DNA of 64,000 nucleotides from contig NZ_JAGQBW010000004.1 of assembly GCF_024345835.1 (NCBI RefSeq), positions 1 to 64,000 of the forward strand, read 5' to 3'. The DNA is from Synechococcus sp. HJ21-Hayes (GTDB taxonomy: Bacteria > Cyanobacteriota > Cyanobacteriia > PCC-6307 > Cyanobiaceae). Numbering within the stretch: position 1 is the stretch's first letter; the number at the start of each line of letters is the position of its first letter. The notes under the pieces are model-generated. The model was not told where the DNA came from. It made no database searches and was given only the letters and a program-made list of their open reading frames with translations. Shown piece by piece: positions 1 to 64,000 of the stretch. A program made the position numbers and the translations under genes.

Positions 1-182
1 AAACCAGCCCAAGGTCGCTGAGCATGGGGACAACGTCTACCAGAAGGAGCCCGCACAGAAAAATCACGGTGAAAGCAGAGTTGCTGCGTCCCGCGAACGG
101 ATCAAGACCCGTTTGTCCAGAGATTCCTTAGCACGATCAAAAACAAAAGAATGCTTTGGATGCTGAATAACACTTCAATCAA
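1..182 (-). pseudogene. Possible partial, frameshifted membrane-protein gene at window edge
   Basis: Reading the minus strand from a TTG at 182, one frame carries a hydrophobic stretch containing SILLFLIVL and stops at TGA 104-102. A second frame that begins to look coding at 109 (GLDPFAGRSN, then the hydrophobic AFTVIFLCGLLLVDVV) runs off the left edge. The two frames would join with a single-base shift near 104-110, which suggests a frameshifted membrane protein lying downstream of the polymerase gene in the same operon. I do not recognise the family. It could also be an assembly error or non-coding DNA. Confidence 0.3.
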
Positions 183-285
183 ATACCTCTATACAAGCGC
201 ATTCCCGCTCGCCTCATTGAGGCAAGCAAAACCAAAAAACAGATCAGATGACAACCATTCCGCACACGCCAATTGATGCATGGCG

Positions 286-1749
286 TCAAGCCCGATCGCG
301 TTCCCAGCGCCCACCCATCCTGGAAACGAGACCACAGAGTGCTAACCAAGGCAGGCAGACCTTGAGGGACACAAACACATCACCCAGCCAGGACGGCCCC
401 AAGGCAACTACGGACAGGATGCCGGCGGGAATCAACCACAAGACAGGCCAACGGTTCTGCAACCAGCAAGCCGTGATCCAGAACAGAACCAACCCAGCAG
501 TCATCACCAGCGTGAAGCCCAACAGGCCAGCCCAACCGCCGGTGGTGACGGGATCCAGCAGAGGCGTTTCCATCAGATCCACCACCCACCCCCTGGCAAC
601 CTCGGGTGAAACCCCTGGATTCGACCATCCAGGCAAGCCGACCCCCAGCGCACGGCTGACGGACGGCTCAGCGCCAGCCGCGCCCCAGGCTGGCAACCAA
701 GGTTTGAAGACACCAGGCACCGCGCGATAGAGATCGGCTGGTATCCAAGCCCAGGTGTCTGGACTGACCAGCAAGCCACGATGGCGCAGGTCAAGAACAA
801 CAGACAGCGAGGCCAGACCAGCTTTGTTGTACGAGAAGTCGTTCATGGCAGACGCCGCGAGGTTCGTGGGCATCAGGCCCGTTGCGAAGTTCTGCCAGGA
901 CTGGGCCAGGTAAGCCCCCATGGGCTGCCCGGGAGCACGGGCCACCCGCGTGTAACGCAGCGCTGTAGGCAAGGCATAGGCCAAGGACAGACCAAACAAC
1001 AAGCCACCCCAGATCACCGGCCGCCGCCACCAGCGCAGCACACAACCCACCACCCACAGCACCGCCAGCAGCGACAGAAATCGCTGCCGCAACAGGATGA
1101 AGGTGACCAACTGCAGCGCCGCCAGCAACAGCCAGAACCAGCGCTCCTGCCGTGGTGGGGAAGCCGGGGCTGCCAGCACCTGCCAGCCGGCGGCAATCAG
1201 GGGAGTGGCCTCGATCAGAAAGAGCCCCTTGGCCCAGGGGCGCAAGAGCAGCGGAAGCCCATCCACCCAGGCGCCATCATTGGCACCGATGGTGCCGATC
1301 ACCGGTGCGATCAGAGCACTGATCAATGCCAGCATCAAGGCGACGCTCAACAGCTGCACACGCGGCCAGCGAGGCAGCATCCGCAGGCGCTGATTGAGCC
1401 CCCTGGCCTCCAGCACCAAGGCCAAGCCTGCCAGACCGAGCAGCAACAGCCCGTAAGCCACCAGGCTGTGGAGTGCTGCTGCCGCCATCAGCGGGCGGCG
1501 GATCACCCAGCCATAGGCCTCCTGCACATTTGATTGCAGCACCAGCGCACCAACGTTGATCGGGCCGAAATACAGCAGCCAATGGGCCAAAACGGCCAGG
1601 GCCAACGGTTTCAGGCAGCCGTCCCGCAGGGGGCGCAGCACAGGCCAAGGGCGATAGGGCCCCAGCAGGGCGATGAGCCAGGCCAAGGCCAACGCCATAT
1701 TGGCGGCTACGCCCAGGAGGGCATAGGGCGTGGGGAGTGGAGCGGTCAT
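286..1749 (-). CDS. Wzy-like oligosaccharide repeat-unit polymerase (multi-pass membrane protein)
   Basis: The product is about 487 residues, almost wholly hydrophobic, with roughly ten to twelve predicted membrane segments separated by short basic loops and one longer polar loop in the C-terminal half (around residues 290-390). That is the size and topology of O-antigen polymerases, which join lipid-linked repeat units at the periplasmic face. No sequence signature is diagnostic, so the call rests on topology and on the neighbouring Wzx-like flippase and glycosyltransferases. The ATG at 1749 overlaps the TGA of the flippase (ATGA), which decides the start against longer in-frame extensions. 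It could instead be an O-antigen ligase or another polytopic cell-envelope protein. Confidence 0.6.
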   Translation of the reverse strand: MTAPLPTPYALLGVAANMALALAWLIALLGPYRPWPVLRPLRDGCLKPLALAVLAHWLLYFGPINVGALVLQSNVQEAYGWVIRRPLMAAAALHSLVAYGLLLLGLAGLALVLEARGLNQRLRMLPRWPRVQLLSVALMLALISALIAPVIGTIGANDGAWVDGLPLLLRPWAKGLFLIEATPLIAAGWQVLAAPASPPRQERWFWLLLAALQLVTFILLRQRFLSLLAVLWVVGCVLRWWRRPVIWGGLLFGLSLAYALPTALRYTRVARAPGQPMGAYLAQSWQNFATGLMPTNLAASAMNDFSYNKAGLASLSVVLDLRHRGLLVSPDTWAWIPADLYRAVPGVFKPWLPAWGAAGAEPSVSRALGVGLPGWSNPGVSPEVARGWVVDLMETPLLDPVTTGGWAGLLGFTLVMTAGLVLFWITACWLQNRWPVLWLIPAGILSVVALGPSWLGDVFVSLKVCLPWLALCGLVSRMGGRWERDRA

Positions 1750-2978
1750 GGTGGGGTTGCCGGTGTTGACCTGCGCAGCAGCTGCCAGCGCACAGGCCAT
1801 TGCAGCAGCTCGGCGGCGAACAGCAGGAGCGCGAAGGGAACGAGCTGGTGGGGGTACCAAACCAGCAGCAGGCCATAGAGCAACAGCAGCGGCAGCCAGC
1901 CTTCCACCAGGGCCAAGAGGGGTTCGTTGCGGGAGCGGATCAGCGTGGCCAGAGGCTGCTGCAGTACCCGCAGCAGCTGCACGAGCAACAACAGCCCAAA
2001 CAGGAGCAGATGGGGCCGCCAGGTGGCCCCAAGCCACAGCGGATACAGCCAGGGGAAGGCCAGAACCATCAGGGGAATCACCGCCAGCAGCAGCGGCAGC
2101 GTGCGGCCCGCCAGGGCGCAAGCTGCGCGCAGCGGCTGAGGCTCACGCAAAAGGTCCGGAATCCTGGGTTCGATCAGGGCATTGCCGAACTGGCCCAGAA
2201 AGCCTGCGGCGGTGCGGTGGGTGCTGAACAGCGCCAGCTGGGGCTGCCCCAGCAAGGCGGCGGTGAGCAGGGTGATGCCGTTCTGCAGGAGAGGAGCCGG
2301 CAGGCTGGCGGACGCCAGAAGCAGCATGCGCCGCCATAGGCGCGGCACAGACCAGTCGGTGGAGGCTGCCTCGGTACCCCAGGGAAAACAGCGCTGCAGC
2401 AGAGCCCCCTGCCCACAGGCCTGCAGCCCGCGCAGCACAACCGCGGCCCCGATGGCCTGGGCAAAGCTGCCCCCGAGCCCGGCGGCCAGGGCGGCCGGGG
2501 CCAGGATCAGCAGCTGATCCAGGGCACCCAGGCAGAAGCTGAGGCTGAGGTGGCCATCGCTATAAAATCGTTTGCTCATCGCCCCCAGCAGCGGCTGGCC
2601 CAGCAGGCGCAGAGCGGCGTAGCTCAGTAGCAGGGGAACAGGCAGGGGAAAACGGCCAACCACCAACAGCAGCGTGGCCGGCAACAGCAGCAGGGCCAGC
2701 GCAAAGGCGGCCCGGGCACCGAGGCGATAAAGGGCCTGGCGTTCGGCGGGATCATCAGCCCGCAACAGCTCATAGCCCACCAGATCCGCCAGCACCGCCG
2801 GCAACGCCAGCAGCAGGCTGATGGCAGCCTCCAGCGACAGCCATTGCCCCAGGCCCTGGGCAGACCAATGGCGTGCGATCAGGGCCGTGAACAGCAGGTT
2901 CTGGCCGAGCGACACCCCCACCGTGGCGAGGTTCACGAGGGTGGGCGTCTGCCGCCGCCACCAGGCCTGACGGCCCAT
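1746..2978 (-). CDS. Wzx-like polysaccharide flippase / membrane export protein
   Basis: This is a 410-residue polytopic membrane protein of the oligosaccharide flippase (MATE-related) type: about twelve hydrophobic segments, an early TPTLVNLATVGVSLGQNLLFTALIA helix region, and a helix-rich C-terminal half. Wzx proteins move undecaprenyl-linked repeat units across the inner membrane to the Wzy polymerase. The start is the ATG at 2978, whose last bases overlap the stop of the upstream glycosyltransferase (ATGA), and its own stop overlaps the polymerase ATG at 1749. The gene sits between sugar-transfer and polymerisation genes, as expected for a Wzx/Wzy system. Family assignment is by topology and context, since Wzx proteins are poorly conserved. 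Confidence 0.65.
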   Translation of the reverse strand: MGRQAWWRRQTPTLVNLATVGVSLGQNLLFTALIARHWSAQGLGQWLSLEAAISLLLALPAVLADLVGYELLRADDPAERQALYRLGARAAFALALLLLPATLLLVVGRFPLPVPLLLSYAALRLLGQPLLGAMSKRFYSDGHLSLSFCLGALDQLLILAPAALAAGLGGSFAQAIGAAVVLRGLQACGQGALLQRCFPWGTEAASTDWSVPRLWRRMLLLASASLPAPLLQNGITLLTAALLGQPQLALFSTHRTAAGFLGQFGNALIEPRIPDLLREPQPLRAACALAGRTLPLLLAVIPLMVLAFPWLYPLWLGATWRPHLLLFGLLLLVQLLRVLQQPLATLIRSRNEPLLALVEGWLPLLLLYGLLLVWYPHQLVPFALLLFAAELLQWPVRWQLLRRSTPATPP

Positions 2979-4150
2979 CACAACCGGCGGGCCTGGAGGG
3001 CCGCCAGCAGGGCTTTGGGGAAATCGAGCACATCCGGCAGATCCGCACAGGGCTCCACAGGCGCGGCATGGGGATCGGTCAGCCACTGGCGCAGCACGGC
3101 CGCCAGCCCGGGGGCATGGCCGGCGGGGAAGCAACGGATCGGCTGGCCGAGGGCCAGGAGATCCCGGGCACAGCCCACCCGATGGCTGAGCAGGGCCTGG
3201 CAGCCGAACGCCAGGGCCTCATGCACCACCAACCCCCAGGTTTCGCTGTGGCGGGAGGGCAACACCAGGGCATCGGCCATGGCATAGGCCCGGCCGATCT
3301 CGCCCTGGTTGAGAAATCCCAGCGGATGGAAGTGATCGCCCAGCAGGGCGGAGAGGCGGCGGTTCCATTCGGACTCCAGGGGCCCACTGCCCACGCTGAT
3401 CAGATGCAGCGTCCGGCGTTCCTCCAGAGGCAGGAGCGCCAGGGCCACGGCAATCAGCAGCACATCTTTCTCCTCCGCCAACCGGCCGGCGTAGAGGAGC
3501 ACCGGCGCCTGGTCAGGGATGCCGATGCGCTGGCGCTGGGCCGCCGCCTGGGGCTGCCACTGCCGGCGCTGCGCCTCGAGCCAGGTGGTGTCTGGGGCAT
3601 AGCTGGCCAGGCAGATCCGCTCCGGGGGAACACAACGCACCTCCAGGTGGCGACGGCCATGGCCGGAGATGGGGCACACCAGGGCACTGCGGCGGTAGAT
3701 CCAGCGCAGGCCGAGATCCCGCAACAGCGCCAAGCCAGGTGTGCGCAACCGCACCGCATCGGTGGCTTCCGTGCGCAGCAGCAGCGGAATGCCCAGGCGC
3801 GGCAGGAGCCCCGCCAGCCCGCCCACCAGCCAGGGCGCATGGTTGAACAGCAGCACGGCATCGGGGCGGGAGCGGTGCACCCAGCGGAGCACCGCCGGCA
3901 GCAACCGCAGGCCCTGTAAGCCCTCGATCGCCGCCAGGCCGCCTTCTGTGAGGAAGGCGCTGGCATAGCCCTCCAGCAGGGGCTGATCCCAGCAGAGGGG
4001 CTGGCCGAAGCCCGGGTCGGGCTGCTGACCAGCGGGGCTGAAATTCTGGCGGCAGAGGTAGAGCACCTCAAGGGAGGTGTGGGCCGCCAACCAGCGGAAC
4101 TGGGGGGCCACGTATTGCACGGGATGGGTATGGATGGCCAGCAGCCTCAC
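2978..4150 (-). CDS. GT4-type glycosyltransferase
   Basis: This is a 390-residue GT-B fold glycosyltransferase. The N-terminal domain opens with a beta strand leading to HTHPVQYVAPQFRWL. The C-terminal half carries the nucleotide-sugar binding pattern of GT4 enzymes: an AGRLAEEKD segment, then SETWGLVVHEAL near residue 300 with the ExxxxxxxE spacing. It is predicted to add a sugar to the lipid-linked repeat unit in the cytoplasm. The GTG start at 4150 overlaps the TGA of the upstream gene (GTGA). It is a paralogue of that neighbour (compare ATHPVQYFVPVFRGLAA there), so the pair probably arose by duplication and may add two successive similar sugars. Donor and acceptor are unknown. Confidence 0.85.
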   Translation of the reverse strand: MRLLAIHTHPVQYVAPQFRWLAAHTSLEVLYLCRQNFSPAGQQPDPGFGQPLCWDQPLLEGYASAFLTEGGLAAIEGLQGLRLLPAVLRWVHRSRPDAVLLFNHAPWLVGGLAGLLPRLGIPLLLRTEATDAVRLRTPGLALLRDLGLRWIYRRSALVCPISGHGRRHLEVRCVPPERICLASYAPDTTWLEAQRRQWQPQAAAQRQRIGIPDQAPVLLYAGRLAEEKDVLLIAVALALLPLEERRTLHLISVGSGPLESEWNRRLSALLGDHFHPLGFLNQGEIGRAYAMADALVLPSRHSETWGLVVHEALAFGCQALLSHRVGCARDLLALGQPIRCFPAGHAPGLAAVLRQWLTDPHAAPVEPCADLPDVLDFPKALLAALQARRL

Positions 4151-5277
4151 CCGAGCACCTCCTGCACGGCCGCCACCAGCTGCTGCGGCGATGGGGTGGG
4201 GTGGGCACGGCGGGCCCAGGGCCACTGCTGCAGGGCCAGGCGGATGGCCCGGGCCAGCGCACGCGACTGGCCGGCAGGGAACACCCAGCCCTGGGTGCTG
4301 GAGAGCACCAGATCATGGCGCGAGCTAACCCGATCGCTCACGACCACACGCACCCCCTGGCTGAGGGCTTCATTCACCACCAGGCCCCACACCTCCCCCT
4401 GCACCGAAGGAAGCAGCAGCAGATCGATCTGGCGATAAAAGGCAGGCAGATCGCTCTGATTCACGAACCCGTGGAACGCGAGCTGGGGGAGCAGGGGCTC
4501 GAGCGCCGCGCGGCAGGCCGCCAGCAAAGGCCCATCCCCGGCTGCAGCGAAGCTGAGCCGGTCCCGCTCCTCGGCGCTCAGGTGATCCAGGGCGCGGGCC
4601 ACGATCAGGGGATCCTTCACAGGCGTGAACTTGCCCACGTAGCCCAGGCGTAACCGGTCCGGCTGCGGCTGGTGCGGCTCCTCCTGAGCCCAGGGCGGAA
4701 TCACGGCCTGATCCACGGCATAGGGCACCGTGCGCAGCCGAGCCGGCGGCACGCCGAGCCGCAGGAAATGCCGGTACGACTCGGCACCGATGGGCAGGAT
4801 CCAGCGGCAGCAGCGGTAGTAGCGGCGGAGCACCGCATCCCGCAGCCAGTTCTTGATGGCACTGCGGCTGTAGGCCTCATCGGAGGTGTCGGCGCGCAGC
4901 AGGATCGGCACACGAGCCAGCGCCAGCAGCAGGGAAGCGGTGGCGATGAAGCTTGGGCTGTAGGCGTAGATGAGCACGGCATCTGGCCGCCAGAGCAGCA
5001 GCCGCAGCGCCGCCCAACCGCCGGCGAGCACACCACGCCAGCCGGAGAGGGCCTTGAGGGGCCAACCGGTGAGGGCGGTGCGCTCGTAACCGCTGGTGAG
5101 ATCGCAGTCCCAGGCGAAGGCCACGCCGAAATCGGGGTCGTAACTTGGGGATTCAACGCCGTGCAGGCAACCCACAAACACCCGACAGCGCCAACCCGGT
5201 TTTGCGGCAAGCCCTCGGAACACCGGCACGAAATACTGCACGGGATGGGTAGCCAGGATCGCGAGCCGGCGCGCCAT
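4147..5277 (-). CDS. GT4-type glycosyltransferase (paralogue of the adjacent gene)
   Basis: This 376-residue GT-B glycosyltransferase starts with MARRLAILATHPVQYF and has the GT4 C-terminal features: KFTPVKDP (a phosphate-contacting lysine region) and GEVWGLVVNEALSQG near residue 300. The ATG at 5277 overlaps the stop of the upstream SGNH hydrolase (ATGA), and its own stop overlaps the GTG of the next transferase. Motif order and the matching N-terminus show it is a duplicate of its downstream neighbour. It is expected to be a cytoplasmic, membrane-associated enzyme building the repeat unit; substrate unknown. Confidence 0.85.
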   Translation of the reverse strand: MARRLAILATHPVQYFVPVFRGLAAKPGWRCRVFVGCLHGVESPSYDPDFGVAFAWDCDLTSGYERTALTGWPLKALSGWRGVLAGGWAALRLLLWRPDAVLIYAYSPSFIATASLLLALARVPILLRADTSDEAYSRSAIKNWLRDAVLRRYYRCCRWILPIGAESYRHFLRLGVPPARLRTVPYAVDQAVIPPWAQEEPHQPQPDRLRLGYVGKFTPVKDPLIVARALDHLSAEERDRLSFAAAGDGPLLAACRAALEPLLPQLAFHGFVNQSDLPAFYRQIDLLLLPSVQGEVWGLVVNEALSQGVRVVVSDRVSSRHDLVLSSTQGWVFPAGQSRALARAIRLALQQWPWARRAHPTPSPQQLVAAVQEVLG

Positions 5278-6398
5278 CACAACCCGCAGAGCCAAGGGAT
5301 TAGGGCCGTCGCGGCCAGGCGATGGCCGCTGGCATTCCAATGGCCCTCGCCGGGGGCCTGGCCGGTGAAGCCATGAAGGGTGAGGCCCCGCTGATCGGCC
5401 TGTTGCTGCAGCAGCGGGGCCAGGGGCAGATAGGGGATGCCCCGGGCCGCCAGGAGCGCCTGCAGCCGCCGCTCCGACGCGAAGGGATCGGGGGGGCGCT
5501 GGGAGGGCCGAGGCCAGAGCTGATCGGGGCTGCTGGCGCTGGCCACCACCAACATGGCCCCGGTGGCCGCAACCTCCCGGTTCAGGTTGGCGATCAGGGC
5601 ATCGGTGATGGCCCAGGCCTGCGCTGAAGCTGGCGGGGTGGGCGCGGGTGGCTGGCCGGCGAGGGCACGGCGAGGGGGGGCCGCTCGGTTGGCCATCCGG
5701 TTCTTCCCCTCATTGAGCAGCTGCAGCACACGGCTGTGGTTGATCAGCCCCTCCAGCAGCTGGCCGGGAAGAGAGGTGCGCCAGCGGTAACCAGGGGTGT
5801 TGCGGAAGCTGTTGTCCACCACCAGATGGCTGTCGGCTGTTAGGCGCACCACAGGGCGATCCGGCCTGGAACGGGGCTCATTGTCCTGGAGGTCGTTGCC
5901 GGGATACAGCAACAGCAGCACGAGATCGGGGTGGTAGGCGCGGGCCAGATGGCGCCAGGTGAGCCACTCCTGAGCCGTGCCATAGCCACCAACGCCGAAG
6001 TTGAGCACCTCAACACCATCGGGATGACCGGCCTTGAGCCGGCACTGGCGCGCCGCCGAGAGCTGCGTCTGCAGCTGGCCCGCCAGGGTGTTGGGCTCAT
6101 TGAGCTGCAGGGCCTCCGTGAAGGAATCGCCCAGCACCGCCAGACGCAGCCGGCCGGGCTGGGGCTCCAGGCTGGTGGGAGCACCGCGGAACCCGGCGGC
6201 ATTGATCCGCACCTGGCCATGCCCCTCGCGGCTCCAGAGGCCCGCCGCCCCGGGGCGCAATCCGTAGCCGCGCTCCGGATCGAGGCTGTAGAAGGCGGGG
6301 TGCTGCAGGCCTGCGAGGCGCAGCATCAGTTCGGCCGCCCCCACCGACACCACCAGTCCCACACTCAGGGCCGCCAGATTGTCGAGCCAGCGCTTCAT
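5277..6398 (-). CDS. Membrane-anchored SGNH/GDSL-type hydrolase or acetyltransferase-like protein
   Basis: The product is 373 residues with one N-terminal membrane segment (about residues 11-30). It then shows the SGNH signature: GDSFTEA at 90-96 (nucleophile Ser), GVGGYG (Gly block), YPGNDLQDNE (Asn block) and GHWNASGH near residue 355 (catalytic His; the usual Asp three residues before it is Asn/Ala here). Such proteins remove or transfer acyl groups on cell-surface glycans, and the N-terminal anchor would place the domain outside the membrane. The ATG at 6398 overlaps the TGA of the upstream gene (ATGA); another ATG at 6407 is possible. The role in glycan modification is inferred from context. 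Confidence 0.75.
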   Translation of the reverse strand: MKRWLDNLAALSVGLVVSVGAAELMLRLAGLQHPAFYSLDPERGYGLRPGAAGLWSREGHGQVRINAAGFRGAPTSLEPQPGRLRLAVLGDSFTEALQLNEPNTLAGQLQTQLSAARQCRLKAGHPDGVEVLNFGVGGYGTAQEWLTWRHLARAYHPDLVLLLLYPGNDLQDNEPRSRPDRPVVRLTADSHLVVDNSFRNTPGYRWRTSLPGQLLEGLINHSRVLQLLNEGKNRMANRAAPPRRALAGQPPAPTPPASAQAWAITDALIANLNREVAATGAMLVVASASSPDQLWPRPSQRPPDPFASERRLQALLAARGIPYLPLAPLLQQQADQRGLTLHGFTGQAPGEGHWNASGHRLAATALIPWLCGL

Positions 6399-7657
6399 GG
6401 CCGCCATGCTGCCGGAACGCAGAGCAGCAGCAGGGAGGTGGCCAGGAGGCGCAGATCGAGCAGCAGCGAGTGGTTGCGCAGGTAATACAGGTCGCGAGCC
6501 AGCTCCCAGGCCAGGGTGTCCGGCTCCTCGGGCGGCGGGCCGATGATGCGGCCCCAGCCCGTCATTCCCGGGCGCATCCACTGGCGCAGCTCGGCACCGG
6601 GGAAGCGGGCCTCCAGCCGGGCCAGGGCCTCAAGGCTGAGGGGGCGCGGCCCCACCAGGCTCATCTCGCCGCGCCATACATTGAGCAACTGCGGCAGGGC
6701 GCTGAAGCGGCCGGATCCGGCCAGGCGAATGCGGGAAAACGGACGGCCATCGCGGCCGCCACAGGCATCGCGGTGCAGCCGCGGCCGCAGAGCGAAAGCC
6801 AGCGGTGCGAGCAGCGCCAGCAGCAGGCCACTGCCAAACAGATCGCCGAGGCGCTTGAGGCGGGCCGCCGGGCCGCTGCGGGCATGGCTGAAGGCCTCCA
6901 CCCGCTCGGCCCAGGCCGTGGCCAGCAGTTCCGGAGGCAGGCGCTGCAGGAAGGTTTCCGCCCAACCGGCCAGGGAGAGCAGGCGCAGGCCCTGCTGCTG
7001 CCAGGCCAGCAGGGTGGCGCGATCGGCGGCGCTGGGCTGGTGCTGCAGGCCGAGGGCCACCCCATCGAGGGCCAGCCAGGCGGGCAGGGCCTCGGGCAGG
7101 GGCGGCATCGCCTGGGAGGCACGCCACTCGATGCCGCAGGGGATGGCGCACGCACCCACATCGATGGCCTGGGAGAGTGCGGCGCGCTCCTCAGGAGCGG
7201 CGATCAGCAGCCACTGCTGCTGCGGCCGCCAGAGGTGGGCCGTGCTTTGGCCCAGGCCCAGCAGCAGGTTGGTGCCCAACCCAAGGGCCAGCCCCGGCAG
7301 CAGAAAGGACCGGCTCATCGTGGCCTCGAGCTGCTGCCCTCGCAGAAGGGTGCTGGCAGCCGCCAGGGCGAACACCAGGGCAGCGGCCGCCAGGCAATTG
7401 CGCAGCTGGCGAGCCAGATCAAGCTGGTGGCGCGCCAGGGCCGTGTAGGTGCCGAGGAGGTAGTGGATCAGCAGCCAGGCCAGGATCAGGCCGAGGGGGC
7501 CCCGGCTCAGCTGGGGCCAGGCCCCGAACTGCCAGCCATACACAGCGCACCAGCTCAGGCCCAGCAGCAGGCCATCGCTGCAGGCGGCACGCAGAACCGG
7601 GGGGAAGCGGGTGGCAGCAGCCAAGGCAGCACCCGGGCCGGGCGCGGAACTACTCAT
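6395..7657 (-). CDS. Degenerate polyprenyl-phosphate glycosyl-1-phosphate transferase homologue, catalytic dyad lost
   Basis: This 420-residue protein is built like WbaP/WcaJ enzymes, with four N-terminal membrane segments, a cytoplasmic middle domain, then a bacterial sugar transferase domain starting at RLKRLGDL (about 266-273). The C-terminal landmarks EMSLVGPRP (331-339), RPGMTGW and DLYYLRN are present. The invariant Asp-Glu of the DELPQL motif is replaced by Ser-Ala (SALPQL, 319-324). The segment before it is about 26 residues shorter than in the intact paralogue at 7718-9097, so the KLRSM/KFRSM region is missing. I infer it cannot form the phosphosugar intermediate and is either decaying or a partner or regulatory subunit. 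The reading frame itself is intact. Start chosen at the first ATG of the domain, 7657, 60 bp from the divergent paralogue. Confidence 0.8.
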   Translation of the reverse strand: MSSSAPGPGAALAAATRFPPVLRAACSDGLLLGLSWCAVYGWQFGAWPQLSRGPLGLILAWLLIHYLLGTYTALARHQLDLARQLRNCLAAAALVFALAAASTLLRGQQLEATMSRSFLLPGLALGLGTNLLLGLGQSTAHLWRPQQQWLLIAAPEERAALSQAIDVGACAIPCGIEWRASQAMPPLPEALPAWLALDGVALGLQHQPSAADRATLLAWQQQGLRLLSLAGWAETFLQRLPPELLATAWAERVEAFSHARSGPAARLKRLGDLFGSGLLLALLAPLAFALRPRLHRDACGGRDGRPFSRIRLAGSGRFSALPQLLNVWRGEMSLVGPRPLSLEALARLEARFPGAELRQWMRPGMTGWGRIIGPPPEEPDTLAWELARDLYYLRNHSLLLDLRLLATSLLLLCVPAAWRP

Positions 7658-7717
7658 GACTATGGCGCCGAGTACATCGGAGAATGCTGCGAGTGGAGCA
7701 GGGGGCTGGATCGGGCG

Positions 7718-9097
7718 ATGTGGTGGCGATCCCCCTGGCTTAGGCGCCGTGGGCTGCTGATCGGCCTCGCGGGCTTCGATCTGCTCACGGTGGTGGCTGC
7801 CTACAACATCTTTTATCAGGTCCGATTCGGCGCCTGGCCAGGGCTCAGCAATGCGGTGCTGGGGTTGATCGGCCTGTGGCTGGCTGGCTCCTATCTGATC
7901 GGCCGCTATTCCCGCCCGCAGCGGCGCCGGGGGCTGGCCCCTGCCCTGCTGAGCAGCGCACTGGTGGCGTTGCTGGTGCTGGGGGTGGTGGCCGGTGGCC
8001 TGAGCTGGGGCCTGGATTTGGACGATCCCCGCACACTGCGCAGCTTCGCGCTGCCGATGGTGGCGGCCAGCGCGCTGGTCTCGACCCTGGCCCAGGCCTG
8101 GGCCCAGGCGGTGCTCACGCGGCCGCAGCACTGGGTGCTGATCGGCAGCGACGCGGAGCTGGCGGTGGTGGCCGCTGAAATCGCCCGCGATGGCCTCGGC
8201 CAGCAGCTGCAGCTCACCCTGGTGCCGAGCGGTGAAACCGACAGGCACAACCTCAGCGCCCTTGCCTGCGCCAGCAGCGGCATCGCCGTGAGCGAGCAGG
8301 CTGAACTGGATGAGGTGCTGCTGCAACGGCTGCTGGCCCTGCGGGGCAGCGGCACCAGGCTGGTGAGCCTGCTGAACTGGGCGGAGCAGGTGCTGCAACG
8401 GGTGCCTCCGGAGCTGTTCAGCAGCCGCTGGCTGGTGCATGCCGAAGGCTTTGAACTGCAGCCGGAGCGGTTCGGCTGGCGCCTGAAACGGCTAGGCGAT
8501 GTGCTGGTGGCCGGCCTGCTGCTGCTGGCCGCACTGCCGCTGCTCGCCCTGGCGGCCCTGCTGGTGCGGCTGGAGGATGGCGGGCCGGTGTTCTACGGCC
8601 AGGTGCGCAGCGGCCTGTATGGCGACACAATGCGCATCCACAAGCTGCGCAGCATGCGGGTGGATGCGGAGGCACAGGGCATCCGCTGGGCCAGCGCCGG
8701 CGATGTGCGCGTCACACGCGTGGGCCTGTGGCTACGGAAGCTGCGGATCGATGAACTGCCGCAGCTGCTGAGCGTGCTGCGGGGCGACATGAGCCTGATC
8801 GGCCCCCGGCCAGAACGGCCGGAACTGGAGGAAGAGCTGGAGCAGGCGATCCCGCACTACCGCGTGCGCCACTGGATCCGCCCAGGCCTGAGCGGCTGGG
8901 CACAGGTGTGCCACCCCTATGGCGCCAGCGTGGCCGACAGCCGCCGCAAACTCAGCTACGACCTCTACTACCTGCGCAACGCCAGCCTGCCCCTGGATCT
9001 GTTGATCCTGTTCAAGACCATGCGGCTCGTGCTCGCTGGCCAGGGCGCTGAACCGGAAGCCCTTTGCGCCAGGCCAGGAACATCGCAAGGCGACTGA
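7718..9097 (+). CDS. Polyprenyl-phosphate glycosyl-1-phosphate transferase (bacterial sugar transferase)
   Basis: The 459-residue product transfers a sugar-1-phosphate from a nucleotide sugar to undecaprenyl phosphate, the first step of repeat-unit assembly, at the cytoplasmic membrane face. It has four N-terminal membrane segments, a middle nucleotide-binding-like domain, a re-entrant helix after KRLGDVLVAG (257-266), GPVFYGQ (289-295), KLRSM (309-313), the catalytic DELPQL (345-350) and DMSLIGPRP (357-365). All residues expected for the family are present, unlike the divergent neighbour. It is the only rightward gene in the first 10 kb, and its promoter must lie in the 60 bp shared with that neighbour. 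The C-terminal tail after LVLAGQ is likely disordered. Confidence 0.88.
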   Translation: MWWRSPWLRRRGLLIGLAGFDLLTVVAAYNIFYQVRFGAWPGLSNAVLGLIGLWLAGSYLIGRYSRPQRRRGLAPALLSSALVALLVLGVVAGGLSWGLDLDDPRTLRSFALPMVAASALVSTLAQAWAQAVLTRPQHWVLIGSDAELAVVAAEIARDGLGQQLQLTLVPSGETDRHNLSALACASSGIAVSEQAELDEVLLQRLLALRGSGTRLVSLLNWAEQVLQRVPPELFSSRWLVHAEGFELQPERFGWRLKRLGDVLVAGLLLLAALPLLALAALLVRLEDGGPVFYGQVRSGLYGDTMRIHKLRSMRVDAEAQGIRWASAGDVRVTRVGLWLRKLRIDELPQLLSVLRGDMSLIGPRPERPELEEELEQAIPHYRVRHWIRPGLSGWAQVCHPYGASVADSRRKLSYDLYYLRNASLPLDLLILFKTMRLVLAGQGAEPEALCARPGTSQGD

Positions 9098-9322
9098 GAC
9101 GCAGCCTGGGCCAGAGGCACTGAGGCTCTCAGGAAGTGTCCCGATTTTGCACGGCAGGTACAGAAGCGACTTCCAGACCCCCCCTTCTCCGCGATCAGGA
9201 AGACCACAGCTGAGCACCCATCTGCACCGGCAGACCAAAGCGCAATGCAGCCGCCCTCAGAGCTACGGTTGCTTTTTGCGCATGGAGGCCAGTTCATGCA
9301 CGTTTTTGCTCAGGGGTGCCTG

Positions 9323-9340
9323 CAGGGCTCATTAAAAGTT
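9323..9340 (+). repeat. Left terminal inverted repeat of the ISAs1-type element
   Basis: CAGGGCTCATTAAAAGTT matches the reverse complement of 10578-10595 at 14 of 18 positions. The last bases outside it are the 10-bp target duplication. Confidence 0.85.
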
Positions 9341-9389
9341 AGGCCGAGCTCAGTACCTGAGCTGGTTCTCGCCAGCCCAGCAGTGCCAG

Positions 9390-10512
9390 TCATCCCGGGA
9401 TGTCATGCGCCCGAGCAGCCAGGCCCTCGGTGATCGACCAGAAGCCGTCGAGCCGCAGGGCGTTCATCGCCAGGCTGCGGAGCGTGGCCAGGATCTGTAC
9501 ACCGTTGGTCTCGCAGTAGCGGTGCGCATCCTCACGGAGTTGCGTATCGCGGGGCCAATGCCAGGAGTTCTCGATGCTCCAGCGGTCTCTCACATGCTGG
9601 AGCAAGGGTGTGGCTGTGGTCCTGAGACTCGTGACGTAGTAACGGGTTTCATCAATGCGCTTGCCATGCCGGGTGCCCTTGCAATGCACCGCCAGGATCG
9701 TGGCGCTGCCGGGCCAGTTCTCAGTGACCCACTCTGGTGCGGGCATCCCCCGCAGAGACCATTTCAGGTCACGGCAACGCTTGCGCTCGCGATGGGTGAT
9801 CTCAAACACGGCCTTGCGGCCATAAGTCAGCCGATCACGAATGATCTGAAACCCCTTGCGGCGGCTGTGTTTCACCGCGATCAGGAAGTCGGCGCCACGC
9901 TGCTCGAGGTAGAGGGAAAAGGGCGGTTGGCATGCAGCGCATCCGCCTGCACCAGCAGGCCACTGAGCTCAACCCGATCGAGAAGCTCGCGCAAAGCCTG
10001 GATCTCGCTGCCGCTGTCGGTGGCGTAGGTGTTCTGGGCGATCGCCACGCCGAGGCTGTTGGAGTACAGGCTCACCTGTGCGATGTAGACGCAGTCGGCC
10101 GGAGGCCATAACGCGCTGCTCCAGAGGCGGTTTCAGCGATGGATCCCCGCAGGGTCTTGCCATCGCACACCAGGGTGTCGACCACTTCAGGCACGCTTGG
10201 CTGAGCTGTGATCCATTGCTGCAACAGGGATTCGAACCCTTCCACGTCAAGCTGGCTCAGCAGCCAGCGGAACGTCGAGTCCGACGGTGATTTGGCGATG
10301 TGGGTACCGAGGAGCGCGTTGAGGGTCTTGCGATGACGCTTAGCGAAACGCTCCATCCCAAGCAGTGAGCCCTGACCGCTGAGGATCGCCACCAGCAGCA
10401 TCCACCACTGCGGAAAGCGAACCCCACGGCGCATGCGGCAGTCCGGCAGGGCCTTGAGGAAGCTGATTAGGTCAGTGGCTGCAGCAGGACTCTGGATCGG
10501 CGGCGTGGGCAA
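9390..10512 (-). pseudogene. ISAs1-family transposase, frameshifted
   Basis: Three consecutive minus-strand reading segments in different frames together resemble one ISAs1 transposase. The first runs from MPTPPIQSPAAATDL through FLKALPDCR, GVRFPQWWMLLVAILSG and VCDGKTLRGS. The second covers SLYSNSLGVAIAQ, ATDSGSEIQALRELL and QADALHANRPF. The third covers KGFQIIRDRL, RYYVTSL, RDRWSIENSWHWPRD and RSLAMNALR. The frame breaks lie near 10100 and near 9920. The Asp of DGKTLRGS, Asp of QADALH and Glu of SIENSWHW are the likely catalytic triad and all survive, so decay is recent. The element should be immobile unless helped by an intact copy elsewhere. Confidence 0.85.
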
Positions 10513-10577
10513 GGATCAGGAGCGGAACGCCTCCAGGAGAAACCAGTCAGGGACTGGGCTGGGAGCCCGCTGGGACA

Positions 10578-10595
10578 GACCTTTAATAGGCCCTG
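10578..10595 (-). repeat. Right terminal inverted repeat of the ISAs1-type element
   Basis: The reverse complement reads CAGGGCCTATTAAAGGTC, pairing with 9323-9340. It lies 66 bp upstream of the transposase start and is followed directly by the second copy of GGGGTGCCTG. Confidence 0.85.
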
Positions 10596-10862
10596 GGGGT
10601 GCCTGTTTTGACGCAGCTCAGCCCTCAACACACCCTTTTGTCAGCCTGATCCAGAATGGAATCGCATAACCGGATCGGCCGGATCTGGCCGCTGAAGGAC
10701 ATGCAAAAGTCGTGAACGATCGCGAAGTGTCCTCATCAATAGGCTCATTGCTGTACGGGGATGCGCCGAGGACATACCGATGGAACGATAACCATAGAAA
10801 GCTTCGGCCAAAATCCAGACAAACGGGATCAGGGGTGTACCATAAGGAGAGGCTTAGCGGCA

Positions 10863-11780
10863 GTGGTGGCAATCGCTTTACAAGTTATTGCATTCAACGT
10901 GGATCCATGGATCAATGCAATGCTCAAGAACGCGGCTCCAAATGTGGACAAGATCTTCATCGCCTACCCCCCGCGCCCATGGAGCTATTCAACGAAGGCC
11001 AGAGAATATCTCAGAAATCCAACGGCATTAGAATCCCTGGAGATAGACAGTCTTGAATGCGCTGTCGAAATCGTGAATGGAGACTGGGAGCGAGACGAGG
11101 ACACAAGAAATTGCCTGCTAAAGCGAGCGCGCGAACAGGGGTACGACTGGATGGTCATACAAGATGCCGACGAGTTTTATACGCAGGAGTCGTGGGCAAG
11201 GCTCAGACAGAAAATGAATGAGGCAAGCAACAGCGAACTACTGATTACTCCTTGGTACAACTTTTGGAAGAGCCCTGAATATGTAGTTGTAAACAGGGGA
11301 ACAGGCATAAAGACGCTCAACGAGGGCTTCGCGGTTCGAGCAAAGGAAAGCAACGTGATGTTCACGTTTTCACGCACGACCAATGCATCCTACAAAACCG
11401 TCATTGACGAGCCCTGCTATCACTATGGCTACGTTATGGATGATCAGGCGATGATCAGAAAGATCAACTCATGGGCGCATGCCAATGAAATGCTGTCGGC
11501 AAGGCTATGGTATGAATTAAAGTGGCGCCGCTGGAATCCGAACAGCATCTACCTTCACCCTGGGAGCCCCTCGCACTGGCTCAGGGCCGAAAGGTTTCCG
11601 CTACACCAGCCAGCATTTGCAGCAGACTTCATGCCGTCTCAAGGGATCGAACCTAGAGAAAAGGGGATTTACTGGAACATCACGGAAGCAGCATGGAATG
11701 GGTTGTCGTGGGCGCAATGGAAGATTGGTTCACTGAAGAAGGCGATCCGGGCAAGCTTAGTCAACAGAAAGAATAAATAG
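10863..11780 (+). CDS. Glycosyltransferase family 2-like protein
   Basis: This is a protein of about 305 residues with no membrane segment. It shows GT2-like features of the subgroup that begins with a short hydrophobic strand (VIAFNVDPWINAML) and carries WMVIQDADEFY, a DxD-like metal-binding motif, in the first half, followed by aromatic-rich segments (WYNFWKSPEY, YHYGYVMDD). The predicted role is sugar transfer in the polysaccharide pathway. Tandem GTG codons at 10863 and 10866 fit the family's N-terminus better than the upstream ATG-like start at 10761; an AAGGAG lies at 10844-10849, rather far upstream. Base composition is visibly AT-richer than the flanks, and the gene stands alone between an IS element and non-coding DNA, suggesting transfer. 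Confidence 0.7.
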   Translation: MVAIALQVIAFNVDPWINAMLKNAAPNVDKIFIAYPPRPWSYSTKAREYLRNPTALESLEIDSLECAVEIVNGDWERDEDTRNCLLKRAREQGYDWMVIQDADEFYTQESWARLRQKMNEASNSELLITPWYNFWKSPEYVVVNRGTGIKTLNEGFAVRAKESNVMFTFSRTTNASYKTVIDEPCYHYGYVMDDQAMIRKINSWAHANEMLSARLWYELKWRRWNPNSIYLHPGSPSHWLRAERFPLHQPAFAADFMPSQGIEPREKGIYWNITEAAWNGLSWAQWKIGSLKKAIRASLVNRKNK

Positions 11781-12413
11781 CATATGCCAAAACAATAATC
11801 ACACGGGCGCCATGCAGCTCGACAGCATTGGCATTCAAGCGAAAATACGTGGGCGAAGAATTAAGTCGCAAAGACATGGATGTGATGGCAGAGTGCAGCG
11901 GAATGCATCCCGATTAGAATCCCTTGCACGCTATAACTTACAATCAGATTTTCCAGGTATCACGTAGATCGCATCAGGAGATTGAGTAGCGAATTGACTC
12001 ATTACGGCAGGGAGGAAACAGAGAGGTGGAACGGCTTGACGCCGAAAGGGCCTGGAAAGCAAGCCACAAGAAGAACACCTTGCAACATCAGAAATCCGGC
12101 GAGGCTTCGGCATGCTCTCACCAATCAGTCAGGCTACACAAACGCTGCTATGCAGCCACAAGCCTTCCAAGCAGAATAATCGCCCGATTGAGATGCGGAG
12201 AAACAGCCGCATTCTGCATTACATCGACACAAAGCTATGCGTAGGAGATTGGCAGTGGGCGCTCCATTTCTCAATACTTGAAATGGCGCGCTGCTTGTTG
12301 TACATGAACAAACCGCCAAAAGCCGCACGGGAAGCTTCTCGCAGATCCAAACACGAATACTCTAGAATCAGAAAAGGATGGGATGGATATACGAGATAAA
12401 CACTTGTTTCACA
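11781..12413 (+). other. Intergenic stretch without a recognisable gene
   Basis: About 630 bp separate the rightward glycosyltransferase from the convergent end of the long leftward operon. Only short reading frames (under 100 codons) occur, none with a recognisable motif or a good ribosome binding site, and their codon use does not look coding. No strong hairpin with a T-run was seen at either gene end. The composition resembles the AT-richer glycosyltransferase gene beside it, so it may be the remainder of a transferred segment. Confidence 0.6.
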
Positions 12414-14336
12414 TCATCTGCAGACTCGCACTGGGGAACTTGTGTCAACTGAGACCTGATCGTAAGCGCGTTGCCACTCCGGTACCAGCTGGCTGAGCAG
12501 ATCCAGGGCATGTGCCACATCCTGTCGTTCGATCGCGGCCGCGAGAACATCCAGGAGAGGCCAAAGCGCCTCGGGGGGCATGGCACACTCCTGAGCCCGG
12601 TAGATCAGCGGATGGGCTGTGGGCTGGGCATCGGCGTCGATCAGCAGCTCTTCATATAGCTTTTCGCCTGGGCGCAGGCCGGTAATTTGAATGTCGATAT
12701 CGCCATCGGGATGGTCAGCATTGCGCAGACTGAGCCCACTGAGGCGCACCATCTGTTCCGCCAGGTCTTTGATACGCACCGGATCACCCATGTCGAGCAG
12801 AAACAGATCACCCCCTTGGGCCAGTTGAGCGGCCTGAAGCACCAACTGGGCAGCTTCCGGGATGGTCATGAAATAACGCACAATCTCGGGGTGGGTGAGG
12901 GTAATGGGGCCGCCAGCAGCAATCTGCCGGCGGAACCGGGGCACAACGGAGCCCGAAGAACCGAGAACGTTTCCGAAACGCACCATGGCAAAGCAGGTGC
13001 TGCTGAACTGCTGGGAACTGGCCTGCACGACAAGTTCAGCAACCCGCTTGCTGGCGCCCATCACGTTGGTGGGACGCACGGCCTTGTCAGTGGAGATCAG
13101 GATTACCCGGGGCACGCCGGCAGTGGAGGCGGCCTGGCACACCGCTCGGGTGGAGAGCACGTTGTTGGCGAGACCCGCCAGGGGGTTGAGTTCCACCAGA
13201 GGCACGTGTTTGTAGGCGGCGGCATGGAAAACCACCTGCACCCCCCAAGCAGAAAACAGCTGTTCGAGCAGGTTTTTGTCAGCAGCATTGCCTAGAACGA
13301 CGCAGAAGCTGGTAGAAGCAGGCGCAGCGGCCCGCAGCTCCTGTTCGATCGCGTAAAGGCTTGGCTCGCTCTGCTCAAGCAAAATCAATAGCTGGGGACC
13401 CAGCAACATAATCTGGCGGCAGAGCTCAGAGCCGATTGAACCGCCAGCACCGGTCACGCACACCACCGCTCCTTCAATGCCAGGACCCAGCAGCTGGGGA
13501 TCGGGCGGCACGCTGTCACGACCCAGCAATTCTTCGATGGCGATCGGGCGCAAGGCATCAATCCTGGCCATGCCGCTTGTGATCTCCTCCACCGAAGGCA
13601 CCTGGAGCACGGGGATGTCGAGCGTCTGAAGCTCAGCCACAATTTCACGGCGCCGGCGGCGACTCAACGACGGGATCGCAAGCAGCACCTGATCCACGTC
13701 ACTGCGCACCTGCTTAAGAAGCGAAGGCGGATGGATTGCAATGCCGTTGATACTGCGGCGCCAGAGCTGGGGAGCGTCGTCGAGAAAGGCGGTGATGCTG
13801 TGGCCGCCAGCGAGGCGCAAGGATGCGGCCAACTGGGCACCGGCGGCACCGGCTCCGTAGATCGCCACCCGCACCCGGCGCTGGCCGATGCCGTCTTGCA
13901 GTTTGAGCAAGGCATCGCGCAGGGCAAAGCGCACCGTGCCTGTGAGGCCGGTAAGCAACAGCCAGAGCAAGAGCCAGCTGCTGCGCGGTGGCAAGGGCAG
14001 TTGCAGCATCACCCCCGCCATCGCCAGCAGGAGCACTAGGAGTCCATTTCGCCACGCCAACCGGTAGAGGGCTGTGCTGCCCGCGTAGCGGGTGAGGCCT
14101 TTGTATTGACCGGTGAAGCCGTAGAGGGGCAGGGCGATCAGCCAGGCTAATGGTAACATCCAGAGGCTGTCCTGTAGCTGGGGGCTCCAAGAATCCGCCA
14201 GCCGCAACCAGAAGCTGAGCCATAGCGCCAGAGGGATCAGCAGCACATCGGCCGCGATCAGCAGGAACCGCCGCCGCAAGGGTGAGAGCTGCAGGGCCCG
14301 AAGACTCAGCCTTCTGGTGAGGGAGTTGTGCTGCAT
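12414..14336 (-). CDS. FlaA1/CapD-type membrane-bound NDP-sugar 4,6-dehydratase
   Basis: The 640-residue product has four N-terminal membrane helices (about residues 20-135), a first nucleotide-binding fold with GAGAAG at 161-166, and the catalytic SDR domain with TGAGGSIGSE at 295-304. AAAYKHVPL (372-380) and STDKAVRPTNVMGASKR (415-431) complete the active site typical of PglF, WbpM and CapD enzymes, which convert UDP-GlcNAc to UDP-4-keto-6-deoxy sugars. That intermediate is used for amino sugars such as QuiNAc or bacillosamine. The gene is the last of the long minus-strand run, 14 bp after the WecA-like gene. The ATG at 14336 was chosen because longer forms would overlap that gene. Function is well supported; the final sugar is not. 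Confidence 0.9.
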   Translation of the reverse strand: MQHNSLTRRLSLRALQLSPLRRRFLLIAADVLLIPLALWLSFWLRLADSWSPQLQDSLWMLPLAWLIALPLYGFTGQYKGLTRYAGSTALYRLAWRNGLLVLLLAMAGVMLQLPLPPRSSWLLLWLLLTGLTGTVRFALRDALLKLQDGIGQRRVRVAIYGAGAAGAQLAASLRLAGGHSITAFLDDAPQLWRRSINGIAIHPPSLLKQVRSDVDQVLLAIPSLSRRRRREIVAELQTLDIPVLQVPSVEEITSGMARIDALRPIAIEELLGRDSVPPDPQLLGPGIEGAVVCVTGAGGSIGSELCRQIMLLGPQLLILLEQSEPSLYAIEQELRAAAPASTSFCVVLGNAADKNLLEQLFSAWGVQVVFHAAAYKHVPLVELNPLAGLANNVLSTRAVCQAASTAGVPRVILISTDKAVRPTNVMGASKRVAELVVQASSQQFSSTCFAMVRFGNVLGSSGSVVPRFRRQIAAGGPITLTHPEIVRYFMTIPEAAQLVLQAAQLAQGGDLFLLDMGDPVRIKDLAEQMVRLSGLSLRNADHPDGDIDIQITGLRPGEKLYEELLIDADAQPTAHPLIYRAQECAMPPEALWPLLDVLAAAIERQDVAHALDLLSQLVPEWQRAYDQVSVDTSSPVRVCR

Positions 14337-14350
14337 TAATTCGTGAGTGC

Positions 14351-15340
14351 CTACTGCTTGGCGTTGACTGCGGCCAGGGATGCGGTGAAGGGCACGGCAA
14401 CGCATTGATCGAGCCAGACTCCTACCAGCAGCTCTACGCCAGCACCCACCATCACTGCTGGCCAGCCTCCCCAGAGCAGGGTGACGGCCAAAGCAGTCGT
14501 GGCGGCGACATAGAGGTTGGAGACCTGCGAATGGCTCCAGCCGGCCTGGTGCAGGCGCTGGTACAGGTGCAGGCGGTGGGCCTGGAACACGGGCTGGCCG
14601 GCCAGCAGACGGCGGGGCACGCAGAGGCCGGCATCCGCCAGCAAGGGGGTGGCCAGCAGCAGCATCCCCAGGGCATCCGGCCAGGTGGGGGCTTGCAACA
14701 CCACACCGGCAAACACTGCGCCCAGGAAAGTGCTGCCCACATCACCCATGAACACCTTGGCGGGGCTCCAATTCCAGAGCAGGAATCCGAGCAGCGCACC
14801 CACCAGCGCCCAGAGGGGCCAGAGGGCCGTGAGCTTGATGGCTGTTGCGCTGATGGCAACAGCCATGCAGCCGGCCACCAGGCCATCCAGCCCGTCCATG
14901 AAATTGGTGAAGTTGATCACCGCCGTAATGGCAATCAGCAACAACGGCATCGCGAGCCAGGGCCGTGGCAAGGGGCAGAGCAGGATCATCGCCAGGGCCG
15001 TTGTCAGCTGCACTCCATAACGCCAGCTGGCGGGGAGGTTGTGGCGGTCGTCAAGCACACCAATAAGCGCCAGAGGCAGGGCGATCAGCGGCAAAGCCAC
15101 CACCGAAACGGCTGCGTGCTGGGCCAAGCCTGTCGACAAGAACTGCAGCCCGCTGGCAACAGCTGCCACCAGCACGAAGGCCATGCCGCCGCCACGGGGG
15201 GTGGGCTTGTGGTGGGAGCTGCGGGCGTTGGGCTGATCGAGCAGGCGGAGACGCAGTTGGGGGATCAGGGCGCGCAGCACAAGCCAACTGCAGAGAGCAG
15301 CGAGCGTTGCCGTTGGCCAGGGAGATGCAGGTATGGACAT
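14351..15340 (-). CDS. WecA/MraY-family polyprenyl-phosphate HexNAc-1-phosphate transferase
   Basis: The 329-residue membrane protein has about ten hydrophobic segments and the family's cytoplasmic motifs: NARSSHHKPTPRGGG (38-52), DDRH (97-100), NFTNFMDGLDG (143-153), FMGDVGS (197-203) and HRLHLYQR near 245. The aspartates of DDRH and MDG and the HRLHLYQR loop are the metal and UDP-sugar binding sites. The enzyme moves HexNAc-1-phosphate from UDP onto undecaprenyl phosphate and so starts a repeat unit. Its placement beside the FlaA1/CapD dehydratase matches known WbpL/WbpM or WbcO-type pairs that start O-antigens with QuiNAc or FucNAc. MraY itself (peptidoglycan) is usually longer and encoded with cell-wall genes, so that reading is less likely. 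Confidence 0.88.
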   Translation of the reverse strand: MSIPASPWPTATLAALCSWLVLRALIPQLRLRLLDQPNARSSHHKPTPRGGGMAFVLVAAVASGLQFLSTGLAQHAAVSVVALPLIALPLALIGVLDDRHNLPASWRYGVQLTTALAMILLCPLPRPWLAMPLLLIAITAVINFTNFMDGLDGLVAGCMAVAISATAIKLTALWPLWALVGALLGFLLWNWSPAKVFMGDVGSTFLGAVFAGVVLQAPTWPDALGMLLLATPLLADAGLCVPRRLLAGQPVFQAHRLHLYQRLHQAGWSHSQVSNLYVAATTALAVTLLWGGWPAVMVGAGVELLVGVWLDQCVAVPFTASLAAVNAKQ

Positions 15341-15363
15341 TGACGCTGACTAGAACACAACGG

Positions 15364-16542
15364 TCAGCTATGCATCCCGCCGTGGTCGGAACGTAATGAT
15401 GCAACTTCTTTATTGATGAGCTTGATCTGTGCAGCAATGACATGATTCTCATCATAAAGCCGCAAGGCCCTTTCTCTGCCTGCTTTTCCCAGGCGTGTGC
15501 CCCAGCCAGGGTTGAGCAACATTCTTTCAACGCCGGCTGCCAATTCACCAGGTGATCGCACGGGCACAAGCAATCCCGTTTCCTCCGGCACAACCTCTTC
15601 ACGGGCTCCACGAATGTTCGTGGCAACCACTGGCTTGGCCATCATCATTGCTTCGATGATGGTGCGTGGCATCCCCTCTCTCCACGAAGGAAGACAAAAC
15701 AGATCCATAGCTACCAGCAACTGTGGAATATCTTCACGGGATCCCAGAGCCATCAGGCGATGGCCTAGCACATCCTGGGCTGCGGCAAACGCGGCAACCA
15801 CCCCTTGATCATGGTCGCTAGCAAGGCGCTCTCCAATCAGCAATACCCAAAGATGCGTGTGGCGATTGGCGAGCGATGTCATGGCCCCTAAAAACTCACC
15901 AATGCCTTTCTCGCGCACTTGGCGGCCGATTAGGCCAACCACAAAAGCATCTCTGGGTATTCCCAGGGCAAATCTGACGGTTTCGCTGGTGGCGACATTT
16001 TGGGGATTGAAGCGTCTCGGATCGACTCCATTTCCAATCGCAACAACTCGGCTTTCAGGAGCGATTCCCTCATGGATCGCCGTGGCCGCGTCCTCCTTGC
16101 TCTGGCAGAACAGCAGATCGGTGAAGTGGCCGGCGATCCGCTCCAGCTGTACAAAGAATGCACGCTTCCACTGCGGCATATGATCATGGAAATAAAAACC
16201 GTGTGCCGTATAGACGACCAGCGGAATACCAGCAAGTCTGGCGGCCATGCGACCAATCAGCGCTGCGACAGGCGTATGGACATGGAGCACATCAAAGGAT
16301 TGCCGACGAAAAAATCGCGTCAGCTGAATCAGTGAGCGCAACGCGAAAAAGGGATTCATGCTGCGAGCTATTGGGATTGTCTTGATGCAATATCCCTGAG
16401 CGCGCAGCCCGGCGATCTCCTTGCCATCCGAACAGATAGCAACCACCTGCCATCCTTCTTCACGCATCCCGTCGACCAAGGGCAGCAGGAAATTCTTGAG
16501 CGTGAAATCCACAGCACAGAGCTGGCATACCTTTAGGCCCAA
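15364..16542 (-). CDS. GT4-type glycosyltransferase
   Basis: This 392-residue GT-B transferase has the N-terminal strand KVCQLCAVDFTLKNFLLPL, HVHTP at 87-91 and YTAHGFYFHD at 111-120. The C-terminal GT4 features are GLIGRQVREKG (sugar-nucleotide phosphate site) and PSWREGMPRTIIEAM (ExxxxxxxE type). These resemble enzymes such as PglA/WbpH-like transferases acting early on lipid-linked repeat units, consistent with the WecA-like and dehydratase genes that follow. I chose the TTG at 16542 because a GGAG lies six bases upstream and the protein then starts exactly where the family usually does. An ATG at 16578 would overlap the upstream gene by 46 bp. Confidence 0.85.
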   Translation of the reverse strand: MGLKVCQLCAVDFTLKNFLLPLVDGMREEGWQVVAICSDGKEIAGLRAQGYCIKTIPIARSMNPFFALRSLIQLTRFFRRQSFDVLHVHTPVAALIGRMAARLAGIPLVVYTAHGFYFHDHMPQWKRAFFVQLERIAGHFTDLLFCQSKEDAATAIHEGIAPESRVVAIGNGVDPRRFNPQNVATSETVRFALGIPRDAFVVGLIGRQVREKGIGEFLGAMTSLANRHTHLWVLLIGERLASDHDQGVVAAFAAAQDVLGHRLMALGSREDIPQLLVAMDLFCLPSWREGMPRTIIEAMMMAKPVVATNIRGAREEVVPEETGLLVPVRSPGELAAGVERMLLNPGWGTRLGKAGRERALRLYDENHVIAAQIKLINKEVASLRSDHGGMHS

Positions 16543-18482
16543 CGCCTTCTCCACGCCTGGTACATCAAGACATTCCACAGGGCATATTGAACATTTCTAC
16601 CTGAGAGGTGGCGCTGCCACATGGCACGGATCGGTGCTGGATTAAGCAGTCCGTCAGCTGCCAATGCAGCGGGAGAGAGGAGATCTTCCGCCCAGTCACG
16701 CAGGGGGCCTCGCAACCAGTGCTCAATCGGCACACCAAAGCCCTGCTTGGGGCGCTCCACCAGTTCGCGGGGAACATAGCGGTAGAGCAGCTGGCGCAGC
16801 AGCCACTTGCCCTGGCCGTTGCGTACTTTTTGTCTTAACGGCAAGTGCCATGCGAAGTCGATCACCCGCGGATCAAGGAAAGGAACCCGCGTTTCCAGAC
16901 TGGCAGCCATTGCGGCACGGTCGACCTTGACCAGGATGTCGTCAGGCAGATAGGTCAGTGAATCGACCGCCATCATGCGCTCAGCGAAGCTGGGGAGAGC
17001 AGGCCATCGGCCTGGGTCGGCGACCAGCGTCGGTAGCTCGGCGATGCCGCCCAGCGGCAGCGGGCCGCGCCATTGGCTGACCAACTCGCGGTAGAGGCCT
17101 TCCGGGGACGGCGCGGCGATAACTTCGGCAAGTTTGTGCAGCTTGTCGCCAGGATTGCTGACGCGCAGTTGTGTCGGGAGCCAAGGGCCGATCACGTCGA
17201 AGGGGCCGTTCCAAGTAGCGGCAGGCATGGCCGTGAGAGCACCTGAGGCCGCGCGGCGCAGCCACGGCGGTATAGGGCCGATACGGCGCCACAGCGAAGT
17301 CGCCCAGAAGTAGCGGTTGTAGCCACCGAAGAGTTCATCGCCGGCATCGCCTGACAGACAGACGGTGACGTGTTGTTTCGTCAGAGAGCAGACCAGTGCA
17401 GTAGGAATCTGCGAGGAATCGGCAAACGGCTCGTCATAGATGTCGGGCAGACGCGGAATGATCTCTAGTGCCTGCTCTGGGTCAACATGCAATTCAGTGT
17501 GCTCGGTGCCGAGATGACGGGCCACCGCCTTGGCATGCGCGGCTTCATTGTAGTCGTTCTCGGTGAAGCCGATGGTGAAGGTACGCACAGATCGTGTGCT
17601 GCGCGCCTGCATCAGCGCCACCACAATCGACGAATCCAGCCCACCGGAAAGCAGCGCGCCAAGCGGCACGTCGGCGACTATTTGTTCGTCGATCGCTGAG
17701 CCGAGCACCGCTTCGAGCTCGTCGAGCGCAGCGCCGTCACTCAAAGCGTGATGGTTTGCGGCACCCTCCTGAGCGACAGCGGCGAAGCACCACCACGGTT
17801 CGGGATCCCCGAAGCGACCGTCAGCCCCCACTCGCAGCAGGGTGCCCGGAGGCAGCTTGAAGATTCCCCGGTAGATGGAGTATGGGGCCGGCACATAGCC
17901 GTAGCGAAGCATGAGCGCCAGTGCCCCGGGGTCGGTTTCGAAGCGGGCGGCCGGCAACGCGCGCAGCGCCTTCAGCTCCGAGCCAAAGGCAAAGCCGTCG
18001 CCAACGCGGCCGTAGTAGAGCGGCTTCTCGCCGATGCGGTCGCGCGCCAGCGTCAGCGTTTTCTCGGCACGGTCCCAGAGCGCCAGCGCAAACATGCCCC
18101 GGGCGCGGCGCAGGGTCACCTCGAGCCCCCAGGCGACGATGCTGGCGAGGAGAACCTCGGTATCGGAATAGCCACGCCAAACCGGCGCGTGGCCAGCCGC
18201 ATCCAGTTCGCCACGCAGCTCAGCCCAGTTATAGATCTCGCCGTTGTAGACGAGGAGATAGCGTGCGCAGGCCGACTGCATCGGCTGATGACCGGCAGGC
18301 GAAAGGTCGAGAACGGATAGGCGGCGATGGGCGAGCGCCACTCCCGACCCGGCGTCGATCCAGATGTCGCCGTCGTCCGGCCCGCGGTGGAGGATCGAAT
18401 GGGCCATCGCGTGCGCCTGGGTGCGCATCGCATCGGCATCTGTAAGCGGAGCGGCGGCAATGAAGCCGGCTATGCCACACAC
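16533..18482 (-). CDS. asnB: Asparagine synthase-like glutamine amidotransferase
   Basis: The 649-residue protein has an N-terminal class II glutaminase domain, with nucleophile Cys2 after a GTG start and YNGEIYN at 79-85. The C-terminal ATP-pyrophosphatase domain has SGGLDSS at 279-285. Both half-reactions therefore look intact: ammonia from glutamine is passed to a carboxylate activated as an acyl-adenylate. In polysaccharide loci such enzymes amidate uronic or other sugar acids rather than making asparagine, and this is one of four in the window. It sits between two GT4 genes, overlapping the downstream one by 10 bp. The composition is strongly GC-rich with proteobacterial-looking codon choice. 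Free asparagine synthesis remains possible. Confidence 0.88.
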   Translation of the reverse strand: MCGIAGFIAAAPLTDADAMRTQAHAMAHSILHRGPDDGDIWIDAGSGVALAHRRLSVLDLSPAGHQPMQSACARYLLVYNGEIYNWAELRGELDAAGHAPVWRGYSDTEVLLASIVAWGLEVTLRRARGMFALALWDRAEKTLTLARDRIGEKPLYYGRVGDGFAFGSELKALRALPAARFETDPGALALMLRYGYVPAPYSIYRGIFKLPPGTLLRVGADGRFGDPEPWWCFAAVAQEGAANHHALSDGAALDELEAVLGSAIDEQIVADVPLGALLSGGLDSSIVVALMQARSTRSVRTFTIGFTENDYNEAAHAKAVARHLGTEHTELHVDPEQALEIIPRLPDIYDEPFADSSQIPTALVCSLTKQHVTVCLSGDAGDELFGGYNRYFWATSLWRRIGPIPPWLRRAASGALTAMPAATWNGPFDVIGPWLPTQLRVSNPGDKLHKLAEVIAAPSPEGLYRELVSQWRGPLPLGGIAELPTLVADPGRWPALPSFAERMMAVDSLTYLPDDILVKVDRAAMAASLETRVPFLDPRVIDFAWHLPLRQKVRNGQGKWLLRQLLYRYVPRELVERPKQGFGVPIEHWLRGPLRDWAEDLLSPAALAADGLLNPAPIRAMWQRHLSGRNVQYALWNVLMYQAWRRRWA

Positions 18483-18500
18483 CTTAAGACCATCCTTTTG

Positions 18501-19655
18501 TCATTTCCGGGACGCCGCCTCAATATGGCGATCCCACAGCTCTTCGTACAAGGACTCGTAGGCGGCGACGCAGGCGTCGAGCGAGAACGACGCGGCGACG
18601 CGGCGGCGGGCGGCCTCGCCCATCGTCTGGCGGCGACCGGCATCGCCGATCAGATCCGCCAGCGCCAGCGCCAGCGCGTCCGGAGCGCGCGCCGGAACGA
18701 CATGGCCGCACTCGCCGCCGGTCACGGCTTCGGCGTTGCCGCCAACGTCGCTAACGACCATCGGCAAGCCGGCGGCCATGCCCTCGAGGACAGCATTGGA
18801 AAAACCTTCCTCGTGCGAGGCAAGGACACCGATATCGCTGGCGGCCAGTAGATCGGGAACGTCGCCGCGCTCGCCGAGAAAGCGCACGCTCGCGGAGAGG
18901 CCGAGGCGGGCGGCTTGCGCTTCCAGCGCCGCGCGCTCGCCGGCGTCGCGGCCAACCAACAACAGATCAACGTTTGAGGTGAGTCGATTGCGAAGCAAGC
19001 CGAGGGCATTCAGAAGATCAGCATGACCCTTATAGGAAAAGAGATTAGCTACACAGATCAAAGCAATACGATCATCCGACAATCCAAGCGCAGAACGCAT
19101 CGCTTGACGCCGCGCACTCCTTTCATCGCCCGCCGCAAAGCGATTGCAGTCGAGGCCGCTGTAAATTAAGCGAGCGCGCTCTGGCGGCGCTCCTTCATCT
19201 AGCAGATCTTGCATAACGACCCGTGAGTTGCCTAGCATTGCATCTGTGTAACGATATAGACAGCGCTCAATCCAGGCAGCAATCGGGCGGCGGCTTTGAT
19301 AGTGATTTCGGCTGCGGCGACTCATGACTAGACAGCGGGCCCTAAAGACAAGCGCGGTGAATCCACCGAAGAGATAAGCTTTAGGCAAAAAACAATGAAC
19401 AATAGGACGCTCTTGATAGATGGTGGCACCAAGCTTCCAGAGATCGATCCAGGCTTTGCCGGACTCTTGCGCGGCAACAAAGGAGACACCTCGAGACGCA
19501 AACTCATCGGCTAGTCGACCACCAGGCTGCAAAGGATGAATTCGAACCTTAAATCGCCTTGAATCCAAGCGCGGCAAAACCTGGAGCAGATGCTGTTCCG
19601 CCCCCCCACAATTCAGTCCATTAATCACGATTAAAACGGGAATGGGACCTGTCAC
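18501..19655 (-). CDS. GT4-type glycosyltransferase
   Basis: This GT-B transferase of about 384 residues carries NGLNCGGAEQHLLQVL near the N-terminus, the glycine-rich nucleotide loop typical of GT4 enzymes, then SGLDCNRF, LFSYKGHADLL and SHEEGFSNAVLEGMAAG near residue 285 (ExxxxxxxE type). The predicted role is addition of one repeat-unit sugar in the cytoplasm. The GTG at 19655 overlaps the stop of the upstream GT2 (GTGA), the coupling seen throughout this operon; a TTG at 19677-19679 would give eight more residues. The last third is much more GC-rich than the first, visible as runs of GGCGGC between 18540 and 18980, which could mark a recombination joint. Confidence 0.85.
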   Translation of the reverse strand: MTGPIPVLIVINGLNCGGAEQHLLQVLPRLDSRRFKVRIHPLQPGGRLADEFASRGVSFVAAQESGKAWIDLWKLGATIYQERPIVHCFLPKAYLFGGFTALVFRARCLVMSRRSRNHYQSRRPIAAWIERCLYRYTDAMLGNSRVVMQDLLDEGAPPERARLIYSGLDCNRFAAGDERSARRQAMRSALGLSDDRIALICVANLFSYKGHADLLNALGLLRNRLTSNVDLLLVGRDAGERAALEAQAARLGLSASVRFLGERGDVPDLLAASDIGVLASHEEGFSNAVLEGMAAGLPMVVSDVGGNAEAVTGGECGHVVPARAPDALALALADLIGDAGRRQTMGEAARRRVAASFSLDACVAAYESLYEELWDRHIEAASRK

Positions 19656-20521
19656 CGATTGAATGGCTTGCCCATGCAAGGCAACGAAAGACGAATCATT
19701 TTGCGATATAGATGACCAGGCAAACCTCTAGCTTGCTTCCAGAGAACAAGTCCAGCAGCAAAACAGCCGACCCAACGGTTAGCCACAAGAGAGCAGGAAC
19801 TATAGGTGGCGCCGACTAGCTGTAGCACGGCCGAAGGAAGATCGAAGCGCCTTGAGTAATCCTGGTATTTAACACGATCAAGATTTTGCTTGACAACCTC
19901 ATAATAATAAAAGCGAGTTCCCGAAACGTATCTGAAAGGGCCAAACGAGGCCGCCGCCATCATTATCGGCAGATCAGGCCACCACGGACAAAAAGCATAA
20001 GGAACACGTTGAATGACAGGCAAACGCCACAACCCATAAATATGGAAACATTGCATGCTTGAAGTCTTAATTAGCCGATCGAGACGACCTAGGCCAGTTG
20101 TTGAGAAATCGAAGGGGTATGGTCGCCCTACTGGATCAGCTGCTGTGATGATCTGTACATCACCAAAGGCGAGAACAGCAGCAGGATCCTGATCCAGCTC
20201 ATCCGCAAGTTTAGCAATGAAATCTAGATCTCGAGAATCGTCATGTGCTGCCCACATAAAATATTGGCCGTTAGCCTTTGAGAGCACGAAGCGGAAATTA
20301 TCATAAGCACTAAGTGGCGAGCGCTGCAAGAAATAATGGATTCGACGATCACTCTCAGCGATTGTCTTTGCGAATTCGCCCGTGCCATCATCCGAGGCAT
20401 TATCGGAAATGATAATTTCCAGGTCTTGCTCAGACTGATTAATTATTGAGCGCATTGCAGTCGCAAATAAATCGCCTCCGTTGCGAACAGGTACGCCAAT
20501 CGTTACACGAGGTCTTTTCAT
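19652..20521 (-). CDS. GT2-type glycosyltransferase
   Basis: The 289-residue GT-A transferase has the N-terminal strand VTIGVPVRNGGDLF, SDNASDDGT at 39-47 (uridine-binding Asp) and AAHDDSRD at 91-98 (DxD-like metal site in the form HDD). The C-terminal third is hydrophobic-basic and probably lies against the membrane. It is predicted to add a sugar to the lipid-linked repeat unit. The ATG at 20521 lies seven bases after the upstream stop, and its own stop overlaps the next transferase. Composition here is AT-richer than the downstream GT4. The donor is unknown; the CDP-sugar genes upstream make its product a candidate. Confidence 0.85.
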   Translation of the reverse strand: MKRPRVTIGVPVRNGGDLFATAMRSIINQSEQDLEIIISDNASDDGTGEFAKTIAESDRRIHYFLQRSPLSAYDNFRFVLSKANGQYFMWAAHDDSRDLDFIAKLADELDQDPAAVLAFGDVQIITAADPVGRPYPFDFSTTGLGRLDRLIKTSSMQCFHIYGLWRLPVIQRVPYAFCPWWPDLPIMMAAASFGPFRYVSGTRFYYYEVVKQNLDRVKYQDYSRRFDLPSAVLQLVGATYSSCSLVANRWVGCFAAGLVLWKQARGLPGHLYRKMIRLSLPCMGKPFNR

Positions 20522-20528
20522 AAGGGGC

Positions 20529-21287
20529 CTAGCTCAAGCGTCTAAGATACCCATCCGGCGCCACGCTAATCAGCAGCTTGTTGTCGATGTCCTTGTCGAT
20601 CTCGAACTCGGGATGGGTCTTGAGCCATTCATGAACGGCCGTTTTGGGGTTGTTGCCAACGTCCCAGGGGCGATTGGGGAAAGATCCAGCGGGTAGGTCC
20701 TCCACCACGGTGTCGAACACGATGCAGTAGCTGCCGACGGACACCAGATCGGCGTAAGCATTAAGCTCGGCAAGCACATGCTCGTGCGCATGATTGGAAT
20801 CCAAAGACACCAGTACCCGATCGACCCCATCGGCATAGCTGCGCACTTGCTGGATGGTGTCAGGATCGATCGAAGAACCCTCAATTAGTTCCATTTTAAA
20901 GCGCAAGGGATGCTCATCGAGGGCTTTGCGGTTATGGGGGCGGATATCGATGTCTACGCCGACGACTTTACGAGGGGACTGCCGGGGATCCAAGCCTTCC
21001 ATCACATCCAGAAGGCAAAGCATGGAAGCAGACAGAACAAGAGAGCCACCATGCGCAATACCTGTTTCAACAACAAGATCAGGAGTAACCTGCGACATTA
21101 GCTCTTGGACTTGTACTATATCTTGAGGATACTGGATTAAAGGCCTTCCAAGGCATTCAAAATGGTATGAGTAACCATGACTATTGGCAAGCAAGAACCA
21201 TGCACTTGTAGCAGCTAAAAGGCCATCGTCTACGCCCTGTGCCTGGATTTGAGTAGCGCAGTTTTCCTTGAAGTCAGAATAGCTCAC
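20529..21287 (-). CDS. CmcI-like (cephalosporin hydroxylase family) SAM-dependent methyltransferase
   Basis: The 252-residue product matches the CmcI/rhamnosyl O-methyltransferase family: a Rossmann SAM site VVETGIAHGGS at 72-82, a following acidic strand VGVDIDIRPHN, and SLDSNHAHEHVL near 160. The Asp/His cluster there is the likely metal-dependent catalytic region of O-methyltransferases of this family. It probably methylates a hydroxyl on a sugar of the repeat unit. The GTG start at 21287 overlaps the formyltransferase stop (GTGA). The name cephalosporin hydroxylase is historical and does not imply antibiotic synthesis. The substrate is inferred to be a glycan from the operon context only. 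Confidence 0.8.
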   Translation of the reverse strand: MSYSDFKENCATQIQAQGVDDGLLAATSAWFLLANSHGYSYHFECLGRPLIQYPQDIVQVQELMSQVTPDLVVETGIAHGGSLVLSASMLCLLDVMEGLDPRQSPRKVVGVDIDIRPHNRKALDEHPLRFKMELIEGSSIDPDTIQQVRSYADGVDRVLVSLDSNHAHEHVLAELNAYADLVSVGSYCIVFDTVVEDLPAGSFPNRPWDVGNNPKTAVHEWLKTHPEFEIDKDIDNKLLISVAPDGYLRRLS

Positions 21288-22030
21288 TTTTTCTTGGTGA
21301 TTTCAATCCTCGCCTCGTACTCTACGCCATTGTCGCAGAAGCTGCAGGCCGGATGCCCTTCAAATGTTCTCGCCCTCAAGAGGTTAAGTAGCTGACGAGC
21401 CGTTGTGGGCTCGTCTAAGGCAATTCTCGATGCGGCTTCGAGTTCAGATGAGAAATGGATAGAGCCCTTTGACAGGACTTGGGGTTTGGTCGCGAGTTTT
21501 TGCTCCCGAATTAGCGGGTAGGTGTCTATAAATAGCTCTTTCATTCCTGCAATTGCTTTGCGGTAAAGAGTTTCACCCGTGTCTTCCCAAGTGTAATCGA
21601 TTCCCCTTTGCGCAATAAGATCGCCGCAATCGATTCCTTCTTCGACAAGGTGCAGACTCACCCCAAAGGGGCACTGTTCTACAAGCGCCCAAAAGTTATA
21701 ATGCTTGCCTCGATTAAATGGCAGGAGGCTAGGGTGGGTATTGACGAAGCCAAGCCTTGTTGATCCAATGATGCGAGGACTGATTATCCTTGGCCACCAC
21801 AAGAGCAATCCCAGGTCGCAGCCAGTTTTGCTGTTATCACAAAATTGAAAATAGGAAGCATCGTCCGTATAGGCATGAGCATTGAGGCCATTTCTTAGCG
21901 CTATACGGTAGATCTCGTTTTGGCCAGTTGTAACTACGGCGCCAAGGTCCGCTTTATAGTTTTTGATCAACCAATGGGTGCAGTGAAGTCCTACTTCTGC
22001 GTCTGCGAAGACAGCTAACAATGGTGGCAT
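21284..22030 (-). CDS. Sugar N-formyltransferase-like protein (Formyl_trans_N)
   Basis: The 248-residue protein carries the formyltransferase active site: FVNTHPSLLPFNRG (Asn97 and His99, with SLLP loop) and GIDCGDLIA (Asp137), the Asn-His-Asp triad that moves a formyl group from N10-formyltetrahydrofolate to an amine. It lacks the C-terminal domain of methionyl-tRNA formyltransferase, and its position after an aminotransferase gene points to N-formylation of an amino sugar. CSFCDNG near the C-terminus has two cysteines that may be incidental. I chose the ATG at 22030; a GTG at 22051 would add seven residues. The partners are the DegT aminotransferase 30 bp upstream and the CDP-glucose pathway genes beyond. 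Confidence 0.82.
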   Translation of the reverse strand: MPPLLAVFADAEVGLHCTHWLIKNYKADLGAVVTTGQNEIYRIALRNGLNAHAYTDDASYFQFCDNSKTGCDLGLLLWWPRIISPRIIGSTRLGFVNTHPSLLPFNRGKHYNFWALVEQCPFGVSLHLVEEGIDCGDLIAQRGIDYTWEDTGETLYRKAIAGMKELFIDTYPLIREQKLATKPQVLSKGSIHFSSELEAASRIALDEPTTARQLLNLLRARTFEGHPACSFCDNGVEYEARIEITKKK

Positions 22031-22060
22031 GATTGGCGTCCCAAGAGGCACTGATTACAC

Positions 22061-23185
22061 TTAAAGACTGAGGGACGTTCTGATGATAGATGAAATAAAG
22101 CTTGAATCTTCGTCGCTCAGAAGGTAGTGAGAAGGCAGATTGAGCGCCCGGAGGTAGATGGCTTCAGAGAGATAGGTCTTATCGAAGGCTTTGCGCCCGC
22201 CCGCAGGAGTTGAGCTCAGAGGCCAGAAAAAAACCCTGGCATCCACCCCTTTTGATTTCAACTCGTCCATGAGGTCGTCACGCTTGAACGGGATCCCTTC
22301 GTCCACCACAAAGGTTGGCATCCAGTAGCCATTCGTGCATCCCTCTGGCTCGGGATTCATGCGGATCGGCAGATCCTGGAGGTAGTCCTGGTACATCGAA
22401 AAGATGCCCCGCTTTGCGCGCGTGAGGATCTTAATGCGCTCCATCTGCGCACAGCCGATAGCCGCCTGGATATTGCTCATCTTGTACTTGAATCCCACCA
22501 CATCGGGCCAGAACTGCTTGCTCTGCCCCCGCACCCGCCCATGGTTGGAGAGCGTCAACACCTGCTCGTAGAGATCGGAGTCATTGGTCACGAACATACC
22601 CCCCTCCCCCGTAGTGATCGTCTTGGTGCCATGGAACGAAAAGGCCCCAAAGCGGCCCATAGTCCCGGCACGCTTGCCGTGGTACACCGAACCCACGGCT
22701 TCGGCGGCATCTTCAATCACGGGGATGCCGTGGCGCTCACCGATCGCCAGCAGCGCATCCATGTCGCAGAGGTTGCCGTAGAGGTGCACTGCCACAATCG
22801 CCTTAGTTTTGGGCGTGATCGCGGCTGCCACCTGATCGGGATCCAGGCACCAACTGTCCGGCAGGATGTCCACAAACACCGGCGTGGCGCCAAGGTGCAC
22901 AATCGGTGCAGCGGTGGCGATCCAGTTGGTGTCGGCCATGATCACCTCGTCGCCGGGGCCAATCCCCAGGGCATGCATGCCCATGTGCAGCGCACCTGTG
23001 CAGCTGCTGGTGGCGATGGCGTACGTCACGCCCAGGTGAGCCTTGAACGCCTCCTCAAAGCGAACGATGTAGTCGTAGCAGTGCTCGCCCCAGCCATTGG
23101 CCGCTGCGTCGGTGGCGTATTGCACCTCCAGCTCGGTGATGGATGGCTTGGTGTAAGGGATTTTGCGGATGGGGGTGTTGGTCAT
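22061..23185 (-). CDS. DegT/DnrJ/EryC1/StrS-type PLP sugar aminotransferase
   Basis: The 374-residue fold-type I aminotransferase has EDAAEAVG (Asp159, contacts the PLP ring nitrogen) and SFHGTKTITTGEGG with Lys188 as the PLP-binding lysine. Presence of Lys, rather than the His of ColD/DdhC-type dehydratases, indicates true transamination of a keto sugar. With rfbF and rfbG upstream, the substrate is probably a CDP-linked 4-keto or 3-keto 6-deoxyhexose, and the product amine could be formylated by the next gene. The ATG at 23185 follows the methyltransferase stop by one base. Substrate position (C3 or C4) cannot be read from the sequence. Confidence 0.88.
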   Translation of the reverse strand: MTNTPIRKIPYTKPSITELEVQYATDAAANGWGEHCYDYIVRFEEAFKAHLGVTYAIATSSCTGALHMGMHALGIGPGDEVIMADTNWIATAAPIVHLGATPVFVDILPDSWCLDPDQVAAAITPKTKAIVAVHLYGNLCDMDALLAIGERHGIPVIEDAAEAVGSVYHGKRAGTMGRFGAFSFHGTKTITTGEGGMFVTNDSDLYEQVLTLSNHGRVRGQSKQFWPDVVGFKYKMSNIQAAIGCAQMERIKILTRAKRGIFSMYQDYLQDLPIRMNPEPEGCTNGYWMPTFVVDEGIPFKRDDLMDELKSKGVDARVFFWPLSSTPAGGRKAFDKTYLSEAIYLRALNLPSHYLLSDEDSSFISSIIRTSLSL

Positions 23186-23186
23186 T

Positions 23187-24401
23187 TCAGTTGTGGCATC
23201 CCCAATGCTGAAACTTCGGAATCGCTGTCACCAGCTCATACCCCGCCAGCTGCTGCCGCAGCTCCTCAATCAGGTTCCACGGCAGCACCAGCAGCTCATC
23301 AGGTGCCTGGGCGGCCAGCTGTTCGGGGCTGACCACCGGGATGTGGCTGCCGGGTAGGTGCTTGCCCTGCTTGCTGGGGGCGCGGTCGGCCACGGCGGGC
23401 AAGAGGTCGGCCCGAATGCCGGCGTAGTTGAGCAGGGTGTTTCCTTTTGCGGCGGCGCCATAGCCCAGCACCCGGCGACCGTCGCGTTTGGCCTGCAGCA
23501 GAAACGCCAGCAGGCCGTGCTTGGCGGCTTCGGCGCGTTGCTGGAAGCCGGCATAGGCCTGCAGGGTTTCAAGCCCCGCCGCTGCTTCGACCGCCAGCAC
23601 CGCCGCCACCGCTGAGCTGGACTGGGCTGCGCCCTGGTGAGCCAGCCAGATACGCAGGCTCCCACCGTGGGTGGGCAACTCCTCCACATCCACCACAGCC
23701 AAGCCCGCCGCCGCCGCGATGCGTTGCACCACCTTCAGGCTCAGGTAGCTGTAGTGCTCGTGATAGATCGTATCGAACTGGTTGCCCGCGAGCAGCCGCA
23801 GCAGGTGCGGGCACTCGATCGATGCGCGGCCCTGGGGTTTGAGCAGCCGGGCAATGCCGGCAAAGAAATCGTTGATGTCGGGCACGTGGGCCAGCACGTT
23901 GTTGGCCACCACCAAATCGGCGGGCTCCAGCTCCGCCGCCAGCGCCACCCCGAAGAAGCGCTCGATCGTTGTGATGCCCTTGGCTCTCGCGGCCTCAGCC
24001 GTGGCATGGGTGGGCTCGATGCCCAGGCAGGGGATGCCGCGCTGCTGCACGTATTGCAGCAGGTAGCCGTCGTTCGAGGCCAGCTCCACCACCTGGCTCT
24101 GGAGCCCCAACCCCAGCCGCTCCACCGCCGCTGCCACAAAGCGCTCGGCATGGGCGCACCAGCTGCTGGAGGTGCTGGAGAAGTAGGCATAATCCGCCGT
24201 GAACAGCTCCTCAGCTGCCGCGTGGGCGGGCAGCTGGGCCAGCCAGCAGCTGGTGCACACGAAAACCTGCAGCGGGTAGGTGATCTCGGGCAGCGCCAGC
24301 TGCTCAGGCCGCAGGTAGGCGTTGCTGGGCGGCTGGTGGCCCAGATCGATCACCGTGTGCTGCAGCGGCGATCCGCAGTGGCGGCAGGGGTTCTGGCTCA
24401 T
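23187..24401 (-). CDS. Three-domain sugar C-methyltransferase (class I SAM-dependent)
   Basis: The 404-residue protein has the three-part structure of NDP-hexose C-methyltransferases such as TylC3/NovU. A zinc-binding N-terminus carries CRHCG (residues 6-10) and CTSCW (about 49-53). A SAM-binding domain follows with VVELASNDGYLLQYV and ANNVLAHVPDINDF. A C-terminal Methyltransf_14-like domain carries GYGAAAKGNTLLNY. These enzymes add a methyl to C3 of 4-keto sugars, making branched sugars. Its stop is one base from the aminotransferase ATG, and its own ATG overlaps the epimerase stop (ATGA). This gives strong support for a branched 6-deoxy sugar in the product. Confidence 0.88.
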   Translation of the reverse strand: MSQNPCRHCGSPLQHTVIDLGHQPPSNAYLRPEQLALPEITYPLQVFVCTSCWLAQLPAHAAAEELFTADYAYFSSTSSSWCAHAERFVAAAVERLGLGLQSQVVELASNDGYLLQYVQQRGIPCLGIEPTHATAEAARAKGITTIERFFGVALAAELEPADLVVANNVLAHVPDINDFFAGIARLLKPQGRASIECPHLLRLLAGNQFDTIYHEHYSYLSLKVVQRIAAAAGLAVVDVEELPTHGGSLRIWLAHQGAAQSSSAVAAVLAVEAAAGLETLQAYAGFQQRAEAAKHGLLAFLLQAKRDGRRVLGYGAAAKGNTLLNYAGIRADLLPAVADRAPSKQGKHLPGSHIPVVSPEQLAAQAPDELLVLPWNLIEELRQQLAGYELVTAIPKFQHWGCHN

Positions 24402-24946
24402 GGCAAAGATTCAAGCAGCGGCAGCTCCCGATCTCGCGCGCTCAGGCCCGTGGGCGGCAAAGGCCACGAAATCGCCAATAAGGGGTCGTCGAAGCGAACA
24501 CCGGTTTCCGACTCTGGTACCCAGGCGCCTGAATGCAGGTAGAGCAGCTCACTGCCCGCCTCCAGCACCTGAAAGCCATGGGCGCAACCCTCCGGGATCA
24601 GTAGCGAATTGGCGGTACCTGGCGAGAGTTCCACGGCATGCCACTGGCCATAGGTGGCTGATTCGGGTCGCAGATCCACCGCCACGTCCCACACACGCCC
24701 GCGCAGGCAGCGCACCAGCTTGGCTTCGCTGTGGGGGGGCGCCTGGAGATGCAGGCCGCGCACTGTTCCTACAGCTTCGCTGCGGCTGAGGTTCACCTGG
24801 GCGATGGGGCGATCCCCCCAGGTTTCGGCAAAGGCCGGCTCCTGGCTGCGAAAGGCATTGAGGAAAAGGCCGCGGTGGTCGGCAAAAGCCTGGCCCACCA
24901 GCTCCAGCACACCGGCGATCGGGGTGGGGCGGGCTTCAATGGGCAT
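24398..24946 (-). CDS. RmlC-like dTDP-4-keto sugar epimerase family protein (cupin)
   Basis: The 182-residue cupin of the RmlC family has RGLHLQ with catalytic-base His66, LVRCLRGRVWDVAVDLR (77-93), GQWHAVELS, and IPEGCAHGFQVL (117-128). The tyrosine normally found just before the Pro-Glu of the next loop is Trp142 (AWVPESE). In RmlC that Tyr is the general acid, so this enzyme may epimerise only one carbon, as EvaD-type or 3-epimerases do, or work differently. It lies between rfbG and the C-methyltransferase and overlaps rfbG by 11 bp, so its substrate is probably the CDP-4-keto-6-deoxy sugar. Confidence 0.82.
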   Translation of the reverse strand: MPIEARPTPIAGVLELVGQAFADHRGLFLNAFRSQEPAFAETWGDRPIAQVNLSRSEAVGTVRGLHLQAPPHSEAKLVRCLRGRVWDVAVDLRPESATYGQWHAVELSPGTANSLLIPEGCAHGFQVLEAGSELLYLHSGAWVPESETGVRFDDPLLAISWPLPPTGLSARDRELPLLESLP

Positions 24947-26069
24947 GGGCGCTCTGCTCTTGATAAGCCTCTAAATCCGCTAGGCAGCAGTCCAGTGGGT
25001 TAGCGCCCTCATGCACGGCGCAATACCAACCCACGGTGCGAGCCACAGTGGTGGCGAAATCCCAGCGGGGCTGCCAGCCGAGCTGATGGTGGGCCTTGTC
25101 GATCTGCAGATGCAACCGTGAGGCTTCATGGGGTGCGGAAGGGTCTGAAAGATCAACCCATTCGCCGGGCCAATGACCAAGAACAGCCTTGATCAGCTCA
25201 ACAACGGTGCGATTGCCTTCGAGACTGGGCCCGAAGTTGAAAGCTGTCATGAAACGATTACCTGCGACATCAGAAACCCGAACTAGATCACTCTGGGTAC
25301 TGTGAAGTCGTTCAGCCAACCTTAAATATCCTGCAAGGGGATCCAAGACATGCTGCCAAGGCCGAGTGGCCTTTGGGCTACGCACGGGAATCGACTTGCC
25401 AGCACACAAAGCGCGCATTGCATCAGGAATGAGGCGATCACAGGCCCAGTCACCGCCTCCAATAACATTGCCAGCTCGAGCGGTCGCGATTGCCAGATAA
25501 GGCGTTTGATGGTCACTAGTCCCACAGAAACTAGCGCGCCAGCTTGAGATAGCCAGCTCAGCAGCAGCTTTACTGGCACTATAGGGGTCATGACCGCCAA
25601 GTCGGTCCTCCTCCCGATACCCGTAGTCCCATTCTTGGTTGGCATAGACCTTGTCCGTGGTTACCATCACGACAGCGCAGGGATGGCGAAGGGACTTGAG
25701 TGCCTCCAAAAGGTGCAACGATCCCATCACATTGGTGCTCCAGGTTTGCAGGGGATCGTAATAACTCCTCCGCACTAGGGGCTGGGCTGCAAGATGGAGC
25801 ACAATCTCAGGCTGAACATCTACGACCAGCTCTGTTAGGCCCTTGGCGTCATCGATATCATGCAACTGATGGCCTGCAAGCCGATGAGAAAGATTGAGCT
25901 GTGCAAACAAGTCAGGGTTTGTTTCTGGTGGCAAAGCAACGCCATGGACTTGTGCTCCCAGATGATGCAGCCAGAGCGCAAGCCAACTCCCCTTAAAACC
26001 AGTGTGCCCTGTGAGAAGGACTCGACGTTGAGTCCAGAATTCAGGGTTTGGACTCGCAAACGGAGGCAT
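24936..26069 (-). CDS. rfbG: CDP-glucose 4,6-dehydratase
   Basis: The 377-residue extended SDR has TGHTGFKGSW at 20-29 (the glycine loop form typical of RfbG), HLAAQPLVRRSY, TTDKVYAN, and DPYSASKAAAEL near residue 160 with the Tyr/Lys pair. GNVIGGGDWA and RPWQHVLDPL are characteristic of CDP-glucose dehydratases. It converts CDP-glucose to CDP-4-keto-6-deoxyglucose. The start at ATG 26069 overlaps the rfbF stop in a TGATG arrangement and places the protein start just before NPEFW, the usual beginning of the family; a GTG at 26084 would give five more residues. Confidence 0.93.
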   Translation of the reverse strand: MPPFASPNPEFWTQRRVLLTGHTGFKGSWLALWLHHLGAQVHGVALPPETNPDLFAQLNLSHRLAGHQLHDIDDAKGLTELVVDVQPEIVLHLAAQPLVRRSYYDPLQTWSTNVMGSLHLLEALKSLRHPCAVVMVTTDKVYANQEWDYGYREEDRLGGHDPYSASKAAAELAISSWRASFCGTSDHQTPYLAIATARAGNVIGGGDWACDRLIPDAMRALCAGKSIPVRSPKATRPWQHVLDPLAGYLRLAERLHSTQSDLVRVSDVAGNRFMTAFNFGPSLEGNRTVVELIKAVLGHWPGEWVDLSDPSAPHEASRLHLQIDKAHHQLGWQPRWDFATTVARTVGWYCAVHEGANPLDCCLADLEAYQEQSAHAH

Positions 26070-26839
26070 CACCAGAGCTTCCACGGCGCTTGACCGCTAT
26101 TCCAGAGCTCATCAAGACGTGTTCGATCTCTGAGAGTATCCATCGGCTGCCAGAAACCCGTATGACGATAGGCACTGAGCTGGCCAGTCATAGCAAGTCT
26201 GGGAAGAATATTGGCTTCCCAGCTGGTGGAATCACAATCAATCAACCCAAGGACAGCTGGTTCGAGAACAAAGAATCCACCATTGATCCAAGCATTGTCG
26301 CCATCGGGTTTCTCCTGAAATTGCTGCACAGATCCAGCTTCCAGATGCAATGCTCCATAACGGCCCGGTGGCTGGACGGCAGTGAGCGTGGCATGCCTTC
26401 CTTCTCTATAGTGATGTTCGATCAAAGCACTGATATCAATATTGGCTACCCCATCACCATAGGTGAAGCAAAAGGTGTCATCATTAAGAAAAGAGCTCAC
26501 GCGCCCTAGCCTCCCGCCCGTTTGGCTGTGATCTCCCGTATCGACAAGAGTAACCTTCCATGGCTCGCTTTTGCGGTGATGCACTTGCATCCGGTTGTCA
26601 TCATCCATATGAAATGTTACATCACTGGTATGCAAAGAATAGTTAGCAAAATACTCCTTGATAAGATAGCCCTTGTAGCCACAGCAAATGATAAAGTCAT
26701 TAATCTCGTAATGGCTGTAAATCTTAAGGATGTGCCAGAGAATTGGCTTGCCGCCAACTTCGACCATTGGCTTGGGCTTGAGATGGGTCTCTTCACTGAG
26801 GCGGGTACCAAGACCGCCAGCCAAAATCACCGCCTTCAT
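26069..26839 (-). CDS. rfbF: Glucose-1-phosphate cytidylyltransferase
   Basis: The 256-residue nucleotidyltransferase begins MKAVILAGGLGTRLSEET and continues with KPMVEVGGKPILWHI, the sugar-nucleotide pyrophosphorylase loop in the form specific to RfbF (SEET after TRL). Later it shows TYGDGVANIDI (metal site Asp), PPGRYGAL, EKPDGDNAWINGGFF and WQPMDTLRDR. It makes CDP-glucose from CTP and glucose-1-phosphate, the entry to CDP-3,6-dideoxy or branched hexoses. The ATG overlaps the upstream KpsS-like gene stop (ATGA). With rfbG it forms a clear two-gene unit. Confidence 0.94.
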   Translation of the reverse strand: MKAVILAGGLGTRLSEETHLKPKPMVEVGGKPILWHILKIYSHYEINDFIICCGYKGYLIKEYFANYSLHTSDVTFHMDDDNRMQVHHRKSEPWKVTLVDTGDHSQTGGRLGRVSSFLNDDTFCFTYGDGVANIDISALIEHHYREGRHATLTAVQPPGRYGALHLEAGSVQQFQEKPDGDNAWINGGFFVLEPAVLGLIDCDSTSWEANILPRLAMTGQLSAYRHTGFWQPMDTLRDRTRLDELWNSGQAPWKLW

Positions 26840-28329
26840 GCTGCCGTCCCTTTGCGTTCGTTTGCAGTGTCAACTGGTTCCAGTCCTAATTCTCCGGCAA
26901 GGGCGTACCCCCACTCACCGGCAAACTCGAGGAGTGGGAAGTGCGGGATCAAACCGTCGAGATACGCCATAAGAAATCTATGCAGGCGTGCCTCACAGTC
27001 TGATTGCTTTGCATAGTCACCGTCAACCAGGATTTTGGCGAGCACCTCGGGAAGATCATTGATGACTGGAACTCGATAGATGAGATCAGAAAATTCAAAG
27101 AAGTTCCGGCCGAGCAGGACAGTCGGCTTGTCGAAAACAAGCGCTTCCATAGCAACAGTGCCGGAAACGGCGACAACCACATCAACGCGCTTGATGATTT
27201 CCTTGGCGGGCGCATCGGAGAAGACGACGTTGTAGAAGCGTGCCAGGTGCTTGTACTGCCAGCACGGTCGGTTGCCGCGGCCCCAGGGATGTTCCTTGAC
27301 CACTAACGTGTATCCAAGCGGCAAAGACTTGGAGATGTTCTCAATAAGCGCCACCTGGTTCACATGCCAGATGCCTTGCGCAAGCGTCGATTGCTCGGGT
27401 TGGTAGTGAATCGCGAAGAAAACACTGCGGGATGGAATGGAATCCGGGTCGGACGGCCCAAAGACGTTCCGAGTCAGCTGCTTGCGGGTGATGCGCAGCA
27501 AATTAGCGCGAACCTTGCTCAACGGGTCGATCTTCACGTATTCGACACGCTTATCTCGCCGAGCGTTCTCACGCAGGTAGGAAAGAAAACGACCGGTATT
27601 CGGTGACAAGGCGCGACGACCGGCCGTCTTGCCTTTGGACGTCGTCATGTTGAACGCTGTCTTTCCATTGAAGCCGCGAATCGACTGGATCAGCGTCTCA
27701 ACACGCGTGCGTTCGGCGGCCGCAAGGGGTTTCGCTGCTCGTGATGCGAACGATTGTATCATGCGGTTACACTCTAAGAACTCATTGTTGGCGAAAAAGC
27801 CTCCCCCTTTGCCGGGTTCTAGCAGCCAGGCCGGCGCAATCGCATAGGCAGGAATCCGCAGATGGCGCGCCACCTTGAAAGCAATCAGCGAGAAGAGTGT
27901 ATCCGCCGTTTGGCATACCATTGCACCACAGCCATCGAGCGCTTGCTCCTGAAAACGGACGATGGAGAGAACGAGGCTTTGAACATACTCGGGCGACTCC
28001 CGACGATCACCAGCAGCGCCAAGCAACATCGAATAGTCGGTGAAGGCACGCTCCGCCGCCACGACCTCAGACCAGTTCACTTCGCGATAGTCGCGTACAA
28101 GGCGATTAAGCTCGTCATGACCTGCAGCTGAAGAATTGCGTACATGCGCCTCAAAACTGAGGCACTCTGCCTCTGGGGCTCCCTGACTGAGCAGCTCAGA
28201 TCGCTCTGCTTCAAGCCAGACAGCAAAGCGGCAGCAACATTCGAATTTATCTTGCAAGGGTTGGGCCATCCCTGCATAGAACGCAATGACGTCGTGTCCG
28301 CCCTGATTACCTATAAACAGAATCTTCAT
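26836..28329 (-). CDS. KpsS/LipB-type capsule polysaccharide biosynthesis protein
   Basis: The 497-residue soluble protein starts MKILFIGNQGG and, in the C-terminal half, has FFAIHYQPEQSTLAQG, VVKEHPWGRGN and VVAVSGTVAMEAL. That order is typical of the capsule synthesis family (Capsule_synth, with GT-B like fold). Family members include KDO transferases that build the lipid linker of capsules, and other surface-glycan transferases. Here it directly follows neuC in transcription order, so it may handle the CMP-activated nonulosonic acid made upstream; that is inference. The ATG at 28329 is 12 bp after the neuC stop. The N-terminal 250 residues show no motif I can name. Confidence 0.7.
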   Translation of the reverse strand: MKILFIGNQGGHDVIAFYAGMAQPLQDKFECCCRFAVWLEAERSELLSQGAPEAECLSFEAHVRNSSAAGHDELNRLVRDYREVNWSEVVAAERAFTDYSMLLGAAGDRRESPEYVQSLVLSIVRFQEQALDGCGAMVCQTADTLFSLIAFKVARHLRIPAYAIAPAWLLEPGKGGGFFANNEFLECNRMIQSFASRAAKPLAAAERTRVETLIQSIRGFNGKTAFNMTTSKGKTAGRRALSPNTGRFLSYLRENARRDKRVEYVKIDPLSKVRANLLRITRKQLTRNVFGPSDPDSIPSRSVFFAIHYQPEQSTLAQGIWHVNQVALIENISKSLPLGYTLVVKEHPWGRGNRPCWQYKHLARFYNVVFSDAPAKEIIKRVDVVVAVSGTVAMEALVFDKPTVLLGRNFFEFSDLIYRVPVINDLPEVLAKILVDGDYAKQSDCEARLHRFLMAYLDGLIPHFPLLEFAGEWGYALAGELGLEPVDTANERKGTAA

Positions 28330-28341
28330 TCTTGCGATCTC

Positions 28342-29481
28342 CTAAGTGCCATGCCGAAAATCGGTCGTCGCGAGCTCCACTGCAATTCGCTTCCCGGCAT
28401 CTCCACGCCCGAACACATAGTCTGGCTCGTAGCGCCGGCGATGAACCTGCGCGAGGATCCTTGCACGGATTTGCTCACAATCGTAGTTAGCGAAGGCGAC
28501 ATTACGGCCGTGCTCACGCCCTTGCTGGCGATCGCCAACGATCACTGAAGGCACTCCGAGATATGCCCCTTCTCGGATGAACGATGACGAGTTGCCAACA
28601 CAACAGATGGAATTACTTAGGACCCGAGCATAATCCTCGGGAGAGAAGTTCTTATAATAATAGATCGGCTCATTCATATTGAGCTCGCGGAAGTGGCGAA
28701 TTCCCTTTGATACATCATCACTGCCAGCATCGACATTGGGCCACATCACAACCTTCTGCAATTCAGGAATTGATTTTAGCGCCTGAAGCGTCTGGCTGAC
28801 CTCATCGAATCCACGACCATAGCTTGTCGTCACTGGGTGCTGGATCATCAACAGGTAGGGCTTAGACCAGTCGATTGGCCTTCCTACCCCAAGGTAGCGA
28901 GACATCTGCTCATTGGATATCGACAAATCTTCGTTCGCCAAGATATCCATCGCCGGGCAGCCATAGTTGAAGACATAGCGATCATCCTCGCCCATCGACA
29001 CCACCCGCTTCGCGGAGAGTTCGGAAGCGACGAAATGGAGGTCGGCCAGTTTCGTGATGGCGTGACGAACCCGATCATCGATATTGCCGCTCACCTCGCC
29101 GCCCTGAAGATGCACGAGCGGAATGTTGAGGTAAGTCGCGGCAATCGCGGTCGCCATGGTTTCAAAGCGATCCGCGACCGTCACCACCATGTCCGGTTGC
29201 AGATCCTCGAAAGCGGACGACAGCTCGACGATGCCGAGACCGGTCGACTTCGCCTGTGTCGCCAGGGTTTCCCCTTCGATCACGTAGTGTATGGAGCGGA
29301 CGGGGGTGAAGCCGTCCGCCTTGATGACGTTGATCGCCTTGCCGAAGCGTTCGAGCAGCGTCGATGCACCGACGATCACCTGCAGCTCCAGGTCCGGATG
29401 CGACTGAACGGCTCGCATCAGGTACTTCACGCGCCCGTAGTTGGCACGGCTGGCTACTACCACGCATATCTTTCTCTTCAT
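28342..29481 (-). CDS. neuC: UDP-N-acetylglucosamine 2-epimerase (hydrolysing), NeuC/LegG-type
   Basis: The 379-residue GT-B-like enzyme begins with VVVASRANYGRVKYLM (the usual TRADY motif here is SRANY) and has VTVADRFETMATAIAA, HLQGGEVSGNIDDRVRHAITKLADLHFVAS and GNSSSFIREGAYLGVPSV. These mark the hydrolysing epimerases that cleave UDP and give free ManNAc (NeuC) or its 2,4-diacetamido analogue (LegG). It overlaps neuB (ATGA at 29481-29478). No bacillosamine-type acetyltransferase lies beside it, so the plain UDP-GlcNAc substrate is the simpler guess, but the substrate cannot be fixed from sequence alone. Confidence 0.87.
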   Translation of the reverse strand: MKRKICVVVASRANYGRVKYLMRAVQSHPDLELQVIVGASTLLERFGKAINVIKADGFTPVRSIHYVIEGETLATQAKSTGLGIVELSSAFEDLQPDMVVTVADRFETMATAIAATYLNIPLVHLQGGEVSGNIDDRVRHAITKLADLHFVASELSAKRVVSMGEDDRYVFNYGCPAMDILANEDLSISNEQMSRYLGVGRPIDWSKPYLLMIQHPVTTSYGRGFDEVSQTLQALKSIPELQKVVMWPNVDAGSDDVSKGIRHFRELNMNEPIYYYKNFSPEDYARVLSNSICCVGNSSSFIREGAYLGVPSVIVGDRQQGREHGRNVAFANYDCEQIRARILAQVHRRRYEPDYVFGRGDAGKRIAVELATTDFRHGT

Positions 29482-30506
29482 TTTAAATCGTCCTGTTGCA
29501 GGAATTCCCAGCGTCGTTTTCCATGGGTCAGCGCTCTGCCGATCACATTATCCAGTTCGCCTACCGCGACCCCGGCATCGGCCGGCTTCTTACCTTCCAG
29601 ATCTTCGAAGATCAGGACATGCCCTGCTGGAAGATCGCGATTGACCGCCAGCGACTTCCCGAACATCCGGCGCAGTTTCCGCTTGCCGTCGTCGAGGGAT
29701 TTGTCTGGCCCCGAAGTGCGCGCCTTCTCCAGAAAACGAATACCATCAACCATGTGGGCGAACTCATCGACGGTCAGCGACGCCTTAGCATCGGGCCCGA
29801 ACATCCGCCTATCGAAGGTCACGTGCGCCTCAACAACAACTGCGCCTAGGGCCACGGCGCCAAGTCCGGCGTAGATGGTCCCCGAATGGTCGGAGAGACC
29901 GACCGGACAGCGATAACGTTCCCGAAAACGGGCGAGCCAGGCAAGTCCCACATCCTCGGCCACCGTCGGGTAGCGCGTCGTGCATTGCAGCACGGCATAC
30001 GGGTTGCCGCGCTCTTGCAGCATCGCCGTCGCGGCATCCAGTTCTTCGAGTGATCCTAGGCCAGTTGACAGGATGACTTCCTTGCCAGTCCTTGCAATGC
30101 GCTCAAGCAGCAAGGGATTCGCCATATCGCCAGAGCCGACTTTGTAGCGATTTACGCCCACCTCTTCGAGCAGATCTACCGCCGCATTCGAAAACGGCGT
30201 CGCAAGAAACTCGACGCCGCGTGCTTCGCATCCTTCCTTAAGCAAGCGCCATTCCGCGAGCGACAGTTCCATGCGCTTCCAGTAATCGTATCGAGTCGCA
30301 TCGACAGGTGAAAAGCGCACCCGGAACGGCTCAAGCGCACTGCTTTCGGCATCGGCGATGTGCACTTGAAATTTGATCGCATCCACTCCGGTGGAGGCGA
30401 CTGCATCGACGAGAGAATGAAGGATACCGAGGCTGCCGTCGTGGGCTTGAGCTATCTCGGCAATGACCAAGGTTCGACCGACGCGTTCGTGTTCGGCAAG
30501 GTTCAC
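29478..30506 (-). CDS. neuB: N-acetylneuraminate synthase family protein (NeuB) with SAF domain
   Basis: The 342-residue product has the NeuB barrel, with IAEIAQAHDGSL, KFQVH, GSGDMANP, LSTGLGS, GLSDHSGTIYAGLGAVALGA and VEAHVTFDRRMFGPDAKASL. A C-terminal SAF (antifreeze-like) domain follows from about residue 270. NeuB condenses phosphoenolpyruvate with ManNAc or an analogue to form a nine-carbon nonulosonic acid. The segment usually written EKHFTLD is EAHVTFD, a form seen in a separate clade of the family, so the acceptor may differ from ManNAc. The GTG at 30506 overlaps the dehydrogenase stop (GTGA). Confidence 0.88.
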   Translation of the reverse strand: MNLAEHERVGRTLVIAEIAQAHDGSLGILHSLVDAVASTGVDAIKFQVHIADAESSALEPFRVRFSPVDATRYDYWKRMELSLAEWRLLKEGCEARGVEFLATPFSNAAVDLLEEVGVNRYKVGSGDMANPLLLERIARTGKEVILSTGLGSLEELDAATAMLQERGNPYAVLQCTTRYPTVAEDVGLAWLARFRERYRCPVGLSDHSGTIYAGLGAVALGAVVVEAHVTFDRRMFGPDAKASLTVDEFAHMVDGIRFLEKARTSGPDKSLDDGKRKLRRMFGKSLAVNRDLPAGHVLIFEDLEGKKPADAGVAVGELDNVIGRALTHGKRRWEFLQQDDLK

Positions 30507-31441
30507 GCTGCGGCTCCTCCCGATAGGGCTGCCTTCAGCTTCTCAGCAATGAACAGTTCAGTTCGCGCCATCGAATCAAAAGTTGCCCCGGCAATATGCG
30601 GCGTTACGATCAGGTTTCGGCTTGGCAAAAGCGCGCGCCATTCGGCAAGATGATTCTCTCCGTTCTCGCCGACAATCACGTCGATTGCCACACCTGCCGG
30701 CCGATTCGAACGCACGGCCGCCAGCAATGCCCGCTCATCGACAAGTTCGCCGCGAGCTGTATTGATGAAGTAGCGCCCCTCCAACGCATCTATCTCATGC
30801 TTGCCGATGACAGGCTCCTGCCCGGCACGATAACTGGCACACAGCAGGACAATCCTGCTCGTTTCGATCAGTTCATGAATATCTGAGGATCGTTGCCACT
30901 CAGGAAGCGACGGGACATTGGCCGAATCAAACCATGTGACGTATGCACCGAATACACTGAAATAGGATGCCAAGCGATAACCAACGCGACCGAGACCGAC
31001 GATCCCGACACGATTGCCATACAACTCGCCTCCCCGGCAGGTATCCCGGTCCCACTTTCCGGCAGCAACATCGTCAAATGCCCGGCGATAATGTCTCAAC
31101 AAGGCAATGACCAAGCCGAAGGTATGTTCAGGCGTGGCGCGGATCGTCTCGAGAAATTTCCTTTCCCCGCGCAAGCTGAGTAAACGAACACCACGAGCGG
31201 CCAGCGCCTGTTCATCGATGTGATTGTGCCCGGTCGTCGGGCTGCACAACCACCGAAGACGGGGTGTCTTTTCAAGGAAGGTGCCGTCGATGCGATGGGC
31301 AAGGCGAACGAATAGCGCATCTAGCGGGGCCAAGAACCCCGCGAGGTCGACGCCGCCAAAGGCTCGCACCTTTCCGAGGCGTCGCAGACACATCAACGCT
31401 TCCGGGGAAAAACCGTCAGGTTCGAGAATGCCTATCTGCAC
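30503..31441 (-). CDS. D-2-hydroxyacid dehydrogenase family protein
   Basis: This 312-residue NAD(P)-dependent dehydrogenase has VGIVGLGRVGYRLASYF (glycine-rich loop), NTARGELVDE (catalytic Arg) and VTPHIAG (catalytic His); the usual Glu lies around VAIDVIVGENGE. It resembles phosphoglycerate or glycerate dehydrogenases but is encoded between neuB and neuA, and it overlaps neuA by 10 bp (GTG at 31441). A role in making or reducing a keto acid used for sugar modification, or in providing a lactyl-type substituent, is possible. The substrate is unknown. It is not a usual member of sialic or legionaminic acid clusters, which makes its placement interesting. Confidence 0.8.
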   Translation of the reverse strand: MQIGILEPDGFSPEALMCLRRLGKVRAFGGVDLAGFLAPLDALFVRLAHRIDGTFLEKTPRLRWLCSPTTGHNHIDEQALAARGVRLLSLRGERKFLETIRATPEHTFGLVIALLRHYRRAFDDVAAGKWDRDTCRGGELYGNRVGIVGLGRVGYRLASYFSVFGAYVTWFDSANVPSLPEWQRSSDIHELIETSRIVLLCASYRAGQEPVIGKHEIDALEGRYFINTARGELVDERALLAAVRSNRPAGVAIDVIVGENGENHLAEWRALLPSRNLIVTPHIAGATFDSMARTELFIAEKLKAALSGGAAA

Positions 31442-32130
31442 AACACCACCCGAAGCAGTTCAAGGTCGTCCGGCGTATCGACATCGATCGACTCGATCTT
31501 CTCCATCCGCAACAGCACCGGGTGGTTGCAGACCAGTTGCCCAGTCGCCCGCAGGTAGGGAACGCGCGTGACATAAATCGCCCCGTTGCGCACCATCGTC
31601 GGCCCGTGCTCCTGGCGACGCACGCCCTTGTTGTGATTCGGGTGGCGCGGCCGAATGCGGCCATCACCCTCGTCCTCATACATCACCAGTTCGTTGATGT
31701 AGTCCTCCTGGTAGCAGGAAATCAGAGATTCAGCATCGGAAACGGCCAGCCGTGCGACTGCCTCCGCGATTGCCGCGGGATGGCGCCGCGGACTCGTCGG
31801 TTGGAGGATCATCACGGCATCGAAAGCCCCGTCTGTCGGCTCCAGCGTGTCGAGTGCGTGCAGCACGTAGGCGAGTGCCTTTGCCGAATCGGTCGCCGCC
31901 TCGGTCGGGCGCAAAAAAGGGACGTCGGCACCATGTGCACGAGCGACGGCAGCGATCTCATCGTCATCCGTCGACACGATGCAGCGGGCGAGCACTCCGT
32001 TCGCCAGCAGTTGCTTCCCCGATTCGATCGTCCAAGCGATCAGCGGACGGCCGCAGACATCCACAAGATTCTTGCGGGGAATGCCCTTCGATCCGCCACG
32101 GGCAGGAATGATTCCAAGGATGCGCATCAT
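31432..32130 (-). CDS. neuA: CMP-N-acylneuraminate cytidylyltransferase
   Basis: The 232-residue enzyme has IIPARGGSKGIPRKN near the N-terminus (the CTP-binding signature), STDDDEIAAVA, FLRPTEAATDSA and LQPTSPRR, and ends with SIDVDTPDDLEL. It activates nonulosonic acids as CMP-sugars. The ATG at 32130 overlaps the upstream oxidoreductase stop (ATGA), which excludes an artificial upstream extension of 97 residues. RRQEHGPTMVRNGAIYVTR matches the acceptor-binding loop of the family. With neuB and neuC it completes the route from UDP-HexNAc to a CMP-nonulosonate. Confidence 0.92.
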   Translation of the reverse strand: MMRILGIIPARGGSKGIPRKNLVDVCGRPLIAWTIESGKQLLANGVLARCIVSTDDDEIAAVARAHGADVPFLRPTEAATDSAKALAYVLHALDTLEPTDGAFDAVMILQPTSPRRHPAAIAEAVARLAVSDAESLISCYQEDYINELVMYEDEGDGRIRPRHPNHNKGVRRQEHGPTMVRNGAIYVTRVPYLRATGQLVCNHPVLLRMEKIESIDVDTPDDLELLRVVLCR

Positions 32131-33107
32131 GGTCGATAATTTTGCTGACCTACGTAGCCGGCCATGGCCTCGCCGAGGCGAACAAGCGACAAAGCGTGCT
32201 CCAGGGACACCAGGCAGGCGGCTTGCTCGCCACCGAAAAGGAAGGCTCGATTCTGCAGATAGACACCAGGCTTGAAGCGGCGGTCCAGCTCGTCGTCGGG
32301 CGGAACCTCCTCCAGGTTGAAACTGCCTCGGCGCATGACCGCCAGCTTTTCCAGCGGCCTGAAAACATAACGTGTGGAAGGTGTCATCCACTCGAAGCCC
32401 CAGCGCCCGGGCGCAGCCCAATTGGCATGGTACGCAAACGGCTTGCCGCCAGTGGTTACCCCCGATCCCACAAAGACGCTACCGGCAGGATGCCAAGCAA
32501 GCGAGCCGCCGCGAGCAAAGGACGAGCGCACCGGATCCGGATGCCCTACAGGAAACAGGGCACTGTCGATCACATGCAGACTGTTAGCGAGAAGCCAGCG
32601 TTCGCGGACGGCAGGCGCATGCCCGAGCGGCCCTGCCGGATCGGGCATCACCTCGTTGAATTCAAAGGCAACGCTTTCGATTTCCTCCCCCTCATCGGAG
32701 ATAAGCCGTTGCGCAGTGCGTATCGACGAATAAAAGCGACGATTAAAGCCGACGTGGAGCTGCGTACCGGTTGCCCTGACGGCTGCTTCCAAATCTTTTC
32801 CATCTGCACCGCTGAGGGCTAAAGGTTTCTCAACGAGAAGACGGCGCACTCCTGAAGCGATGAGCTGAAGCGAAATCGGCGTCAGAGTCTCGACGGGCGA
32901 GGCGACAACGACGTGCGTGGGCTGGAAGGCGTCGAGCGCCGCGCACAGCAGACCATGGAAGAATTCGGCGCCGACCGACTCGGCCGCGTCACGCCGTCGG
33001 CCGCTCGGTGCCCATCCGGCCAGCGCATCGGGCTCCAGAGCGGCCAGCGCCTGCAGGTGTGCCGAGCCCATCTTGCCCGCCCCGATAACAAGGCAACGTA
33101 CTGTCAT
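32127..33107 (-). CDS. Gfo/Idh/MocA family oxidoreductase
   Basis: The 326-residue NAD(P)-dependent oxidoreductase has VIGAGKMGSAH in its N-terminal Rossmann fold and LLVEKPLAL carrying the Glu-Lys-Pro motif of the family, followed by an alpha/beta C-terminal domain that ends GYVGQQNYRP. GFNRRFYSS corresponds to the substrate-binding strand. Family members oxidise or reduce sugar hydroxyls and keto groups. It lies between neuA and a second Gfo/Idh gene, with eight bases to the latter. A role in modifying the nonulosonic acid or its precursor is inferred from position only. Confidence 0.82.
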   Translation of the reverse strand: MTVRCLVIGAGKMGSAHLQALAALEPDALAGWAPSGRRRDAAESVGAEFFHGLLCAALDAFQPTHVVVASPVETLTPISLQLIASGVRRLLVEKPLALSGADGKDLEAAVRATGTQLHVGFNRRFYSSIRTAQRLISDEGEEIESVAFEFNEVMPDPAGPLGHAPAVRERWLLANSLHVIDSALFPVGHPDPVRSSFARGGSLAWHPAGSVFVGSGVTTGGKPFAYHANWAAPGRWGFEWMTPSTRYVFRPLEKLAVMRRGSFNLEEVPPDDELDRRFKPGVYLQNRAFLFGGEQAACLVSLEHALSLVRLGEAMAGYVGQQNYRP

Positions 33108-33115
33108 GGCTTTGC

Positions 33116-34093
33116 TCAGGTGAATCGATAAGGGGGCTGCGCACCGCCGGCTTGAAGGATCTCGTCCAGCAGGCGGTGCGTCACGAGCGCCTGCTCCAGA
33201 ACGGGAAGGTCGATCCTGCCGAGTGCCCAGTCCTCGGTAACGGCATCCATTGCCGGGAGTTCAAGACGTCCCTGCTCGACGATTTCGTAATCGGCGCCGT
33301 AGCGATAGAAGGGCATCGTGCTGTCGGCGTTGCGGCGCGATATCTTCCACTGCATCTCGTTGTAGTCGACCTGCGCCATGAAATGCTCGCCGCGGACGGT
33401 CATCACGACGTTGGCGCTGCTCTCTGCAGAAAGCGACGCCAGCAAGCGCCCGCGCGGTCCAACCAGCATGAAATCGCCGCCAAAATCCTCAAACTGTGGG
33501 CCGCGCCCGCTCTTCACCGTCTCGGCCGACAAGCTCGCCCAGCTCACGGCGGGCAATTCGTCACCAGACAGGCAGAGAAAGGTGTCCAGATAGTGGATGC
33601 CCATGCAGCCGAGTCCGATCGCACCACCATTCAGCGTCATCGCGAACTCCTTTTCCCGCAAACACATGTGGGCTAGGTACTGCACGTGCGGCCAAGTGCG
33701 GCGGATGAAATTCACCTGCGTAACGTTTGCCACACCGCGACCACGGGCAACATCCAGAAACCGGTCGTATTCAGCCGGATCAGCCGACAGCGGTTTTTCG
33801 AGGAATATCCGGCTCGCAGAGGCTACGTTCAGAAAACTAGTGAAATTGGCCAGCCGGTCCGGGGTCGTCTCCGCAAATACGGCCACACCAAACTTGCCGG
33901 TCGGGCGGTCAACCATGCTCAGTTTTCCGGAATCGAGCCCAGCTTCCTGTAACTCTCTTCGCGTGACGTCCAAAACGGCAGGATTAGGGTCGACTGCAAC
34001 AACGCTGAATCCTGCGCGAACTAGCCCCTTGACATGGCGCCGCCCCATCGCACCTAGAGCGGAAACAAATGCTGTGTCAAACCTTGCTTTCAT
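33116..34093 (-). CDS. Gfo/Idh/MocA family oxidoreductase (second copy)
   Basis: The 325-residue product has SALGAMGRRHVKGLV as the nucleotide-binding loop (one Gly replaced by Ala), IFLEKPLSADPAEY with the Glu-Lys-Pro motif, and QVNFIRRTWP and GAIGLGCMGIHYLDT in the catalytic domain, where His of the GIHYLD segment is the likely proton donor. It is only distantly similar to the adjacent copy, so the pair are separate enzymes acting in tandem rather than a fresh duplication. The ATG overlaps the deacetylase stop (ATGA). The sugar substrate is unknown. Confidence 0.82.
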   Translation of the reverse strand: MKARFDTAFVSALGAMGRRHVKGLVRAGFSVVAVDPNPAVLDVTRRELQEAGLDSGKLSMVDRPTGKFGVAVFAETTPDRLANFTSFLNVASASRIFLEKPLSADPAEYDRFLDVARGRGVANVTQVNFIRRTWPHVQYLAHMCLREKEFAMTLNGGAIGLGCMGIHYLDTFLCLSGDELPAVSWASLSAETVKSGRGPQFEDFGGDFMLVGPRGRLLASLSAESSANVVMTVRGEHFMAQVDYNEMQWKISRRNADSTMPFYRYGADYEIVEQGRLELPAMDAVTEDWALGRIDLPVLEQALVTHRLLDEILQAGGAQPPYRFT

Positions 34094-35037
34094 TGTTCTC
34101 CCAGTCTTTCGTTGTCACCAGCCCCAACGACAAGCCAGCGATCCAGATCGTTGACGTCGATCCGCCTAAGCGCCATCGGGTTTGCCTTCACCGGAAGATC
34201 ATTGATTCCGCGCTCCATAGTAAACCCGTATATGTAACCAGAGGAAGATGCTCGTTCAAATACCTCATGCCCGACGGAAGATTTGCCACCAAACGGGTAA
34301 GAAACGCCGGCCGGAAAACTGGTCGTCATTTCCTGGATCAGCCTGCGGGAATACGCGAGTTCATGGAGCATTTGATCATCCCCCAGCGTAGCCAGAGGCA
34401 GATGCGAATGCGCGTGGGAGCCTAGCAGCCTCTTCACCGACAATCTGCGCAGGTCGTCAGACGACATATACAGAGAAGCAGCGACCTCGCGTTCGTCACC
34501 GAACAGGCTTGCGAAGTATTTGGTCGTCCATGACAGCCGTGCATCCTCTTCAAGCATGAAGTTGAGGAAGTACTTGACCCTGCGACCAAGTCTGTCGTCG
34601 TACCTATACTGGATCGCGAGTAGGTCATCGTCGAATTCCTTCGTGCCAAAGGAAAAAGTCTTATCAAGTTCTGCGGCGATTACCACATCCTCAACGCGCG
34701 CCCTGATCATCTGGAGCTTATGAACATTGAGAACGAAACGCTCCACGATCGGTGCGGTCGGCACATAGAAGATGGCCGACGCTCCCAGCGCCTCGAGTTG
34801 CCCCAGCGCGTCCATCTGCTCGGCCAGACCGTCGTCGAAGGTCAGGATGGCGACTTTGGAATCAGCCGCCAGGCGGCCGGACAGGAACGCGAAGATATCT
34901 TCCTCGATGCCGATCCGCCAACCGGCCGAACGAATCTTCAGCACCTCTTCGGCAAGCATCCGGGGAGTCGTCGGGTAGATTCCCCGTCCAGTCCCAGCTT
35001 CACGATAGTAGTGATGATTTATTGCGAGTAGCGGCAT
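34090..35037 (-). CDS. Polysaccharide deacetylase (NodB-like) family protein
   Basis: The 315-residue product starts MPLLAINHHYYREAG and has ILTFDDGLAEQMDAL (TFDDG, metal and catalytic Asp) and SHAHSHLPLATL (the His-x3-5-His metal pair of the NodB fold), then FPAGVSYPFGG. These are the zinc-site motifs of carbohydrate esterase family 4 proteins. It has no signal peptide, so it probably acts in the cytoplasm on an activated sugar or lipid-linked repeat rather than on peptidoglycan. I chose the ATG at 35037, overlapping the upstream gene by 19 bp, because it matches the family's N-terminal strand. Confidence 0.8.
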   Translation of the reverse strand: MPLLAINHHYYREAGTGRGIYPTTPRMLAEEVLKIRSAGWRIGIEEDIFAFLSGRLAADSKVAILTFDDGLAEQMDALGQLEALGASAIFYVPTAPIVERFVLNVHKLQMIRARVEDVVIAAELDKTFSFGTKEFDDDLLAIQYRYDDRLGRRVKYFLNFMLEEDARLSWTTKYFASLFGDEREVAASLYMSSDDLRRLSVKRLLGSHAHSHLPLATLGDDQMLHELAYSRRLIQEMTTSFPAGVSYPFGGKSSVGHEVFERASSSGYIYGFTMERGINDLPVKANPMALRRIDVNDLDRWLVVGAGDNERLGEQ

Positions 35038-35786
35038 TCTCTTCGCGCCTCGATTCGTCTTACTTCGGCCTCGGAAAGCCCTACCCCGACATAGGCAAGC
35101 GCCTGCAGCAGCGCCGCTTCCGAGAAATCCGACTTGCGATAAAGCTTGCCAGCGATGTCTTCTTGGTAGGCAGGCCGTATACATCCTTCTAGATATGCAG
35201 ACACTACAGAGGGAAATTGATCAATTGAGTCGCGGATCAAGCGGGAGGTGATGTCATAATACGTCTCCCCCGACCACAGGTCGGGGTCAATCCTCGCAAG
35301 AATTTGGCCTGCATCGACCTTGGACGTGGCCAGGTGGATCGTTGTTCCGAGATATTCCAGCTCACGATTGACGAAGGGCCAGAACAGGGTTGCCGACCCT
35401 CTGTAGAACGGAGACAACCCGAGATGCAGGTTGACAATCTTCGCGGGAAAGGCATCCAGCCAATGCTGCCCGAGGATAACGGTACCGAACAGGCAGAGCA
35501 CATCGAAGCCCTGCCACCCGGCCCAAGTCACGAGGTCCGGGGCATTGATATCGCCGACCTGACGCATATCCGGACAGGGCGCATCGACCGCATCGGCAAA
35601 CCACAGTTTCTCGGCAGCAGCAATGCTTTCAAAGTGTGCGCACACGACCGCCGACTGGTCGCGCTGTTGCGCATAGTAATTTTTCTTTTCTTCAACGAGC
35701 GTCGTAGGCGCATCGAAACAGCGGGCGACGGCACGGGCGAAATACGCGTGCCGCAAACTATTGCTGGTAAGAATCAAGGCCTTCAT
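35019..35786 (-). CDS. Formyltransferase-like protein (Formyl_trans_N fold)
   Basis: The 255-residue protein begins MKALILTSNSLRHAYFAR and has the formyltransferase active-site region NLHLGLSPFYRGSAT (Asn and His of the triad) and SKVDAGQIL (the Asp). The family moves a formyl group from N10-formyltetrahydrofolate to an amine. The motifs differ in detail from the other formyltransferase (21284-22030), so the two probably act on different sugars. The ATG overlaps the asparagine synthase stop (ATGA at 35786-35783). It could also be a carbamoyl- or other one-carbon transfer variant; the substrate is unknown. Confidence 0.75.
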   Translation of the reverse strand: MKALILTSNSLRHAYFARAVARCFDAPTTLVEEKKNYYAQQRDQSAVVCAHFESIAAAEKLWFADAVDAPCPDMRQVGDINAPDLVTWAGWQGFDVLCLFGTVILGQHWLDAFPAKIVNLHLGLSPFYRGSATLFWPFVNRELEYLGTTIHLATSKVDAGQILARIDPDLWSGETYYDITSRLIRDSIDQFPSVVSAYLEGCIRPAYQEDIAGKLYRKSDFSEAALLQALAYVGVGLSEAEVRRIEARRECRYSQ

Positions 35787-37588
35787 CGGCACGCCTCCCT
35801 GTCGAGATACTCCCTGGCCCAAAGCTCTAGGTTGACCCACTGCCAGACGAAGAACGAGTTTTCCCGTGCCCCCGAAAGATACTCAGCGTACGCACGACGC
35901 GCCTGGCCTGCGTCGACCCAGCCGCGCGCGGCAAAGCGTTCCGATGCGAGAATGGACTCCACCATGGCACGCCACCCTTCAGCCAGCCATTCACGCTGCG
36001 GTGTCTGGACAGATCGCTTTCGCGCGTAAGACACGGATGCAGGCGCTCGACGTGCCAAAATGTCACGAAACAGCGCCTTTCCTCCCTTCCGGTTAAGGAG
36101 AACTCGGGTGGGTATACCAAACGCGAACTCGACCAAGCGGTGATCCAAATACGGAACCCGCAATTCTCGGGAATGCGCCATCGAGACTCGGTCGTTGAAG
36201 CGGAGACCTCGAGGAATCTTGGCGTACAGCAGATCCTGTGCCGCAGCCTGCCGAACCGAATCATCGAATCCACCGTCGCGGCCAGTCAGGTCGAGCAACC
36301 CGGCGGACTTCAAGGATGATGAGACCGCCTGCGGACGCAAGCCATCGGTACCGTCGATCGACGCCCCCGCCACGATCGGAGCCGGCGCCTGACCCCAGAA
36401 TTCCGCGAATTCCCTCTCACGGACGTCCCTGATAGCGGCATCAGGCGACGACGCAACATGTATTTGGTGATACCGCTTGTATCCGAGGAAGGCCTCGTCC
36501 ACTCCGTTCCCGTCAAGCAGCACAGTGACGTTTTCTCTCGCAGCTGCCTCGTAAAGTGCATTGTAACCACAGACAAAGACGCCACCGAAAGGCTCCGCCT
36601 GCGACCGGACAGTCTCTTCAAGGTAGGTGGATATGGCATCAAGATCGAGACTGGCAACGTGGAGGCTGCCGCCGCCTGCGATCTCCCGAACCCACGGCAG
36701 TTCGCTATATCCGTCGTAGTCCTGCGTGAAGAGATGCGCATGACCCAGAGTTTCGACCGTTGAACGGACGAGCATCGACGAATCGACGCCACCCGACACG
36801 TTCAGACCGACCTCGACATCAGCCACGAGATGTGACGATACCGCCTGCAGGACAAGCGTCTCTGCCCGGTCCGTCAGCTCTTCTTCGGAGACGCCGCTCA
36901 GGTCCGGCACGTGCTCCGCAAGGCTGTACCATCGCCGGGTAGCCTCGCCGCCGCTGCGCAGGTCGATCCGAGTCAACGTACCTGGTTCGAGCGAGCGCAC
37001 GTCCTTAAAGAAGGTACGGGTGCCATGGTCGTAGAGGCCTAGTTCGAGATAGGTCCGGATCGTCGACTCATCGGCCACCGCGGGGCGGAAGCGCAGCAGG
37101 GGCGGGATCTCGCTGGCGAAAACCCGTCGCGCGCCGATGGCGACGTGGTAGAGAGGCTTGATGCCGAAACGGTCGCGAACCAGCGTAAGGGCATGCTCTT
37201 CCGCATCGTGGATGGCGAACGCGAACATACCGACGAAGCGCGACAGGCAGCCCTCGCCCCAGAGGGACCAGGCGGCCATCAGCACTTCGGTATCACTTTG
37301 CGTCCGCCACGGCCAGCGGTCGGCCATCTCTTGGCGCAGCTCCCGGAAGTTGTAGATCTCGCCGTTGTAGACAAGCGCCCAGCGGCCGCAGGGCGAAACG
37401 TACGGCTGGTTGGCGCCGTCGGTGGTATCGATGATCTTCAGTCGGGCATGCGCGAGATGCAGCCGGTGATGCTCGCGCCAGAGACTAGCCTGTGCATCAG
37501 GTCCACGATGACGGATGTCGGCCAGCGCTAAGGCCAGCGGCGCATCGGCGAGGCCGGAAGGATCCCAGGTGGCGATCAGGCCGCACAT
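35783..37588 (-). CDS. asnB: Asparagine synthase-like glutamine amidotransferase (second copy)
   Basis: The 601-residue protein has the N-terminal glutaminase domain with Cys2 (MCGLIATW), YNGEIYN at 74-80, and an ATP-pyrophosphatase domain with SGGVDSS at 265-271 and LDGNGVDEAFLGYKR. It is shorter than the copy at 16533 and differs throughout, so it was acquired separately. It is flanked by a formyltransferase-like gene and a CgeB-like glycosyltransferase inside the nonulosonate and WbqC module. The probable role is amidation of a sugar carboxylate or ligation of an amino group to an acidic glycan component; asparagine formation is less likely here. Confidence 0.87.
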   Translation of the reverse strand: MCGLIATWDPSGLADAPLALALADIRHRGPDAQASLWREHHRLHLAHARLKIIDTTDGANQPYVSPCGRWALVYNGEIYNFRELRQEMADRWPWRTQSDTEVLMAAWSLWGEGCLSRFVGMFAFAIHDAEEHALTLVRDRFGIKPLYHVAIGARRVFASEIPPLLRFRPAVADESTIRTYLELGLYDHGTRTFFKDVRSLEPGTLTRIDLRSGGEATRRWYSLAEHVPDLSGVSEEELTDRAETLVLQAVSSHLVADVEVGLNVSGGVDSSMLVRSTVETLGHAHLFTQDYDGYSELPWVREIAGGGSLHVASLDLDAISTYLEETVRSQAEPFGGVFVCGYNALYEAAARENVTVLLDGNGVDEAFLGYKRYHQIHVASSPDAAIRDVREREFAEFWGQAPAPIVAGASIDGTDGLRPQAVSSSLKSAGLLDLTGRDGGFDDSVRQAAAQDLLYAKIPRGLRFNDRVSMAHSRELRVPYLDHRLVEFAFGIPTRVLLNRKGGKALFRDILARRAPASVSYARKRSVQTPQREWLAEGWRAMVESILASERFAARGWVDAGQARRAYAEYLSGARENSFFVWQWVNLELWAREYLDREACR

Positions 37589-38778
37589 GGCGAAACCTCG
37601 TCAACTAAGTATTCACCATGGCACCAACGGGCACCGCGATAGGTTCCCGCAACCATTGAACGCAGGCAACGTTCGATCTGCTCACCGCGCGCAGCCATCG
37701 AATGCCTAGCGATTACCAATTGCTGGCCTGTCCTTGCAACCTTCTGCGCGTCCGGGCTAAACAGCCATTCGGACAGAACGTCGAGCAGCGCGTCGGGCTC
37801 CGCCTGCACATAGTGGCGCCCGATTTCGAAACCAAGATCAGCATATCCGGTGCAAGGGTTGCAGATTAGCAAACCGCCCGCGGCGGGAATCTCAAAAAAC
37901 TTGCGGATGGGCATCCCAAAACCGCCACGCGCAGTATAAATGCAGCGCGTTTCGAAAAGCGTCTGCTGGAAGAAAAGATTATATAGACGCAGCGCCAACG
38001 GATGGGAGTAGGCTGGCAGACCTAGTCGATTAGCCAGTCGGTAGAAATGGAAATAAACCTTCGACGCGCTGCGCAGCCGGTTTCCGGAAAGCCGCCTGAC
38101 AGCATCCTTGCGTAATAGGTACTCGGCGCCGGGAATGGCGACTTCATAGGGACGCACGGCAAGTGGATCGAAGCAGTATTCCTGCGGTCCGACGAAATGG
38201 GTAGCTGTGACGATCCGTTCCGGATGTCGACGCAGGAAATTCAGCCATACGTCGGTAAACCGGCCCACCTTGCGAACATAATGCTTTTCACGGCTGGCAA
38301 AATCGGGCAGGTCTGCCAGTGCCAGCACGAACTGGTCGTTGGGGCCGAGCACAGAAATCGAGTGTTTAAGCAGTACATCGACCTGTTTTTGGGAAGCGGC
38401 GTAGTAGTCGAAGTTGAGTAGAGAGATCAGACGTACGGCAAACGGCAGTTGTCCGAACTCAAGCCGCACGTCGGCAAAGAATGCCAGAAGGCTCCGATCA
38501 GACAGGCGGTGGGAAGCATAACGTCGCAGGAAGGCGGCCGCTCCAATGTCATCATCCTCCCCCTCACCGAGGAAAGGCGTTGCTGGCCCAAGCATCGCCA
38601 CATCGAAAGGTCCGTATCGGCCGGCGAAAGCCTGAAGCCCGCCCGCAAGCACCCCTTCATCGACGAAGCCTGGGCCGTAAAAGCGAGCGCCCGGGAAACG
38701 CTCCCGGACAAGTGCCGGCAGAAGATTAGCGGTGGGATTGATGTGCCAAACGTTGGCATCTAGGTAGAGAACCCGCAC
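37576..38778 (-). CDS. CgeB-like glycosyltransferase (GT-B)
   Basis: The 400-residue protein has MRVLYLDANVWHINPTAN at the N-terminus and, in the C-terminal third, GGFGMPIRKFFEIPAAGGLLICN, GYADLGFEIGRHYVQ and DALLDVLSEWL. This pattern is characteristic of the CgeB/Glyco_trans_1_2 group, where the phosphate-binding site precedes a helix ending with the Phe-Glu motif. The predicted role is a sugar transfer specific to this module. The GTG at 38778 overlaps the WbqC TAG (TAGTG), and its stop overlaps the asparagine synthase start by 13 bp. The sugar is unknown, and retaining or inverting mechanism cannot be told. Confidence 0.7.
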   Translation of the reverse strand: MRVLYLDANVWHINPTANLLPALVRERFPGARFYGPGFVDEGVLAGGLQAFAGRYGPFDVAMLGPATPFLGEGEDDDIGAAAFLRRYASHRLSDRSLLAFFADVRLEFGQLPFAVRLISLLNFDYYAASQKQVDVLLKHSISVLGPNDQFVLALADLPDFASREKHYVRKVGRFTDVWLNFLRRHPERIVTATHFVGPQEYCFDPLAVRPYEVAIPGAEYLLRKDAVRRLSGNRLRSASKVYFHFYRLANRLGLPAYSHPLALRLYNLFFQQTLFETRCIYTARGGFGMPIRKFFEIPAAGGLLICNPCTGYADLGFEIGRHYVQAEPDALLDVLSEWLFSPDAQKVARTGQQLVIARHSMAARGEQIERCLRSMVAGTYRGARWCHGEYLVDEVSPCAA

Positions 38779-39500
38779 TATTGCCCCCTAGAGTGACGTT
38801 GATAGTCGGCAACAGCGTCACAAATTCGTATCAGTCCCACCCGGCCAAGACCATATAGGACCGAGTAACGTAAGGCTTCTCCGAACAGGGCACCCCCGAT
38901 GGAGTAGTCGATTCGGTGCAAATGGATGCCAGCGTCTTCCAGCATTGCCTCGTCCTGATAGCTGTCAGCACCCTGCCCGCAGAGGTAGTTACGCGACTCC
39001 AGTAGGCGGCAGCGCTCAATCAGTCGTTCATTGCGATGGAAGGCCTCCAATCGAAGATCCGTTCCGCGCCACACAGCCGTGCGTATACCAAACGAAGCGG
39101 CCAGATACTGGTTCATGTGAATGTTGAGATCGGCCACCATATCGTGCTGCGCGTATGCACGCTCGAATTCGTCGATCACCGGCTCAACATCGGCGAAGTG
39201 TGGCAGACCACCGAAATTGATGCGTAGCGTCTTGGAGAGACGGATGAGCGTGGCTGCATCCTTTACGTAACGCTTGTCGGCAATGCGCGCATCATCACCC
39301 TTCTTGACTGGCAATGTAAGGAAGGCAGCTTCTTGGCGGACGGGAATCTCAACGCGGTTTACATAGCACTGCTTGGGGAACTGGACGTCATCGGAATAGA
39401 CGAACAGATCACACTTAAGCATCTTCTCGAAATAACCGAACCAAGGAAGAAAATTTGGCTGATGGCCAGCAACGAGCAGGTCACGACAGGGATCGCTCAT
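38778..39500 (-). CDS. WbqC family protein
   Basis: The 240-residue product has the family's N-terminal signature: GHQPNFLPWFGYFEKM, then YSDDVQFPKQCYVNR, then TLPVKKGD. C-terminal segments GQGADSYQDEAML and IHLHRIDYS also match. WbqC proteins occur in O-antigen and capsule clusters; their activity is not established to my knowledge. A histidine (HQPN) with the two aspartates of SDDVQF looks like a conserved active or metal site. It lies between a NodB-like gene and a glycosyltransferase with overlapping codons on both sides, so it probably acts on the same sugar as they do. Confidence 0.88.
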   Translation of the reverse strand: MSDPCRDLLVAGHQPNFLPWFGYFEKMLKCDLFVYSDDVQFPKQCYVNRVEIPVRQEAAFLTLPVKKGDDARIADKRYVKDAATLIRLSKTLRINFGGLPHFADVEPVIDEFERAYAQHDMVADLNIHMNQYLAASFGIRTAVWRGTDLRLEAFHRNERLIERCRLLESRNYLCGQGADSYQDEAMLEDAGIHLHRIDYSIGGALFGEALRYSVLYGLGRVGLIRICDAVADYQRHSRGQ

Positions 39501-40261
39501 GGCTGAACTCCAATGTTGGGACGGTTGTTTTCTGCGAGCAGGCCATCGTAAAAGCTACTGCAGAATTGCGCTCGTCCTTCGATGCAGCGCTGCAGTCGTT
39601 GTCGTGGCGGCATCGGCTCCGCCTGCCACCACTCGGGATGAGTCAATGCATACAGCCGGTCGACTGATGAGTCGGCGATCATCTCCAACAGCGAACGGAA
39701 GCGCCAGAGGCCATTGCTGTCCGAACAATAGGCATAAGCTGCTCGCATATCAGAGCAGCTGGCATTCACCAGCCCTACCAGGTACGGCTCATTCAGCGAT
39801 ACGCCAACCAGCGTCGTCGGGTTGTGCAGAGTGAACGCGGCGACGCTGCACTCGACGACTTCTTCAAGCACTCTGGCCTCGAAGGCGATGCGACGATCGT
39901 AATGCGGGGCGGCTTGATGGGCGCAAACCTCCGCATCGAAATGCAGGCCAATGTCGTGGCCTAGCGCGACGATCTTCCGGAGTATGCCGCCGATTTCGGG
40001 CTCGAAGATGCTGTAATATCGGGAGGAGACTTGGACGAAATAGGTCGCAAGAACTCCACTGGCGGCTTCGACCCTAGCCAGTGCTAGAGCACGCTGGGGT
40101 GAAAAATCGATGTCATGCCGCCATAGCGCGACCTCGCCTTCGTTCGAGGATTCAGCGAAGCGCAGAAAGCGGTAGCGGGCCGCCGCTGCTGAAACTAGCA
40201 CGGCATAGGCATCGATGGTGAAATCGATGCCCGTGACTGCATGCGTTGAAAAACCGTTCAT
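39497..40261 (-). CDS. NodB-like polysaccharide deacetylase family protein
   Basis: The 254-residue protein has LWRHDIDFSPQRALALARVEA (HDIDFS stands where TFDDG-type metal site Asp residues lie in this subgroup), GVLATYFVQVSSRYY, LGHDIGLHFDAEVC (His/Asp pair) and AFTLHNPTTL. The spacing fits the NodB fold with a degenerate first motif, as seen in deacetylase-like genes next to WbqC. No signal peptide is visible. The ATG at 40261 was chosen because longer starts would run into the acetyltransferase gene upstream. Deacetylation of an amino sugar before further modification is a possible role. Confidence 0.65.
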   Translation of the reverse strand: MNGFSTHAVTGIDFTIDAYAVLVSAAAARYRFLRFAESSNEGEVALWRHDIDFSPQRALALARVEAASGVLATYFVQVSSRYYSIFEPEIGGILRKIVALGHDIGLHFDAEVCAHQAAPHYDRRIAFEARVLEEVVECSVAAFTLHNPTTLVGVSLNEPYLVGLVNASCSDMRAAYAYCSDSNGLWRFRSLLEMIADSSVDRLYALTHPEWWQAEPMPPRQRLQRCIEGRAQFCSSFYDGLLAENNRPNIGVQP

Positions 40262-40271
40262 AGCCACTAAT

Positions 40272-40847
40272 TTATTTTTGAAAGTAGTCCAAAAGCACCG
40301 AGTCTCCCTGCTCGATGACTCGTCCGATTTCTTTTGCAGGCGAACCAGCAACGATAGCGAACTCGTTGACATCACGATTGACAAAACTATTGGCGCCAAT
40401 GACGCATTTGCTTCCAATCGAAACACCAGGGGCAACAATAGATTGACTGCCTATGTAGACATTGTCTCCAATATCTACTCGCTTAGTGTTGCGTGGGCGT
40501 TTGCCGCCAGTAAGAGCCCACATGACAGTATCGTGAGTGTAGATGTGGACGCCACTTGATATAGAACAAAAGCGGCCAATAGAAATGCCGCCACCACTGC
40601 CATCTAGCAGGGCATTTGGCCCAATCCATGTAGCGGTACCTACGGTAACCTCGCCAAATACAGATGCGCTATTATAGATGCTGGCATCAGGAGCAAAGCC
40701 CAAACGTATAGCACGATCCCAACGATCAAGAATAGTATCCTGGAATGAAAGACTACGCTTGAATCTTTCTCGCATGCTGTTATCGCAATCCAAATAGACT
40801 TGTCGCAATAAAGCTAGCAGGTCTTCTGTTTTTAATGGCTGTTCCAT
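40272..40847 (-). CDS. Left-handed beta-helix (hexapeptide repeat) O- or N-acyltransferase
   Basis: The 191-residue product has hexapeptide repeats from about residue 60 (SIYNSASVFGEVTVGTATW, ISIGRFCSISSGVHIYTHD, VDIGDNVYIGSQSIV, VSIGSKCVIGANSFVNRDV) and ends with the VAGSPAKEIG cap typical of CatB/LpxA-like acyltransferases. HDT in the YTHD segment supplies the likely catalytic His. It is expected to acetylate a sugar using acetyl-CoA. The ATG at 40847 has a good ribosome binding site (GGAGG, seven bases upstream) and overlaps the asparagine synthase end by 16 bp. The DNA is visibly AT-richer than the module downstream. Confidence 0.87.
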   Translation of the reverse strand: MEQPLKTEDLLALLRQVYLDCDNSMRERFKRSLSFQDTILDRWDRAIRLGFAPDASIYNSASVFGEVTVGTATWIGPNALLDGSGGGISIGRFCSISSGVHIYTHDTVMWALTGGKRPRNTKRVDIGDNVYIGSQSIVAPGVSIGSKCVIGANSFVNRDVNEFAIVAGSPAKEIGRVIEQGDSVLLDYFQK

Positions 40848-42727
40848 GTATTTGCCTCCATGTGTTTCATCCATTCCTCAATCGTAAGTAACGACCAAAT
40901 AAGTAAGCGACGGTTTTCCTTTCCATCAAGATGATCATTAATAATTGACTGGACTGTTTCACGATCAAGATAATTAAAGATATGCGCATTGCTCCCCATT
41001 AGGCTACTGCGTACATAATCAATGCTTTCGCCGCGAAACCAACTGGCATCAGGAGCGGAGAATCCTTTCTTAACGCCATCAGCAATCTCTTCAGGAACGT
41101 AACGCTCCATTACACGACGCAATAGAAGCTTGCCATCGCGTGTTTTATGAAAGTATTTAGACGTCTTTGGGCCAGGTTCATTTTCGTCAAGTCGAACAAC
41201 TTCGCCTAGATTTCCTAGTTTACACTTAACAGGAACTTTCATTGCAAAATCCACAAGGTCATTATCAAGAAATGGAACACGAGTTTCAAGGCCATGCGCC
41301 ATGCTGATTTTATCCTCAACCGTGAGGAGACCATGCAAGAATGTCTTGGCCTCAAAATATAGCGAATGATTAATATAGTCTTCCGGACGCGTTAGTTGGT
41401 GGGCGTGCTCGTGGAAGACCCCACAAAAGATATCGCGCGTAGATACATGAGAAACATCAGGCCAAATTGGCGCAAATATCTTGGAGACGCAATCTGCAGG
41501 GAGAAGCCGCTGCCAATACATATGGTATTTGTCGATGTAATGCCGAAAGTCGTCATTAACAACCGCCCGATAATAGCGCCATGGATATCCTGCAAACAAT
41601 TCATCTCCGCCGTCGCCTGATAATACAACCTTGCAGAACTTACTTGCAAGCTGTGCAACATAGAAGTTAGGGTAGCTTTGGCCAACGCGGGGCTCTTCCA
41701 AGTGCCAAGTTAGTTTTGGAAGAACCTGCTGCATATCGCCTGCCTTAAGCACCATTTGATAGTGCTCTGTCTTATAGAGGTAAGCCATGTACTCTGCATT
41801 TTCACGCTCATCCATGCCAAGCTCCATCCCTGATGCCGATCGAAGATCGAAACCACAGGTAAATGTGCGCATATTTGGTAACTCTCTTGCTGCAAGCGCC
41901 GTAATGGTGCCAGAGTCCATGCCACCGCTCAGATATGTACCTACCTCGACATCGGCAACGAGCTGACGCTTCACAGCTTGACGAAGCAACCTATCTAGCT
42001 CTTCACGATATTCTGAGTCACTATTGCAGCTTATTGAATCGGGCTCTGAGAAGTTAAAGTCCCAATAAGTTCCAGTCTGCTGCTCTCCCGTCTCAACTAC
42101 CGACAACCATGAACCAGCCGGAAGGATGCTGACACCCTTAAAAAGTGTGCGGTCTGTGAAGAAGTTTTGAAATGAGAGATACTCAAAAAGACCTTCTTTG
42201 TCTATCGCAGTGTGGCACTCAGGATGGCGAAGTAGGGCTTTAATTTCCGATCCAAATACAAGAGCTCGAGCTGTTCGGCAAACATACACAGGCTTTATGC
42301 CATAACGATCGCGTCCAATCAGCAACCGCCGCTTTCGACAGTCCCAAAGCGCGAATGCGAACTGGCCGTTAAAGCGTGCAAGAGCGTCAATGCCCCACTG
42401 TGCAAGTGCTTTGAGAACCACCTCACTATCGGTCCTCGAATGGAATTGCCATCCCAACGCTTCAAGCTGGATTCGAAGCTCTTGAAAGTTAAAGATCTCA
42501 CCATTGTAAGAGAGAACATATCTGCCATCTTCCGTCGACATTGGCTGATGACCTGCGGGCGATAAGTCGATAATAGCTAGACGTCTATGAACAAGACCAC
42601 ATGGACCGTCTGAGAAGAGACCTTCGCCATCAGGGCCTCGATGAGCAATTGCATCGCCCATCCGGCGCAATAGGACTGGTGAAACTGATTCACCGTTGAA
42701 CTGAAAATAGCCTGCGATACCGCACAT
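40832..42727 (-). CDS. asnB: Asparagine synthase-like glutamine amidotransferase (third copy)
   Basis: The 631-residue protein has Cys2 (MCGIAGYF), YNGEIFN at 74-80, and an ATP-pyrophosphatase loop SGGMDSG at 267-273 (last Ser replaced by Gly), then LSGDGGDELFAGY. Both domains seem catalytically complete. It belongs to the group found in glycan clusters. Flanked by a SAM methyltransferase (3-bp gap) and the acyltransferase, it may amidate the carboxyl of the uronic acid made by the Wbp genes upstream, as proposed for WbpS-like enzymes. The base composition is AT-richer than the other two copies, so a different origin is likely. Confidence 0.87.
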   Translation of the reverse strand: MCGIAGYFQFNGESVSPVLLRRMGDAIAHRGPDGEGLFSDGPCGLVHRRLAIIDLSPAGHQPMSTEDGRYVLSYNGEIFNFQELRIQLEALGWQFHSRTDSEVVLKALAQWGIDALARFNGQFAFALWDCRKRRLLIGRDRYGIKPVYVCRTARALVFGSEIKALLRHPECHTAIDKEGLFEYLSFQNFFTDRTLFKGVSILPAGSWLSVVETGEQQTGTYWDFNFSEPDSISCNSDSEYREELDRLLRQAVKRQLVADVEVGTYLSGGMDSGTITALAARELPNMRTFTCGFDLRSASGMELGMDERENAEYMAYLYKTEHYQMVLKAGDMQQVLPKLTWHLEEPRVGQSYPNFYVAQLASKFCKVVLSGDGGDELFAGYPWRYYRAVVNDDFRHYIDKYHMYWQRLLPADCVSKIFAPIWPDVSHVSTRDIFCGVFHEHAHQLTRPEDYINHSLYFEAKTFLHGLLTVEDKISMAHGLETRVPFLDNDLVDFAMKVPVKCKLGNLGEVVRLDENEPGPKTSKYFHKTRDGKLLLRRVMERYVPEEIADGVKKGFSAPDASWFRGESIDYVRSSLMGSNAHIFNYLDRETVQSIINDHLDGKENRRLLIWSLLTIEEWMKHMEANTWNSH

Positions 42728-42730
42728 CGT

Positions 42731-43780
42731 TTAGGCCTTGCGAGCAATGATCGTGATACCCGCTTCCTCAATAACTTCGCGCTCAATAATCATCCCCGCT
42801 TCGTCACACCATGTCCGAACCTCTTCAGGTGTTTGACGTGTTGCATTGGCGGGCGCATACCAATCAAAATTAATATGGTTCATCTCGTCGAAGGTAAGAT
42901 CGGATCGGTAAAACATTTTGGCAACATGCCAATAGAAAAGGCGTTGCACGCTGGTTCTTCCAGCGGGGATGCCGAGAAGATCAATGGGCTCTGGTATTTC
43001 TATCTCTGCATTCAACTTGCCAAGTGAAATGCCTAGCTGCGTGAGCGGCTCCATCGCTATCCAGGCTTGATCAGGTGACATCGGTTGCAGCCGTTCGCGA
43101 ATGAAGTCGTCAGCAAATTCACGGATTGGGCCTTTTTTCTTGTAGACATAGAACATGAAACGACCACCCTTTCGAAGCAAAGTGGCTAGCGACTTTAAGG
43201 CATGCTCGGTCGAATTTGTATGGTGTAGCACTCCCTCAGAGAAGATTAGATCTACCGATTCAGGAGGCAAGGGCAGTTCGCTTATGTCCGCCTGAAGAAA
43301 TCCACAGCTATGCCCACGCTCGGCAAAGCGCTGGCGGGCTACATCCACGGCTTCGGAGACATCAACACCGAGATAGCGAATACGGGGAAGCAACGGTTCA
43401 AGCAGCTCAAGCCCTGACATGCCGGCACCACACCCTGCATCAATCAATAGCGGCTGCTCCCCATGCTCTTCCAGCCACTTAACCGCTGAAAGATCACCAT
43501 AACGTTCGATCAGCCAGGCACGCATGCGAGCCAGAGATGAAGGAGAGCCAAACGTCTCTACTTTCTTCCATTTGAAACCGAAGGTTTCACGGGTCTGTGC
43601 CTGCTCATATGAAACCAACTTGCTGCTACGAGGCAGGCCATCTTGAATAACAAATGATTGCCCACCCAACGTGAACTGAACGCCTTCATCGAGCGAGGCG
43701 ACGCCGAGAGTGTCGGCAAGCCATGAGGGCAAAGAAGGCAACATTGCGGGATTAAATGTCATGGAGGCATTGAGCAACAT
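42731..43780 (-). CDS. Class I SAM-dependent methyltransferase
   Basis: The 349-residue protein has LLIDAGCGAGMSGLEL (SAM motif I), YLGVDVSEAVDVA, LQADISELPLPPESVDLIFSEGVLHHT and a C-terminal extension with WYAPANATRQTPEEV. HH after the acceptor strand is typical of the Methyltransf_11/25 group. The target (sugar O- or N-methylation, or the carboxyl group) cannot be told. The ATG at 43780 overlaps the aminotransferase end by 29 bp; a second ATG at 43762 is possible. Position between an aminotransferase and an amidotransferase suggests action on the same sugar. Confidence 0.8.
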   Translation of the reverse strand: MLLNASMTFNPAMLPSLPSWLADTLGVASLDEGVQFTLGGQSFVIQDGLPRSSKLVSYEQAQTRETFGFKWKKVETFGSPSSLARMRAWLIERYGDLSAVKWLEEHGEQPLLIDAGCGAGMSGLELLEPLLPRIRYLGVDVSEAVDVARQRFAERGHSCGFLQADISELPLPPESVDLIFSEGVLHHTNSTEHALKSLATLLRKGGRFMFYVYKKKGPIREFADDFIRERLQPMSPDQAWIAMEPLTQLGISLGKLNAEIEIPEPIDLLGIPAGRTSVQRLFYWHVAKMFYRSDLTFDEMNHINFDWYAPANATRQTPEEVRTWCDEAGMIIEREVIEEAGITIIARKA

Positions 43781-44900
43781 ATTTATAATCGTCTTTTGTC
43801 ATTCTGTTGTGCAGGGGGATGGCCATCGTGTTCGCATCACAGTCACGAGCACCTGGATAATCATCAGGTGAAATGCCACAGCGTTCACGGTAGTAGCCGA
43901 GCTGATGCACGGCGTGAGTCCCTGGCCGCGTTGCAATTCCTCGCTCTTGGAGGCGCGCCATGATCTCGTTGCGCGGCAGAGGTGCTGTCTCGGGATCGAC
44001 GTAAGTGACGAAGGCCTGCCAGGAATGGCGTCCGCCTTCCGCCGGCAGCTGCGGCATGTACAGCCAACTGAGGCCGGCCAATGCGTCGCGGTAGTAGGTG
44101 GCCCACTGCTCTCGTTCGGCGATGAAACGATCAAGCTTCTGCAACTGAACCAGGCCGACTGCCCCTTGTAGGTCAGTCATGCGGTAGTTGTAGCCGAGCA
44201 GATTGAACTCGGGTAACAGATAGGGGCGTGGCCCCTTGTGACGCTGCTCCTCCGAGATCGAGGCTCCGTGGTTGCGCAGCATGTTCGCTACGTCGGCGAG
44301 CGCATCGTCGTTGCTGGTAACCATGCCGCCCTCACCGGTGGTGATCGACTTGCGGGGATGGAAGGAGAACGAAGCGGCCAATCCAAGCGCGCCGGCAGAG
44401 ATACCTTTGTAGACGGCGCCCGCGGCGCACGCAGCATCCTCGATGATCGGAACTTCCTTCGGCAGCACAGCACGCAGGGCGTCGATGTCGGCACAGAGGC
44501 CAAACAGATGCACGGCGATCACCGCCTTGGTGCGCGAGGTGACCCTACGCGCCACATCAGCAGGATCAATGTTGTACGTCACTCTGCTGACGTCAGCAAA
44601 GACCGGTGTTGCACCGCAATAGACCACAACATTTGCGGTCGCCACCCAGGTGAAAGCAGGAATGATCACCTCATCCCCGGGGCCGATGCCCATGGCGGCG
44701 AGAATCAAATGCAAACCCGTAGTGCAGCTGGTGGTCGCCAGTGCATGCGCGACAGCATGCCGCTTAGCAAAAGCCTGCTCAAACGCAGCAACCTTCGGAC
44801 CTTGCGTGAGCCAACCGCTCAGAATCGGCTCGCGACAAGCTTGCCACTCCTCATCTGATGTTGAAGGAAGAGAGATTTGAATCAAACGATTCTCGGACAT
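43752..44900 (-). CDS. DegT/DnrJ/EryC1/StrS-type PLP sugar aminotransferase
   Basis: The 382-residue enzyme has IIEDAACAAGAVYKG (PLP-ring Asp) and SFSFHPRKSITTGEGGM, with the PLP-binding Lys of the HPRKS segment, and a C-terminal HAVHQLGYY. It transfers an amino group to a keto sugar. It directly follows an SDR gene (one-base gap), so the two may act in sequence on one nucleotide sugar, for example oxidation or epimerisation followed by amination. The ATG at 44900 was chosen; upstream in-frame codons run into the SDR gene. Distinct from the Wbp aminotransferase at 50033-51196 and from the CDP-pathway one at 22061-23185. Confidence 0.87.
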   Translation of the reverse strand: MSENRLIQISLPSTSDEEWQACREPILSGWLTQGPKVAAFEQAFAKRHAVAHALATTSCTTGLHLILAAMGIGPGDEVIIPAFTWVATANVVVYCGATPVFADVSRVTYNIDPADVARRVTSRTKAVIAVHLFGLCADIDALRAVLPKEVPIIEDAACAAGAVYKGISAGALGLAASFSFHPRKSITTGEGGMVTSNDDALADVANMLRNHGASISEEQRHKGPRPYLLPEFNLLGYNYRMTDLQGAVGLVQLQKLDRFIAEREQWATYYRDALAGLSWLYMPQLPAEGGRHSWQAFVTYVDPETAPLPRNEIMARLQERGIATRPGTHAVHQLGYYRERCGISPDDYPGARDCDANTMAIPLHNRMTKDDYKYVAQCLHDI

Positions 44901-44901
44901 T

Positions 44902-45900
44902 TTAGGACACCCTCTGGGCAGAACGACGTGCATCTACCTCAGTTTTGTGAGCGGCCCGCCAATCGATCAAGCGCTGCAGACCTTCACGAAGCTCAATCGA
45001 GGCGGTGTATCCAATCTCCTCACTCGCTTTTTTAGGGCAACCGATCCGATTGCGCACCAGCGTGGCCTGGCTGCGTGGCGCATAGTTAATCGGCCGTTCA
45101 CAGTCAGTGAGCTCCAAGAGGAGTTCAGTCAGTTGCTTGAGCGAGGTGCGGGTACCGGTACCGACGTTGTAAAAAGCGTCGCTGCTGCTGGCCTTCATGG
45201 CGCACACATTGGCTTGGGCACAATCTTCAACCGCCACAAAGTCGAACGCTTCGGAACCGTCGCCCAGGATGGTGGGGCTTTCGCCACGGTCAATTGCATC
45301 CAGCATCTTCATGATCACGGCAATGTACGCGCCCTGGTAGTCCTGGCGAGGTCCATAGACATTCATGTAGCGCAAGCCCACATAATCCAGGCCATAGCGA
45401 TGATGAAACGATCTCAGCATCGCCTCTCCACAGATCTTGGTGGCTCCGTAGAAGTTTTTATTGTTGAATGGATGCGCCTCCGTCATCGGCTCACTCAGGG
45501 CATCGCCATACACCGATGCGGAGGAGGAATAAACCAATCGCTGCACGCCGGCCTTGATGCAGGCCTCCATTACATTGAAGACGCCAAGCACATTCACATC
45601 GAAAGCTGAACGCGGGAACTCATGGCATTGCAGAAGCCAAAGAGCGGCTAAATGGAAGACTCCATCGATGCCCTGCATCGCCGCTTCAAGAATATCCGCC
45701 TGTAGAATATCTCCGCCAATATCATACAGCTTGAAGCGAGGATCGTGGCGTGCATTTACCAGGTTCTCCATGCGTCCACGCACAAAGTTGTCGTAGACAA
45801 TCACCTCACCTACATCCTCTCGCAGAAGAGCATCAACCGTGTGGGAGCCAATCAAGCCAGCGCCACCGATCACCAGGAGTTTCTTGCCGCGGATGTCCAT
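44902..45900 (-). CDS. NAD-dependent epimerase/dehydratase (extended SDR)
   Basis: The 332-residue protein starts MDIRGKKLLVIGGAGLIGSHTV (GGxGxxG), has HLAALWLLQCHEFP, SSSASVYGDALSE and NFYGATKICGEAM (Tyr/Lys active pair), and RYMNVYGPRQ. It resembles UDP-sugar 4-epimerases and related enzymes such as WbpP or SDR 4,6-dehydratases. The substrate is probably a UDP- or other NDP-hexose used by the next aminotransferase. Its ATG is coupled to the LhgO stop by a TAATG overlap. The exact reaction (epimerase or dehydratase) cannot be decided from motifs. Confidence 0.83.
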   Translation of the reverse strand: MDIRGKKLLVIGGAGLIGSHTVDALLREDVGEVIVYDNFVRGRMENLVNARHDPRFKLYDIGGDILQADILEAAMQGIDGVFHLAALWLLQCHEFPRSAFDVNVLGVFNVMEACIKAGVQRLVYSSSASVYGDALSEPMTEAHPFNNKNFYGATKICGEAMLRSFHHRYGLDYVGLRYMNVYGPRQDYQGAYIAVIMKMLDAIDRGESPTILGDGSEAFDFVAVEDCAQANVCAMKASSSDAFYNVGTGTRTSLKQLTELLLELTDCERPINYAPRSQATLVRNRIGCPKKASEEIGYTASIELREGLQRLIDWRAAHKTEVDARRSAQRVS

Positions 45901-47132
45901 TAGATGGAAGTGAAGGTCGATTGATCGAGGATGAGGTCGGCCAGAGCAAAACTGGCGGTGAAAGCGGGAGAGATGGCATTGAGCACATGGGTGCTCGCCT
46001 CGCCCTGCTCCAGCCTGAAGTCTTGCACCAAGGTGCCAGACCGCCGGTCGTAGAGTTGAGCACGGATGCCCACCTTCTCACTGGGGATCAGGTGTTCAGA
46101 GCGCAGCTCGGGGACAAGTGCCTGTACCGCCTTCAGGAAGAGCGGCTTGAGTCCGTGGAGCGCCTGCTCGCGGGCATAACGGCGGAACCCTCCGGCATTG
46201 CGCCACCACTGGCTGGCTAGGTCGCCCAGGAACTGGACGGCCATCCAGGGCTCCACTCCCTCCAGCCCCCGGTAGTTCTCCCTACCCCAAGCTGGGATGG
46301 CCGTTGGCCCCAGGCTGATGCTGCCATCCGGGCTCGGAGTGACATGCACCCCCAGGAATGGCACGTTCAGATCCGGAACCGGGTAGAGGTTGGTGGTGAA
46401 GTGGAAAGGGGCGCAAGGATCCAGCTGCCAGTACACGCCTTTGAACGGCAGCAAGGTGCACTGCTGGGCTAGCCCGAAGGCCTGCGCCACCCGATCGGCA
46501 TGAAGACCGGTGGCATTGAAGAGATAGCCATAGGTCAGCACGTGCCCTGCCCAGGAACTGTTCTGTAGGGTCAAGGTTCTCGCTTCAGGTTGCACTCGGG
46601 CGATTCGTGTGCCGAGCTGAAAGACGACCCCCCTCTCCCTGAGCCTCTGCTGCAACCGCTGCAGCACCAGCTTGGGCTTGACCACGCAGGTTCCTGGGCT
46701 CCAGAGGGCTCGACCACTGGCCGTGAGACCATCGGGCACACGGCGCTGAAACTCCGCTCGATCGATCAGGTGAACCTCAGCCCCATTTGCTTGACCTCGC
46801 TTAAGCAGCAGGTCGAGCTGGCCATCCAGCTCCGGCGCCTGGGGCGCGATCACCTTACCACAGGCCAAAACTGGCAACCGTTCGGCCTCACACCAGGCAC
46901 GCAACCGCCGTGCACCCTGCACACACACCTGCGCCTTGAGCGTGCCTGGGGGGTAATAAACTCCGGCATGCAGAACGCCACTATTGCGACCAGAGCTGTG
47001 GCGGCCGATTTCAGGTTCCTTGTCGATCACGACGATCGACAACCCGGGATGCCGTTCCAGGAGCTGATGGGCCAGAGCCAGACCCACCATGCCGCCGCCG
47101 AGGATGGCGATGTCTGCATGGACGGAGCTCAT
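45900..47132 (-). CDS. lhgO: L-2-hydroxyglutarate oxidase (FAD-dependent)
   Basis: The 410-residue FAD enzyme has ILGGGMVGLALAHQLL (9-24, dinucleotide loop), HSSGRNSGVLHAGVYYPPGTLKA around 45-68, NATGLHADRVA and FLGVHVTPS. These match L-2-hydroxyglutarate dehydrogenase/oxidase of the DAO family (LhgO/YgaF). It oxidises L-2-hydroxyglutarate to 2-oxoglutarate. Its place is unusual: within the surface-glycan operon, between an ABC flippase and an epimerase, with ATGA and TAATG overlaps on each side. WbpB encoded 1.8 kb upstream (48914-50026) is known in Pseudomonas to use 2-oxoglutarate as electron acceptor and make 2-hydroxyglutarate, so a recycling role is plausible. A role in another hydroxyacid oxidation is possible. 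Confidence 0.85.
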   Translation of the reverse strand: MSSVHADIAILGGGMVGLALAHQLLERHPGLSIVVIDKEPEIGRHSSGRNSGVLHAGVYYPPGTLKAQVCVQGARRLRAWCEAERLPVLACGKVIAPQAPELDGQLDLLLKRGQANGAEVHLIDRAEFQRRVPDGLTASGRALWSPGTCVVKPKLVLQRLQQRLRERGVVFQLGTRIARVQPEARTLTLQNSSWAGHVLTYGYLFNATGLHADRVAQAFGLAQQCTLLPFKGVYWQLDPCAPFHFTTNLYPVPDLNVPFLGVHVTPSPDGSISLGPTAIPAWGRENYRGLEGVEPWMAVQFLGDLASQWWRNAGGFRRYAREQALHGLKPLFLKAVQALVPELRSEHLIPSEKVGIRAQLYDRRSGTLVQDFRLEQGEASTHVLNAISPAFTASFALADLILDQSTFTSI

Positions 47133-48913
47133 GGATTGTGGCGGGATACTTCCACCCCTTTCATTTGCCTGTGAATCCGTCCACCGAGCAATTCGATCAC
47201 ACGATCACAATTGGACACGGTGCTCAACCTGTGGGCAATCATCACCAAGGTGAGATTCCGGCTTAAGCCCTCTATGGCGTCCATCACCGCACGTTCGGTG
47301 CCGTTGTCGAGTGCGCTTGTCGCCTCATCAAAAACAAGCACGTTGGCCTCTTTGTAAAGCGCTCGCGCAATACCAATGCGTTGGCGCTGCCCGCCGCTGA
47401 GGCGAATGCCTCGTTCTCCCACCAATCCCTCATAGGCTTGATCATTAGCCTCAATGAAGCTGGCAATTTGAGCCTGATTCGCGGCACGGCGGACCCGCTC
47501 CATATCGATCTCATGAGGGTGCACTCCAAAGGCGATATTCTCTGCAATCGAGCTGTCTGCCAGATAAATGTCTTGGGGTACGTGGGCAATGGATGCTCGC
47601 CAAGAGTGAAGGCGCTCTGGATTCTTTCGTTCGTGAATGTCATCGCCGTCAACCAAAATCCTGCCAGACGTAGGCTCAAGTAGCCCCATCAACAGATCAG
47701 CCAAGGTGCTCTTGCCGCTGCCGGTACTGCCGATCACGCCGATCCGCTCACCTGGGAAAATCTCGAGGGCTAAATGACTGATAACCTCAGGCAGGTCTTC
47801 ACCATAGCGAAAGCAGACAGTCTCAAGCTGCAGGCACTTCCGAAAAGACATTGGCGCCGCCAATCGCCCTCCGGCAGGCAATGGCTGCCGAAGCATTGCA
47901 AGGACGTCAGATAGAGCAGGGTTGTATGCCTTTAAGGCCGCCCAGCCGGTATACACTTGCTGGAGTGCTGGAAGCAAGCGTTGGGCGCCCAAAGCAAAGG
48001 CGCCGAGCACAGGAATGACGACGGTTCCACTGCCCCGCTGCAACACCAGAAGCCCACCCAGCAGAGCAAGAGCTACGGTACCCAAGGCTTCCAGAATATA
48101 ACGGGGGAACGCTGATAAATATTGATTCTGGGCCTGCAACTGCCGCTGCGGTCGATCAGCTCGCCGGTAAATCTCCAGATAGGTCGGCTGGCTACCATCC
48201 AGCAAGACATCGCGAATGGCACCAAGCCCCTCCTGCAAAGCCTTGAGTTGCTGATTTGTCGCTACAGCGATTCTTTCACCGTTACTGCGGAGTTTCCAGC
48301 GGGTAGAGCCAGCCAGCCAGCCGTAGGCACCACCAAAAAGAATGGACACGACCAAGGCTACAGGCCAATCAATCAGCAGCAAACCGATCAGCAATCCAGT
48401 AGCTACAATGGCTGCTGTGATCAGCTGCAGCAGTGCATTGAGTGCAGCCACTGAAAGGTTGATTTGCGTAATGGTTGCTGTGATAACTGTGCTGCTGTTG
48501 CGCTGAAGATGGACTTCATAGGGCTGATAAAGCGTGCGCCTATAGGCCTCGCAACTCAGGTCGGACCCGACTGCGGCCGCCAGGCGACTATTCAACCACA
48601 GGTTCGCCAGCCGAACCACTGCAGCCAGCACCGCAACTGTTGCAAAGATTGCCATGGCTGGCAGGATCAGTTGCCTCGCCTCTGTGAGCCGCGCGGAGCT
48701 GGCAAGACCCTGCACTAAGGGCTGCTGCCAAAGTCTTGCAGGGTCACTGAGAACTGCCAGGAATGGCAGCACTGCGCCAAGCGAGGCGAGCTCTGCGACA
48801 CCGCTGGCCAACATCATCAGGAGAAGTAGCCCCATCTGAATGCGGCGCCGTTGACTCAGATAGCCCCAGATTCCCTGCAGCAGAATAACTGTGGGCTCTG
48901 CTTTTTTGCTCAC
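47129..48913 (-). CDS. ABC transporter, fused membrane and ATPase domains (PglK/MsbA type flippase)
   Basis: The 594-residue protein has six N-terminal membrane helices and a C-terminal ATPase with Walker A GSTGSGKS (near residue 395), ABC signature LSGGQRQRIGIARAL (near 502), and Walker B VLVFDEATSALD. The homodimeric half-transporter form fits PglK, which flips lipid-linked oligosaccharides. Here it may flip the repeat unit or a lipid-linked precursor, in addition to the Wzx-like protein at 1746-2978, so two flipping routes may coexist. The GTG start follows the WbpB stop directly (TGAGTG), and its stop overlaps lhgO (ATGA). Confidence 0.86.
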   Translation of the reverse strand: MSKKAEPTVILLQGIWGYLSQRRRIQMGLLLLMMLASGVAELASLGAVLPFLAVLSDPARLWQQPLVQGLASSARLTEARQLILPAMAIFATVAVLAAVVRLANLWLNSRLAAAVGSDLSCEAYRRTLYQPYEVHLQRNSSTVITATITQINLSVAALNALLQLITAAIVATGLLIGLLLIDWPVALVVSILFGGAYGWLAGSTRWKLRSNGERIAVATNQQLKALQEGLGAIRDVLLDGSQPTYLEIYRRADRPQRQLQAQNQYLSAFPRYILEALGTVALALLGGLLVLQRGSGTVVIPVLGAFALGAQRLLPALQQVYTGWAALKAYNPALSDVLAMLRQPLPAGGRLAAPMSFRKCLQLETVCFRYGEDLPEVISHLALEIFPGERIGVIGSTGSGKSTLADLLMGLLEPTSGRILVDGDDIHERKNPERLHSWRASIAHVPQDIYLADSSIAENIAFGVHPHEIDMERVRRAANQAQIASFIEANDQAYEGLVGERGIRLSGGQRQRIGIARALYKEANVLVFDEATSALDNGTERAVMDAIEGLSRNLTLVMIAHRLSTVSNCDRVIELLGGRIHRQMKGVEVSRHNP

Positions 48914-50026
48914 TCAGTACTCCATTGGCAGATGAACCGCGCGCCCATCCCGTGCTGAACGGTACGCCCCGATCAGCAGCTCCAGGCTGCGCAAGCCCTC
49001 GCGGCCGTCGCAGAGAGCATCCTCCTTGCCCTGCAATGCATCGAGCACATTGGCGTAATAAGGGGGATGGCCATAGCCATACACGCTGGTGGTGGCATAA
49101 CTGGCCTGCTCCACCAGCGCATCGTCGGAGCTCTCATCAGCAAAGGCCCAGTGCTCGATCTGATTCACCGCCGGGCCTCCGATGCGCACCGTGCCGGTTT
49201 CTCCCAGCAGCGTGATAGAGCCCTCCAGGTTCTTGGGATAGGTGAGCATCGTTACGGCCATGGTACCCAGGGCGCCATTGCGCCAGCGCAGCTGCAGCGC
49301 CGCCGTGTCTTCCACTTCAATGACGCGGCCCAGGGTGGCGATCGAGGCACTGACGCTCTCCACAGGCCCAACCAGCCAGTCCAGCAGGTCCACGTAGTGA
49401 CTGGCCTGGTTCATCAGGGCGCCGCCGTCAAACTCCCAGGTGCCGCGCCAGCTGTCCTGGTTGTAGTAGCTCTGCGGCCGCTGCCAGAACACGTTTACCG
49501 CCACCATCGCCAGCTTGCCGAAGCGCCCAGCCCGCAGCTGCCGTTTCACCAGCTGCAGGGTGCTGTTGAAGCGGTTCTGCTTCACCACAAACAGGCGCAC
49601 ACCAGCATCGTCGCAGGCCTTCACCATCTCCACCCCATCGGCCCAGCGGGTGGCCATCGGCTTTTCGGTGCAAACATGCAGGCCAACCTCAGCGGCGGCG
49701 ATCGCCTGGCTTGGGTGCAGGCCGCTGGGGGTGGCCAACACCACCAGATCCACGGGAGTAATGTTGGTTTGCACAGCCGCGAGCAGCTCGCTATAGGTGC
49801 CGAATTGTGCAGAGTTCGTTGCGGCGCCGGGGTGCTCGGCACCAGCCTCGGTTACCAGCTGCTGGGCCTTATCCAGCCGCTCGGGCTGGGTGTCGCATAT
49901 CGCCACCAGCTCGGCCCGGTCGTGGTGCAACGCGATGGCCTTGATGTGGTTTCGACTGATCCGGCCGCAGCCCACCAGGGCGATGCGGATGCGGCGATCG
50001 GTGATCGGAGCAATGGGATGGAGCAT
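48914..50026 (-). CDS. wbpB: Gfo/Idh/MocA oxidoreductase, WbpB-like UDP-GlcNAcA 3-dehydrogenase
   Basis: The 370-residue enzyme has ALVGCGRISRNHIKAI, CTEKPMATRW (Glu-Lys-Pro), VKQNRFNSTLQLVK, and FDGGALMNQASHYVDLLDWLVGP (Lys, Asp and His of the active site). This set is typical of WbpB/WlbA, which oxidises C3 of UDP-N-acetylglucosaminuronate. In Pseudomonas WbpB the bound NADH is reoxidised by 2-oxoglutarate, giving 2-hydroxyglutarate. The gene follows wbpE (six-base gap) and precedes the flippase. With wbpA, wbpD and wbpE it forms a near-complete route to UDP-2,3-diacetamido-glucuronate. Confidence 0.86.
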   Translation of the reverse strand: MLHPIAPITDRRIRIALVGCGRISRNHIKAIALHHDRAELVAICDTQPERLDKAQQLVTEAGAEHPGAATNSAQFGTYSELLAAVQTNITPVDLVVLATPSGLHPSQAIAAAEVGLHVCTEKPMATRWADGVEMVKACDDAGVRLFVVKQNRFNSTLQLVKRQLRAGRFGKLAMVAVNVFWQRPQSYYNQDSWRGTWEFDGGALMNQASHYVDLLDWLVGPVESVSASIATLGRVIEVEDTAALQLRWRNGALGTMAVTMLTYPKNLEGSITLLGETGTVRIGGPAVNQIEHWAFADESSDDALVEQASYATTSVYGYGHPPYYANVLDALQGKEDALCDGREGLRSLELLIGAYRSARDGRAVHLPMEY

Positions 50027-50032
50027 AAAATC

Positions 50033-51196
50033 TCAGATCACAGCTTTCTTTGGAACGGTGGAAGCCATGGCAGCGGCAACGGAAGCTGCAATCTGCTCCT
50101 GATCGGCCTCGCTCAAATAGGGATGCATCGGCAGGCTCAGCACTCGCTCTCTGGCAGACTGGGCAACCTGGCAGCCACAGATTTTCTGGCATTGCTGGGC
50201 GCAGGGGCCCTGCGCAGCCAGGGCTGGTTGCTCGCACAGCAGTGTCGGGTAGTGCACAGCCGTGGGAATGCCTTGCTCTTTCAAGGCGGCTTGCACCGCC
50301 GGCCGGTTGTTCACCTGAATCGTGTACTGGGCGTACACGCTGGTGTTGCCAGGCGCCAATTGCGGGGTGCTAGCGATCCCGACAGCCTGCAGCCTGGCGC
50401 TTAGTTCAACGCCGATTCGGCCGCGGAGCTCCACTTCCACCTCGAATAGCTCCAGCTTGGCCAGCACGATCGCCGCCTGCAGGGTGTCGATCCGCCCGTT
50501 CACACCCACGTCGGTGTGGAAGTAGCGGCTGCTCTGGCCGTGGCGCGAGATCCGTCGCATCCGCTCGGCCAACTCCCCATCCGACGTGAAGCAGGCACCG
50601 CCATCGCCGTAGCCGCCCAGGGGCTTGGAGGGAAAGAAGCTGGTGGTGCCGATCGTGCTGAGGCCACAGCTTCGTTGCCCATGGTGCGTCGCCCCGAAGC
50701 TCTGGGCGCCGTCTTCAATCACGGGGAGGCCGTGGCGCTTGGCGATGGCATTGATCGCCCCGAAGTCCGCCGGCTGGCCGTAGAGGCTCACTGGGATGAT
50801 CGCCCTGGTGCGGGGCGTGATCGACTCCTCCAGTCGGTCGGGGTCAAGGTTGTAGGTGGCTGGATCGATGTCCACGTACACCGGCACCGCTCCTAGCAGG
50901 GCGATGGTCTCAGCGGTGGCGATGAACGAGAAGGGCGTGGTGATCACCTCATCGCCGGCCTGCACCCCCAGCGCCATAAGCGCGATAAGCAGGGCATCGG
51001 TGCCGCTGGCCACAGCCACGCAGTGGTCCACTCCCACATAGCCGGCCAGCCGCTGCTCCAGTTCTGCTACTTCCGGGCCAAGGATGTACTGGCCGTGCTC
51101 GAGCACCCCAGCAATGCGCGCATCGATCGCCTGGCGCAGGTTACGGCCGTCGGCCAACGGCTGGTGTTGCTGGGCCTTGAGATCAATGAACTGCAT
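50033..51196 (-). CDS. wbpE: DegT-type aminotransferase, WbpE-like (UDP-3-keto-GlcNAcA aminotransferase)
   Basis: The 387-residue PLP enzyme has PVIEDGAQSFGA, SFFPSKPLGGYGDGG (PLP Lys191) and SLPMHPY near residue 354-360, the set found in WbpE/WlbC, which aminates C3 of the keto product of WbpB using glutamate. An odd feature is a cysteine-rich stretch, Cys332, 336, 340 and 342 (CxxxCxxxCxC spacing), just before the C-terminal motif, plus Cys321. In the homologues I know this loop is not cysteine-rich. The ATG at 51196 overlaps the wbpD stop (ATGA). Confidence 0.87.
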   Translation of the reverse strand: MQFIDLKAQQHQPLADGRNLRQAIDARIAGVLEHGQYILGPEVAELEQRLAGYVGVDHCVAVASGTDALLIALMALGVQAGDEVITTPFSFIATAETIALLGAVPVYVDIDPATYNLDPDRLEESITPRTRAIIPVSLYGQPADFGAINAIAKRHGLPVIEDGAQSFGATHHGQRSCGLSTIGTTSFFPSKPLGGYGDGGACFTSDGELAERMRRISRHGQSSRYFHTDVGVNGRIDTLQAAIVLAKLELFEVEVELRGRIGVELSARLQAVGIASTPQLAPGNTSVYAQYTIQVNNRPAVQAALKEQGIPTAVHYPTLLCEQPALAAQGPCAQQCQKICGCQVAQSARERVLSLPMHPYLSEADQEQIAASVAAAMASTVPKKAVI

Positions 51197-51804
51197 CAGG
51201 TTGGTTCTGCCGGGGTGCGCAACATCTGATCGCCCCGCAGCGTGTAGCGATCGCCGGTGTGGGGGCAGATCCATTCGCCTTGCCCCTGAAGCGGCAGCTC
51301 CACACGCTCGCCATAGGCACTCATCCAGCCCACCTGCCGTGCTGGCACCCCCACCATTAGAGAAAAGGATTTCACCGGACGATTCACCACCGCCCCGGCA
51401 CCGATGAAAGCATGGTGGCCGATGCGGGTGCCGCACACGATCGTGCAGTTGGCCCCCAGCGTTGCCCCCCGCTCTACAAGCGTGTCGCGATAGGCATCTT
51501 TGCGGCTGACTGCCGAGCGCGGGTTGTACACATTGGTGAACACCATGCTAGGCCCGCAAAACACATCATCCTCCAGTGTCACGTTGTCGTACACCGAAAC
51601 GTTATTCTGGATCTTGACGTTGTTGCCAATCCGAACCCAGTTTCCTACAAACACGTTCTGGCCAAACGAGCAGCGTTCGCCAATCACGGCTCCCGAGCAG
51701 ATGTGCACCCAGTGCCAGACGCGGCTATTCGGGCCAATTATGGCTCCCTCGTCAATAATAGCTGAGGAGTGAATGGTTGCTGTGGGGTGAATCCCTGTAT
51801 TCAT
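51196..51804 (-). CDS. wbpD: WbpD-like N-acetyltransferase (left-handed beta-helix)
   Basis: The 202-residue hexapeptide-repeat protein begins [17 protein letters not shown], with repeats such as [45 protein letters not shown] and [20 protein letters not shown]. The cap is followed by [18 protein letters not shown], exactly the C-terminal ending of WbpD/WlbB enzymes. It acetylates the 3-amino group of UDP-GlcNAc3NA using acetyl-CoA. WHWVHI contains a His at the known catalytic region. The gene is followed immediately by wbpE with overlapping codons; 19 bp separate it from the dehydrogenase. Confidence 0.88.
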
Positions 51805-51823
51805 GAGAAAGGAGATTGGCGCA

Positions 51824-53170
51824 TCAAATCCGAATGGGCTCCAGCTCCCTGGGCACGATGCCCTTGAGATCCAGCATCACGCCGTTAGTGATCAACAGCT
51901 GCAGCCACTGCTCCGCCGACAGCTGCGCAAACTGTTGGTGAGCCACGGCGGCCACCACCGCGCCGTAGGTGTCCTGGGTCGGCATGGCGGGGTTGACGGT
52001 TAGACCGTATTCCCGTTGGGCCTCTTCCGGATCCACCCAAGGATCCACCACGTCCACCTCCATGCCGTAGCGCTGCAGGCCCTCGATCAGATCCACCACC
52101 TTGGTGTTGCGCAGGTCGGGGCAGTTCTCCTTGAACGTCAGACCCAGAACCAGCACTCGTGTTCCCACCACTGGCAAGCGCCGCTGGGCCAGCCCCAACA
52201 CCAGCTGCTCGGCTAGCCAACGCCCCATGCCATCATTGATCCGCCGGCCCGCGAGCACCACCTGCGGGTGATAACCCAACTCCTCGGCTTTGTGGGTGAG
52301 GTAGTAGGGGTCCACGCCGATGCAGTGGCCTCCCACGAGGCCCGGGCGGAATGGGAGGAAGTTCCACTTGGTACCCGCCGCCTCCAGTACGTCCAGCGTG
52401 TCGATCCCCATCTGCCGGAAGATCAAAGCCAGCTCGTTCACCAAGGCGATGTTCAGGTCGCGCTGGGTGTTTTCAATCACCTTGGCAGCCTCCGCCACCT
52501 TCAGGCTCGGAGCCAGGTGGGTGCCGGCTTCGATGATCGAGCCGTAGAAGCCATCCACCCACGCCGCCGCTTCCGGCGTGCTGCCGCTGGTCACCTTGAT
52601 GATCGTAGTGAGCTTGTGCTCGGAATCGCCCGGGTTGATCCGCTCGGGGCTGTAACCGCAGCAGAAAGATTCATTGAAGCGCAGGCCGGATTCACTTTCC
52701 AGGATCGGCACGCACACCTCCTCGGTGGCGCCGGGATACACCGTGCTCTCGTAGACCACCACCGGCATGGCGCTGGCACCCTGGGCGGCGCGGGCTTTGA
52801 GTACCTTGCCCACCGTGGCACTGGCCTTTTCCAGAGCCGTGAGATCGGGACGCTTGGCGCTATCGATCGGGGTGGGCACCGTCACCACGACAACATCGGC
52901 TGCAGCCAGCAGGGCTGGATCGGTGGTGAACTCCAGCAGCTGCGCACCCTGCAGCTCTTCGGCGCTGGTTTCGTTGGTGCGGTCATGGCCGGCACGCAGC
53001 TCCCTGAGACGCTGCTGATGGATGTCGAAACCGATCACCCGTCGGCGCAGCGGGGCGCCAGTGCGGCGGCAGGCCTGGGGTTTGGCGAATTCCACCGCCA
53101 GTGGCAGGCCCACATAGCCCAGGCCGATCACTGCCACGGTGCAAGTGTTGAGTTCAGGGAAGCGATTCAC
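51824..53170 (-). CDS. wbpA: UDP-N-acetylglucosamine 6-dehydrogenase (WbpA/TviB-type nucleotide sugar dehydrogenase)
   Basis: The 448-residue enzyme has [17 protein letters not shown] near the N-terminus, [35 protein letters not shown] (catalytic Cys near residue 290) and [17 protein letters not shown]. These features fit UDP-GlcNAc 6-dehydrogenases of the WbpA/WbpO/TviB group rather than UDP-glucose dehydrogenase. It oxidises C6 of UDP-GlcNAc to the uronic acid. The GTG start at 53170 follows the upstream epimerase by 9 bp. It is the first committed step for the Wbp genes that follow; with the epimerase it could alternatively make UDP-GalNAcA. Confidence 0.88.
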
Positions 53171-53179
53171 CAGTGCACC

Positions 53180-54202
53180 TCAAACGCCGTAAAAATCTTG
53201 ATACCAGGCGACAAACCGAGCTACCCCCTCCGCTACGGGCGTGTTTGGCTTGAATCCCGTCCAGGCTTCCAGCGCTGAGGTATCGGCCGCTGTGGCGGGC
53301 ACATCGCCGGGCTGCATCGGCAGGAACTGCTTTTCGGCGATGATCCCTAGGGCGTTCTCGATCGCCTCGATGTAGTCCATCAGCGGCGTGGGGTTGCTGT
53401 TGCCGATGTTGAACACCCGATGCGGCGCCCAGCTGGTTGCTGGATCCGGATTGGCGGGATCAAAGGCGGGATCGGGAGCAGCCGGTTTGTCGAGCACCCG
53501 AATCAGGCTATCGACGATGTCGTCGACATAGGTGAAATCGCGCACCATCTGACCGTTATTGAACACCTGGATTGGCCGGCCTTCCAGCATGGCTTTGGTG
53601 AACATGAACAAAGCCATGTCTGGCCGGCCCCAGGGGCCATATACCGTAAAGAAGCGTAGCCCCGTAGCCGCCAACCCATAGAGATGGCTGTAGGTGTGCG
53701 CCATCAGCTCATTGGCCTTTTTGCTGGCCGCGTAGAGGCTCACTGGGTGGTCGACACTCTGGTGCTCAGAAAAAGGCAGGTTGGCATTGCCGCCATACAC
53801 ACTGCTACTGGAGGCATATACAAGGTGTTCAATACCATGGTGGCGGCAGCTCTCCAAGATGTGGCCAAAGCCCACTAGATTTGCTTGGATATAGGCCGCT
53901 GGGTTTTCGATGGAGTAACGCACTCCAGCCTGGGCTGCCAGGTTCACGACCTGGGTGGGATTGTGCTCAACGAAAGCGGCGTTTACTGCCTGCTGATTCT
54001 CCAGATTGGCCTCAATCAGCTGAAAGCTGGTACCCGTTCGCGTTGCCGTGGTCTCTAACTGCTCCAACCGCGAGCGCTTAAGAGCTGGGTCGTAGTAGGG
54101 ATTGAGGTTGTCAAGCCCTACCACCGGCGTACCCCGCTCCAGAAGCCGCGTACTTAGGTGGTAGCCAATAAACCCGACGGCACCCGTCACCAGAACAGTC
54201 AT
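53180..54202 (-). CDS. UDP-glucuronate 4-epimerase-type SDR (CapI/TviC-like)
   Basis: The 340-residue extended SDR begins MTVLVTGAVGFIGYHLST, has DNLNPYYDPALKRSRL (the loop typical of UDP-uronate 4-epimerases), NLAAQAGVRYS, SSSSVYGGN, SLYAASKKANELMAH (Tyr and Lys pair) and FFTVYGPWGRPDMALFMFTKAM. It interconverts UDP-GlcA and UDP-GalA, or the N-acetyl forms if it works with the next gene. It is the first gene of the long minus-strand run. Upstream lies about 250 bp with no gene, which should contain the main promoter; no clear -10/-35 pair was recognised. The ATG at 54202 was chosen over a TTG at 54214. Confidence 0.86.
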   Translation of the reverse strand: MTVLVTGAVGFIGYHLSTRLLERGTPVVGLDNLNPYYDPALKRSRLEQLETTATRTGTSFQLIEANLENQQAVNAAFVEHNPTQVVNLAAQAGVRYSIENPAAYIQANLVGFGHILESCRHHGIEHLVYASSSSVYGGNANLPFSEHQSVDHPVSLYAASKKANELMAHTYSHLYGLAATGLRFFTVYGPWGRPDMALFMFTKAMLEGRPIQVFNNGQMVRDFTYVDDIVDSLIRVLDKPAAPDPAFDPANPDPATSWAPHRVFNIGNSNPTPLMDYIEAIENALGIIAEKQFLPMQPGDVPATAADTSALEAWTGFKPNTPVAEGVARFVAWYQDFYGV

Positions 54203-54458
54203 CGAGACAGGCAATACAACAAAGGGGCAGGGTTGTGCATATCAGCACTACAGTGGTGTGCCTAGCTCCGCACCGGGAGGGAGCAAAGCTCAACCACCTC
54301 GATCCGTACACCAAATAAGCCTCGCACATCCAGCTACTGGATGCCTAGGCCGTCCCGAGCCCAGCGAGACGTGGTTTTGGGTCTGCCCGTTCAGGCCACC
54401 GCCTTGAAGGGCCGTGCCACACCGATCGGCACCACCAGCAGCGGTGAGGTGGCATGGT

Positions 54459-54989
54459 CTATTCGACCAACCTTCCGTCGCGCCGCACCAGCGGCAACAG
54501 CTCTGGGCCGGGGCGGCCTTTCGGAACGCAGCACCAGCCGGGTAGCTGCTCCGCCTGGCACCAGAGAAGGATCACGTGAGCAGGAATTGCCAGGGTTGTT
54601 GCCTGCTCGCCATCAGCGATCACCTGCATGCAAGGCAGGGAGTGGTGGCTCTGATGCAGCGCTACCAGGTTGAGCCTGGCAGTGTGCGCATCCGCTGTGG
54701 TGCCCAGCACGGCCTGCAGAGGCAAAGACGCCTCCGGCAGCTTTTCACAACTCCAGGACTCCGGGATCAGGACAGCCCACAGGGCTGCGGCCACACCCGC
54801 CAGGTCTTCTGGCTCATGGATCTCCTGATGTCGGATCCATTCCGCCCAGGCCACCGTTGGGGTGCTGGCCAGGTAGTGCACAGGTTGATCACCGGCGCGA
54901 TTCCAATGCCCCGCGGATTGGCCAGGGTTGGACCACAGGAATGGGTAGCGACGATCACAGACGCAAAAGCCCAGGCGCAACGGACTCAA
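54459..54989 (-). CDS. RES-domain toxin
   Basis: The product of about 176 residues begins SPLRLGFCVCDRRYPFLWS and has HWNRAGDQPVHYLASTPTVAWAEWIRH (Arg31, Glu50), the conserved Arg and Glu of RES domains, which degrade NAD+. Paired with the Xre/MbcA/ParS-type antitoxin upstream, it forms a RES-Xre toxin-antitoxin system. I chose the TTG at 54989 because it overlaps the antitoxin TGA (TTGA). A longer in-frame start at 55064 would extend into the antitoxin gene. The third RES residue (Ser) is probably in the second half, but I could not place it with certainty. Confidence 0.72.
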   Translation of the reverse strand: MSPLRLGFCVCDRRYPFLWSNPGQSAGHWNRAGDQPVHYLASTPTVAWAEWIRHQEIHEPEDLAGVAAALWAVLIPESWSCEKLPEASLPLQAVLGTTADAHTARLNLVALHQSHHSLPCMQVIADGEQATTLAIPAHVILLWCQAEQLPGWCCVPKGRPGPELLPLVRRDGRLVE

Positions 54990-55585
54990 CTGGCCACCAT
55001 GCCGAAGCTCGCCGACTGCGCCAAAGAAAAAATCGGTTGGATGGCGTTGTCGTCTGGATCCCATGGACCTTGGAGACGATCCAGGAGCGCCTGGCCATCA
55101 AGAGCAGCCCGGGGCCGCTGGAACCAACGGCGGATGCCCCAGGCGTTGTAGGTGCCCTCCAGCTGTTCGATCACCAAGGCCAACCAATGGAGCCGCACGG
55201 CGGTGAGATCCGGGCAGGGGCGCTCTCCTTTGGCATAGCGGCGCAACGACACCTGGCTGATCGCGAGCAGCCCAGCCAGCAGGTCGTCGTCGAGCACCTC
55301 GCGCACGCTCTGCCACTCCGTATCAGGCGACGGGCACTCCTCCAGGCGTTCGGAAACCTCGGCAAGAAGTTGATCGCGACTGGTACCGCCTGCCGGTTTC
55401 CGGGAGAGCCATTGCTGGGCTGCCTTGGTACAGATCCCCCGACGCAGCAAACCCTCCATCGCTGCCGCCGTTGTGGCCGAAGGCGCCACCACCCCCCATG
55501 CGCACCACGCGTGTACGGAACGGGCCTCGCTCACCGGCGTGGGCATTGGCCGAGCTCGCTTGGCCTTCAAACGGATCACACTCAT
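54986..55585 (-). CDS. Xre/MbcA/ParS-type antitoxin
   Basis: The 199-residue product has a Xre-like helix-turn-helix region (LLAISQVSLRRYAKGERPCPDL near the middle) and a C-terminal toxin-binding domain with YNAWGIRRWFQRPRAALDG near residue 160, the signature of the MbcA/ParS/Xre C-terminal family. It should neutralise the RES toxin encoded immediately downstream and bind its own promoter. The ATG at 55585 was chosen because upstream in-frame codons have no motif. The pair lies between the glycan operon and the next glycosyltransferase, as addiction modules often do in variable loci. Confidence 0.8.
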   Translation of the reverse strand: MSVIRLKAKRARPMPTPVSEARSVHAWCAWGVVAPSATTAAAMEGLLRRGICTKAAQQWLSRKPAGGTSRDQLLAEVSERLEECPSPDTEWQSVREVLDDDLLAGLLAISQVSLRRYAKGERPCPDLTAVRLHWLALVIEQLEGTYNAWGIRRWFQRPRAALDGQALLDRLQGPWDPDDNAIQPIFSLAQSASFGMVAS

Positions 55586-55721
55586 GATCCGATCTTGCTC
55601 CGGTTGCGAGCCTGCCCGCGAAACCAATGACCCCGTGCAGGGCTCTGTCACAGCACGGGGTGTGGGCGGCACTGCCGAAGCCAACACCGAATCTCTACAC
55701 CCTTGAGCAGGGGCTGCAATC

Positions 55722-55760
55722 GTGATCGCCGACGCCAGCCCGCTGATCGCACCGCGGTGA
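55722..55760 (+). pseudogene. Remnant of a PIN-domain (DUF3368-like) protein N-terminus
   Basis: A short plus-strand segment reads VIADASPLIAPR and then stops. The IADASPLIA stretch is the first strand and metal-binding Asp of PIN-domain DUF3368-type toxins. No continuation is found in the other frames, so it looks like a fragment left by deletion. The rest of 55586-55831 holds no gene I recognise. A chance match over so short a stretch cannot be excluded. Confidence 0.3.
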
Positions 55761-55831
55761 TCCAGGCCGTGCCAAAGAGACCTCGGGACATCCCCCTCCG
55801 CCGAATTGGAAAGCGATGTGAAGATTGGGGA

Positions 55832-56878
55832 TCACGCTGCCCCGCTCAGGCTTTCCAGCAAAGCCCGAGTGGCCGCCGCCGTGCCCGCCCAGCTGAACTG
55901 CGCAGCACGCTCCAGCCCCTGGCGGCGGCACTGCTCCTGCAGGCTGGGCTGATCGAGCAGGCGGCGCAGGGCCTGGCTCAGGGCATCGGTGTGGGCCGGA
56001 TCCACCAGCAGGGCCGCATCACCTGCCACCTCCTCAGTGCCCGAGCCCACGCTGGTGATCACCGACGTGCCACAGGCCATGGCCTCCAGCACCGGCAGCC
56101 CGAAGCCCTCCCACAGGCTCGGATAAACCAAGGCCAGCGCCCCCCGGTAGAGATCGGGCAAGGCGCTGGCCGGCACGTAGGCCCGAAACTCCACTCGCAG
56201 CTGCAGTCCCAGCTCGGCCACCAGCGCCTGGAGTTGCGGGGTCTCCGTGGGATGGGGCTTGCCCGCGAGCACCAGCCGCAGCTCGGGATGGGCGGGCGCC
56301 ACCTGGGCAAAGGCCTGGAGCAAGCGCCGCAGATTCTTGTGGGGGTAGGCCTGGCCCACGTGCAGCAGGTAGGGCTGCTGGGGGATCGGCCCCTGGGGAT
56401 CGCCAGGGGTGAAGTGCTGGGCGTCGTAACCGAGGGGAATCACCGTGATGCGGTCGGTCGGCAGGCCAGTACAGCGCTGAATTTCTCCGGCCGTGAATTG
56501 CGAATTGGTGAGCACATGCCGAGCTGCCCGCAACAACGGCGGCACCCAGCTGCGGAAATAGAGGCTCTGCAGCGAGCGCTCCGGGTGACTGATCGGCCGC
56601 AGGTCGTGCACCATCACCATCTGGGGGATGGTCTGCGGCCCCAGATAGCCCTCCGGTGCGGGCGTGAAAATCAGCGAGGCACCATGCCGCCTGGCGAGGC
56701 GCGGCAGCTCGAGCTGGGTCCAGGCCAGGCGCTTCAGACGTTGGCTGGCGCTGCCCTCCTCGCCACCGGGAATCAGCACATGGGGCAGTTGCTGCAACTC
56801 CGGCAGCACCGCATTGGCATACACGCCGATGCCCGTGGGCTGGCGCAGCACCGGGCGGTAGTTGAGCAGCAGGGTCAT
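55832..56878 (-). CDS. GT4-type glycosyltransferase
   Basis: The 348-residue GT-B transferase starts MTLLLNYRPVLRQPTGIGVYANAV and has VMVHDLRPI, LTNSQFTA, IPLGYD, LLHVGQAYPHKNLRRLLQAF (phosphate-binding region) and PSLWEGFGLPVLEAMACGTSV (ExxxxxxxE type). This is the mannosyl/rhamnosyl-transferase-like subgroup of GT4. The ATG at 56878 overlaps the stop of the decayed VapC-like reading frame (ATGA), so its translation may be coupled to what was an addiction module. It lies outside the long operon and its acceptor is unknown. Confidence 0.87.
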   Translation of the reverse strand: MTLLLNYRPVLRQPTGIGVYANAVLPELQQLPHVLIPGGEEGSASQRLKRLAWTQLELPRLARRHGASLIFTPAPEGYLGPQTIPQMVMVHDLRPISHPERSLQSLYFRSWVPPLLRAARHVLTNSQFTAGEIQRCTGLPTDRITVIPLGYDAQHFTPGDPQGPIPQQPYLLHVGQAYPHKNLRRLLQAFAQVAPAHPELRLVLAGKPHPTETPQLQALVAELGLQLRVEFRAYVPASALPDLYRGALALVYPSLWEGFGLPVLEAMACGTSVITSVGSGTEEVAGDAALLVDPAHTDALSQALRRLLDQPSLQEQCRRQGLERAAQFSWAGTAAATRALLESLSGAA

Positions 56879-57042
56879 GGCAGCACCTGCTCGGCCAACC
56901 TCAACGGGCGCTGATCACAACTCAACACCGTGGCCGCCTCACGACGCGCGAGTGTCAGAGCTTCTGCCTGCAGATGCCGATCCGGCTCCTGAGGATCAAC
57001 CCCTGCCGGCAACGCTGAGGCGTCAATCACACAAACGCCCAC
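56875..57042 (-). pseudogene. VapC-like PIN toxin with large internal deletion
   Basis: A 55-codon minus-strand frame from a GTG at 57042 encodes VGVCVIDASAL (N-terminal PIN strand with its metal-binding Asp), then a short linker, then ALTLARREAATVLSCDQRPLRLAEQ, which matches the C-terminal helix and the TxD/CDQ strand of the fold. About 70-80 residues of the middle, including the other acidic residues, are missing against the intact copy at 58011-58433. It starts two bases after its antitoxin partner's stop and is too short to be an active nuclease. Confidence 0.65.
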
Positions 57043-57043
57043 C

Positions 57044-57223
57044 TCAGCGCTCGCGATCGGCCCGCACCATCACCTCGGGCGACTCCGGCCATTCCACCCT
57101 TGGCAGCTGACGCCAAAGATTTTTCAGGCGCACCTGCGCATCGAGTCGGTGATGCCGGCACGCACGCAGCTGCAACTGGCGATGCGCCGCATCCGGCATG
57201 TCTCGAATCTGGAGGGATGCCAT
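57044..57223 (-). CDS. FitA/VapB-like ribbon-helix-helix antitoxin
   Basis: The 59-residue protein starts MASLQIRDMPDAAHRQLQLRA, the ribbon strand and first helix of FitA-type antitoxins, and ends ADRER. The C-terminal half is divergent (KNLWRQLPRVEW). Its partner toxin gene is gutted, so it may be an orphan antitoxin or a leftover. It is transcribed after the GT2 gene (30-bp gap). The same ending, SDRER, occurs in the intact antitoxin at 58423-58653, showing the two modules share ancestry. Too short to be certain of function. Confidence 0.6.
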   Translation of the reverse strand: MASLQIRDMPDAAHRQLQLRACRHHRLDAQVRLKNLWRQLPRVEWPESPEVMVRADRER

Positions 57224-57252
57224 TACAACAACCTAGCCACCTAATGCTCGGG

Positions 57253-58014
57253 TCAGGCCAGCCCGATCAGACGGCGGCGGCCGTACTTAGCCCAGTTCAG
57301 CGTCCAGCAGGCGGCGCTCAGGGGTGCGCCCAGGTGGCGGCGCTGGGCCCGGAAGGTTTCCGCGTACACCTGGCCGATGCGGGTGTGGCTCACGCCGGCC
57401 TGCACCACCTTGAGGATCGGATCGCTGGTGTGCACCGTGCGCAGATCCGGCGGCAGCCGCAGGAACCACTCGTAATCGCCACAGATGCGGAAGCTGGCAT
57501 CGAACGGGCCCAGGCGCTCGAATAGCTCGCGGCGCACCAACATGCCTGGGTGAGCAATGTTCATCGACTGGCGCATGCGCTGCCACTGCCAGCCTGAGCC
57601 CCAGTGGCGCAGGAACCGGCCGTCGGCGGCGTGATAAGCGTTGCGGGCGGTGATCAAATGGACACCGGTGGCTGCGAGGGCCGCGATGCGCTCCAGGCTG
57701 TGGGGATCGAGGAACAGATCGTCGGCGCCGATGAAGCTCAGGTAGTGGCCCTGCGCCAGCGGCAGACCCCGGTTCCAGGCGTCGTAGATGCCGCTGTCGG
57801 GCTGGCTGCTCCAGATCACCTGCCCAGGGCTAGAGAACCGCTGCTGGAAGGCCTCCACCAGTTCAGCCGTGCCGTCCTGGGAGGCGTTGTCGAGCAGCAA
57901 GAGCTCCCAGTGGCTGAAGCTCTGGGCCGCCAGGCTCTCCAGGAAGGCCGCCAGCTGGGGCGCGCAGTTCCAGGTGGCCACCAGGATCGAGAGCTGGGGG
58001 TTCTGGGAACTCAC
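57253..58014 (-). CDS. GT2-type glycosyltransferase
   Basis: The 253-residue GT-A enzyme has SILVATWNCAPQLAAFL, LLLLDNASQDGTAEL (uridine-binding Asp), SGIYDAWNRGL, FIGADDLFLDP (the DxD-like GADD) and FRICGDYEWFLRL. It resembles WcaA-type family 2 enzymes that add a sugar to a lipid-linked glycan. The GTG at 58014 overlaps the TGA of the VapC-type toxin gene (GTGA), so its translation may depend on that of the toxin. It is enclosed by two VapBC-type modules. The donor sugar is not known. Confidence 0.87.
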   Translation of the reverse strand: MSSQNPQLSILVATWNCAPQLAAFLESLAAQSFSHWELLLLDNASQDGTAELVEAFQQRFSSPGQVIWSSQPDSGIYDAWNRGLPLAQGHYLSFIGADDLFLDPHSLERIAALAATGVHLITARNAYHAADGRFLRHWGSGWQWQRMRQSMNIAHPGMLVRRELFERLGPFDASFRICGDYEWFLRLPPDLRTVHTSDPILKVVQAGVSHTRIGQVYAETFRAQRRHLGAPLSAACWTLNWAKYGRRRLIGLA

Positions 58015-58433
58015 TGAACACACCCACAACGACGGGCGGCCTGATGCAATTGCTGATCCGCGGTGATCAGGCAAGCCTTGTCGCGCAATGCCAAGGCCAG
58101 ATACAGAGCGTCGTACGCGCTGAGTTGATGCTGAGTTGCCAACTGCAAGGCCATGCCACACAGGCTGCCTGCAGGCTCTGCGCGAATGGGCAGCTGGCAG
58201 AGATCAGCCTGCAGCTCAATGGCTTCTTCAGCCGAGAGCAAACCTCGCTTCAGCTGCTTGAGCAGCACGGATGTGCACTCGATCCAGAGAAGATCCGGCG
58301 CCAGCAACCAGGCATCCCCTCTGCACCCCCGCTCAACGGCAGACTCAAGCCTTGGAGGTAGGGCGCCATCTACCAGAAAGAGCCGCAAAACAGCTGAGGC
58401 ATCGAGCACAAACAGATCGGGCTCAACGCTCAC
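58011..58433 (-). CDS. VapC-like PIN-domain toxin
   Basis: The 140-residue PIN protein has LFVLDASAVLRLF (first metal-binding Asp), LLWIECTSVLL (Glu), SAYDALYLALAL (third acidic site) and CLITADQQLHQA (Asp). The full set of four acidic residues suggests an active, divalent-metal-dependent ribonuclease. The GTG at 58433 overlaps the antitoxin stop by 11 bp. Longer in-frame starts would lie inside the antitoxin gene. Its stop overlaps the glycosyltransferase GTG. RNA target unknown. Confidence 0.85.
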   Translation of the reverse strand: MSVEPDLFVLDASAVLRLFLVDGALPPRLESAVERGCRGDAWLLAPDLLWIECTSVLLKQLKRGLLSAEEAIELQADLCQLPIRAEPAGSLCGMALQLATQHQLSAYDALYLALALRDKACLITADQQLHQAARRCGCVQ

Positions 58434-58653
58434 GATCGCTCCGAAGATCGTCCAGAAGATCAGGGAATGAGCGGCCTTGAAGCCGCTCTCGCCACTGGTG
58501 CACCGAGACCAACATCTGCGGCCGTGCGCCACGCACTTCGCGCTCCAGCATCAAGCGAGCCTGTTCCTGCATGCTGCGATGGTTGAGGGCCGCCAGTTCT
58601 CGCAGGCCCTCGTACACCTCATCCGGAATTCCTCGCAGGCTCAACGAAGCCAT
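58423..58653 (-). CDS. FitA/VapB-like antitoxin
   Basis: The 76-residue protein has MASLSLRGIPDEVYEGLRELA, a ribbon-helix-helix DNA-binding start, then NHRSMQEQARLMLEREV, the second helix, and a C-terminal toxin-binding tail (QWRERLQGRSFPDLLDDLRSDRER). It should neutralise the PIN toxin encoded directly downstream and repress the pair. The ATG at 58653 was chosen over a GTG just before it. The gene lies 18 bp downstream of hisS in the opposite sense of position, both read leftward, so the pair may be co-transcribed from a promoter between hisS and itself or be read from hisS upstream DNA. Confidence 0.82.
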   Translation of the reverse strand: MASLSLRGIPDEVYEGLRELAALNHRSMQEQARLMLEREVRGARPQMLVSVHQWRERLQGRSFPDLLDDLRSDRER

Positions 58654-58671
58654 CACGGCACTCTGGTGATC

Positions 58672-59946
58672 TCAAAATGCTACCGGCTTCAGCCGCTCAA
58701 GCAGCCCGGCTAGATCAGCGAGGGGAAACGCCATCTCCTCCGCAGCTTGCCCGCGCAGCGGCTGGAGCAGCACCACGCCCCGCTCCAGCTCGCCCTCGCC
58801 GAGCACGGCGGCCCAGGTGGCGCCGCTGCGGTTGGCTCTCTTGAACTGCTTACCGAAGGCCGAGCCGCTGGCATCCAGCTCCACACTGAGGCCCGATCGG
58901 CGCAGCTGGCGGGCCAGCACCGAGGCGGCCGCCTCGGCGGCCTCGCCGCGATTCACGAGATAGAGATCCGGCGCAGGGGCCGGGTTGGCTTCCCCCTGGG
59001 CCAGCAGCAGCACCAGCCGCTCCATCCCCAGGGCCCAGCCGATGGCGGGGGTGGGGTCACCACCCAGCTGCTCCACCAGGCCGTCGTAGCGGCCGCCGCC
59101 GCACACGGTGGCCTGGGCCCCCAGCTGGCTGGAGGTGATCTCAAAGGCAGTGTGGCTGTAGTAGTCGAGCCCGCGCACCAGCCGGGGATTGAGCGTGAAG
59201 GGGATCTCCAGGGCCGCCAGGCCCGCCTTCACCAGCTCAAAGCGCTCGCGGCTCTCGGGGGCCAGGGCATCCGCCAGCGTGGGGGCACCGGCCAGCAGCT
59301 CCTGGGTGGTGGCGTTCTTGGAATCGAGGATGCGCAGGGGATTGCGCTCCAGCCGGTCTTGCGAATCGGGATCGAGCTGTTCGCGGTGCTGCTGCAGAAA
59401 AGCCACCAGCTGCTCGCGGTAGCGGGCCCGATCGGCGCCGCTGCCGAGGGTGTTCAGCTCCAGCGCCAGGCCCTGCACGCCCAGATCCGCCAGCAGATCC
59501 CAGGCGATGGCGATTGCCTCCACATCGGAGCGGGCGTCGGCGAAGCCGAGCAGTTCCAGGCCGATCTGGTGGAACTGGCGCTGGCGGCCGGCCTGGGGGC
59601 GCTCATAACGGAACATCGGCCCGCCATACCAGAGCCGTTGCGGCCCCTGGCTCAGCAGGCCGTGCTGGATCACGGCCCGCACCACCGAGGCCGTGCCCTC
59701 CGGCCGCAGGGTGCAGCTGCGATCACCGCGATCGGTGAAGGTGTACATCTCCTTGCCCACCACATCGGTGGCCTCGCCGATGCCGCGGGCGAACAGCTCC
59801 GTGGCCTCCAGCAGCGGGGTGCGGATCTCCTGCACAACGGCGCGGCGGAAGTGCTCGTGGGCCGTGGCCTCCACCCGCTGCCACAGGGGTGTCTGCCCCG
59901 GCAGCAGATCCACCATGCCCCGCATGCACTGCAATTTCGCCACCAT
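58672..59946 (-). CDS. hisS: Histidyl-tRNA synthetase
   Basis: The 424-residue class II synthetase has [14 protein letters not shown] near the N-terminus, [32 protein letters not shown] (motif 2), [15 protein letters not shown] (histidine-binding motif), [14 protein letters not shown] and [12 protein letters not shown] (motif 3), followed by an anticodon-binding domain with [13 protein letters not shown]. It charges tRNA-His in the cytoplasm. It is a core gene marking the edge of the variable glycan region on this side. The ATG at 59946 is preferred to upstream in-frame codons, which would reach into the divergent galE region. Confident identification. Confidence 0.96.
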
Positions 59947-60012
59947 CAGCCCATCGCTGAAAGCCAGTCTGCAGGGGAGCCCTAGCCTCACAGCGCAACG
60001 CCCCCAACCGCT

Positions 60013-61047
60013 GTGGCCCAGCTCCTGATCACCGGCGGTGCCGGCTTCATCGGCAGCCACACCTGCCTAGTTCTGCTGGAGGCGGGCCACAGCCTGGTGG
60101 TGCTCGATAACTTCGCCAACAGCTCCCCCGAAGCGCTGCGGCGAGTGGCTGAGCTGGCGGGCCCCACCGCAGGCCAGCGGCTGCAGGTGCTGGAGGGCGA
60201 CATCCGCAGCCCGGCTGATCTGGATCGCGCCTTTCGCATGGGCGCCATGGAGGCCGTGATCCACTTCGCCGGGCTCAAGGCCGTGGGCGAATCGGTGGCC
60301 CATCCCCTGCGCTATTGGGATGTGAACCTGGCCGGTAGCCGCTGCCTGCTTGCCGCCATGCAGGCCCACAACTGCCGCACCATTGCCTTCAGCAGCAGCG
60401 CCACCCTCTACGGCATGCCGGAGCAGGTGCCGATCCCCGAAACCGCGCCGATCCGCCCGATCAACCCCTACGGCCACAGCAAAGCGGCCGTGGAGCAGCT
60501 GCTGGCCGATCTGGCCGCCAGTGAAGCGGGTTGGCGCATCGCCCGGCTGCGCTACTTCAACCCCGTGGGGGCCCACCCCAGCGGCCGCATCGGCGAAGAC
60601 CCCAACGGCATCCCCAACAACCTGTTCCCCTTCGTGAGCCAGGTGGCCGTGGGCCGGCGCCAGCAGCTGGAGGTGTTTGGCGGCGACTGGCCCACCCCCG
60701 ATGGCACCGGCGTGCGCGATTACATCCACGTGATGGACCTGGCCGAGGGCCACCGCAGCGCCGTGGAGCACCTGCTGAGCCAGGGCCCCCAGCTGCTCAG
60801 CCTCAACCTCGGCAGCGGCAGCGGCCACTCGGTGCTGGAGGTGGTGCAGGCCTTTGCCCAGGCCAGCGGCCGGCCGGTGCCCTACGCCGTGGTGGATCGC
60901 CGCCCCGGCGATGCCGCCACCACCGTGGCCGATCCAAGCCTGGCAGCAGACGTGCTGGGCTGGCGCACCCGCCGCAGCCTGGCGGACATGTGCCGCGACG
61001 GCTGGGCCTGGCAGAGCGCCAATCCCCAGGGCTACGGCGCCGCGTGA
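60013..61047 (+). CDS. galE: UDP-glucose 4-epimerase
   Basis: The 344-residue SDR has [19 protein letters not shown] (NAD loop), [47 protein letters not shown] (Tyr/Lys pair) and [12 protein letters not shown], then [18 protein letters not shown]; these are GalE signatures. It interconverts UDP-glucose and UDP-galactose, supplying galactose units for surface glycans. The GTG start at 60013 lies 66 bp from the divergent hisS start. Its stop overlaps the next gene by three bases (GTGA), so the two are translationally coupled. Confidence 0.95.
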
Positions 61048-61916
61048 AGGCCCAGCGGATCCTGCGGGAAGCCACCGCCTGTCTCGCCTCGCTGCGCTGG
61101 CACAAGCCCCATCAACTGGCGGTGCTGGCCCTGTTCAAGAACGAGGCCCACGTGTTGGCCGAATGGGTGGAGCACTACGCCGCCGAGGGGGCCACGGCTA
61201 TCCACTTGGTGAACAACAACAGCACCGACAACTACCTCACCCCGCTGGCTCCCTTCCTCGCCAGCGGCCTGGTCACGCTCCACCACGACAGTCGCCTGCA
61301 TGCCCAGCGCACGATCTACAACGAGCAGCTCCAGCGCCTGCGGCCCCTCTGCCACTGGCTACTGGTGTGCGATCTCGACGAGTTCGTGTATGCCCGCGGC
61401 AGCCATCAGCGCTGCGTCGATGCGTTGCGGCAGCTCAGCCCCCTGGTGAGCAGCGTGCAGATCCCCTGGAAGATGTTCGGCTCCTCCGGCCATGGGCGGC
61501 AACCGGCCGAGGGAGTGCGGGCAGGCTTCATCCACCGGGCCAATGCCGACAACCGGCTGCAGCCCCATCCCTGCATGCCCACTCCCCACGCGATCGCCGG
61601 CAAAACCATCGCCCGCAGCTCCCGCATCCGCAGCCTCGATGTACACAGCTGCAACCTGCTCTGGGGCCGGCGCATCCTTCCCGATGGCAGCCCCGCCCGG
61701 CGCGGCAGCTTCCAGCCCATCAGCGAGGCGTTACTCACCCGCAGCGCGTTGCATCTCAACCACTACGCCATCCAATCTGAGGAGCTGTTCCGCAGCGTGA
61801 AGATGAGCCGCGGCGATGTAAACAGCACCGACTACAGCAACGTGCGCGATCTAGCCTACTTCCACCGCTACGACGTGAACGAACTACGGGATGAGGAACT
61901 GGCCAGGCGGTGCTGA
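61044..61916 (+). CDS. Glycosyltransferase family 92/GT2-like protein
   Basis: The 290-residue protein has VLALFKNEAHVLAEWVEHY, HLVNNNSTDNYL and WLLVCDLDEFVYARG (the DxD-like DLDEF), followed by IPWKMFGSSGH and SLDVHSCNLLWG, ending with LNHYAIQSEELF. This order is typical of the DUF23/GT92-like transferases that modify surface glycans. The GTG at 61044 overlaps the galE stop. Its last 49 bp overlap the 3-prime end of the convergent cca gene. No membrane segment is visible. The sugar acceptor is unknown, though galE upstream suggests a galactose donor. Confidence 0.8.
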   Translation: MKAQRILREATACLASLRWHKPHQLAVLALFKNEAHVLAEWVEHYAAEGATAIHLVNNNSTDNYLTPLAPFLASGLVTLHHDSRLHAQRTIYNEQLQRLRPLCHWLLVCDLDEFVYARGSHQRCVDALRQLSPLVSSVQIPWKMFGSSGHGRQPAEGVRAGFIHRANADNRLQPHPCMPTPHAIAGKTIARSSRIRSLDVHSCNLLWGRRILPDGSPARRGSFQPISEALLTRSALHLNHYAIQSEELFRSVKMSRGDVNSTDYSNVRDLAYFHRYDVNELRDEELARRC

Positions 61917-63121
61917 TCCAGCCGCTCCGCCCGCAGTTGCCGCAGGCGTTCCCCCAGGGCCGGCCCCGGATTCAGGCCCTCCTGGGCCATCAGCTCCGCA
62001 GCGCTGAGGGGAGCGGGCACATGCCGCCAGTGGGCCCACCAGTGCAGCAGCGGCCGCCTGGGACCAATCCCAGTGGCCAGGGCCAGGGCCACCGCCTCAG
62101 GGCTGAGGCCCGGGGCCTCGAGCAGGGCGCACCAGGCCGAGGGACAGCCGGGTAAGGGCTCGGCCAGCCGCCGGCGCAGCTCCAGCCATTGGGCCAGAAG
62201 TTTGTGCTGGCGATGGGGCAATTGCAGTCGCTCCGCCAGGGCCAGCGGGTCCGCCGCACCCGCCACCAGGGCCGCCAGCAGTGGCAGGCCCAGCCGCTGG
62301 GCCCAGGCCAGGCGGCGGCGCCAGTGGCGATCGGCCTGGAGCTGGGCATCGAGCAGAGCCATCCCACCCCAACCCTGCAGGGCCGCCAGGGCCTGGCACC
62401 AGGGCTCCCGCTCCAGCAAGAGCTCCAACTCCATCCGCAACCGCGTGCCCAGGGCGGGCGGCGCCTGGGTTGGGTCGTCTCCTGGCGTCCAGGCCCAGGG
62501 CCAGGCCGCCAGGGTGGCGGAGGCCTGCTGGGCGCTCTCGGGCGCCAGCGCAAACCCCAGCCGAGCGCTGTAGCGGGCCGCCCGCAGTAGCCGGGTGGGA
62601 TCGTCGCGCAGGCTGTGGGGATGGAGCAGCCGCAGCTGCCGGCGGGCCAGATCCGCCTGGCCGCCATGGGGATCCAGCAACACGGCACCAGAGCCATCCC
62701 CCGCCAGCAGCAGGGCCATGGCATTCACGCTGAAGTCGCGCCGGGCCAGGTCGTCGTCGAGGCGACCGAGCTGAACGCTGGGGTTCTCGGCCGGCTGGGG
62801 GTACACCTCCTGGCGGGCGGAGGCCAGATCCACGAGCCAGGCTCCGCCGCCTGGCAACCGCAGCTCCAGCTCCACCGTGCCGAAAGCACCATGGGCGCGC
62901 GCGCTGGCCGGCAGCTGCAGCCGTTCCACCAGCGCAGCCGCCTGACCCTCCACCACCAGATCGAGATCCGGCAATCCGCGCCAGGGGTCGTTGTGCACGC
63001 GGTGCAGCAGCAGATCGCGCACGGCACCGCCCACCAGCGCCAGCCGCTGGCCCGCCGCCACAGCGATCAGGGCCTGAACAAGCTGGGGCGGAACGCCAGG
63101 GATCTCCACGGCACGTGCCAC
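61868..63121 (-). CDS. cca: CCA tRNA nucleotidyltransferase / poly(A) polymerase family protein
   Basis: The 417-residue protein has ALVGGAVRDLLL (nucleotidyltransferase loop), DLDLVVEG (catalytic aspartates), RRDFSVNAMAL and RDDPTRLLRAARYSARLGF. These are class II CCA-adding enzyme and bacterial poly(A) polymerase motifs. It adds or repairs the CCA end of tRNA, or in some species acts as one of a split pair. The GTG start is at 63121. The very GC-rich, Ala/Leu-rich C-terminus, ending in a serine-rich tail, overlaps the glycosyltransferase gene on the other strand. Core housekeeping gene. Confidence 0.9.
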   Translation of the reverse strand: MARAVEIPGVPPQLVQALIAVAAGQRLALVGGAVRDLLLHRVHNDPWRGLPDLDLVVEGQAAALVERLQLPASARAHGAFGTVELELRLPGGGAWLVDLASARQEVYPQPAENPSVQLGRLDDDLARRDFSVNAMALLLAGDGSGAVLLDPHGGQADLARRQLRLLHPHSLRDDPTRLLRAARYSARLGFALAPESAQQASATLAAWPWAWTPGDDPTQAPPALGTRLRMELELLLEREPWCQALAALQGWGGMALLDAQLQADRHWRRRLAWAQRLGLPLLAALVAGAADPLALAERLQLPHRQHKLLAQWLELRRRLAEPLPGCPSAWCALLEAPGLSPEAVALALATGIGPRRPLLHWWAHWRHVPAPLSAAELMAQEGLNPGPALGERLRQLRAERLDQHRLASSSSRSSFTS

Positions 63122-63183
63122 GAACCGTGGCCTTCAAGGCAGCATCATGGCGAAGACCCTGCCCTGGCAACAGACGGCAAGCC

Positions 63184-64000
63184 ATGTGCGGACTGTTCGG
63201 CAGTGTGGGGCTGGCACTGACGCCAACGCAGCAGAGAGCCGCCATCAATGCCCTGCGCGGCCGCGGCCCCGACAGCCAGGGGCAATGGAGCGATGGCCAG
63301 GCAACGCTGCTGCACACCCGCCTGGCCATCCAAGACCTCTCCCCCCTGGGACACCAGCCGATGGCATCGCCCAGCGGCGATCTTGTGCTGGTGTTCAACG
63401 GGGAGATCTACAACCAGCAGGAGCTGCGGCGCGAGCTGGAAGGCCACGGCCGGAGCTTCCACTCCCACAGCGACACCGAGGTGCTGCTGCAGGGCCTGCG
63501 GCAGTGGGGATCAGGCCTATGGGACCGCCTCAACGGCATCTTTGCCGTGGCGGCCTGGGAGCCCCAACAGCAGCGGCTCACCCTGGCCCGCGATGGCTTC
63601 GGCGTGAAACCGCTGCTGTGGCATCGGGATGGCAACAGCTGCGCCTTTGGCTCCGAACTCAGCGCCTTCGAGGCCACCGGCCTCGCCAGCCGGCGCCAAC
63701 TCAACCCGGATGCCCTGGACAGCTACAGCTTCTGGGGCGCGGTGACGGCACCCGCCAGCCTGCTGGCCGGTGTGGAGGTGTTCCCGGCGGGGCACTGGGG
63801 CCACTGGACGGCGGAGCGGGGCTGGCAGCTGCAGCGCTTCGATGACAGCCAGGCCCCCCTGGCCGCGGTGCCCACCAGCCTCCCGGAGGCCACCGCGGCG
63901 GTGGAGCAGGCCCTGCAGCAGGCCGTGACACGCCAGGTGATCGGCGATGTGCCGGTGGGCCTGTTCCTCAGCGGCGGCCTCGATTCGGGCCTGCTGGGGG
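63184..64000 (+). CDS. asnB: Asparagine synthase-like glutamine amidotransferase (fourth copy), cut by window end
   Basis: At least 272 residues are visible: Cys2 (MCGLFGSV), RGPDSQGQW, FNGEIYNQQEL, ARDGFGVKPLL and, at the window edge, SGGLDSG (263-269). The Ser at the end of the loop is Gly in this copy, as in the copy at 40832. The protein continues beyond 64000. It starts 62 bp from the divergent cca gene. It is in a GC-rich core-like setting, so it may be the cell's true asparagine synthase, but asparagine-synthase-like genes at O-antigen loci are also common. The end is unseen. Confidence 0.85.
   Translation, partial: MCGLFGSVGLALTPTQQRAAINALRGRGPDSQGQWSDGQATLLHTRLAIQDLSPLGHQPMASPSGDLVLVFNGEIYNQQELRRELEGHGRSFHSHSDTEVLLQGLRQWGSGLWDRLNGIFAVAAWEPQQQRLTLARDGFGVKPLLWHRDGNSCAFGSELSAFEATGLASRRQLNPDALDSYSFWGAVTAPASLLAGVEVFPAGHWGHWTAERGWQLQRFDDSQAPLAAVPTSLPEATAAVEQALQQAVTRQVIGDVPVGLFLSGGLDSGLLG

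What the first reader, a model, noticed from the sequence alone, without database searches (positions are those of the whole stretch)
6395..7657. Open, apparently catalytically dead sugar-phosphate transferase beside an intact divergent paralogue
The protein keeps membrane segments and the EMSLVGPRP and DLYYLRN landmarks but has Ser-Ala in place of the Asp-Glu dyad (SALPQL, residues 319-324), and lacks about 26 residues carrying the KLRSM region. The frame is fully open and the neighbour at 7718-9097 has DELPQL. The dyad is the established catalytic pair of monotopic phosphoglycosyl transferases. A retained open frame could mean a subunit, a regulator of the paralogue, or a protein with a new function. 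I am not aware of a described role for dyad-less members.
Basis: partly seen in the sequence, partly recalled or inferred. Interest (0 to 1): 0.65.

Follow-up and report, generated by a model that had tools for sequence, protein, structure and literature searches.

The report
Conserved inactive sugar-phosphate transferase paralogue
In some picocyanobacteria a copy of the enzyme that starts surface-sugar synthesis has lost its catalytic residues but is kept intact by selection, usually near its working twin, so it probably does a non-catalytic job such as supporting or regulating the sugar-building machinery.

Summary
Window 6398-7657 (minus strand) is an open 420-aa paralogue of the divergent catalytic transferase at 7718-9097, with Ser319-Ala320 at the Asp-Glu site and 28 residues missing between the KLRSM strand and the dyad. 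It is not a decaying pseudogene: eleven full-length orthologues from three genera form one clade and none has the dyad (AA 6, SA 3, GA 1, AG 1; 57 of 58 other transferase segments held have DE). dN/dS is 0.045-0.149 in the four pairs tested. Its membrane and DUF domains are better conserved than the working paralogue's, its transferase domain less. All 11 genomes also have the SGNH/GDSL gene (14 of 400 genomes, one a fragment), and in 9 of 11 its stop overlaps the next start. Best reading: a non-catalytic subunit of an exopolysaccharide-initiation module, pairing with the working transferase and/or docking SGNH and a glycosyltransferase; the interaction is inferred. Against an exclusive pair: two genomes share a 96% identical dead protein while their working transferases are 44% identical. 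I found no published description in the library searched.

The parts
6395..7657 (-). Pseudo-transferase gene (P0003, 420 aa plus stop): degenerate large monotopic phosphoglycosyl transferase
   Evidence: Open frame; Pfam PF02397 69.9 bits; 11-member clade; dN/dS 0.137 against the G017 orthologue.
7223..7600 (-). Residues 20-145: predicted four-helix membrane part
   Evidence: Helices in the low-confidence AlphaFold2 model; mean identity 0.60 against 0.45 in the working paralogue, 8 genomes; 0.50 against 0.40 over 11.
6872..7222 (-). Residues 146-262: DUF domain with clade-specific invariant residues (R158, C170, E177, R179, D212, W219, Q220, R260)
   Evidence: identity 0.64 against 0.47 (8 genomes), 0.55 against 0.41 (11 genomes).
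6422..6871 (-). Residues 263-412: degenerate transferase domain; re-entrant helix with DX12P, GPRP Arg kept
   Evidence: model against PglC 8e37 Z 15.9, rmsd 2.7 over 149 residues.
6698..6703 (-). Codons of Ser319-Ala320 at the place of the catalytic Asp-Glu dyad
6704..6727 (-). Residues 311-318: Arg at the PglC-K59 site and the shortened link to the dyad site (28 residues missing)
6395..6398 (-). ATGA: stop of the pseudo-transferase overlaps a start of the SGNH gene
   Evidence: start codon inferred.
5277..6398 (-). SGNH/GDSL protein with N-terminal hydrophobic segment
   Evidence: Pfam PF13472 35.9 bits; present in all 11 genomes that have the pseudo-transferase.
4147..5277 (-). GT4-type glycosyltransferase (HPVQYF); its ATG overlaps the SGNH stop (TGATG)
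   Evidence: Pfam PF00534 80 bits; overlap read; similar gene in all 11 loci, truncated by the contig end in G017 and G126.
7658..7717 (.). 60-bp divergent intergenic region
7718..9097 (+). Working paralogue (P0002, 459 aa plus stop), large monotopic phosphoglycosyl transferase
   Evidence: PF02397 195.7 bits; TIGR03025 300.6 bits, above its cut-off 295.55; all of K59, R88, D93, E94 and the GPRP Arg; AlphaFold2 pLDDT 88.2.
8750..8755 (+). Codons of Asp345-Glu346, the intact dyad of the paralogue

Best explanation
SHOWN: a clade-wide conserved pseudoenzyme of the large monotopic phosphoglycosyl transferases (monoPGTs), maintained by purifying selection within an exopolysaccharide gene module (working transferase, pseudo-transferase, SGNH/GDSL protein, GT4 glycosyltransferase). 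INFERRED: it cannot make the phospho-sugar-enzyme intermediate (no Asp nucleophile, no Glu, no R88, no sugar-site loop) and acts as a non-catalytic membrane subunit of the complex that starts one particular repeat unit. I commit to this mechanism: through its better conserved four-helix membrane part and DUF it pairs with the working monoPGT, as monoPGTs pair with themselves, stabilising or tuning that enzyme and holding the module's own GT4 and SGNH proteins next to the new lipid-linked sugar. Gene overlap keeps its amount matched to SGNH or GT4. The pairing, its sign (activating or restraining) and the docking are not shown.
For: Dyad lost in 11 of 11 clade members, K59 site R or S, R88 kept in 1 of 11, but the GPRP Arg kept in 11, re-entrant DX12P in 8 and the start Asp of that motif in 11: shell kept, chemistry gone. 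One clade, SH-aLRT 100. dN/dS 0.137, 0.045, 0.079 and 0.149 in four pairs; in the three pairs where the working paralogue was comparable it gave 0.199, 0.126 and 0.149. Membrane and DUF parts more conserved than in the paralogue, transferase part less. All 11 genomes have a working large monoPGT; in 6 the two genes are divergent with starts 16-64 bp apart, in 2 about 3.7 kb apart, in 1 on the same strand with SGNH between, in 2 about 61-64 kb apart. SGNH in 11 of 11 such genomes against 2 full-length copies in the other 389 (Fisher 8.5e-20, not corrected for kinship). Stop/start overlap with the next gene in 9 of 11. Precedent: WbaP is a homodimer via membrane bundle and DUF and its DUF senses UMP (PMC10942596); EpsZ needs a partner protein for dimer and activity (PMC12802240).
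Against: G012 and G023 share a dead protein 96% identical (SGNH 89%, GT4 91%) while their working large transferases are 44% identical and lie about 61-64 kb away, which speaks against an exclusive, finely fitted pair. Pairwise-identity correlation over 9 genomes is higher with SGNH (0.88) than with the working paralogue (0.47; 0.83 and 0.71 without the G012-G023 pair); with GT4 it is 0.50, falling to 0.17. G316 and G331 have working transferase and SGNH without any pseudo-transferase, so it is dispensable for such a module. The P0002 model shows no beta-hairpin, but paralogues in genomes without the pseudo-transferase align at the same length, so that lack does not explain its presence. G324 has a further degraded C-terminus.
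Confidence: 0.4

Rival explanations
1. It does not touch the working transferase at all; it is a membrane scaffold, perhaps still binding lipid-linked or nucleotide phosphate through the kept GPRP Arg, that serves the SGNH protein (and GT4), the part of the module with which it always occurs.
For: SGNH in 11 of 11 genomes; stop/start overlap with SGNH in 5 of 11 and with GT4 in 4 of 11; highest identity correlation with SGNH; conserved across a switch of working transferase in G012/G023.
Against: Identity correlations carry shared ancestry and the test has 9 genomes; 6 of 11 loci place the gene divergently next to the working transferase; SGNH occurs without it in G316 and G331; in G012/G023 SGNH lies about 16-19 kb from the dead gene.
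Confidence: 0.25
2. It is a restraining decoy or nucleotide sensor: it forms poor heterodimers with the working transferase, or binds substrate without turnover, and so limits use of the shared undecaprenyl phosphate, in the way ExoX/PsiA restrain ExoY/PssA.
For: [quoted passage not shown] WbaP DUF binds UMP and the enzyme is inhibited by it (PMC10942596 section 9); the DUF here has clade-specific invariant residues.
Against: The sugar-site loop, R88 and the dyad are gone, which argues against tight substrate trapping; ExoX was not compared with this protein; no ligand was tested.
Confidence: 0.15
3. The old fold has gained a new catalytic or ligand-binding function with its own site (for example around C299, R311, G369-R370, E385, R388, or C170/E177/R179 in the DUF).
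For: Positions conserved in 10-11 of 11 pseudo-transferases and rare or absent in 31 working ones, including a charge reversal K to E at 385 (11 of 11 against K in 29 of 31).
Against: Several of these are lost in G324; no known catalytic pattern was recognised; clade-specific residues may equally be an interface.
Confidence: 0.1
4. It is a recently inactivated, decaying gene.
For: Rare (11 of 400 genomes); G324 shows a degraded C-terminus.
Against: Eleven full-length open frames, dN/dS 0.045-0.149, transferase part 0.10 between G000 and G017, one old clade with a long stem.
Confidence: 0.03

Closest known systems
Large monotopic phosphoglycosyl transferases: WbaP, WcaJ, EpsZ; NCBIfam TIGR03025
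   Same: Full-length homology: membrane bundle, DUF, transferase domain with re-entrant helix, GPRP and DLYYLRN landmarks.
   Different: No Asp-Glu dyad, no K59, no R88, shortened sugar-site stretch; TIGR03025 score 124.3 below the cut-off 295.55.
EpsZ with its activator EpsW (Myxococcus xanthus)
   Same: A non-catalytic protein is proposed to make the dimer of a large monoPGT competent (PMC12802240: abstract, sections 8, 9 and 11 read).
   Different: EpsW is a single-domain response regulator, not a dead transferase; contact is not shown here.
ExoX/PsiA and ExoF of rhizobial exopolysaccharide synthesis
   Same: Membrane or auxiliary proteins that act with the initiating transferase ExoY/PssA (PMC3233446, passages).
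   Different: ExoX/PsiA are small proteins; I did not compare their sequences.
Prozymes (dead paralogue activators), e.g. trypanosome AdoMetDC prozyme
   Same: A catalytically dead paralogue of an oligomeric enzyme kept by selection (PMC5201418, abstract).
   Different: Soluble enzyme, proven heterodimer; here unproven and in a membrane enzyme family.

Membership tests
Pfam PF02397 Bac_transf | Score above the gathering cut-off (27 bits) | tested here: met
   69.9 bits, profile positions 90-174 of 179 only.
Catalytic large monoPGT | Asp-Glu catalytic dyad (PglC D93-E94) | tested here: not met
   S319-A320; 0 of 11 clade members have D or E there, 31 of 31 working paralogues aligned do.
Catalytic large monoPGT | Substrate-orienting K59 and R88 of PglC | tested here: not met
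   K59 site R in 10 and S in 1; R88 site R in 1 of 11.
Catalytic large monoPGT | Arg of GPRP (listed as R111 in PMC12802240; 112 by my count on chain 8e37) | tested here: met
   R338, 11 of 11.
Catalytic large monoPGT | Re-entrant helix motif DX12P | tested here: met
   D272...P285 in P0003; 8 of 11 clade members, not G012, G023, G324.
Catalytic large monoPGT | NCBIfam TIGR03025 cut-off 295.55 bits | tested here: not met
   P0003 124.3 bits; P0002 300.6.
Catalytic large monoPGT | WbaP-like fold: membrane bundle + DUF + transferase domain | tested here: inconclusive
   Model pLDDT 65.1, pTM 0.39; transferase part fits PglC Z 15.9, rmsd 2.7, 149 residues; whole chain fits WbaP Z 18.6 but rmsd 20.9.
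Catalytic large monoPGT | Phospho-sugar transfer to polyprenyl phosphate | not testable with these tools
   Needs an assay.
WbaP-type homodimer (neighbour P0002) | Beta-hairpin at the C-terminal end of the DUF | tested here: not met
   No strand between residues 218 and 291 in the P0002 model; as in EpsZ (PMC12802240).
Pseudogene | Broken frame or relaxed selection | tested here: not met
   11 of 11 open; dN/dS 0.045-0.149.
Prozyme-type dead paralogue activator | Heteromer with, and activation of, the working paralogue | not testable with these tools
   No multimer prediction or assay available.

The most novel reading that the evidence does not exclude
A prozyme in polysaccharide initiation: the first membrane phosphoglycosyl transferase known to run as a heteromer of a working and a dead protomer, in which the dead protomer's retooled DUF and surface tie the first committed step to a dedicated SGNH/GT4 modification module.
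Probability: 0.25. Interest if true: 0.75.

Novelty: new variant of a known kind. Interest (0 to 1): 0.5.

Why it matters
MonoPGTs commit shared lipid carrier and nucleotide sugar to a polysaccharide, and how that step is controlled is largely open. A conserved dead monoPGT, tied to a defined gene module, gives a direct handle: a natural separation of the membrane/DUF part from the chemistry. If it activates, restrains or docks, it would be a new mode of control, testable with two genes in E. coli. It also warns that sugar-transferase annotations and counts of polysaccharide pathways in genomes can include proteins with no catalytic dyad.

Tried and rejected
Rejected: simple pseudogene. Rejected: a dyad elsewhere or an alignment slip.

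Led nowhere or weak: the AlphaFold2 model of P0003 with 11 rows is poor, so residue-level surfaces were not interpreted. In the VIA-align second look below WbaP and PglC the best row has Z 6.3 for P0003 and 8.2 for P0002, with DUF-sized matches that I do not read as relationship. Identity correlations cannot be separated from shared ancestry with 9 genomes; the 2 of 11 left out, G017 and G126, have the GT4 gene cut by the contig end. The working G012 paralogue was entered with provisional coordinates; its dN/dS value there came out undefined and is not used, and one search uses the corrected gene. dN/dS was computed by a home-made Nei-Gojobori script for 4 of 55 possible pairs (pairs chosen for closeness), without a significance test; the G304-G384 pair has dS 1.4, near saturation. 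The domain identities are given for 8 and for all 11 genomes because G324, G012 and G023 are outlying. The tree is the quick method; ten rows, five of them pseudo-transferases, have unusual amino-acid make-up, and V_G040 and V_G058 are long branches. G132 (an 80-residue SGNH match at a contig end) was left out of the Fisher count, which treats genomes as independent although the 11 fall in 3 genera. The dyad census counts only held segments that match my motif pattern, and the loci were brought in by similarity, not drawn at random. Gene calls come from a simple G+C-by-codon-position script; start codons are inferred, and genes were not called at all in the low-G+C stretch L111 (G316), which was read by hand.

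Library searches for a described dyad-less monoPGT (listings only) showed none; most subscription papers are not held, and the superfamily survey I recalled (doi 10.1073/pnas.2018289118) is not held, so absence from print is not established.

Full report
What is there. ATG is at 7657 and the stop at 6397-6395; the product P0003 has 420 residues and no stop. It is a full-length paralogue of P0002 (7718-9097, plus strand; 39% identity in the pairwise alignment), which carries KLRSM and DELPQL. The two starts lie 60 bp apart. In its own genome P0003 matches only itself, P0002 and a short transferase on another contig.

Which residues are lost. On a joint alignment of 11 clade members, 31 working transferases and PglC, numbered by PglC: D93 is A in 7, S in 3 and G in 1 against D in 31; E94 is A in 10 and G in 1 against E in 31; K59 is R in 10 and S in 1 against K in 31; R88 is R in 1 of 11 against 31 of 31. 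The Arg of GPRP is kept in all 42. The start Asp of the re-entrant motif is kept in 11 of 11 and the complete DX12P spacing in 8 of 11. The functional meaning of these residues is from PMC12802240 section 8. Between the K59 and D93 sites the working proteins have 35-36 residues; P0003 and five others have 7, G012/G023 12, G324 16, G126/G085 21. By position I equate part of that stretch with the mobile, sugar-site region of PglC described in PMC10942596 section 9; that equation is inference.

A clade, not an accident. A profile search of 400 genomes of the family found 11 with E at most 1e-112; the next best score was 4.7e-56 and belongs to working paralogues. In all genomes held of the three genera concerned the counts are 5 of 25, 4 of 42 and 2 of 2. 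A draw of 388 genomes of the class gave none outside the family: matches below 1e-45 were G000, G020 and working paralogues. The 11 form one side of a branch with SH-aLRT 100 and a stem of 2.16 changes per column. Of 69 distinct motif segments held, 57 have DE, the 11 clade members have AA 6, SA 3, GA 1, AG 1, and one planctomycete protein has EG.

Selection. Nei-Gojobori dN/dS for the pseudo-transferase is 0.137 (G000-G017), 0.045 (G012-G023), 0.079 (G085-G126) and 0.149 (G304-G384). For the working paralogue it is 0.199, undefined, 0.126 and 0.149. Between G000 and G017 the degenerate transferase part gives 0.10 and the working one's 0.132. Mean pairwise identity over 8 genomes is 0.60 (membrane), 0.64 (DUF) and 0.70 (transferase) in the pseudo-transferase, against 0.45, 0.47 and 0.75 in the working paralogue; over all 11 it is 0.50, 0.55, 0.59 against 0.40, 0.41, 0.71. 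Constraint has moved from the catalytic part to the membrane and DUF parts. G324, with a degraded C-terminus, shows that the shift can go further.

Module. In the window the pseudo-transferase is followed by an SGNH/GDSL gene (ATGA overlap) and that by a GT4 gene (TGATG overlap). SGNH was found in 14 of 400 genomes, one of them a contig-end fragment; all 11 genomes with the pseudo-transferase are among them. The remaining full-length two, G316 and G331, have working transferase next to SGNH and no pseudo-transferase. Excluding the fragment, Fisher's test gives 8.5e-20, without correction for kinship. A similar GT4 gene lies in all 11 loci, cut by the contig end in G017 and G126; at 43-84% identity, orthology is not proven for all. 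The pseudo-transferase stop overlaps the next start in 9 of 11: SGNH in G000, G017, G020, G381 and G304, GT4 in G126, G085, G012 and G023; not in G384 and G324. Its place relative to the working transferase: divergent with starts 16-64 bp apart in 6, about 3.7 kb apart in 2, same strand with SGNH between in 1, about 61-64 kb apart in 2.

Who is the partner. Pairwise identities over 9 genomes correlate best with SGNH (0.88), then GT4 (0.50) and the working paralogue (0.47). Without the G012-G023 pair these become 0.83, 0.17 and 0.71. G012 and G023 are a natural test: pseudo-transferase 96%, SGNH 89%, GT4 91% identical, working transferase 44%. This speaks against an exclusive pair with the working transferase, though it does not exclude one with a conserved interface.

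Structure. P0002 models well (pLDDT 88.2, pTM 0.86) and matches WbaP best (Foldseek E 2.5e-13; VIA-align Z 20.4). P0003 models poorly (pLDDT 65.1, pTM 0.39), yet its transferase part fits PglC with Z 15.9, rmsd 2.7 over 149 residues. The P0002 model shows no strand between residues 218 and 291, hence no WbaP-type dimer hairpin; EpsZ, which also lacks it, is thought to need EpsW to dimerise (PMC12802240).

Interpretation. Shown: a conserved, selected, dyad-less member of the large monoPGT family inside a polysaccharide module. Inferred: no transfer activity. Proposed: a non-catalytic subunit that pairs with the working monoPGT and docks module partners (0.40); scaffold for SGNH/GT4 alone (0.25); restraining decoy or sensor (0.15); new catalytic or ligand site (0.10); decay (0.03); the remainder is unspecified. 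Works like: prozymes and EpsW/EpsZ, by analogy only. Member of: the Bac_transf domain family yes; catalytic monoPGTs no.

Novelty. In the open-access library I found no description of a dyad-less monoPGT (listings). A review of pseudoenzymes (PMC10211241) does not contain the word glycosyltransferase in the text held (passages seen). Dead paralogues as such are a known kind; this family is a new variant.

Noticed in passing
L045:5050-6990 (+), Planctomycetota MAG contig JAJDER010000137.1: A 647-aa open frame with a Bac_transf domain (66.3 bits, residues 248-374) that has EG instead of DE and no KLRSM-type motif, followed by about 270 residues with no Pfam match: a separate dyad-less transferase domain.
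   Followed up: partly
window 5277-6398 (-) and its 12 full-length relatives: The SGNH protein keeps GHWN..(G/A)H but has no Asp at the usual block V place before the His in 13 of 13 (E, Q, Y, G, I, L or H instead); the expectation of an Asp is recalled.
   Followed up: partly
L111 and L112 (G316, G331): The same module without the pseudo-transferase: working transferase next to SGNH (GT4 also next to SGNH in G331; no GT4 match at 1e-10 in the 19-kb G316 stretch). A natural comparison for its function.
   Followed up: partly
L076, L077 (at its edge), L078, L081, L082, L085, L086, L111, L112: A NodU-like carbamoyltransferase gene (about 64-80% identity to the L078 copy) lies in 7 of the 11 pseudo-transferase loci held and in G316 and G331, but was not found in the window or in the stretches held of G017, G020 and G324. 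A short membrane-like protein beside it resembles SxtJ by recall only.
   Followed up: partly
window 6470-9097 (+): An 875-aa open frame runs antisense through the pseudo-transferase and in frame into the working transferase; taken as an artefact of high G+C.
   Followed up: no
window 9390-9875 and 10072-10512 (-): Two short transposase fragments (PF01609; PF13808) just after the working transferase, pointing to an insertion remnant in the cluster.
   Followed up: no
window 14351-15340 (-): A WecA/MraY-type Glycos_transf_4 gene (PF00953, 106 bits): the cluster also has an initiating transferase of the polytopic kind.
   Followed up: no
window 28342-31441 (-): Neighbouring genes for a UDP-GlcNAc 2-epimerase, a NeuB-family synthase and a 2-hydroxyacid dehydrogenase: a nonulosonic-acid (sialic-acid-like) pathway in a picocyanobacterial cluster.
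   Followed up: partly
window 16533-18482 and 35783-37588 (-): Two asparagine-synthase-like genes with glutamine amidotransferase domains within the polysaccharide cluster; related genes recur near the module in G381, G304, G085, G324 and G331.
   Followed up: partly
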